From Acidithiobacillus ferruginosus (GTDB lineage Bacteria; Pseudomonadota; Gammaproteobacteria; Acidithiobacillales; Acidithiobacillaceae): 30,216 bases of DNA. The notes under the pieces are model-generated. The model saw only the letters and a program-made list of their open reading frames with translations, did no database searches and had not been told where the DNA came from. The position numbers were made by a program, and so were the translations under genes. The DNA lies in the NCBI RefSeq assembly GCF_018854495.1, contig NZ_JABBDR010000266.1, positions 1-30,216 of the forward strand, in the 5' to 3' direction. Shown here piece by piece: positions 1 to 30,216 of the stretch. Position 1 is the first letter of the stretch. Each line of letters begins with the position of its first letter.

Positions 1-603
1 CAGCGACTGTACCTGCGCATTGTGGGGCTGGAAACCCCAGACCAGGACGTTGCCGTTGGGTAACGCCATCTGGGGCAGGGGATACAGATCCATGCCCTGT
101 TCCAGGCGTTTCAGCAGGGAGACCGTCTGTTGCCCATCCTGGAATTTTATTCCCCCCGCGAATTTCTTCAGGGCCGCCTCGTCCAGAGGAGGGCGCAGAC
201 GATCTTCGATATCCGCTAAAGTCCTCGACCAATTCCCCATGACCTTGAGAACGCAGTCTCCGTTGTTGCCGCAGCCTTGGAGTTCCTTCTCATAGGTCTT
301 ATGGCTTTCGAGCAAAGCCTTGCATTGGGGTGTGCCTGCGCCGGCAGCACGCAAATCGCGGACGTAGCTGACGCCTACGGTAGTATCCAACATCCGGAGA
401 TCGTCGAGCCATACCCTGGGCTTGTAGTTGCAAATGGCATCCCGCAGCGGGGTAGTCAACGGTGGTTTGCAGCTGCGCGCATAGCTTTCTGGGGTTTGGG
501 CAGCGATGGCCGGGCAGTTGAAAGGTGTGTCTGCTGCGCTCGCGCTCCAACTGAAGGTTATGGCCATAAAAACGCCCATGCCAAAAATTAATTGTCGTGT
601 CAT
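1..603 (-). CDS. LprI-like secreted protein, partial (C-terminus beyond left edge)
   Basis: An open frame of 201 codons starts at the ATG at 603 and runs off the left edge without a stop. A GAGG ribosome-binding site lies just upstream. Residues 1-23 are a signal peptide ending in ASA. Residues about 52-137 resemble the LprI (lysozyme inhibitor) N-terminal domain: an AIC motif (Cys58), a Leu-Asp helix, a Tyr (Y80), then a second helical stretch with a C-x5-C pair (Cys111, Cys117). Further cysteines at 30, 45 and 94 could form extra disulfides, which fits a periplasmic or outer-membrane location. The remainder (about 140-201) is not recognised. It is the last visible gene of the Tad operon, 33 bases after the muramidase gene. 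The similarity is by eye and moderate; actual lysozyme inhibition is not shown. Confidence 0.75.
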   Translation of the reverse strand, partial: MTRQLIFGMGVFMAITFSWSASAADTPFNCPAIAAQTPESYARSCKPPLTTPLRDAICNYKPRVWLDDLRMLDTTVGVSYVRDLRAAGAGTPQCKALLESHKTYEKELQGCGNNGDCVLKVMGNWSRTLADIEDRLRPPLDEAALKKFAGGIKFQDGQQTVSLLKRLEQGMDLYPLPQMALPNGNVLVWGFQPHNAQVQSL

Positions 604-636
604 GTTATGCCTCATTAACTGTAGTAAAGTTAAACC

Positions 637-1881
637 TCACGCCCAACGGGGACGCCGCTGGCTTTCCCACCTTACAGAACGCTCGAATGCGACAGGTGTT
701 TTCTTGGGGGCACAGGGATCACCCTGTTTTGGCAGGGATTGATCCGTGATGGCATCGCGCAGGATTTGGGCGCGCGCCTGAAAACGGACTTTATATTGGG
801 TATATTTCCCGGTGGCAAGGGCCTCGAACTCCGCCGCGGCCCCCTCCCAGTCCGCCCGATAGAAATGTTGGGCGACGCTGGAAATATAGGACTGGTATTT
901 CATGTCGGTGAGGGTGGTCTGTATGGCACCAGGTAAAGCCCAGAAATTCATTTTTGGGTTGGCCTTCTTGTTGAAAAGTGCCGCTGCGTCTTCGGCATAA
1001 CCGTGTTTGACCGCCGAGGAAACAAAATCGGCTTCTGCCTTTTCCAGATATGGATATCTCTTATAATGTCCATAGTAGTCATTTAGTGCATTCACTGCCT
1101 TTTCTTTTTTTAAGCCAATGTATGGCTTTACCAGGGATAGTATATATTCTATATCGACGCTATCAGGCTTCCCGTATTTTTTCTCCTCTATTTCCATGTA
1201 GCGCCTTAGTGCGCCGATGGTTTGCTGCCCGAGATCCACACCTTCCCCTACCGTGACTCCACTGGCCGCCATGGCTCTTTGCGTGAGATCGCCGGTCTTT
1301 TTATTCTTTTGATATCGCGGTCCTAGATTTCTTCCCGTTTTGACATTGGCCTTGAATGCTCCCGGCACATAGAAGTCGAGCATGGCGCCTTCGCTCTTTT
1401 TTATAAAATCGTAGTCCACCCGATCCGTCGGCGAACATGCCGAGGTCGTTTCCCTGGGTTGCGTCTGGGGTGGCGCAGGTTTCGGCGTTGGAGTTGATTG
1501 TTCATAGATGGGGCTGTCGTCTCGTGGATAACAGACATGACTCTGCAGCAGTGCGAGGCGGTTTTCATAGGCGGCTTTGAGGCAGACAGCGTCGGTGCCA
1601 CAGGCATTTCTCTTCCGAAGCCATTCCTTTTGGCCTGTTCGCGTCTCGGCGACCAGATGGGTGTAATGCCCGGTGTCGGAGAAGACCTTGATGAATTTAC
1701 GGTAAACAATCGTCAGGTCGCGGTCCAAAAGGAGGAGTTTCTTGTCTCCGCAAATGGTCCACTCGGCAGACGTTGACGCCCGGCTGCAATCCATGGCGTC
1801 AGCATCTCCGGCCAACATGGCACCCACGGCCAGCGTCAGGACGTTTAAGGGAGAGACGACTGGAGGTCGGCGTCGCAGCAT
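637..1881 (-). CDS. LprI-domain / pesticin-type muramidase fusion, exported
   Basis: 414 residues from the ATG at 1881. That start has AGGAG six bases upstream and gives a proper signal peptide (RRR then a hydrophobic stretch, ending near residue 29); an in-frame start at 1962 would overlap the upstream gene and bury the signal. Residues 30-117 match the LprI family pattern: C32, EWTIC (C44), an LD helix, Y60, EWLRKRNAC (C94), C100. A Pro-rich linker follows (about 129-143). Residues 155-380 resemble the pesticin/T4-lysozyme-like muramidase fold: FIKKSEG supplies Glu164, and GVTVGEGVDLG supplies Thr210 and Asp216, with the same Thr-to-Asp spacing of six as in pesticin. The expected reaction is hydrolysis of the glycan strand of peptidoglycan in the periplasm. 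Its place after the pilus genes suggests wall remodelling for pilus assembly. The domain calls are by motif only. Confidence 0.8.
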   Translation of the reverse strand: MLRRRPPVVSPLNVLTLAVGAMLAGDADAMDCSRASTSAEWTICGDKKLLLLDRDLTIVYRKFIKVFSDTGHYTHLVAETRTGQKEWLRKRNACGTDAVCLKAAYENRLALLQSHVCYPRDDSPIYEQSTPTPKPAPPQTQPRETTSACSPTDRVDYDFIKKSEGAMLDFYVPGAFKANVKTGRNLGPRYQKNKKTGDLTQRAMAASGVTVGEGVDLGQQTIGALRRYMEIEEKKYGKPDSVDIEYILSLVKPYIGLKKEKAVNALNDYYGHYKRYPYLEKAEADFVSSAVKHGYAEDAAALFNKKANPKMNFWALPGAIQTTLTDMKYQSYISSVAQHFYRADWEGAAAEFEALATGKYTQYKVRFQARAQILRDAITDQSLPKQGDPCAPKKTPVAFERSVRWESQRRPRWA

Positions 1882-1915
1882 TTCAGCTCCTGATACAATA
1901 TGGGCGATATTCCAT

Positions 1916-2848
1916 TTAGCGCGCACAAAATTCGGGATCTGGTGGCGGTGTATAGTCGCCAATGTCGGGGCCCGGTGTGGGCTCTGGGGACGGCAGGTTC
2001 CCCGTCGATCCGGGGTTATTGCTGTTTGCAGCCTGCCCCTGCGCTACACTCCGACTGCTCGGCAATCCCTCTGCCAGCACCGGGCTCTGCATGCGCATTA
2101 CCGCTTCAGCCTGCAGAGGGATACCCCAGCGGGTTTGACCATCCGCGCCCACCACCGGGCTCAGGCGGATCCCGAAGAGGGTGGGTAGTCCGATGTTATT
2201 CAAGCCGTTATTCAACCGGTAAAGTCCCCTGCCCAGTTGATCGATGAAGGGCACGATCAGGGGCTGGACGATGGTGATCTGTACCTTGAGCAGGTTTGCG
2301 TCCTGTACCGACAGCTTGCTGGCGGCGCCGACACTGGTTTGGCGGTAACCCAGATGATCTACGGGTATGGCTCTGACCCAGGTGCCGGAGGCATCGCGGG
2401 TCTGTTCGGCAAAATCGTCAAAGGCCTCGCGGGTAGGATTCAATATCCGGATCGATGCTTGTCCTGCAGCAACTTTGGCGATGGCGTAACCTTGGGTGAG
2501 GGCATGGAGATTCTGACCGTGGGTGTAGAGGGGCGTCAGACCGCGGGCGAGGGCGTCGCGCATGGAGGCGGCGCTGGCACTATGCAAGGTGCCGGCCCGC
2601 ACTGCCTCCTGAGTGGCGACTTCCAGTTGAGCGCGGGCCTGGTAGAGCAGGGCCCCTTGAAAAGTTCCAAGCAACGCCAACAGCAGTGCGGGTGTTGCGA
2701 TGGCGAATTCGACAGCGCTGGCGCCCTGTTCCCGGCTGAGAGCAAAGCCCTCTCGGGCTAGGTGCGAGGTTTTCGCCGGCGATATCGGATTGCACATGGT
2801 TCCGGATGGCGTCCAGAGGCGCAGCGTGTTTCGGAGCTTACACCTCAT
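1916..2848 (-). CDS. TadE-like pseudopilin / Flp assembly protein
   Basis: 310 residues. The ATG at 2848 has a strong GGAGGAGGT site and overlaps the end of tadA by 11 bases, so the two are translationally coupled. After a polar leader of about 42 residues comes G|ASAVEF followed by a hydrophobic helix (about 47-70). This is the class III prepilin pattern, with Gly42 before the cut and Glu at +5. The helix is followed by YQARAQLEVATQEAVRAG, typical of TadE-family proteins. The C-terminal half is periplasmic and ends in a Pro/Gly-rich tail. TadE-like pseudopilins are minor components needed for Flp fibre assembly and are cut by the TadV peptidase, which is not in this window. At 310 residues it is longer than a classical TadE (about 190), so a TadE/TadF/TadG-like label is the safe one. 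Confidence 0.85.
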   Translation of the reverse strand: MRCKLRNTLRLWTPSGTMCNPISPAKTSHLAREGFALSREQGASAVEFAIATPALLLALLGTFQGALLYQARAQLEVATQEAVRAGTLHSASAASMRDALARGLTPLYTHGQNLHALTQGYAIAKVAAGQASIRILNPTREAFDDFAEQTRDASGTWVRAIPVDHLGYRQTSVGAASKLSVQDANLLKVQITIVQPLIVPFIDQLGRGLYRLNNGLNNIGLPTLFGIRLSPVVGADGQTRWGIPLQAEAVMRMQSPVLAEGLPSSRSVAQGQAANSNNPGSTGNLPSPEPTPGPDIGDYTPPPDPEFCAR

Positions 2849-4580
2849 GATGTACCTCCTCCCGCCCGCGCAAAGTGTCTTCGGTCCGGAAGATAGATAA
2901 ATCTACTGGTAGACCACGCTCACGCATCGTCTCAAAAAATTCCGGTACCGCACCGGTTGCCCGAAAGACGCCCCGCACCGTGCCTTCGGCATCATAGCCC
3001 TGCTGCTTATAGGCGAATAGCTCCTGCAACTGGATGGTGCCGCTCTCGATGCCGGTTACCTCGCAGACGCTGGTCACCTTGCGCGAGCCGCAGGAAAAGC
3101 GCGTGATCTGAACGATAATGTCTACTGCTGAGGCGATCTGTTCCCGAATGGCGATAAGGGGGATGTCCATTCCCGCCATCAGCACCATGACTTCCAGACG
3201 GGACAGCATGTCCCGCGCCGTGTTGGCGTGAGCGGTGGTGAGGGAGCCGTCATGGCCCGTATTCATGGCCTGCAGCATATCCAGCGCTTCGCCGCCGCGA
3301 CATTCGCCCACTACCATGCGGTCAGGGCGCATGCGTAGGGCGTTGCGCACCAGTTCGCGGATGGAAATCTGGCCTTTTCCCTCCATGTTGGCTGGGCGCG
3401 CCTCCAGCGAGACCAGATTGGGCTGGTATAGGCGCAGTTCCGCCGCATCCTCAATGGTCACAATGCGTTCATGGTCGGGAATATAGTTGGAAAGTACATT
3501 GAGCAGGGTGGTTTTGCCGGAGCCGGTACCCCCGGAGATGATGATGTTTTTGCGTTGCTGCACACAGACCTGGATGAAATGGGCCATGCGCGCCGCAATG
3601 GAGTCGTAAGTTATCAAGTCTTCCATTTGTGGCCGTTTTTTGGAAAATTTGCGGATAGTGATGCACGCGCCTTTCAATGACAGCGGCGGAATGACGGCAT
3701 TAACGCGGGAACCATCGGACAGACGGGCATCCACCAGCGGTGCGCTTTCATCAATGCGCCGACCGATGGGCGCAACGATACGGTCGATGATGTGCCGCAC
3801 CGCCATCTCACTGCTAAATAGCGCCGGGGCGGCCAGCAATCTGCCTTGGCGCTCGATAAATACTTCGTCATATCGGTTCACCATGATTTCCGTAATGCTT
3901 TCATCCGCTAGAAAGTCTTCCAGCGGGCCAAGTCCGACGGCTTCATCCAGCACCTCTTTTACGAGACGCTGCCGGTCGAATTCCGGGGGCGAATTCATCC
4001 GCCACACGACTTCCCGCACCAACTCGCCGACGACACGGCGCAGATCCTCCGGCGATAGCGCACTGAGGTCGACACGTCGCAAATCCATCTGACTGCGCAC
4101 GGCTTCGTGGACCTCGCGCACCAATACCAGCCAGTGAGCGTCGTAAACGGGACGGATTGGCCAGGTAACTTCCTCGGTCAGCCGCTGGTTCCAATACGGT
4201 GATTGCTTAATAGCGGGCGCACCACCGGTTGGCTTGGTACCCGAAAGGGAAAGGTGGGCAGATTCCTCGGTGGATGCCGTCACGTTATCAAAGCGCGGCA
4301 TGATTTGCAGACGGTACCCGGCGATAAATATTTCGTCGTGCGCCTCCACCGGACCATAGGCTCGCATGCGTTCGCCGTTGACCAGCACTGCACCGAACCC
4401 TCCTAATCCTTCGATATAAACACCACCTTGTTCGGCGTAGATCCGCGCGTGTTCCTTGCCGACGTTCCAGCCCTCCATGCGCAGATGGGCATGTTCCGCC
4501 TTGCCAAGAAGACAAACGCCATCACTCGGTGATATGACCTGCGTGCCGATTTTGGGATGTGACACACGAACGGTAAACAT
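2838..4580 (-). CDS. tadA: TadA/CpaF secretion ATPase with N-terminal FHA-like domain
   Basis: 580 residues; AGGAGA precedes the ATG. Residues 150-560 are a type II/IV secretion ATPase of the TadA/CpaF family: Walker A GGTGSGKTT (350-358), Asp box VTIEDAAEL (374-382), Walker B region MRPDRMVVGECRGGE (417-431) and His box TGHDGSLTTAHAN (441-453). It powers Flp pilus assembly from the cytoplasmic face. Residues 1-95 form an added FHA-like domain (LLGKAEHAHL, VGKEHARIY, FGAVLVNGERM). The usual GR and SxxH positions read GK and GKEH, so phosphothreonine binding may be altered. A plain TadA is about 420-460 residues, which accounts for the extra length. It lies 10 bases after the secretin gene and overlaps the following tadE-like gene. 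The ATPase call is firm; the FHA call is good but degenerate. Confidence 0.95.
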   Translation of the reverse strand: MFTVRVSHPKIGTQVISPSDGVCLLGKAEHAHLRMEGWNVGKEHARIYAEQGGVYIEGLGGFGAVLVNGERMRAYGPVEAHDEIFIAGYRLQIMPRFDNVTASTEESAHLSLSGTKPTGGAPAIKQSPYWNQRLTEEVTWPIRPVYDAHWLVLVREVHEAVRSQMDLRRVDLSALSPEDLRRVVGELVREVVWRMNSPPEFDRQRLVKEVLDEAVGLGPLEDFLADESITEIMVNRYDEVFIERQGRLLAAPALFSSEMAVRHIIDRIVAPIGRRIDESAPLVDARLSDGSRVNAVIPPLSLKGACITIRKFSKKRPQMEDLITYDSIAARMAHFIQVCVQQRKNIIISGGTGSGKTTLLNVLSNYIPDHERIVTIEDAAELRLYQPNLVSLEARPANMEGKGQISIRELVRNALRMRPDRMVVGECRGGEALDMLQAMNTGHDGSLTTAHANTARDMLSRLEVMVLMAGMDIPLIAIREQIASAVDIIVQITRFSCGSRKVTSVCEVTGIESGTIQLQELFAYKQQGYDAEGTVRGVFRATGAVPEFFETMRERGLPVDLSIFRTEDTLRGREEVHHEV

Positions 4581-4590
4581 AGAGGTTCTC

Positions 4591-5946
4591 CTAGCGGATC
4601 AGCCCTTTTTCAGAACGCATCTTGTATAGGTTTTCCAGATAACGACCATGGGATTCCGCATCGATATTCTCTAGGGAATCAGCAGTGATCACCTTGGGTG
4701 TAACGAGAAAAACCAAATCTGACTCGTTGTTACGGAAATCGTCAGATTTAAATAGGTAGCCAAGAACAGGAATATTTCCGAGCCCTGGTATTTTGCTGCT
4801 ATTATTGGCCATGCTGTGATCTATTAATCCAGACATTACCAGTGTATCACCATCTTTCAGGTTGATTTCCTCTTGAGTCCTGGTAGTAAAAAATCCGGGT
4901 ACGCCACCAACGCTCAGTGCTGGGTCAATGTTACTTACCTCGGAGAATATCTTCAGGCTGATATTGTTTCTATCATCCGCAACCGGAGAAAATTTCAGGC
5001 GAATGCCAAAGTCCTTAAAAATGACAGATGTTTGCCCAAATCCAATGGCCAGGGGAATGGGGATCTGCCCGCCCGCCAGAAACTCTGCTGGCTCCTTACT
5101 GCCACTTTTGGCGCTGAGTTTGGGATTGGCAATTTCGTACGCATCACCGTTTTGAAGTGCGTAGTTGATGCGGGAAGCCACTGAGGCGATCATACCGAAA
5201 TTGGTCGCAAATGGAGCAACCTTGAGGGGAAGGTTTTGCACCCCTGAACTGGGGAAGGAAAAATTGGCAAGGGGGCCGCCAGTGCCGTTTGTAGATGGTA
5301 CATCCATGCGGAAGTATGGATTAGAACTGAAATCTCCGACGATGCCAGCTTGTGGTCCGGAAATGGATTGGTTCCAGTTAACTCCGAGACTACGGAAAAA
5401 ATCATTTTTCATCTTCAATATTTTTACATCCAGAAGCACCACTTTTTCCATTCGTATCGGTTCTTTCTCTGCGAGGTTGACTACATTTGAATAAATCGCC
5501 TTGAGTTTCTCTATTCTGTTTAGGGTTTCATCCGATAGATTCTTACCATCAATAATGACTTTGTCGCCGACCACCTTGACCTGTGTGTGGGCGCCATTTC
5601 CGAGTAAAGTAGATATTTCCTCGGCGGCGCGACCTACATCTTTTGGCGCGATGACGACTCGCGACGCGCTCTCGTCCCCATTTTTATACCAAAGGTGTAA
5701 ATTTGTTTCACCAGCCCCCTCAGCCAGAAGAAGTAATTCCTTGTTGTCAACCAGGGTAACGCTGAGTATCTTACCATTACCGACGGCGACTCGTTTCACG
5801 GTATTGGTAGGGATGATTTTTACCTGGCCAGCGTACATGGAAATATTAGATTGCTGCTCCAGACTGAGGATATCGCCAGCATAGGTCAGAGCGGGCAGAA
5901 TGCAGGTTGCTATGACCGCAGCCAGGGAGTTAGGGAGGTATTTCAT
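4591..5946 (-). CDS. cpaC: Tad pilus outer-membrane secretin (CpaC/RcpA)
   Basis: 451 residues with a signal peptide (about 1-23, ending TYA). Residues 33-105 form the pilus-secretin N-terminal domain (MYAGQVKIIPTNTVKRVAVGN, then LLLLAEGAGETNLHLW), followed by a BON-like stretch near 115-160. The secretin domain fills about 170-430: a VLLDVKILKMKNDFFRSLGVNW start, the central ALQNGDAYEIANPKLSAKSG block, and the end block DGDTLVMSGLI...KIPGLGNIPVLGYLFKS. Secretins assemble as multimeric gates that let the Flp fibre cross the outer membrane. Length is normal for CpaC/RcpA. The gene is visibly more AT-rich than its neighbours tadA and cpaB. A weak AGGA lies 11 bases before the ATG, 15 bases after cpaB, so coupling is likely. 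Confidence 0.95.
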   Translation of the reverse strand: MKYLPNSLAAVIATCILPALTYAGDILSLEQQSNISMYAGQVKIIPTNTVKRVAVGNGKILSVTLVDNKELLLLAEGAGETNLHLWYKNGDESASRVVIAPKDVGRAAEEISTLLGNGAHTQVKVVGDKVIIDGKNLSDETLNRIEKLKAIYSNVVNLAEKEPIRMEKVVLLDVKILKMKNDFFRSLGVNWNQSISGPQAGIVGDFSSNPYFRMDVPSTNGTGGPLANFSFPSSGVQNLPLKVAPFATNFGMIASVASRINYALQNGDAYEIANPKLSAKSGSKEPAEFLAGGQIPIPLAIGFGQTSVIFKDFGIRLKFSPVADDRNNISLKIFSEVSNIDPALSVGGVPGFFTTRTQEEINLKDGDTLVMSGLIDHSMANNSSKIPGLGNIPVLGYLFKSDDFRNNESDLVFLVTPKVITADSLENIDAESHGRYLENLYKMRSEKGLIR

Positions 5947-5961
5947 CGGAAAAATGTCCTG

Positions 5962-7008
5962 TCAAGGCTTGGGTAATGATGGTACATAAGGGAACGGCAG
6001 AGAGGTGACCTCGCGGTTCTGAGCCTTATTCCGCAGCGTCATATCCCCGCTCTCGGGGGTCGCGTATTGCGCCGCATCTCCGGCTGTTTGCACGTTACGG
6101 ATACTCGTGCTACCACCATTCGATGCGCCACCGACAATATATTCCACCCCAGCAGGCAGGGTGTGCGGATATCCGATAATATCGTGCAGCGATATCGCAT
6201 GTTTTGGCCAGGCACCAGTATTGTTGTTACCTCTTAAATCCAGGCGGATTTCCCCGCTTTTCTGAGCGACCAGGATTTTTTGCGCCTGCTGCGGTGTGAC
6301 TTCGAGGGTAATGGTGCCATAGCCTTCTGCTCCACCCGGGTTATTGGGGGACATCTCTCGCCCAGTCGCGAGGACTTTCAGGTTCTGCCCTAAAAATCGC
6401 ACCAAGGAGCCATCTGGCGCTGCAGGAGCGGTCTGCAGGTTGGTGATGATGCTTGCGGCTGCATTGGCGCGAACATCGGCTGGCGTGATCCACAGCATGT
6501 CGATGTGGTCTCCGGGACGAAGCATTTTGTTGATGGAGTTTTCCGAATTGACCGAAATCGTCAGGGCGATGTGATGAGCGTCGAGAATATCTGCTGGGCT
6601 GCCCACGTTGCTGAACATCGACATTGTCAGCGGTTTGCCGCCTTCTGCCGGAAACAGGAGTCTTTTGTTTTCAATTTTGTTGAAATCGGATTCCAGTATG
6701 ATCCCGGCCGGTGCGCTGTCGACCGGGATCCTTCGCCGCGCGACCATAGACCACGTGAGGATGGTATTCGCGGGCAGATTCTCGATCGGCACAACCGCGG
6801 CAACGGTGATTTCCTTTTTGGAAGACATTTCACTTAGCAGGCGCTGCTTCAAAGCGGACTCCTTGGCATGGAGGGTATGCACAGCAAGATACGCTGCGCC
6901 AAGCCCGGCCAGCACCGCGAATGCCAGGAGAATCCATCCGGTGATGGCGCGACTTTTCTTTTGCAGAATCGGCCGCATTACGGGATCAGGTTTAATCGGG
7001 GTCGACAT
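5962..7008 (-). CDS. cpaB: Tad pilus periplasmic protein CpaB/RcpC
   Basis: 348 residues. One N-terminal membrane segment (about 20-44, ITGWILLAFAVLAGLGAAYLA) follows a short cytoplasmic leader. Residues 68-130 are a SAF-type domain (VAAVVPIENLPANTILTWSMVARRRIP), and the RcpC/CpaB core includes NKMLRPGDHIDMLWIT and GTITLEVTPQQAQKILVAQKSGEIRL. CpaB/RcpC is a periplasmic partner of the secretin and is encoded directly before it here, as in most Tad loci. GAGGAAG lies upstream of the ATG and overlaps the stop of the small pilin gene in front. The C-terminal 60 residues are low-complexity and polar. Confidence 0.93.
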   Translation of the reverse strand: MSTPIKPDPVMRPILQKKSRAITGWILLAFAVLAGLGAAYLAVHTLHAKESALKQRLLSEMSSKKEITVAAVVPIENLPANTILTWSMVARRRIPVDSAPAGIILESDFNKIENKRLLFPAEGGKPLTMSMFSNVGSPADILDAHHIALTISVNSENSINKMLRPGDHIDMLWITPADVRANAAASIITNLQTAPAAPDGSLVRFLGQNLKVLATGREMSPNNPGGAEGYGTITLEVTPQQAQKILVAQKSGEIRLDLRGNNNTGAWPKHAISLHDIIGYPHTLPAGVEYIVGGASNGGSTSIRNVQTAGDAAQYATPESGDMTLRNKAQNREVTSLPFPYVPSLPKP

Positions 7009-7016
7009 GCGCTTCC

Positions 7017-7184
7017 TCAGAATGGCAAGGTGGCTATGGACGCAGCCCAGGAGAAATCGCTGGAAAATGTCCGCAGTGCTTCCATGAGCCGGGTAATGGG
7101 GCTGGGATTGCCGACAAACAGCAATCCCAGGGCGAAAACCGCAGCGATGATGTACTCGATGCTGGACTGGCCTTTTTCGTTCAT
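7017..7184 (-). CDS. Small Flp-like pilin (55 residues)
   Basis: A 55-codon frame plus stop, short enough to be missed by usual length cut-offs. It starts at the ATG at 7184, begins 10 bases after the stop of the preceding gene, and ends just before cpaB. The protein begins MNEKG|QSSIEY and continues with a hydrophobic helix (residues 9-26). This is the Flp signature: Gly at the cut, and Glu-Tyr at +5/+6 of the mature chain. The mature form would be 50 residues, close to canonical Flp pilins. It may be a second major pilin, or a minor one at the fibre tip. The ribosome-binding site is weak (AGGGG). The motif and the tight packing between Tad genes make this a real gene with good confidence. 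Confidence 0.85.
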   Translation of the reverse strand: MNEKGQSSIEYIIAAVFALGLLFVGNPSPITRLMEALRTFSSDFSWAASIATLPF

Positions 7185-7193
7185 GGCACGCCC

Positions 7194-7868
7194 CTAACGT
7201 TGATCCAGAACCACTACCAGACGGCTGTTATCGGTACCGTCTTCGCCAATTACAATGTCCAGATGGCGGTTCCCTTTATTCATGGAAATCACGGATGGGT
7301 TGTTGCGCATAGCCGGAGCCGGTTGCCATTGTTGTACCATTAATGCGTTTTTGAGCGTGCTGCGCAGTGTTCCGGCAGGACTGTCGGCACGTACATGCAA
7401 AACCCGCCCGTGAATGCCCGCGTCATTAGTCTCCACATCCTGCAACACGGAAGCGTTGGACGGTAACGGCAAATCGGCGGGTAGCGGGTCGCGCTCCATT
7501 TCTTGATCCATACGCAGACTGGAGAGGGTGCCATAGGCTGAATCGCCCTCCATGTGCCACTGGGTGGTCAACGAATAAGGTGGCGTAATGCACCCTTGAA
7601 CATGTTCATGGCGAAGTTGATTTTCTGTATAGGATCCGCCCAGTTTTGCGCACGCCTCTACAAAATAGGAGCGTAGCCGTTCTTCCTCCGCGCCCACATG
7701 AAATTGTACGGCACGCATATCCAAGCCGTTGATACGAAGGTGACTTGCCAGTGGTTCGGTGATTGCGTTGTCTGGAGGGGGCAGGAGTGGTCCCTTCTCA
7801 TCCGCCACGGCCAAAGTCGGGATGCTGAGAATCGCAAGGATACAGAACATGATCGATCGGATGTTCAT
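7194..7868 (-). CDS. Secreted protein of unknown function in Tad operon
   Basis: 224 residues with a signal peptide (1-22, ending AVA). GGAGG precedes the ATG. No family is recognised. The chain has two cysteines about 20 residues apart (in EACAKLGG and QGCITPP), which could form one disulfide, and a C-terminal beta-rich stretch (RHLDIVIGEDGTDNSRLVVVLD). It begins two bases after the stop of the TadE-like gene, so it is certainly part of the operon, and it is followed at once by the small pilin. A periplasmic accessory role in Flp assembly is inferred from position only. The predicted size and secretion would also suit a pilotin-like or minor-subunit chaperone, but nothing in the sequence proves that. 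Confidence 0.8.
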   Translation of the reverse strand: MNIRSIMFCILAILSIPTLAVADEKGPLLPPPDNAITEPLASHLRINGLDMRAVQFHVGAEEERLRSYFVEACAKLGGSYTENQLRHEHVQGCITPPYSLTTQWHMEGDSAYGTLSSLRMDQEMERDPLPADLPLPSNASVLQDVETNDAGIHGRVLHVRADSPAGTLRSTLKNALMVQQWQPAPAMRNNPSVISMNKGNRHLDIVIGEDGTDNSRLVVVLDQR

Positions 7869-7870
7869 GA

Positions 7871-8677
7871 TTATTTGCCTCCACTGGGATAAGGTCGCAG
7901 GCGGTCGCCATACTGCACTTCCGGATCGACATGCCCGAAATCCAGCCGTTTGAGTTCAGGAAAAAGGGTGCCTCCCACGGTTGGTACCGCTTTTATTGCC
8001 CCGTCATCCAGATATGCGGTTGGCAGGAGTTTTTTAACCATCCGCGCTTCCTCTGCCGGGCCGTTGGCCGTCCATGCATCCGTGAGTACGGCGGCCTGCG
8101 CGGTAAACAAGGGGCCGCTGGCGAGCGGAGTGTCCGGTAGATAGCGATACCCAGGCAGTCCTTCCAGTTGAACGTTGACGGTGGCGACTGTGGGTCCGGT
8201 CATGCGCAGCGGAATGTCCGTAATTTTCATGAGAGTTCCCAAAAAATTCATAGAAACTCCACTGGAGATGGGTTCCTCATGGGTAGCGACCTGGATATTG
8301 GTGAGATCACGTAACAAAGGCCGACCATCATGACGGGTCAGAATCGGGTCTATAATTGTTCCGTTCCCGGTGTTGGCTAACGCCATACCGTGTTGCCCGA
8401 AAAATCTCACGGCCGCCTCATCCCGCAGATCGGCATCCGGTTTAATGGCCACCCACCCCCGTCCCTGCGGTGGCTGACTGCGCCACACCGTGCGCTCCCA
8501 TGCCACGTAGCGTGCCGCTTCGATAGTCCGTAGCTGGGTGAAGCTCCATTTCCCGGTGTAGATCACCAGAAAAAAAAGCGGAATAAGCGCGAACGCAGCC
8601 ACCACAGCGAACTCGGTAAGGGATTGACCGCGTTCGTTGCAGGTATGTGGTAGGCTTATGAGTGACTGATATGTCAT
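7871..8677 (-). CDS. TadE-like pseudopilin
   Basis: 268 residues. A 17-residue leader ends at CNERG|QSLTEF, followed by a hydrophobic helix (about 22-42, AVVAAFALIPLFFLVIYTG). This is the class III prepilin signal (Gly17; Glu at +5), and the downstream RTIEAARYVAWERTVW segment is typical of TadE-like proteins. It is expected to be cleaved by a TadV-type peptidase and to act as a minor pilin with the other TadE-like protein of the operon. No clear ribosome-binding site precedes the ATG, which lies 8 bases after the stop of the preceding gene, so translation may rely on re-initiation. The C-terminal domain is not recognised beyond the family. Confidence 0.85.
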   Translation of the reverse strand: MTYQSLISLPHTCNERGQSLTEFAVVAAFALIPLFFLVIYTGKWSFTQLRTIEAARYVAWERTVWRSQPPQGRGWVAIKPDADLRDEAAVRFFGQHGMALANTGNGTIIDPILTRHDGRPLLRDLTNIQVATHEEPISSGVSMNFLGTLMKITDIPLRMTGPTVATVNVQLEGLPGYRYLPDTPLASGPLFTAQAAVLTDAWTANGPAEEARMVKKLLPTAYLDDGAIKAVPTVGGTLFPELKRLDFGHVDPEVQYGDRLRPYPSGGK

Positions 8678-8685
8678 ATTTTTGA

Positions 8686-9594
8686 TTATTGGTTCATAGG
8701 AATTCCGCTGACGGCGGTGTCCAGTCCGCGGATGGGTTTTAGTGGGGCATCTAGCGGGGTCAAGGAAATCTCATATATGTTTACGACCGTTATTTTACCA
8801 GACTTTTGTAAATAGTTTTTTAAATTATCGATCATTGGTGTATATTTGGTTAGTTTTTCTGGGTGGCTAATGTATGCGGCGGGCATAGCTTCAGCGGTCG
8901 CGCCGGCAACAGCTATCGCTGCGCGGCCTTTATTTGAAAATATAGCTGATCTATAATTTTGGTCATGAGGATAACTGGGAAGTTTTATTTCATCGTATCC
9001 GTATTTTTGTAGATTTTTTCGCGCGAGAGAGATGGCTTCGTCTGCTAAACCGCTAGTGATGCTGGCATAAAGATGGTAAAAATATGTCACAGACTTTATC
9101 TTTTTAGTGGACTTGACCTTTGCCACGCAGGAGATAACGTGCCATTTGCTGGTATGGGCTGGCGCATTCACTGAAGTACTCCTGATGATGATAGGAGAGA
9201 GTGCCGGAGGATTGGGAATCCATCGGCATCCTTCTGGCAACTTTAAATCACGTTCCCAGTCCGTTATCGCTGGGTTTGTATAGTCTGTAATGAATTTTCT
9301 GAAATGGTTCAAACCGGCAACGATAACATCGTACTCAGGAACATCTCCATTTTTCGTGAAGTCGCCCGGCGCATTGGCGTAGTCCCCCGCTTCACGTAAT
9401 GTTTCTAATTTTTCGTCCAAAGTGGTACCGATCTGGCCCGAGCGAATCTTCGCGCTTAACGCAGGGTTCGCATGGGGCGAATCCGGAACCTGTTCCGTCA
9501 CCTTTTCCGCATCGGCGTAGGTGGTGAGGGTGAGGCTGGCCACTGCCATGCTGATTTGCAGACCGATGCGAATTACATTTCTATCTTTGATCAT
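8686..9594 (-). CDS. Secreted protein of unknown function, AT-rich
   Basis: 302 residues. GAGGACAATCC precedes the ATG, and residues 1-29 look like a signal peptide (ends YADA). No family is recognised. Features seen: a Pro-rich part around LKLPEGCRWIPNPPALSP, two cysteines (in GCRW and ISCVAK) possibly joined, and a Lys-rich middle section. The middle of the gene (about 8780-9320) is clearly more AT-rich than the adjoining tadG and tadE genes, with many AAA and TAT codons, which suggests a different origin. It lies 14 bases after tadG and 8 before the tadE-like gene. An exported accessory role in the pilus system is inferred from position only. Confidence 0.78.
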   Translation of the reverse strand: MIKDRNVIRIGLQISMAVASLTLTTYADAEKVTEQVPDSPHANPALSAKIRSGQIGTTLDEKLETLREAGDYANAPGDFTKNGDVPEYDVIVAGLNHFRKFITDYTNPAITDWERDLKLPEGCRWIPNPPALSPIIIRSTSVNAPAHTSKWHVISCVAKVKSTKKIKSVTYFYHLYASITSGLADEAISLARKNLQKYGYDEIKLPSYPHDQNYRSAIFSNKGRAAIAVAGATAEAMPAAYISHPEKLTKYTPMIDNLKNYLQKSGKITVVNIYEISLTPLDAPLKPIRGLDTAVSGIPMNQ

Positions 9595-9608
9595 GGATTG
9601 TCCTCAGG

Positions 9609-11216
9609 TTAGTGCAGACCGAGCATGGTGGCGTATTGCATGCGGTCAGCCGCATCTAAGTCGACGAGACGGGCTTCCCAGAAGGGGCTGAACAGGTTGC
9701 CTCTTTCGTAGAATCGGTCGTTTCGTTGCCAGATTGGCGCAGGACGACGGAAGTAGGCCTGTGCTTTTGCAACGGCGCGTACCTGACCTTCTGGCGCCTT
9801 TTGCGGCAAGACCAAGTTGATATCCTGGCGGGATGGCATTTGATTGATGCGCAGGGCGTTTGCTGCATCCCGAACACTTCCCCGTGCATGCTCCACGACC
9901 ACCGTGTAAAAAGGCATGATGTCTGACGGATCGCCGTTGGCATCCACGAGTTTTTGGTTGCGACGATTGAAGTCCCAGTAACGGGTAATCCCACCCGCTG
10001 CCGCGCGACTACTATCAGCGCCGGGGCGTTTAAGTAGTGTGCTGCCCACGCCGTTCTGGTCGTCCGGGTACAGACTGGCGGAGATGCGAGAGGCGCCGGG
10101 ATTGGCATCCCAGGAATTTTGATAGGCGGGTAAAAGCACGTTGCGGTCATTGGCGGAAAAGCGCACTTGCGGTTGTGCCCGGGTTTCGGTGTAGTTGCTG
10201 GGGTATGGAAAATTGTCATTACCCGTCTGAGAGGCACCGTAACCTAAAGGTACTTCGGACCATTTTTTCCCGCCAAAAAATCCCGCTTCCCTCTGCCAGA
10301 AGTGAAAAGAGAGCGTATCCATCCCAGACCAGACATAACGACCATCTCCGTTGGGAGCTAACTGCGTTCCGCCTGCACGGCGAAATTCCCACCCAAAAGC
10401 CCATAAATTTTGTGAGCCAAAGAGACGCAACGGTGTCGGCAAATCATTCCGAGCCGCCGTAAACCCATCCCGTGAGGCGTTGATCATATAAGCCATGCGT
10501 GCCTGTGCTCTATTCTTATCTCCTCCCCAACGCTGGATAAGGTCGCTACGATTTTTGAAATACTGCCCAAGATTGCTTGCTAAAAGAATGGCGTTTAATC
10601 TGGCATCCGGATCATTGATTTTGATTATCTGTTCAGCTACAGCGGTCATCGCGCCTCCTGGTTTGCTGTTGTCTGTTCCGGGATCGAAAGCGCCGTTGGA
10701 TAGATGATAGATTTCTTGCGCACCGCTAAGTGCGGCATCGGCGATATCCAGAGCGGGAAGAGCCACCTTGGCAGCGTTGGAAACGCTTTGATCTAGCAGG
10801 ATTGCGGCTTTGGCAATACTGTTGGTAATCATCATGATTGCCTGACCAACGTAAGGTATGAAAGAGGCAATTGTGCCGACTCTCTGAATGTTCAGGCCAA
10901 GACTTTTTACATAATGTGCCCACGAAACCAGGCTGATGCTTTGTCCGATGGCCACCTGATTGGCAATCATTGCACGGTTGGTGTAGGAGATAAAATTGAG
11001 TTCTCGTGCTTCCATCTGCATGGCGGAGAAAGCGGCGGCATCGGCGGCATTCTGGGTTTTCAGTTTGACGGCGGATAGTTGCCCGGTGTTGAATACGAAG
11101 AGTGCCGCCAATAACACTACGGGAATCAGAAGGGCAGAGAATAACGCGGCCTGTCCGGATTCTGCATGCTTTACTGCGGCAGGAGAATCGCCTCGTGATC
11201 GAAGAAAAGGAAACAC
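9609..11216 (-). CDS. TadG-like Flp pilus assembly protein
   Basis: 535 residues, starting at a GTG (11214-11216) with GGGGAGA upstream. The N-terminal part AESG|QAALFSALLIPVVLLAALFVFNTGQLSAVKLKTQNAADAAAFSA is the TadG/TadE-like pattern: one membrane anchor (about 24-46) followed by the AADAAA motif. Unlike the pilins of this operon there is no Glu at +5 (Phe instead), so it is probably anchored and not cleaved. The long periplasmic part contains hydrophobic helices near 115-145 and aromatic-rich sections (WAFGWEFRRAGG, SFHFWQREAGFFGG). TadG-like proteins are thought to link the pilus machine to the envelope. No von Willebrand-type metal site is obvious. It follows the pilin gene after a 94-base gap with a hairpin. 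Confidence 0.85.
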   Translation of the reverse strand: MFPFLRSRGDSPAAVKHAESGQAALFSALLIPVVLLAALFVFNTGQLSAVKLKTQNAADAAAFSAMQMEARELNFISYTNRAMIANQVAIGQSISLVSWAHYVKSLGLNIQRVGTIASFIPYVGQAIMMITNSIAKAAILLDQSVSNAAKVALPALDIADAALSGAQEIYHLSNGAFDPGTDNSKPGGAMTAVAEQIIKINDPDARLNAILLASNLGQYFKNRSDLIQRWGGDKNRAQARMAYMINASRDGFTAARNDLPTPLRLFGSQNLWAFGWEFRRAGGTQLAPNGDGRYVWSGMDTLSFHFWQREAGFFGGKKWSEVPLGYGASQTGNDNFPYPSNYTETRAQPQVRFSANDRNVLLPAYQNSWDANPGASRISASLYPDDQNGVGSTLLKRPGADSSRAAAGGITRYWDFNRRNQKLVDANGDPSDIMPFYTVVVEHARGSVRDAANALRINQMPSRQDINLVLPQKAPEGQVRAVAKAQAYFRRPAPIWQRNDRFYERGNLFSPFWEARLVDLDAADRMQYATMLGLH

Positions 11217-11277
11217 TGCATCTCCCCATAGTATATGTTATATTTGCGGCGTACCGGTAGGAATCGCCTCAGATTGC

Positions 11278-11297
11278 GGACGGGGCATGCCCCGTCC
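11278..11297 (-). promoter_or_regulatory. Perfect 20-base palindrome between flp and tadG
   Basis: GGACGGGGCA is followed directly by its exact reverse complement, and every outer pair is G-C or A-T. In the transcript it would fold into a very stable hairpin with a tight loop, 13 bases after the pilin stop codon. No U-run follows on the minus strand, so it is not a standard intrinsic terminator. The likely role is to protect the 3' end of the pilin message, or to pause polymerase, so that pilin is made in excess over the downstream assembly proteins. A DNA-binding site is also possible, since the palindrome is symmetric. Confidence 0.75.
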
Positions 11298-11310
11298 TGC
11301 GAAGAGAAAA

Positions 11311-11589
11311 TTACTTACCCATATCTGATTTGTAATCGCTCATGTTCTTCTGCTTGCCCGCGTTGTTTGTCGCCTCTCCGGCGGTACCTTGGGCTAATCC
11401 AATCTCGGAGTCTGCCTTTTTACCAGATAATTCCTGAGATATTCCTGCCATCTGATGACGCAAGGTCTGACCGAAGAACGAATATACGGCAATACCGGTG
11501 ATAGCGATAAGAGCGACGATAATCAGATATTCTGTCATGCCTTGGCCGCATTCCGTCTGAAATGTTGGAGTAGCGAGGTTTGGTTTCAT
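11311..11589 (-). CDS. flp: Flp pilin, major subunit candidate
   Basis: 92 residues; AGGAGA lies upstream of the ATG. The leader ends at ECG|QGMTEY (cut after Gly15, Glu and Tyr at +5/+6 of the mature protein), followed by a hydrophobic helix LIIVALIAITGIAVYSFFG. This is the defining Flp pilin motif. The mature chain of 77 residues is longer than canonical Flp (about 50), with a polar, Gln/Lys/Gly-rich tail. As the first gene of the operon, ahead of a stable hairpin, it is the natural candidate for the major fibre subunit. Cleavage would need a TadV-type peptidase encoded elsewhere. Confidence 0.93.
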   Translation of the reverse strand: MKPNLATPTFQTECGQGMTEYLIIVALIAITGIAVYSFFGQTLRHQMAGISQELSGKKADSEIGLAQGTAGEATNNAGKQKNMSDYKSDMGK

Positions 11590-11911
11590 GGGTTCTCCTG
11601 AAAGAATGGATGACTACCACGAGTTCATTCAAGCATAGGTAAAATGGTAGCGCAATATGTTCAATAATCACCGAATATATTTTGTAATTATATGAATACA
11701 ATGATCATCCGTGGCGCTCCCGTATTGTTATAAAAATGGTGTGGTTCCGGATCTGTGATGCGGGGTTAGACCATGGTGCTCTGAGTGTGAACAACACGAA
11801 TAGGTACTCATAATAGTCAAATTGTACGACTATATGTAACATTAGTGTAAACGTGCCTGTGTGCCGTTCTGTAACTTGGAGGTAATGCAAAAAATGCCTG
11901 GCATCACGGCG
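11590..11911. promoter_or_regulatory. AT-rich upstream region of the Tad pilus operon
   Basis: This gene-free stretch lies between flp and the ompA terminator. On the minus strand there is a consensus TATAAT at 11687-11692, about 97 bases before the pilin start, without a good -35 at the right distance, so an activator (for example the LuxR-type protein nearby) may be needed. A near-palindrome GTGTGAACAACAC lies near 11786-11798. No convincing gene is present; the frames across it lack ribosome-binding sites. The promoter assignment is tentative. Confidence 0.4.
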
Positions 11912-11943
11912 TAAAAAAGCGCCGGAGAAAAGTTTCGGCGCTT
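11912..11943 (-). terminator. Intrinsic terminator of the luxR-ompA operon
   Basis: On the minus strand, AAGCGCCG pairs with CGGCGCTT around an 11-base loop (8 perfect pairs), followed directly by a run of six U. It lies 30 bases after the ompA-like stop codon. This is a textbook Rho-independent terminator and separates the luxR-ompA transcript from the Tad operon that follows on the same strand. Confidence 0.9.
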
Positions 11944-11973
11944 CTGGTGATGGTGGTCCGGAAGGTGCAGTAG

Positions 11974-13128
11974 TCAGTTACCAAATACGCCCTGGATCAG
12001 GTTGCGGACGCCCTGCTGTATCTGATAGCTGGTTTCGCTGCGAGCAGTATCCAAGGCATTAGTCGCCAGTGCGGCGCCGGGGATGTCGGTGGTAACAGGT
12101 GCTATGGTTTGGGGCGGCGGCACATGTGTGGGCCGGAGTCCAACGGTGGTGCCGGGAGTCAGCTCGACTACTTCGACCCTACGATTTTTTGCCCGGCCGT
12201 CGTCGGTGCTGTTGGATGCCACAGGACGTGAGGCCCCGTATCCGGTGACCTCAATACGCCGACCCTCTATACCTTGCGCTGTCAACGCTGATTTTACGGC
12301 TAGAGCGCGATTCAGCGACAGCTGCTGGTTATAGGTGGCGGTGCCCACCAGATCGGTATGCCCGTCCAGGCGTACCCGCAGGGAAGAATGCTGCTGCATA
12401 AGCTGAAACAACGCCATGATGGTGGGTTGGGCATCCGCGCGCAAGGTCGCCTGGTTGAAATCGAAGGGCAGGTGCATGGTGAAGCGACCACGTTGAGCCA
12501 AGGCGTCGGCCATGCCCGCACTGGTCAATGGTCCGGCATCGCTGCTGACCACACCGCCTTGCATGGGTCTGGTTTGCACCGAATACACTGAGGCTATCTG
12601 GGAGTGTCCAAACAACGTGTTGTCATTAATGAAAATCAGCGTACGTACGCCATCGGTGGCGTGATGCTCGGCGGTCAGCATCCTGCCGTTTTCAAACAAA
12701 AAGTTCTCTACATTCCCCTGGTAATTGGTTGGAGCGCCGCGCCACAGGAGTGTGTTTACGGGGGCGTCGTTGTTGGTTCTACAGCCAAGGTTGGCACATT
12801 GCCACAGGATCTGAAACCCTGCGTGCCGCAGGGCCTGTTGATAGTTGCGGATGAATTCCAGGGGGGAACGGTCTTCGGGTACGTTGTAACGAATGTACGT
12901 CACCTGACCCTCTACGGTCTCTGAACGGGTCAAACCATTTTTGCCCAACGGGCCGAGAGGAACGGTGATCTCGTCATAATGGGTGGTTTTGTAACCGTCA
13001 ATGACGCTGCCAGGGTAACGTCCCAGATAGGGCAAATCCTGTCCCGGTTCGTCCAGTGCAAGGGCGGGGTCGGTGAATAAGAGCGGTATCAGGCCGAGCC
13101 GCAGGATAAACGTGCGCATGCTTTTCAC
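11974..13128 (-). CDS. OmpA-family peptidoglycan-binding protein with DUF4892-like N-terminus
   Basis: 384 residues with a signal peptide (about 1-25). Residues 30-185 resemble the DUF4892 domain found before OmpA domains: DLPYLGRYPGSVIDGY, RYNVPEDRSPLEFIRNYQQAL, and Cys111/Cys116 in QCANLGC. Residues 216-322 are the OmpA C-terminal domain: FDFNQATL, LDGHTDLVG (Asp255, Asp259), the YNQQLSLNRALAV helix, VTGYGASRP and KNRRVEV, which together bind diaminopimelate of peptidoglycan. It should tether the outer membrane or a surface complex to the cell wall. Its ATG overlaps the luxR stop as ATGA, and a terminator follows it. Lying between the two halves of the Tad system, it may anchor the pilus secretin; that is inference. 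Confidence 0.88.
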   Translation of the reverse strand: MKSMRTFILRLGLIPLLFTDPALALDEPGQDLPYLGRYPGSVIDGYKTTHYDEITVPLGPLGKNGLTRSETVEGQVTYIRYNVPEDRSPLEFIRNYQQALRHAGFQILWQCANLGCRTNNDAPVNTLLWRGAPTNYQGNVENFLFENGRMLTAEHHATDGVRTLIFINDNTLFGHSQIASVYSVQTRPMQGGVVSSDAGPLTSAGMADALAQRGRFTMHLPFDFNQATLRADAQPTIMALFQLMQQHSSLRVRLDGHTDLVGTATYNQQLSLNRALAVKSALTAQGIEGRRIEVTGYGASRPVASNSTDDGRAKNRRVEVVELTPGTTVGLRPTHVPPPQTIAPVTTDIPGAALATNALDTARSETSYQIQQGVRNLIQGVFGN

Positions 13129-13814
13129 TCCGATGGTGACAATTGGTTCGGGAACGATCGTTTGCCGCCAGATCTTTTGTTTTCGATGGTTTTGAGCAGG
13201 CGGGCCAGGAGCATCCTCCGGTTAGGCACCCCGTGCCGTCTGCACATGACGGCGATCCGGGAGCGGATGGTGCTTTCACTTTGGCCAATTTGGGCCGCAA
13301 TCTCATTCTGACCGATTCCCTCCACGAGCATTTGGGCAATACGTAAGTCCGTCGGAGTGAGTTCCGGGTGAAAAGGTTCTTTGGTTTCGAGGGAAGTGTA
13401 GAGAATTAGTAACTCTGCCTGGATATCCCTCAGTTCCGTATGGCTCAGTTCTCTGGTGATCTCCAGGTGGCATAACGCGATCTGCGTGGGCGTGAGGTTG
13501 CAGAGGATACTCATGGCCAGTTGCGAGGACGTAGTGATGCAGTAGGGGTGTGGATTCCCGGCTATGGCCTCGCGCTGCGCCCGGACGATCAATTCCCGGG
13601 GCAGGGCAGGCCAGCGTCCGGCGGGATAGCGCCACCAGGAAGTCGTCTGCCAGCCTTTGCAATGACGGTGCAGGCGATAGACCTTGATTTGTCGGAACCA
13701 GCCCTGCTCTCGCCATCCTCTGGCGATATCCGTGGGTGATCTTCCCAATGCGTAGCATTTCAGTGCAGGGCCCGTGCCGCACGCCGCCGGTTGGGCCAGT
13801 AGGTTCAGCCACAT
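13125..13814 (-). CDS. LuxR-family transcriptional regulator
   Basis: 229 residues; GGAGGGAG precedes the ATG. Residues about 152-210 are a LuxR/FixJ-type DNA-binding domain: LTPTDLRIAQMLVEGIGQNEIAAQIGQSESTIRSRIAVMCRRHGV. The N-terminal 150 residues are rich in Trp, Cys and His and show neither a receiver domain (no phospho-acceptor Asp set) nor a clear acyl-homoserine-lactone pocket, so the signal it senses is unknown. It is co-transcribed with the ompA-like gene (ATGA overlap) and faces tadB across an AT-rich intergenic region. It is the obvious candidate regulator of the pilus genes. The DNA-binding call is firm; the target is inferred. Confidence 0.88.
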   Translation of the reverse strand: MWLNLLAQPAACGTGPALKCYALGRSPTDIARGWREQGWFRQIKVYRLHRHCKGWQTTSWWRYPAGRWPALPRELIVRAQREAIAGNPHPYCITTSSQLAMSILCNLTPTQIALCHLEITRELSHTELRDIQAELLILYTSLETKEPFHPELTPTDLRIAQMLVEGIGQNEIAAQIGQSESTIRSRIAVMCRRHGVPNRRMLLARLLKTIENKRSGGKRSFPNQLSPSE

Positions 13815-13857
13815 ATTCGCTCCCTCCGATATGGAGATTAATTTATACTATGGTGCG

Positions 13858-13885
13858 ATAGTACCGCCCTCGGTGCCGATGTCAA
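13858..13885 (-). promoter_or_regulatory. Candidate sigma-70 promoter of luxR-ompA
   Basis: On the minus strand a perfect TTGACA (13880-13885) is separated by 16 bases from TACTAT (13858-13863). The start would fall about 40 bases before the luxR ATG. It is the best promoter match in this intergenic region. Confidence 0.55.
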
Positions 13886-14145
13886 TATGTACTGAAGCGG
13901 CTCACTATAATGGCTATTGTGAAGCTATTATTTTTGATTTGCTGTTAAAATAATAAACAAATACAGTGAAATATAATTTATAGTACGTGATTGTTGAATA
14001 TCTGTTGCTGATCTGTGAATTGTGTTTTAATGCAGAAAACACAATAGCGCCCGGGGTAATGGGCGGAAACTGGCGTAACATACACGATACTGGTGCGATT
14101 TCGTTGGGAATCGGTAATCGGATCGAAAAAGGGGTGGAGGAGCGG
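13886..14145. promoter_or_regulatory. AT-rich luxR/tadB intergenic region, tadB upstream part
   Basis: No supported gene lies here. The stretch is much richer in A and T than the flanking genes. Perfect TATAAT hexamers occur on the plus strand at 13896-13901 and 13972-13977, neither with a good -35 at standard spacing, which would fit an activated promoter for tadBC. The leader before tadB would then be 160-240 bases. Frames continuing upstream of the chosen tadB start have no ribosome-binding site. Confidence 0.4.
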
Positions 14146-14997
14146 ATGGTAGACCAAAATGTACTTGGTATTCTGGTGTTCGCTGCGGTGGCCGGATTTG
14201 TTTTTGTGGCTCTGGAGGCAACCCGACAGGCCTTGATGAAGGGACGCGCGATCTTCGCCCGCGATGGGCAGGTCAGGTTGGCGGAGTTGTTCATCTTTGC
14301 GGACCCTGATCTGTTGTGGAAGCTGAACGTGGCGCTGGTGCTGATTTTACCGATCACAGCTTGGCTGTTGCTGGGTTCGCCGGTGTTGGTCATTGCAGCG
14401 GCCACCCTCGCCGCATTGTTGCCGCGTTTTGTGTTGCGCTGGTTGCGGAAGCAGCGTTTGGATCGTCTGCATGTCCAACTGCCGGACGCGCTCATGATGC
14501 TGGCCAGCAGCTTGCGCGGTGGTGCCAATTTGCAGCAAGCCATGGAGGGGCTTTCCCGCGATCTGAGCCCGCCCATCAGTCAGGAGCTGGCTCTGGTGGT
14601 GCGGGAGCAACGTCTGGGAGTTGCCTTTGAGGACGCTATCGACCATCTGGCGCGACGGGTACCGTCACGGGATGTGCAACTCGTATCCTCGGCGCTGCGC
14701 ATCAGCCGAGAGGTGGGGGGCAATCTTGCCGAAACGGTGGCGCGACTGGGAAATACCATCCGCAAACGATTGATGATGGAGCAGAAGATTCAAGCACTGA
14801 CGGCACAAGGCCGCCTTCAGGGTATGGTGATGACCGCACTACCGGCTTTGATTGTTTTTGCACTCCTGCAGATCGAGCCGCAGGCTATGGGTGCGCTGTT
14901 CAATACGATACAGGGCTGGGCAGTGCTTGCCATCGCCATCCTGTTTGAAGTGCTCGGCTATTTCTGGATTCGAAAAATCGTGAGTATCGAAGTATGA
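14146..14997 (+). CDS. tadB: Tad inner-membrane platform protein TadB
   Basis: 283 residues from the ATG at 14146, which has GGAGGAG directly upstream; the frame is open back to 13987, but that extension has no ribosome-binding site and an unlikely composition. One N-terminal membrane helix, a pair near 60-90, and a C-terminal pair (GMVMTALPALIVFALLQ and GWAVLAIAILFEVLGYFWI) frame a T2SSF domain (RLHVQLPDALMMLASSLRGGANLQQAMEGLS, DHLARRVPSRDVQLVSSALRISREVGGNLAETV). TadB and TadC form the inner-membrane base on which the TadA ATPase works. Its stop overlaps the tadC start as ATGA. Confidence 0.94.
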   Translation: MVDQNVLGILVFAAVAGFVFVALEATRQALMKGRAIFARDGQVRLAELFIFADPDLLWKLNVALVLILPITAWLLLGSPVLVIAAATLAALLPRFVLRWLRKQRLDRLHVQLPDALMMLASSLRGGANLQQAMEGLSRDLSPPISQELALVVREQRLGVAFEDAIDHLARRVPSRDVQLVSSALRISREVGGNLAETVARLGNTIRKRLMMEQKIQALTAQGRLQGMVMTALPALIVFALLQIEPQAMGALFNTIQGWAVLAIAILFEVLGYFWIRKIVSIEV

Positions 14998-15875
14998 GTA
15001 CGCCATGGACACTGTTAGTAGCCCTCGTCACCGGGATTTCCATCGGGCTTTTGATCTATGCGCTGGGTTTGCTGGTGCGGCAGATGGAGCCTTCACTGAG
15101 GGATTATATGGACCCCCTGCCAAAGGGGTTACGCCTGTTCTGGCCCCTTGTGCAATTCATCCGGTCCACGGTGATTATTTTTATTCCCGACCGCCTTCTG
15201 CTGCGTATCCACCAGCGATTACAGCGAGCGGGCGTTAATTATATGCTCAATGCTGGAGAGTTCGTGGCGCTCAAATGGATCGGCACTATGGTCCCGTTGG
15301 TTTCGATCTTTTTATTCTACATGGCGTTAGGATTTTTCAATATCTGGCTGAGCCTGCTGGCCGTGTTTATCGGCAGTTTTTATCCCGATCTGTGGCTTGT
15401 GGAGCAATCCCGGCGGCGGGGGCGGCTGATTCTGAAGGAGTTACCCGTTTATCTCGATTTTATCACCCTGATGATCGAGGGCGGGCTGAATTTGACTGGT
15501 GCCATGCAGGTGGCGGTGGATAAGGGGCCCCCCGGTCCGTTGCGTAATGAGTTCAGTGTCATGATCCGCGATTTGCGCGCGGGGACATCGAAGACGGATA
15601 TTTTCCGGCGCTTGGGCGAGCGAGTTCCGTTGCCGGAGGTCCGGAGTCTGGTCAGTGCGCTGATTCAGTCGGAAGATCGGGGTGGTGATCTGGGGCCAGC
15701 GTTGCGGGCGCAGGCGGAACAGCGGCGCGAAGAGCGTTTCCTGCGCGCCGAAAAAATGGCGCTGGAGGCGCCGGTCAAGTTGCTGGCGCCACTGCTCGCC
15801 TTCATTTTTCCTATCACCTTTTTAATGCTAGCTTTTGTCATCTACATGAAGTTTCTTCAGGAAGGCGGCTTTTGA
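14994..15875 (+). CDS. tadC: Tad inner-membrane platform protein TadC
   Basis: 293 residues; ATGA overlap with tadB indicates coupled translation. Membrane helices lie near residues 6-27, 95-125 and at the C-terminus (LLAPLLAFIFPITFLMLAFVIYM). The T2SSF domain sits between: ELPVYLDFITLMIEGGLNLTGAMQVAV and LGERVPLPEVRSLVSALIQSEDRGGDLGPALRAQAEQRREER, the typical TadC pattern. It partners TadB in the pilus motor platform. The length is normal. The stop is embedded in the TTG start of the next gene. Confidence 0.94.
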   Translation: MSTPWTLLVALVTGISIGLLIYALGLLVRQMEPSLRDYMDPLPKGLRLFWPLVQFIRSTVIIFIPDRLLLRIHQRLQRAGVNYMLNAGEFVALKWIGTMVPLVSIFLFYMALGFFNIWLSLLAVFIGSFYPDLWLVEQSRRRGRLILKELPVYLDFITLMIEGGLNLTGAMQVAVDKGPPGPLRNEFSVMIRDLRAGTSKTDIFRRLGERVPLPEVRSLVSALIQSEDRGGDLGPALRAQAEQRREERFLRAEKMALEAPVKLLAPLLAFIFPITFLMLAFVIYMKFLQEGGF

Positions 15876-16222
15876 CACAACAAGGCGTAGTTGGTCGGGG
15901 TGATCAGGTGCTCTGGTCCGAGGTGCGGATGGCGGCCAGTTTTCTCGACCGTTTGCAGGGTTTGCTGGGCAAGGCCGGGCTCTCTGATCAGCAAGGGTTG
16001 TTGTTGACGGCCTGTGGGAGTATACACACCGCGGGTATGCGGTTCCCCATCGATATCATTTTCCTGGATGCCGATCTGAAGGTGTTGGCGTGCCATTCGC
16101 GTGTTAGGCCATGGCAGCTCAAATCCTGCCGGGGCGCCCGCATGACGCTGGAGGTGGCGGCAGGCGGCATTGAACGTCATGGGGTGCTTTCGGGACAGCG
16201 TCTGACGTGGCGGGCTGCATAA
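15872..16222 (+). CDS. DUF192 family protein
   Basis: 116 residues starting at a TTG that overlaps the tadC stop (TTGA), with AGGAAGG six bases upstream. The body matches DUF192: FLDRLQGLLGKAGLSDQQGLLLTACGSIHTAGMRFPIDIIFLDADLKVL, ending ARMTLEVAAGGIERHGV. DUF192 proteins are small beta-folds of unknown biochemical role; a cysteine and an IHTxGM motif are conserved. No signal peptide is seen, so it is probably cytoplasmic. Coupling to tadC is notable, and DUF192 genes have been seen near Tad loci in other proteobacteria. The family call is firm; the function is unknown. Confidence 0.85.
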   Translation: MTQQGVVGRGDQVLWSEVRMAASFLDRLQGLLGKAGLSDQQGLLLTACGSIHTAGMRFPIDIIFLDADLKVLACHSRVRPWQLKSCRGARMTLEVAAGGIERHGVLSGQRLTWRAA

Positions 16223-16301
16223 TTACGGCCTTGACGGATTGGAATAGGGCAGAGGAATGCAACAGGATTCCGTCGTTTCACGGATCGGAGGGCTTTAATA
16301 C

Positions 16302-16390
16302 ATGAACGTTAGCTTGAGCCTGCGTGCCGATGCGTTCCCCACGGCCGAACGTCTTCTGTATGACGCCGGGCACCGCGCGGGCAGGATCTA
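16302..16390 (+). CDS. Possible short leader ORF before membrane protein
   Basis: An ATG at 16302 with GGAGG ten bases upstream opens a frame of about 29 codons (MNVSLSLRADAFPTAER... ending GRI) that stops at the TAG closing at 16390, five bases before the ATG of the membrane protein gene. The spacing would allow translational coupling. It could be a leader peptide, or a chance frame. No homology is recognised. Confidence 0.3.
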
Positions 16391-16395
16391 GCGCA

Positions 16396-16917
16396 ATGGC
16401 GAGGGATGGGCGTCGGCCGACCTGGGCCATATTCCTGCTCCTCGGCGTGGTGTTGACGGTGACTCTGCAACTCGCCTCGGGTTTGCTCCTGGCCTTGGGC
16501 TGGATCTGGCTTCTGCCCTTCCACATCATCGACGGCCAGGTGGCCGCGCTTTTCCTCGCCGGTGAATGGTCCTGGCTCCTTGGCTCTGGGGCGGGTCGGC
16601 GGAGTGCGGCGCGGATCTTTCTACTTTCCGCGGCGACACGGCGGCGGGTCGCTCGCCAGTGGAGCAATTTGGGGCGCAATTGGGGGCGCGACGGCGCTCC
16701 CTTGCGCGAGGGGCTGGACGCCGCCGTGGCGGGGATTTTTCTGCTCCTGGCGAGTGTCACCGTGATTCTGGGTATCCTGCTGTGGCGGGGAGCGGGAGAT
16801 CTCCTGCCCTGGCACCGCACCCTGGCCGCATTTCTGTTGTTGTTGTGGGTACTGCATCTGGCGTTCAGCATCATCGATCATTGGCCGCGTCGGCACCGCA
16901 AAGGCGTGTCTCCATGA
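16396..16917 (+). CDS. Small inner-membrane protein, possibly DUF4405/cytochrome b-like
   Basis: 173 residues from the ATG at 16396 (AGGA nine bases upstream); an in-frame ATG at 16324 is less likely because it adds a polar stretch with no signal. Membrane segments: about residues 9-33 (WAIFLLLGVVLTVTLQLASG...), 40-60, 113-135 (AAVAGIFLLLASVTVILGILLW) and 142-163. Histidines occur in PFHIIDG, LPWHRTLA, VLHLAF and IIDHWP, in places where b-type haem proteins carry ligands, so a DUF4405-type cytochrome is possible but not proven. The reading frame is chosen over two overlapping frames because it alone gives membrane helices. GC-rich, as the neighbouring genes. Confidence 0.65.
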   Translation: MARDGRRPTWAIFLLLGVVLTVTLQLASGLLLALGWIWLLPFHIIDGQVAALFLAGEWSWLLGSGAGRRSAARIFLLSAATRRRVARQWSNLGRNWGRDGAPLREGLDAAVAGIFLLLASVTVILGILLWRGAGDLLPWHRTLAAFLLLLWVLHLAFSIIDHWPRRHRKGVSP

Positions 16918-16962
16918 GCGCATTCCGGGCGGCCGGTTCGTAAGCTTCCGCGCGCTGTCGCC

Positions 16963-17409
16963 TTAGTCGGAACAGCGCATGCATTGCACGTCATAGCGCT
17001 TGATCCAGGCCTGAAGCGCCGCGACGGCATCCGGACCGGTATGGAGGCGCTCCAGGGCCGTGGCCGGATCATCGGGCCGCACCCGTGCGATCCAGGCATC
17101 GCCGTAGGGGTCGATGTTGATGAGATGGGGATTTTCCAGCAACGCGTCGTTGCGCGCTATCACCGCCCCGGCAAAAGGCACCGGCACGCCGCCGGCCCAT
17201 TTGCCGCTCTCCAGGGTGGCCACGTGTCGACCGGCCTCCAGGTGGGTGCCCACCTTTTTGATGCGGGCCTTTTGCAGGCGCCCCGACATCGTCTGGGCCG
17301 GATCGGTGACGCCGATGGTGAAGGTGCCATCCTCCTCGGGACGTGCCCAGACATAGTCCAGATCATAATGGAGGTCTTCCGGCAACTGGCAGCCTTGAAA
17401 CTCACTCAT
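16963..17409 (-). CDS. Lipoyl-carrier protein, GcvH/LbpA-like
   Basis: 148 residues from the ATG at 17409, behind GGGAGAAAGGGC; the start overlaps the end of the hemerythrin gene by eight bases. The fold pattern is that of glycine-cleavage H protein: YVWARPEEDGTFTIGVTDPAQ, LESGKWAG with Lys70 as the lipoylation site, VPFAGAVIARNDALLENPHLIN, DPYGDAWIARV. No gcvT or gcvP gene is nearby, and the sequence around residues 13-36 and 95-106 is closer to the LbpA lipoate-binding proteins of sulfur oxidisers than to canonical GcvH. LbpA carries intermediates of the sHdr sulfur-oxidation pathway. The C-terminus adds a CMRC motif (143-146), which is unusual. The lipoyl call is firm; the pathway is open. 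Confidence 0.85.
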   Translation of the reverse strand: MSEFQGCQLPEDLHYDLDYVWARPEEDGTFTIGVTDPAQTMSGRLQKARIKKVGTHLEAGRHVATLESGKWAGGVPVPFAGAVIARNDALLENPHLINIDPYGDAWIARVRPDDPATALERLHTGPDAVAALQAWIKRYDVQCMRCSD

Positions 17410-17863
17410 GCCCTTTCTCCCTTTGTCCATCCGCCATGCGCTGCGCTGCGGCGGCGCCGTGATCCGGCATGGCGTCCGCCAGGTGGGGATAGAGTTCCGC
17501 CTCCTCCCTGGCGTCATGCTGCCTGAGAATGGTCTGCACCGTGCTCAGGAAGTCGTTGAACTCCTCGGCATCCTGCGCCTCTATGGCCTCGGCCATCTCT
17601 TGAAAGAACACCCGCAGGTCCTGATGCCCTTTGCGCAGCAAGGCCGTCAGGGAATGCTCGCCGTCGCCCTCCAGCGCTTCGAATGCGGGAAACAGCATCG
17701 TTTCCTCCACGAACATATGTCCCTCCACGATGCCGCGACGAAACTGTTCCAAAAGCCCTGCAGCATCTTGCCATCGACTCTCCTGCACGGCTGTAGCGCA
17801 GGCTTCCAGAAGCGCGTCCAGCCGTTCATGGTCGTGTTGCATGATCTGATCTATGCTACTCAC
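17402..17863 (-). CDS. Hemerythrin-like HHE domain protein
   Basis: 153 residues from a GTG at 17863 with AAGGAGAG directly before it; the open frame extends to 18049, but the extra part has no ribosome-binding site and crosses the divergent gene. The four-helix hemerythrin pattern is complete: His12 (HDHERLD), His49 and Glu53 (EGHMFVEE), His80 (KGHQDL), His116 and Glu120/121 (QHDAREEAELYPHL), ligands for a di-iron centre. Such proteins sense or handle O2, NO or iron. It is translated with the lipoyl-carrier gene after it, and divergent from a thioredoxin-like gene. Confidence 0.9.
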   Translation of the reverse strand: MSSIDQIMQHDHERLDALLEACATAVQESRWQDAAGLLEQFRRGIVEGHMFVEETMLFPAFEALEGDGEHSLTALLRKGHQDLRVFFQEMAEAIEAQDAEEFNDFLSTVQTILRQHDAREEAELYPHLADAMPDHGAAAAQRMADGQREKGHE

Positions 17864-17973
17864 GGTGCTCTCCTTTTTGAGTGCGGAACGGGTAAAACGG
17901 TTACCAAGGCTGAACGGGGGGCTTTTCACACTGCTCCTACAATCATAGCCCAATGTCGCCAGAGAGGTCGGAA

Positions 17974-18216
17974 ATGAAAGTGCAACTGTTGGTGTCGAAA
18001 TGGTGCCCCACCTGCCCACAGGCAGAAAAAATCTGGGCAGAAGCCGCACAAAAATTACCCATGGACCTGCAGATTCTGGACGTCGCTGAGCGGGATGGTC
18101 GCGAGGTCGTCAGCCGACTGCGCATCAAAACCGTCCCTGCGGTGGTGGTGGATGGCACCTTGAAAGCGGTAGGCGTCCAGCCGTTAGGTGACGTTTTGAA
18201 ATTGCTCGGCGCCTGA
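17974..18216 (+). CDS. Small thioredoxin-fold protein (CPTC)
   Basis: 80 residues from the ATG at 17974, which has GAGG six bases upstream; an in-frame start at 17953 would add seven residues. The pattern is a mini-thioredoxin or glutaredoxin-like fold: VQLLVSKWCPTCPQAEKIWAEAA with the active site CPTC at 11-14, DLQILDVAERDG, and the cis-Pro loop TVPAVVVDG. It has no signal peptide, so it acts in the cytoplasm as a thiol-disulfide carrier. It resembles the archaeal-type small thioredoxins that also occur in sulfur oxidisers. It faces the hemerythrin gene across about 110 bases. Confidence 0.85.
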   Translation: MKVQLLVSKWCPTCPQAEKIWAEAAQKLPMDLQILDVAERDGREVVSRLRIKTVPAVVVDGTLKAVGVQPLGDVLKLLGA

Positions 18217-18277
18217 CGCCTGCCGTGCTGGGCAGTGGGGGCACCGAGGGTGCGACATCGTTCCATGAAGGGCGCTA

Positions 18278-18307
18278 TTGCAATGAATCAACGAAAGTAC
18301 GTATATT
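18278..18307 (+). promoter_or_regulatory. Candidate promoter of the Cys-rich orphan gene
   Basis: TTGCAA (18278-18283) and TATATT (18302-18307) are separated by 18 bases, in a 199-base gap that is otherwise gene-free. The leader to the ATG at 18416 would be about 100 bases and holds a second GGAGG (near 18331) not followed by a start codon at usable distance. Confidence 0.45.
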
Positions 18308-18415
18308 GCACAAGTATTATTTAACCTCAAGGAGGAAGCAGGGTAAACCCGGCATTGGATCGGGATACCTTGGCCCTGAATACGCTATTTCTTTCACCGA
18401 ATAAGGAGCATTACC

Positions 18416-18697
18416 ATGTCCTGCTGTGATCGCACCATCAAAGATGTCAGCACCGTGCAAAAAACGGCTGAGGGTGTAGCCGTACATGTCGACCACTCGG
18501 TAGAGGCCAAAAAGGTCTTTGCCATCGTGGAAAACTGCCAGACCGGTCAATGTGACTGCATGAGCGCTGAAACCAAAGCCAAGGTGACGGGTATGGAGGT
18601 GGTTCAGGGAGAGAACGGCACCCAAATCCATATTGCGGGAGACCTGAGTCCGGAAGAAATCACTGCAGCCATGGCACGTTCCACGAAAACGCTCTGA
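18416..18697 (+). CDS. Small Cys-rich protein of unknown function
   Basis: 93 residues; AAGGAG precedes the ATG. No family is recognised. Visible features: a Cys-Cys pair at 3-4, and a cluster C41-x4-C46-x-C48 in ENCQTGQCDCM; histidines at 24, 27 and 72 could also bind metal. The C-terminal LSPEEITAAMARSTKTL is a short helix. It has its own upstream promoter candidate and a strong terminator, so it is a single-gene unit. The Cys layout and the nearby thioredoxin and hemerythrin genes point to a metal or thiol role; this is inference. Confidence 0.75.
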   Translation: MSCCDRTIKDVSTVQKTAEGVAVHVDHSVEAKKVFAIVENCQTGQCDCMSAETKAKVTGMEVVQGENGTQIHIAGDLSPEEITAAMARSTKTL

Positions 18698-18716
18698 GGA
18701 ACGGTGACCTAAGGGC

Positions 18717-18753
18717 GGGGCTGGGGACGCTGTCGTCCCGGCCCCATTCTTTT
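18717..18753 (+). terminator. Intrinsic terminator after Cys-rich gene
   Basis: GGGGC-TG-GGGACG pairs with CGTCCC-G-GCCCC around a short loop (one small internal mismatch), followed by ATTCTTTT. It begins 19 bases after the stop codon. A plausible Rho-independent terminator at a convergent gene junction; the hairpin may also stall the opposite transcript, although no U-run follows on the minus strand. Confidence 0.75.
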
Positions 18754-18844
18754 CACGATGCGTCCGCTTCGTGATGGTCGGCGGGATGCGTGTGCAATCG
18801 GCGATGCGCCATGGCGGGCGTTTGGCCCCGGTTCTAGAACGGGC

Positions 18845-19165
18845 TCAGATCTTCTTCTGACCAAAACCCAGACGCTCCCGTCTGCGTACGACATGATCGG
18901 CCAGCCAGGCTCCGGCGAGATAGCACAGAGACCGGGAGAGTTGCGAAAACCACGGAGACGGAATCCACCTGTTCGATGCTTCCGCCAGACTCCTCACCAG
19001 GTAGGGATGCAGCACACCGCTGACGCCGATCCCCAGCAGCAAGGCGGTCAGTAGTGCAACTGCCCAGGCGCAGCAGCGTTTTTGCAGGAAGGCGTAAGCC
19101 AGACGAAAAATTACCGCGCCGAGCAGTGCGCTGAACAAACACTCGATAAACAGGATACGCAGCAT
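18845..19165 (-). CDS. Small membrane protein downstream of ABC permeases
   Basis: 106 residues from the ATG at 19165, which has AAGGAA six bases upstream; in-frame ATGs at 19198 and 19243 lie upstream, the latter inside the permease gene. The protein has a hydrophobic N-terminus (LRILFIECLFSALLGAVIFRLAYAFL), a second helix (WAVALLTALLLGIGVSGVL) and a possible third (LSRSLCYLAGAWLADHVV), then a basic tail RRRERLGFGQKK. No family is recognised. It lies 40 bases after the second ABC-2 permease and is probably the last gene of that operon. Confidence 0.7.
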   Translation of the reverse strand: MLRILFIECLFSALLGAVIFRLAYAFLQKRCCAWAVALLTALLLGIGVSGVLHPYLVRSLAEASNRWIPSPWFSQLSRSLCYLAGAWLADHVVRRRERLGFGQKKI

Positions 19166-19205
19166 TTTCAATTCCTTGGGGAAGCGTATGGAGAGCATGG
19201 GCGCA

Positions 19206-20315
19206 TCATTGCATCCGGTGCCGGAAGAGCCAGGCGGCAGCACTCATGGAGAAAATCGCGATGAGCGCCAGGGGCCAGTATTGCGACCAGAGCATGGGTA
19301 TATTGTCCCCCTCCAGAAACACTCCACGCACGATCACCAGAAAATAGCGCATGGGGTTGATATAGGTCAGATCCTGTACCAGTTCCGGCATATTGGCGAT
19401 AGGGGTGGCGAATCCCGAGAGGATAATGGCGGGCACCAGAAAGAGGAACACGCCCAGCAGTCCTTGCTGCTGAGTCACTGCCAGTGAGGAGATCATCAGG
19501 CCGATGCCTACCGCCGCCAGCAGGAACAGGGCCATACCCACCAGTAGCGCGAGTATGCTGCCCACAAAAGGCACCTGAAACCAGAACACCGCCACCAGAG
19601 CGATGAGCAATCCCTCCAAGCCGCCGATGATGAAACCCGGCAGGGCTTTGCCCACCAGTATCTCCACCGGACCCATGGGGGTCACCAGGAGCTGATCAAA
19701 GGTGCCTTGCTCCCGTTCGCGCGCCACCGACAGGCCAGTCACCAGGAGGGTTACCACCAGCATGAGCAGGGCCACGATGCCCGGCACAATAAACCAGCGG
19801 GACAGCAGATTGGGATTGAACCAGGAACGGACCACCAGTTGCGCCGGCGGCCGACCCCAATGATGGTCCGCGGCCCAACGGGTATCAAAGGACAGCAGCA
19901 CCGTATTGACGTAATTCAGGGCCAAAGTGGCCGTGTTGGAGTTGCGGCCATTGATGATCACCTGCACGGGAGCCGGTCGATGCAGCAGCAGGTCGCGAGT
20001 GAAGTGGGGGCCGATCTGCAATACGAGCAAGGCCTTTTCATTATCGATGAGCGGGGCTATCTGCCCCTCGTTTGCAATGGTCTCCACCTGTTGAAAAGCC
20101 GGAGAGCCTTGAAAATCCCCCAGCAGTTCCCGGGAGGCAAACCCGGTGTCCTGGTTGTAGACGGCATAGGGGATGTGGCTCAGGTCAAAAGTGGCGGCAT
20201 AGCCGAAGACCAGTAACTGGATGAGGGGTGGACCGATGAGCACGAAACGGCTTTTCTTGTCCCGCAAGAGCGCGAGGAATTCCTTGATGACCAATGCCCA
20301 GATCCGTGCCGGCAT
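19206..20315 (-). CDS. ABC-2 type permease (YbhR/YhhJ-like)
   Basis: 369 residues. One N-terminal membrane helix (about 22-40, SRFVLIGPPLIQLLVFGYA), a large periplasmic domain (about 45-175), and five C-terminal helices starting at VPGIVALLMLVVTLLVTGLSVAREREQGTFDQLLVTP. The EREQGTFDQLL motif is the ABC-2 coupling helix. The ATG overlaps the stop of the preceding permease by one base (TGATG). With its partner it forms the membrane part of a drug or toxic-compound exporter; the substrate is unknown. Confidence 0.92.
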   Translation of the reverse strand: MPARIWALVIKEFLALLRDKKSRFVLIGPPLIQLLVFGYAATFDLSHIPYAVYNQDTGFASRELLGDFQGSPAFQQVETIANEGQIAPLIDNEKALLVLQIGPHFTRDLLLHRPAPVQVIINGRNSNTATLALNYVNTVLLSFDTRWAADHHWGRPPAQLVVRSWFNPNLLSRWFIVPGIVALLMLVVTLLVTGLSVAREREQGTFDQLLVTPMGPVEILVGKALPGFIIGGLEGLLIALVAVFWFQVPFVGSILALLVGMALFLLAAVGIGLMISSLAVTQQQGLLGVFLFLVPAIILSGFATPIANMPELVQDLTYINPMRYFLVIVRGVFLEGDNIPMLWSQYWPLALIAIFSMSAAAWLFRHRMQ

Positions 20316-21430
20316 CAGTCCAGCCTCTTATGTGAACGACGCAAGGTGACGCCGAGGAAAAACGCCGCCATCAGCAGCAGTGCCAGACTATTCCAGAGAA
20401 TGATGGGCCAGACATCCCCGGCGAGGAAGATGGTCTGCAGGATACTCACGAAATAGCGGGCGGCGACGATATGGGTGATGATGCGGATGGCCGCCGGCAT
20501 CGACTGGATATCGAAGATGAAGCCGGAAAGAATGAAGGCGGGCAGAAAGGTGACGATGATGGCGATCTGCCCGGCCACAAACTGATTACGGGCGACACTG
20601 GAAATCAGCAACCCCATGCCCAGCGCCGTCAGCAGAAAGAGCGCCGAGCAGGCGAGCAGCACCCAGAAACTACCGACCAGGGGGACGGCGAAAAGCCAGA
20701 CGGCCAGTGCCACGGAGAGCAGCATACCGCCCATGCCCATGATAAAATACGGAATCAGTTTGCCCAGCAGAATCTCGCTCATGGTGACCGGAGTGGCCAT
20801 GAGGGCCTCCATGGTGCCGCGCTCCCACTCACGGGCCACCACCAAGGCGGTCAGCAAGGCGCCAATGAGGGTCATGATCACCGCGATCAGACCCGGCACC
20901 AGATAGTCCCGGCTGCGCAGGGCGGGATTGAACCAGATGCGGTCTTCGCCGTTCACCGGGATGATCAGCGGGGCTCCGACATTGAACGCGCGCTGTTGCA
21001 GCCAGTTCTGCCAGATGCCCTGCATATAGCCCTCCAGAATGCGCGCATTGTTGGCATCTACCCCATTGATCAGAACGCCGATGGAGGCGGTATTTCCCTG
21101 TAGTATCTGGCGGCTGAAGTCCGCGCGCAGCCAGAGGATGCCATCGGCCTTGCGTGCCATCAGTGCCTGCCGGGCACTGTGCATGCTGGTGTATATCTGT
21201 GGCTCGAAATAGAGGGACTGTTGCAAGCCGCCCACGAAGGCACTGGTTTCCGCCGTCGGTTGATCCACTACGACGGCGACCGGCACGTGCTTGGCATCCA
21301 GAGACACACCGTAGCCAAACAGAAACAGCAAAAATACCGGCATGAAAAAGGCGATGGCGATGGCAGAAGGGTCGCGCAGGATCTGGATGAATTCCTTGCG
21401 GATCAGTCCGCGCAGGCGTTGCAGATTCAT
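20315..21430 (-). CDS. ABC-2 type permease (YbhS/YhhJ-like)
   Basis: 371 residues; GGAGGGC before the ATG, which overlaps the stop of the ATPase gene (ATGA). Architecture equals that of its partner: one N-terminal helix (AIAIAFFMPVFLLFLFGYGVSL), a periplasmic domain to about residue 175, then five helices with the coupling motif VVAREWERGTMEALMATPVTMSEILLGK. The two permeases are similar and probably arose by duplication; together they should form the heterodimeric channel driven by the double-NBD ATPase. Confidence 0.93.
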   Translation of the reverse strand: MNLQRLRGLIRKEFIQILRDPSAIAIAFFMPVFLLFLFGYGVSLDAKHVPVAVVVDQPTAETSAFVGGLQQSLYFEPQIYTSMHSARQALMARKADGILWLRADFSRQILQGNTASIGVLINGVDANNARILEGYMQGIWQNWLQQRAFNVGAPLIIPVNGEDRIWFNPALRSRDYLVPGLIAVIMTLIGALLTALVVAREWERGTMEALMATPVTMSEILLGKLIPYFIMGMGGMLLSVALAVWLFAVPLVGSFWVLLACSALFLLTALGMGLLISSVARNQFVAGQIAIIVTFLPAFILSGFIFDIQSMPAAIRIITHIVAARYFVSILQTIFLAGDVWPIILWNSLALLLMAAFFLGVTLRRSHKRLD

Positions 21431-23208
21431 GATGCCCTCCGGATCTGGCTTTCGTGGGCCTGGATCAGGAGAATGAAGGCGTCTTCCATGCTGGGGTCGG
21501 GATGCTCCGCATCTTTGGCCTGGGCACGCACCTGCTCGGGGCTGCCCTGGGCGAGAACTTCGCCGAGGGACATGAGCACCAGATTGTCGCAGTATTCGGC
21601 CTCATCCATAAAATGGGTGGTGATCATTACGGTGACACCCGACTCTGCAAGGGCATTGACCCGCTGCCAGAATTCCCGGCGCGCCAGAGGATCGACACCG
21701 GAGGTGGGTTCGTCGAGGAAGAGGATGGGCGGTTCGTGCAGCAGCGCGCAGGCCAGGGCGAGGCGCTGCTTGATGCCCAAAGGTAGATCGTCGGCATTTA
21801 CGTCGCGGTAGTCGCGCAACTGAAATTCCTGACGCGCCCAGTTCAGACGATCCTGCCGCCGGGTGCCGCGCAAGCCATAAGCCGCCGAGAAAAAGGCGAG
21901 ATTCTGGTCGCAACTGAGGTTGCCGTAGAGCGAAAACTTCTGAGAGACGTAACCAATGCGTGCCCGCGCCCGGCCGCTGGCGTGGCGCATGTCGACCCCG
22001 GCGACGCGCAAGGTGCCGGAGGACGCAGGTAACAGGCCACAGAGCATGCGGAAAGTCGTGGTCTTGCCAGCGCCATTGGCGCCCAGCAGGCCAAAAATCT
22101 GCCCTTTCTGTACACGGAAGGTGTTGCCTTTGACGGCCTCGAAGTGACCGAAGAATTTGCAGAGATCGCGTACTTCGATGACGGTTTGCGCTGCCGATTC
22201 CGGGTCCGGTTGCGCGCTGGCCGACGCCTGGGGCGCGGCGGATGTCGCAGGTGCAGGGGTGGTTGTCGCCGCGGTGGCTGCTGCAGCGGTCACCGGCGAG
22301 CCCAGCAAATCCACAAACGCATCTTCAAAGGCCGGATCGACGGGTTGCCATTGTTCGCCCTCTGTAGCAGCGGGCTGCGCGGTGGTCCGGCAGAGCACCC
22401 GCACTCCCTCCGCCAGAATGCGGGCATCCTGAACACCCGGACGGGCTTGTAACGCCTCGCGCAGATGCCGCTTGCTGGTGGCACTGTTGGTCACCAGAAA
22501 GCAGCGTCCCTGCAAGGGCGCGCTGAAGGCCTTGGGGGTGTCTTTCTTGAGCAGTTTGCCCTGATGGAGCAGGATGATTTCGTCGCAGCGCTCCGCCTCG
22601 TCAAAATAGGCCGTACTCATGAGGATCGTCACGCCCTTGTCCCGCAGTCCCTGAACAATGTCCCAGAGCTCGCGGCGCGCGATGGGGTCGACACCAACGG
22701 TAGGTTCGTCGAGCAGCAGCAATTGCGGAGCGCGTAACAGGGCACAGGCGAGGCCGAGCTTCTGCTTCATGCCGCCGGAAAGGGCACCGGAACGCCGCGC
22801 ACCAAAGGGACCCAGGGCCGTCAGCTTGAGCAGGTCCTGCTGGCGGGCGCGGGCATCCTCCCGGCCGAGTCCCTGCAGGTCGGCATAGAGGTCCAGATTC
22901 TCTTGTACCGTGAGGTCTTCGTAAAGGCCGAAGCGCTGGGGCATGTAGCCGATTTCGCGCTGAATGGTATTAGCCTGGCTGCGAGTGTCTGCGCCCAGGA
23001 CCGTCACTGTTCCGGTATCCGGCCGGAGCAGGCCCGTCGCCAAACGCATCAACGTCGTTTTACCGGCCCCATCGGGACCCAGCAGGCCGGTGACGGTGCC
23101 TGCCTGCAGCGCAATTTCCAGGCGGTCCAGCGCCTGCACCCGGGCCCGGCCGCGGGCGAAGCTCTTGCTGACCTCGGTAAAACGCAGTGGGGTATCAGCC
23201 TCAGCCAC
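21427..23208 (-). CDS. Double-NBD ABC transporter ATPase (YbhF-like)
   Basis: 593 residues starting at GTG, three bases after the HlyD-family stop. Two ABC ATPase domains in one chain. NBD1: Walker A GPDGAGKTT (44-52), signature LSGGMKQ (143-149), Walker B LLLLDEPTVGVD (163-174). NBD2 (about 340-580): Walker A GANGAGKTT, signature LPLGIKQRLALA and Walker B ILFLDEPTSGVD. The second signature has LPLG where LSGG is usual, as is common in the YbhF/RbbA group. A linker of about 40 residues rich in Ala, Thr and Pro joins the two halves. It powers export through the two permeases encoded next. Confidence 0.94.
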   Translation of the reverse strand: MAEADTPLRFTEVSKSFARGRARVQALDRLEIALQAGTVTGLLGPDGAGKTTLMRLATGLLRPDTGTVTVLGADTRSQANTIQREIGYMPQRFGLYEDLTVQENLDLYADLQGLGREDARARQQDLLKLTALGPFGARRSGALSGGMKQKLGLACALLRAPQLLLLDEPTVGVDPIARRELWDIVQGLRDKGVTILMSTAYFDEAERCDEIILLHQGKLLKKDTPKAFSAPLQGRCFLVTNSATSKRHLREALQARPGVQDARILAEGVRVLCRTTAQPAATEGEQWQPVDPAFEDAFVDLLGSPVTAAAATAATTTPAPATSAAPQASASAQPDPESAAQTVIEVRDLCKFFGHFEAVKGNTFRVQKGQIFGLLGANGAGKTTTFRMLCGLLPASSGTLRVAGVDMRHASGRARARIGYVSQKFSLYGNLSCDQNLAFFSAAYGLRGTRRQDRLNWARQEFQLRDYRDVNADDLPLGIKQRLALACALLHEPPILFLDEPTSGVDPLARREFWQRVNALAESGVTVMITTHFMDEAEYCDNLVLMSLGEVLAQGSPEQVRAQAKDAEHPDPSMEDAFILLIQAHESQIRRAS

Positions 23209-23211
23209 GGC

Positions 23212-24249
23212 TCAGTTTCCGCAGGGATGCGCAGAAAGCTTTTGCGGCTGGTTGTCTGTCAGCGGAATATGAACGGTGACGGGCATACCCAGGCGCAGGC
23301 GATGCTGCGGATTGCAGGCATAGACCCGCACCCGGTACACCAGTTCCGTACGCAACTCCGTGGTTTGCACGGTCTTGGGCGTGAATTCCGCAGTGGGCGA
23401 AATGAAACCCACCCAGCCCGAGAAAGATTTACCCGGGAAGGAATCACTGTCGATGGTCGCCTTCATGCCCAGTCGCACCTGCCCCAATGCCTTTTCCGGC
23501 AGATAGGCGCGCACCCAGACCGGATTGTCCAATGCCAGAGTGAATACCGGGGTCTGCGGGGAAACCATGTCGCCCGGCTCCAGAATACGATCCTGAACGA
23601 CGCCGTCTTCTGGCGCATAAAGACGGGTGTCCGTGAGTTCGCGGCGCGCCAGAGACAGACCTGCCTTATCGGCTTGCAACTGCTGCCGCGCCGCCGCAAT
23701 ATCTTCTTTGCGCGGCCCCTTGATGGCCAGAGTCAGTGCCTGCTGGGCATGATCCAGATTGGCGCGCGCCGTTTTCAGTGCGGCGGCGGCATTGTCGAGA
23801 CTCTGTTTGGGCACATATTGCCGTGCGGCAAGGGCCTGCTGGCGTTGCCAGGTGATCTCGGCATTGCTCAGGGTCGCCTGGGCGGCAGCGGCTTCGGCCC
23901 GGGCCTCGGCGATTTCTTCCGGACGGGAACCCGCCAGCAGGCGGGCCAGCACCTGCTCCTGTGCGGCCATACCTGCGGCATCTTTATCTACGGCGTCCTG
24001 AAACCGTACGGGGTCCAGATCTGCCAGCAATTGTCCCTTTTTTACCCGGTCGCCCTCCTGTACCCGGAGATCGAGAAGCCGGCCATTGTCGTCAAAGGCC
24101 GCCTGTACCTGGCGGATGTCGATATTGCCGTAGATGGTGACGGTTTTTTCTGGGGCGTGATTGCGGCTCAGAAAATAATAGGCGACCGCACCAGCAACGA
24201 TAAGCACTACTACCAGTGCCAGTGCGCGTTTTTTGGGGGAAATGGCCAT
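23212..24249 (-). CDS. HlyD-family membrane fusion protein (YbhG-like)
   Basis: 345 residues; GGAGATCG precedes the ATG. One N-terminal membrane helix (about 9-27, ALVVVLIVAGAVAYYFLS), then a biotinyl-lipoyl-like half (RVQEGDRVKKGQLLADLDPVRF), a long Ala/Gln/Arg-rich coiled coil (about 80-190), the second lipoyl half (LYAPEDGVVQDRILEPGDMV) and a beta-barrel part (VRAYLPEKALGQVRLGMKATI). It should link the ABC exporter in the inner membrane to an outer-membrane channel of the TolC type, which is not in this window. First gene of the exporter operon. Confidence 0.93.
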   Translation of the reverse strand: MAISPKKRALALVVVLIVAGAVAYYFLSRNHAPEKTVTIYGNIDIRQVQAAFDDNGRLLDLRVQEGDRVKKGQLLADLDPVRFQDAVDKDAAGMAAQEQVLARLLAGSRPEEIAEARAEAAAAQATLSNAEITWQRQQALAARQYVPKQSLDNAAAALKTARANLDHAQQALTLAIKGPRKEDIAAARQQLQADKAGLSLARRELTDTRLYAPEDGVVQDRILEPGDMVSPQTPVFTLALDNPVWVRAYLPEKALGQVRLGMKATIDSDSFPGKSFSGWVGFISPTAEFTPKTVQTTELRTELVYRVRVYACNPQHRLRLGMPVTVHIPLTDNQPQKLSAHPCGN

Positions 24250-24461
24250 ATCGATCTCCGATGGTTACGTGCGTTATGTTAGAACGCTTCCCGCCGTGTT
24301 AACAGGATATTGATGGATTCCAGATGCGGTCGTGCCGCGCTGCCCGTGAGTTGGGGAGGGTGGTCTGGATTCGGAGAGACGCATCAAGTGACGGAGATGT
24401 TCGCCAAGCCGTTGGTTTGCAGAATCATCGTACCCAAGCGCTGGGCGCCTGGACGGGTGGC
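24250..24461. other. Intergenic region between arsC and the exporter operon
   Basis: 212 bases without a supported gene. Both flanking genes are on the minus strand, so it must hold the end of the arsRC transcript and the promoter of the exporter. I see no hairpin with a U-run and no convincing -35/-10 pair. Confidence 0.4.
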
Positions 24462-24953
24462 CTAAGGCTGCAAAGTGCCGATACGCTCCAGTTCCTGTCG
24501 CAGCTTTGCCGGATCTTTTTCCAGCAATTCCGCCACCGGTAACTGCAGCAAGGCTTCGATACGGTAGCGCAGGATATGGTAGGCAGTATCGAAAGCCGCT
24601 TCGATCTGCGCTTCCGTACCGGTCGCTTTGGCCGGATCCTCCACACCCCAGTGGGTACGGATGGCCGGCCCCAGATAGGCGGGGCAGGTTTCGCCGGCGG
24701 CACCGGCGCAGACGGTGATGACGATGTCCGGAGTCTCTTTCAGGTCCTCCCAGGATTTGCTGCGCAGACCTTCCGTACGAAAGCCCTCACGCTCTAGCAG
24801 GCTTATGGAACGAGGGTGGACGTACCCTGTAGGATGGCTGCCGGCACTGGTGGCATGCATGGCCGGACCGGCCAGCGCATTGAAGGTGGCTTCGGCGAGA
24901 ATGGAACGGCAGGAGTTGCCGGTGCAGAGAAACAGGATTTCCGGGGTTTTCAT
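24462..24953 (-). CDS. arsC: Arsenate reductase, thioredoxin-linked LMW-phosphatase type
   Basis: 163 residues; ATG overlaps the arsR stop as ATGA. The catalytic P-loop is CTGNSCRS (Cys10, Cys15), and the redox pair is Cys82 and Cys90 in VCAGAAGETCP, with catalytic Asp106 in EDPAKA. This Cys10/82/90 layout marks the thioredoxin-coupled enzymes. It reduces arsenate to arsenite for export by ArsB. The C-terminal helical tail (YHILRYRIEALLQLPVAELLEKD) is longer than in the Gram-positive enzymes. Confidence 0.95.
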   Translation of the reverse strand: MKTPEILFLCTGNSCRSILAEATFNALAGPAMHATSAGSHPTGYVHPRSISLLEREGFRTEGLRSKSWEDLKETPDIVITVCAGAAGETCPAYLGPAIRTHWGVEDPAKATGTEAQIEAAFDTAYHILRYRIEALLQLPVAELLEKDPAKLRQELERIGTLQP

Positions 24954-25309
24954 CGTTGGTTTCCTTCCTGGACTGAGGGAGAGCGGGTTTCACCGGATAA
25001 GGCACAGTCCCGGGTACCATGGCAGCAATTTTCTGTGAGATACGCGACCAGCGCGCGCACCACGGGCATGGCTGCCCGGTAGCGCTGATAGCGTCCTTCG
25101 CGCTGCACGGTGACCAGTCCGGCGTGCTGGAGGTTTTTCAGATGAAAGGAAATGCCGTTGTGCGGTTGCCCCAGATGCTCGGCAATATCGCCGGACACCA
25201 GACCCGTCGGCTCCTGTTCTACCAGCAGGCGAAAAATCTCCAGGCGCACCGGCGAGGCCAGGGCCTCCAGGCGGGCGACGACTTGTGCAGGATCTTGTAG
25301 TGGTTCCAT
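24950..25309 (-). CDS. arsR: ArsR repressor, atypical C-terminal cysteine type
   Basis: 119 residues from the ATG at 25309. The frame stays open far upstream, but only because it lies opposite arsB. The winged-helix domain fills about 10-85 (LASPVRLEIFRLLVEQE, GDIAEHLGQPHNGISFHLKNLQHAGLV). The ELCVC metal site of classical ArsR is absent; instead Cys95, Cys96 and Cys102 occur in ENCCHGTRDC, exactly the arsenite site known in the A. ferrooxidans ArsR. It represses the ars promoters and releases DNA on binding arsenite. No clear ribosome-binding site precedes the ATG. Confidence 0.95.
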   Translation of the reverse strand: MEPLQDPAQVVARLEALASPVRLEIFRLLVEQEPTGLVSGDIAEHLGQPHNGISFHLKNLQHAGLVTVQREGRYQRYRAAMPVVRALVAYLTENCCHGTRDCALSGETRSPSVQEGNQR

Positions 25310-25402
25310 CGTATTATCCACGAATATTTCTTGCAGTATTGACAAGACCGTGGCGCTCGTCAAGACTTGGCTCTGTGTTTTACTTCCGGAGTTCCTCCAA
25401 GC
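25310..25402. promoter_or_regulatory. Divergent ars promoter/operator region
   Basis: 93 bases between arsR and arsB. For arsRC (minus strand) TTGACG (25358-25363) and AATACT (25335-25340) are separated by 17 bases, placing the start about 20 bases before the arsR ATG. On the plus strand TTGACA (25339-25344) overlaps the arsR -10. The two -35 boxes face each other as an inverted repeat TTGAC-N15-GTCAA, so one bound repressor could shut both sides. The plus-strand -10 is weak. Confidence 0.6.
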
Positions 25403-26713
25403 ATGCTGGCCGTCGCCATATTTCTTGTCACCCTGATTCTCGTCATCTGGCAACCCAGGGGCCTCAGCATCGGCTGGAGCGCCATGGGTGGCGCTGTCGT
25501 GGCGCTGGCCACCGGCGTCATCACCTGGAGCGACATTCCCATCGTCTGGCACATTGTCTGGGATGCCACCTTTACCTTTGTGGCCTTGATTATTATCTCG
25601 CTGATTCTCGACGAGGCAGGATTTTTTCACTGGGCGGCACTGCATGTGGTTCGCTGGGGTGGTGGTCGTGGGCGCCTGCTCTTTCCTTTGATCGTCGTGC
25701 TGGGGGCCATGATTGCTGCGGTGTTCGCCAACGACGGCGCGGCGTTGCTGCTCACTCCGATCGTCATGGCCATATTGCTGCGTCTGGATTTCACCCCGGC
25801 GGCCACCTTTGCCTTCGTGATCGCCACGGGTTTCGTGGCCGATACCACCAGCCTGCCGCTGATGATTTCCAATCTGGTGAACATTGTCAGTGCCAATTAT
25901 TTCAACATCAGTTTTGATCGGTATGCGACGGTGATGGTGCCGGTGGATCTGGTGGCCCTGGCCGCGACGCTGGGCGTGCTCTGGCTCTATTTCCGGCGGG
26001 TGGTGCCACGCCGATATCTGACCAGCGACCTGCCCGAGCCTGCTTCCGTCATCATGGACTACGTGGTTTTTCGGGCCAGTTTTCCGGTTCTGATTCTGTT
26101 GTTGGTGGCCTATTTTGTCACTGCGCAATGGCAGGTCCCGGTCTCCGTGGTGACCGGAACCGGTGCGTTGATCCTGTTGGCTCTGGCCGGGCGCTGGCTG
26201 CAGGGCGGGCGCGGCGCGCGGATTCCCGTGCGCAAAGTGCTGCAGGGAGCCCCTTGGGCGATTGTGGTCTTCAGTCTGGGTATGTATCTGGTGGTTTATG
26301 GATTACGCAACGCCGGACTCACCGGTTATGTGGCCATGGCCCTGCACTGGTTTGCTGGTCACGGGACCGTAGCGGCGGCGCTGGGCACGGGGTTTCTCGC
26401 GGCCCTGCTGTCTTCCATCATGAACAATATGCCAGCGGTACTGGTGGGAGCGCTGGCTATCCATCAACTGTCGTCGGTAGCAACAGACCCCATGCTCCGG
26501 GAGATCATGGTCTACGCCAACGTTATCGGCTGTGATCTTGGCCCCAAGTTTACCCCGATCGGCAGCCTGGCGACCCTGCTCTGGCTGCATGTGCTGAGTC
26601 GCAAAGGTATGACCGTGACCTGGGGACAGTACATGAGAACGGGTCTGCTCATTACCCCGCCGGTACTGCTGGTCACACTACTGGCCCTGGCCTGGTGGTT
26701 GCCGCTGGCTTGA
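25403..26713 (+). CDS. arsB: Arsenite efflux pump ArsB
   Basis: 436 residues from the ATG at 25403; an upstream in-frame TTG at 25367 would add 12 residues ahead of the first helix and is less likely. Twelve or so membrane helices, with the ArsB/NhaD signature stretches [54 protein letters not shown] and [20 protein letters not shown]. It expels arsenite or antimonite from the cytoplasm using the membrane potential. Length is normal (429-440). It overlaps no other real gene and lies 14 bases ahead of arsH. Confidence 0.96.
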
Positions 26714-26727
26714 GGAGGATGGTCATC

Positions 26728-27441
26728 ATGTCTGGAAATTTGCCCAATACCGACGATGTGCTGCTGCAGGTGCCGGATGTCCGGTGTTTGCAGAGTGCCG
26801 CCGAAACGGATCACCCGCCGCGCATCCTGCTGCTGTATGGCTCCAACCGGGAATGTTCCTACAGTCGTCTGCTGACGCTGGAGGCGGAACGCCTGCTGCG
26901 ATACTTTGGCGCGGAAACCCACGTCTTTCACCCGATGGGACTACCCCTGCCCGACGATGCGCCGGTGACACATCCCAAAGTGGTAGAATTGCGGGGGTTG
27001 GTAGAGTGGTCGGAAGGACAGGTCTGGTGTTCTCCGGAGCGTCATGGCGCCATGACGGGGGTGTTCAAATCACAGGTGGACTGGATTCCCCTCAATTCTG
27101 GGGCAATTCGCCCTACCCAGGGCAAAACGCTGGCGTTAATGCAGGTTTGCGGAGGATCGCAATCGTTCAATGCGGTCAACCAGATGCGCATTCTGGGCCG
27201 CTGGATGCGCATGCTCACCATCCCCAACCAGTCCTCCGTTCCCAAGGCTTTTCTGGAGTTTGATGATGGTGGCCGGATGAAGCCATCCGCCTACTACGAC
27301 CGGGTCGTGGACGTCATGGAAGAACTCATGAAATTCACCCTGCTTACCCGCGGGAACAGCGATTATCTGGTGGATCGCTATTCCGAGCGTAAAGAATCCG
27401 CAGAGGAACTTTCCAGGCGCGTCCATCAACAGAACCTATAG
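26728..27441 (+). CDS. arsH: ArsH flavoprotein
   Basis: 237 residues from the ATG at 26728, nine bases after GGAGG; the ATG at 26719 abuts the same site and is too close. Flavodoxin-like fold with the FMN loop [23 protein letters not shown], then [15 protein letters not shown] contact ([22 protein letters not shown]), and [16 protein letters not shown] and [11 protein letters not shown] blocks typical of ArsH. Members reduce or oxidise organoarsenicals and quinones with NADPH. Co-transcribed with arsB, as described for A. ferrooxidans. Confidence 0.95.
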
Positions 27442-27548
27442 CGCATGGCTGTTGCAAGGCAGGAGGTTGGGGGTACGCAAGTGCCAACTGACGCATTGCG
27501 CGACTGCTCCATACAGTCCAAAATCCACCCCTACACGAGGGGGGACCC

Positions 27549-28925
27549 ATGTTTGACAATCTGACCCAGAAACTGACCCAGACTTTCAAGAATCTGCGCG
27601 GCCAGGGACGGCTGAGCGAGGACAACATCCGTGACGCCCTGCGCGACGTGCGCCTGGCGCTGCTGGAGGCGGATGTTGCCCTGCCGGTGGTCAAGGACTT
27701 TATCCATAACGTGCGCGAATCGGCCATGGGCGAAGCCGTGGTCAAAAGCCTTACGCCGGGGCAGGTCTTCGTCAAGATCGTCCATGACGAACTGGTGAAG
27801 TTGATGGGCGCGCATAACGACAGTCTCGATCTCAGCGCCCGTCCCCCGGCGGTGATTCTCCTCGCGGGTTTGCAGGGTTCGGGTAAGACTACCACCAGCG
27901 CCAAGCTCGCCCTGTGGCTCAAGGACAAGGAAAAGAAGCGCGTGCTGATGGTCAGTACCGACGTCTATCGTCCTGCCGCCATGGAACAGTTGGCGCATCT
28001 GGGTAAGGACATCGAGGTGGATGTGTTTCCCTCCAGCCCTGGCCAGCAGCCGGTGCGTATCGCCCAGGATGCGGTGGAGGCAGCGCAGCGCGGCGTCTAT
28101 GACGTGCTTATCGTCGATACGGCGGGGCGTCTGCATGTGGACGGCGAGATGATGGCCGAGGCACAGGCACTGACGGCGGCGGTCAAGCCGGTGGAACTGC
28201 TCTTTGTGGTGGATGCCATGACCGGTCAGGACGCGGTGAATACCGCCAAGGCCTTTAACGACGCTCTGCCGCTGACCGGCGTGATTCTCACCAAGGCGGA
28301 CGGCGACGCCCGCGGTGGCGCGGCCCTGTCGGTGCGAGCCATTACCGGCAAGCCCATCAAGTTCATCGGTATCGGTGAGAAAATTCGCAAGGGTCTGGAA
28401 CCGTTTTATCCCGAGCGCATGGCCTCGCGCATTCTGGGGATGGGTGACATCGTCAGTTTGGTGGAGCAGGTCCAGCAGGATGTGGACGAGGATCAGGCCC
28501 GGAAAATGACCGAGAAGTTGCGCAGCGGCAAGGGCTTCGATCTGGAAGACTTCCGTGAGCAGTTGCGTCAGCTCGAGCGCATGGGCGGTATGGCGAGCAT
28601 CATGGATAAGCTGCCGGGTATGGGCGAGTTGCCCGCCGAGGCGCAGAGCGCGATGCAGGATGGCAAGCCCATGCGCCGCCTGGAAGCCATCATCAACTCC
28701 ATGACGCCCGGCGAAAGGCGTCATCCGGACATCATCAAGGCCTCGCGGCGGCGGCGGATTGCCGCGGGTTCCGGGACGACCGTGACCGAAGTGAACAAGC
28801 TCCTAAAACAGTTCGAAATGATGCAAAAGATGTTCAAAAAAATGGGTAAAGGGGGCCGGGGACTCAGCCGTTTGCTGGGGATGAATCCCAAATCCATGTT
28901 GAAGGGCGGTTTACCCTTCCGTTAG
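27549..28925 (+). CDS. ffh: Signal recognition particle GTPase Ffh
   Basis: 458 residues; GAGGGGGG before the ATG. N domain to about 90; G domain with GLQGSGKTT (P-loop, about 105-113), DTAGRL, TKADGDARGG; then the M domain from about 300 with LPGMG and the RNA-binding ERRHPDIIKASRRRRIAAGSGTTVTEVNKLLKQF segment, and a Met-rich end. It binds 4.5S RNA and signal sequences of nascent membrane proteins. The RNA is not encoded in this window. First gene of the ffh-rpsP-rimM-trmD series. Confidence 0.98.
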   Translation: MFDNLTQKLTQTFKNLRGQGRLSEDNIRDALRDVRLALLEADVALPVVKDFIHNVRESAMGEAVVKSLTPGQVFVKIVHDELVKLMGAHNDSLDLSARPPAVILLAGLQGSGKTTTSAKLALWLKDKEKKRVLMVSTDVYRPAAMEQLAHLGKDIEVDVFPSSPGQQPVRIAQDAVEAAQRGVYDVLIVDTAGRLHVDGEMMAEAQALTAAVKPVELLFVVDAMTGQDAVNTAKAFNDALPLTGVILTKADGDARGGAALSVRAITGKPIKFIGIGEKIRKGLEPFYPERMASRILGMGDIVSLVEQVQQDVDEDQARKMTEKLRSGKGFDLEDFREQLRQLERMGGMASIMDKLPGMGELPAEAQSAMQDGKPMRRLEAIINSMTPGERRHPDIIKASRRRRIAAGSGTTVTEVNKLLKQFEMMQKMFKKMGKGGRGLSRLLGMNPKSMLKGGLPFR

Positions 28926-28954
28926 AGCTTGTTTTTAGTTACGATACGCGCCTT

Positions 28955-28973
28955 TCTCCCGCACAGTGGGAGA
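28955..28973 (+). promoter_or_regulatory. Small hairpin between ffh and rpsP
   Basis: TCTCCC and GGGAGA flank a seven-base loop (6 pairs), 29 bases after the ffh stop and 22 bases before the rpsP start. No U-run follows, so it is not a terminator; it may stabilise or process the message of the downstream ribosomal genes. Confidence 0.5.
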
Positions 28974-28995
28974 GGATCATGGTTAAGGAGAACAC

Positions 28996-29256
28996 ATGGT
29001 AGTCATTCGTATGGCCCGGGGCGGCGCCAAGAAGCGGCCTTTTTATCACATTGTGGTGGCCGATAGCCGTAGCCGTCGGGATGGCCGTTTCATTGAGCGT
29101 CTGGGTTTTTACAATCCCATTGGCGCGGTAGCGGAGTTGCGGATCGATAAGGAACGCGCCGCTTACTGGTTGAGCCAGGGCGCCCAGCCGTCCGATACCG
29201 TCGCCGGCTTTCTGAAGAAAGAAGGCGTGAGCAAGACGGGTGTTGCCAGCGTCTGA
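28996..29256 (+). CDS. rpsP: 30S ribosomal protein S16
   Basis: 86 residues; AAGGAG before the ATG. The S16 pattern [40 protein letters not shown], then [22 protein letters not shown], is complete and of normal length. Its end overlaps the rimM start, and the gene order ffh-rpsP-rimM-trmD is widely conserved. Confidence 0.98.
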
Positions 29257-29755
29257 AGCCGGGGAGTGGGTGGTGCTGGGACGTGTCTCCGGCATCTACG
29301 GTGTGCGCGGTATGGTGAAAGTCTTTTCTTTCACGGAGTCGCGTGACAGTATCCTCGACTACTCGCCCTGGTACCTCGGGCCCGACCGGCGCCCCTGGGT
29401 GCTGGAAGATGGACGTATGCAGGGCGAGGGTGTGGTGGCCAAACTGGCGCAGGTAGAGGACCGTGAGCAGGCGCGCGCCCTTATCGGGCAGGAGATCGCC
29501 GTGATCAGGGCTGATTTGCCTGAGTTGGGTGCCGGTGAGTTTTACTGGAGCACGCTGACCGGGCTTCGGGTGCTGAACCGGGAAGGCATCGTTCTGGGCA
29601 CCGTGTCCGCTTTTCTGGAGACCGGCGCGAATGATGTGATGGTGGTCGACGATGGCAAGGGTGGTGAACTGCTCATCCCCTGGTCGGCCGAAGCCTCTGC
29701 GGGTGTGGATTTGCCTGCCGGGCAGATGGTCGTGGACTGGCAAGCCGACTGGTGA
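29240..29755 (+). CDS. rimM: Ribosome maturation factor RimM
   Basis: 171 residues from a GTG at 29240 that overlaps rpsP by 17 bases; a clear ribosome-binding site is missing, and a start at another nearby GTG or TTG cannot be excluded. The N-terminal domain begins [25 protein letters not shown]; the PRC-barrel half contains [38 protein letters not shown] and LLIPW. It assists 30S head maturation together with S19. The stop overlaps the trmD start as TGATG. Confidence 0.95.
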
Positions 29756-30216
29756 TGCGTTTTGACGTCCTCACCATCTTCCCTGGGCTGATCCACGGCT
29801 ACTTGCAGGAAGGCATCGTCGGACGCGCGCTGACCCGCGGGCTGATCGAGGTGCATACCTGGAACCCCCGGGATTTCAGTGACAGCGCTTACCGGCGGGT
29901 GGATGACCGCCCCTTTGGCGGTGGGCCGGGTATGCTGATGATGGCTCCGCCCTTACTGGCGGCCATTGCGGCGGCGCGGCAGGCCAATCCCGGGGCGCCG
30001 GTGATTTACTTGTCGCCCCAGGGGCAGCGCCTGCAGCAGCGGGCGGTGCAGGATTTTGCAGCGGCACCGGGTCTGATTTTGCTGGCAGGTCGTTATGAAG
30101 GTATTGATGAGCGGGTGCTGGCGGCAGTGGATGCGGAATGGTCCATCGGCGACTACGTGCTGGCGGGCGGGGAATTGCCGGCGCTGGTGCTGATGGAGGC
30201 TGTGGCGCGGCAGTTG
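29755..30216 (+). CDS. trmD: tRNA (guanine-N1)-methyltransferase TrmD, partial (cut by right edge)
   Basis: 154 codons are visible from the ATG at 29755, with no stop; the full enzyme is about 240-250 residues. The start [13 protein letters not shown], the stretch [34 protein letters not shown] and [25 protein letters not shown] (trefoil knot that binds S-adenosylmethionine) identify it. It methylates G37 of tRNA to prevent frameshifting. Translation is coupled to rimM (TGATG). Confidence 0.97.

Follow-up and report, generated by a model that had tools for sequence, protein, structure and literature searches.

We found that the window, the whole 30,216-nt stretch of DNA analysed here, carries directly behind the minor pilin gene tadE of a Tad locus two genes that likely encode an antibacterial effector-immunity pair, which the Tad pilus of the adjoining tadE would deliver to nearby cells (probability roughly 0.6). 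The first gene encodes the effector candidate and the second, lprB, is the candidate immunity gene (Table 1). Comparison of natural copies indicated that the effector-immunity status of the pair is well supported, and delivery of the effector by the Tad pilus is what we infer.

Table 1 Features of the cassette and the Tad locus in the window
Feature	Position	Strand	Description
lprB	1..615	-	Directly downstream of effector; cut by contig end; LprI-like N-domain and C-terminal domain without recognised family
Effector candidate	637..1881	-	414 aa; predicted signal peptide, LprI-like domain, Pro-rich linker, pesticin-type muramidase domain
Pesticin-type muramidase domain	712..1440	-	Effector residues 148-390; E164, T210, D216
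Effector linker	1441..1527	-	Effector residues 119-147; pLDDT < 50
LprI/DUF1311-like helical N-domain	1528..1794	-	Effector residues 30-118
tadE	1916..2848	-	Minor pilin; directly upstream of effector
tadA	2838..4580	-	Assembly ATPase; N-terminal FHA domain, residues 24-82
rcpA	4591..5946	-	Secretin
rcpC/cpaB	5962..7008	-	
Conserved protein of Tad locus	7194..7868	-	
Second TadE-like minor pilin	7871..8677	-	17.7 bits, under cut-off
Protein of Tad locus	8686..9594	-	
tadG-like	9609..11216	-	PF13400
Flp-like pilin	11311..11589	-	PF04964, 18.1 bits, under cut-off 32.2
OmpA-domain protein of Tad locus	11974..13128	-	
LuxR-type (GerE) regulator	13125..13814	-	
tadB	13987..14997	+	T2SSF
tadC	14994..15875	+	T2SSF
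DUF192 gene	15872..16222	+	

The effector candidate, lprB and their Tad locus

An earlier note on this DNA had described LprI-type cysteines and helices, a linker and a pesticin-like muramidase in a single protein, an architecture that was confirmed by profile matches, conserved residues and the predicted structure. The muramidase domain scored 48.8 bits against the PF16754 profile (cut-off 25.8), and the fold prediction that the note had called for gave a pesticin/T4-lysozyme fold for the predicted catalytic domain. Its proposed catalytic residues Glu164, Thr210 and Asp216 were invariant in all 30 of 30 sequences and, judging from their order, their spacing and PDB titles, would correspond to E178, T201 and D207 of pesticin. 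The C-domain is thus described here as that of a predicted exported muramidase.

In the N-domain, cysteines 32, 44, 94 and 100 were at least 90% conserved. Because this domain of the window effector reached 18.8 bits against PF07007 (LprI/DUF1311), below the cut-off of 22, we refer to it as LprI-like; the N-domains of relatives scored 25.3 and 38.9 bits, and the profile of the wider family of effector N-domains matched 3gi7 (DUF1311) with an E value of 0.0011.

The partial lprB of the window encodes 205 aa, compared with about 325 aa in relatives. For 18/18 pesticin-type effectors that have an LprI-like domain and an unbroken gene, the gene directly 3' was an lprB; this set was counted without the interrupted effector of genome G004 and without the repeat locus L138. 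The N-domain of lprB is related to the LprI-like domain of the effector (probability 97%) and has diverged from it. No inhibitor homology was recognisable in lprB by sequence, and hhalign comparison with the Ivy lysozyme inhibitor gave a probability of 0.1%. In G004 (L029:9820-12362), an insertion of about 1.3 kb splits the effector gene, and the lprB behind it is intact.

The FHA domain of the window TadA scored 21.2 bits, against a cut-off of 20.7. Neither of the two proteins of the Tad locus at 7194-7868 and 8686-9594 reached the cut-off of any Pfam or NCBIfam family; relatives of the former in the Tad loci of the family shared 27 to 95% identity with it. The DUF192 gene beside tadC is kept in most of the related Tad loci read, inside and outside the family, and in strain YTS05 (L026) it is duplicated along with tadE.

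Domain exchange and co-variation with the next gene

Comparison of natural copies with the window effector revealed that its domains have changed partners. The second copy in the same genome (C298) shared 93% identity in the N-domain, 29% in the C-domain and 22% in the next gene, the copy of A. sulfuriphilus CJ-2 shared 40%, 88% and 79%, and that of strain YTS05 shared 39%, 83% and 75%, with the next-gene values resting on the 205-aa part of lprB in the window. Among 17 effector copies (19 pairs minus G021b, which has no LprI domain, and G022b, whose LprI domain is split over two frames), the C-domain co-varied with the next gene (Spearman rho 0.87, permutation p 2e-4; partial correlation given the N-domain 0.87) and the N-domain did not (rho 0.14, p 0.13), values that are inflated and p values that serve as guides because the sequences are related and not independent. 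At the DNA level, the two copies of the own genome were 90% identical over 420 nt; the match starts 42 nt upstream of the ATG and breaks off near codon 124 in the linker, beyond which no DNA match was found. We read this as recombination at the linker, which would move the C-domain and the downstream gene together.

The same N-domain also heads phage-lysozyme domains in L034, L036 and L044 (78 to 100 bits), a lipase-like domain in L035 (Lipase_3, 21.5 bits, just under the cut-off of 22) and, in L037, a C-domain without an assigned family that looks thioredoxin-like by eye. Two hallmarks of polymorphic toxins were therefore found here, namely a constant N-part with exchanged C-domains and an adjacent gene co-varying with the C-domain. 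A constant N-domain with exchanged C-domain and next gene is, as far as sequences can tell, the signature of a polymorphic effector-immunity pair.

These results bear on the earlier interpretation that the N-domain acts as the enzyme's own inhibitor and holds it inactive. The domains, the muramidase and the Tad link of that interpretation stood, and the restraining N-domain was not supported: the LprI-like domain is not coupled to the enzyme, precedes unrelated C-domains, and stays 93% identical between the two own-genome copies, in which the muramidase domain has been exchanged. Since it makes no difference to the N-domain which enzyme lies behind it, self-restraint is the less likely reading, and since the sequence of lprB follows the muramidase domain, the candidate inhibitor is the next gene; weak cis-inhibition by the LprI-like domain may occur in addition. 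Whether this domain inhibits lysozyme is disputed: ScwA of Salmonella, an LprI-domain protein, did not make cells resistant to lysozyme, and the authors of that study point instead to the MliC domain in the protein from M. tuberculosis (PMC7933661).

For the same reasons it is improbable that the protein is a housekeeping muramidase, held inactive by its own LprI domain, that opens the producer's wall for the pilus. The position of the gene within the Tad operon would suit such a role, as would the fact that space-making wall hydrolases are companions of many envelope machines. However, the N-domain is also found on lipase-like and other C-termini, whole domains are swapped along with the next gene, four family genomes with an FHA-type TadA have no such gene in that place, and the ScwA result speaks against an inhibitory LprI domain (PMC7933661).

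Co-variation with the C-domain would also be expected if lprB were a dedicated chaperone or export partner matched to that domain and not an immunity protein. The LprI-like domain common to lprB and the effector and the lack of inhibitor homology by sequence point the same way, and we nevertheless hold this role to be improbable, with immunity as the preferred reading of lprB.

Linkage of the cassette to tadE inside and outside the family

The earlier note had placed the gene in a Tad pilus operon, and it indeed follows tadE directly on the minus strand (1881-637). Considering the family as a whole, a full-length match to the window TadA that includes the FHA region was found in 18 of 29 genomes, plus a partial match at a contig end in G008. 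Leaving aside G003, G013, G024 and G027, whose contigs end too early, 15 of these 19 genomes were countable, and an LprI effector lay behind tadE in 11 of the 15. The Tad loci of G004, G010 and G011 had no LprI effector behind tadE, and in that of G018 neither a tadE nor an LprI effector behind it was recognised. No LprI effector was found in the more distant FHA-type loci G002:C106 and G010:C82. Counted by locus, the effector stood behind tadE in 14 of 19 loci with more than 1 kb of room, a figure that is biased because many loci were chosen for their effector. Across the 29 genomes, 16 had both FHA-TadA and lprB, 3 had only the TadA, 2 had only lprB and 8 had neither (Fisher p 0.0013, uncorrected for kinship); G014 has an lprB relative and neither an FHA-type TadA nor an effector.

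Several observations suggested that tadE itself belongs to the cassette. G017 and G022 each carry two tandem tadE-effector-lprB units, and the two TadE of G022 are identical (304/304). A tadE fragment abuts the second own-genome copy upstream, so that this copy derives from a tadE cassette. In P0035, an A. sulfuriphilus entry available as a protein record only, a stretch like TadE residues 1-117 (85%) continues in one frame into a stretch like effector residues 111-407 (94%); since the effector part begins at residue 111, this protein lacks most of the LprI domain.

These observations have to be weighed against cassettes found elsewhere. In six of the 29 family genomes (G000, G003, G004, G005, G008 and G010), effector cassettes occurred without recognised tad genes in the stretch read; for two of them, those of G000 and G008, the contig starts just upstream. 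The lipase-like protein of G017 likewise stood without recognised tad genes in the stretch read, and this genome has two cassettes beside tadB/tadC, yet no related TadA was found in it. Nor did the LprI-like domain co-vary with TadE beyond the TadA background (partial correlations 0.30, p 0.07, and 0.12, p 0.31), so that co-variation lends no support to docking of the LprI-like domain on TadE. All three points would fit a toxin-immunity pair that is not borne by the pilus, in which the Sec-exported muramidase leaves the cell in vesicles, through lysis or via some other secretion system, and tadE is no more than an insertion hot spot. We consider this unlikely, though less so than the housekeeping and chaperone readings, given the duplication of tadE with the cassette in G022, the tadE remnant at the second own-genome copy, the fusion of TadE to the muramidase in P0035 and to Rhs/HINT modules elsewhere, and the association of FHA-TadA with lprB. 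Moreover, the T6SS marker VipB/TssC (PF05943) was found in 0/29 family genomes, 23 of which had a completeness of 90% or more and no more than 5% contamination, and the E. coli control was positive. Delivery by the Tad pilus thus stays the preferred reading.

Other gene arrangements were seen near these loci. No LprI muramidase follows the tadE of G011 (L037:7514-10429); the genes there encode a 375-aa protein that could be assigned to no family with confidence, a relative of lprB, and an LprI protein whose tail looks thioredoxin-like by eye. Away from recognised tad genes, L027, L028, L029 and L040 each have a 150-aa LprI-only gene 109 bases before the effector cassette, which may be left over from a previous domain swap. 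In L041 (G010:C163, 779-4314), a pesticin-type protein, a weak lprB relative, a class 3 lipase-like protein and an ankyrin-repeat protein stand in a row, possibly a second effector array.

Outside the family, we examined 19 related tadE loci in two sets of nine and ten, the latter with at most six candidates scored per genome, so that misses are possible in it. A single open frame joined TadE to a toxin module in 4 of the 19: to Rhs and a Tle1-like phospholipase in G113 (1909 aa) and G084 (1883 aa), to Rhs in G065 (1799 aa) and to a pretoxin-HINT module in G072 (730 aa). A fifth locus, in G429, has a 1583-aa Rhs protein encoded by the gene next to tadE. The fusion lies inside the tad locus in G065 and G072 and on another contig in G113 and G084. 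SUKH-1 proteins are a family of immunity proteins, and the next same-strand gene after the TadE-HINT fusion of G072 encodes one (67 bits). FHA scored above cut-off in 8/8 TadA tested outside the family (28 to 62 bits), and all five toxin-bearing genomes have at least one TadA with FHA. No Rhs or HINT toxin was recognised, fused to tadE or right after it, in the other 14 of the 19 loci; three of these (L176, L177 and L212) end within 428 bases, a lytic transglycosylase comes next in L213, an OmpA-like gene comes next in three, and ordinary or unassigned genes follow in the rest. Among the weaker TadE matches listed outside the family, no open frame exceeded 665 aa. Between DUF192 and the TadE-HINT toxin, G072 also encodes a protein with an FHA domain (L174:5223-6776), which recalls the FHA proteins noted for Kil clusters.

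Proposed delivery and relation to known systems

In the mechanism that we propose, Sec would export the effector to the periplasm, where LprB would bind and block the muramidase domain and so protect the producing cell and its sister cells. The LprI-like domain would serve as a carrier or adaptor and not as a brake, and TadE at the pilus tip would load the effector, in trans here and in cis elsewhere. Contact, perhaps signalled via the FHA domain of the ATPase, would trigger the pilus to bring the muramidase into the periplasm of a rival, where it would cut glycan strands, and non-kin cells without a matching lprB would lyse. A more general proposal, which we hold tentatively and at somewhat under even odds, is that Tad pili with an FHA-ATPase are contact-triggered toxin delivery machines, in which TadE mounts polymorphic toxins either in cis (Rhs-phospholipase, HINT-toxin, muramidase) or in trans via an LprI adaptor (on a muramidase, lysozyme or lipase exported by Sec and paired with a cognate immunity protein in the periplasm). 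If true, polymorphic toxins would have a distinct route of delivery in such pili, and there would be a hint at the form of the toxins in the Myxococcus Kil system.

Tad pili occur in many bacteria and are for the most part regarded as adhesins. The Kil system of Myxococcus xanthus, a Tad-like machine, kills by contact, and the available part of the 2021 report left open whether toxins are secreted and which, the toxin having "remain[ed] to be discovered" (PMC8460266). Its ATPase KilF has an N-terminal FHA domain (PMC8460266), as does the window TadA, and on this FHA-fused TadA-type ATPase we call the window system Kil-like only. A 2025 paper reports that the Kil tips, minor pilins with variable domains that are held to act on the prey, are used in combination against different prey, and suggests that effectors may be delivered by the tips and that a toxin may be carried or brought by Tip4 (PMC12075869). 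As an idea, the delivery of toxins by Tad tips has thus already been published. What differs here is that toxin modules and candidate immunity genes stand at tadE, whereas the available parts of both papers describe no effector-immunity pair for Kil (PMC8460266, PMC12075869).

Polymorphic toxin systems (CDI, Rhs, T6SS effectors) resemble the present one in their constant N-part, exchangeable C-toxin, downstream immunity gene and orphan copies, and differ in that the constant parts here are the LprI-like domain and the TadE minor pilin. Pesticin enters through an outer-membrane receptor; it shares the C-terminal pesticin-type muramidase domain with the effector and with the T6SS effector VgrG3cp, which, in the portion of the literature available, rides on VgrG, whereas a predicted signal peptide and an LprI-like domain set the effector described here apart. 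In its conserved cysteines and helices, the N-domain of the effector matches LprI/DUF1311 proteins. In the available text, however, such proteins stand alone, as do ScwA (PMC7933661) and those presumed to give immunity against some T6SS effectors (PMC12135965), and here the domain forms the front of the effector and, in diverged form, of lprB. A 2012 survey of polymorphic-toxin trafficking contains none of the whole words TadE, Tad, pilus, pilin, LprI or DUF1311 in its first 300,000 characters (PMC3482391). The earlier note knew of no described case of the self-restrained muramidase that it proposed, and among the best matches in the available text of open-licence papers we found no account of a tadE-effector-immunity arrangement.

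Toxin modules, candidate immunity genes and a minor pilin come together here in genomes in which no T6SS marker was found, and the natural domain swaps are evidence for conflict. For the LprI domain, whose current annotation is that of a lysozyme inhibitor, a different candidate role emerges, that of an adaptor. The cognate and non-cognate pairs, together with the cis-fusions, provide concrete genes for a direct test of Tad toxin delivery.

Two further features were noted in the same genome. Behind an RcpA-like gene, contig G000:C115 (L220:12784-14558), which has no recognised tadA, encodes another TadE relative, and the window itself holds at 24462-26713 what looks by eye like an arsenic-resistance set (arsenate reductase-like, ArsR-like and a membrane transporter).
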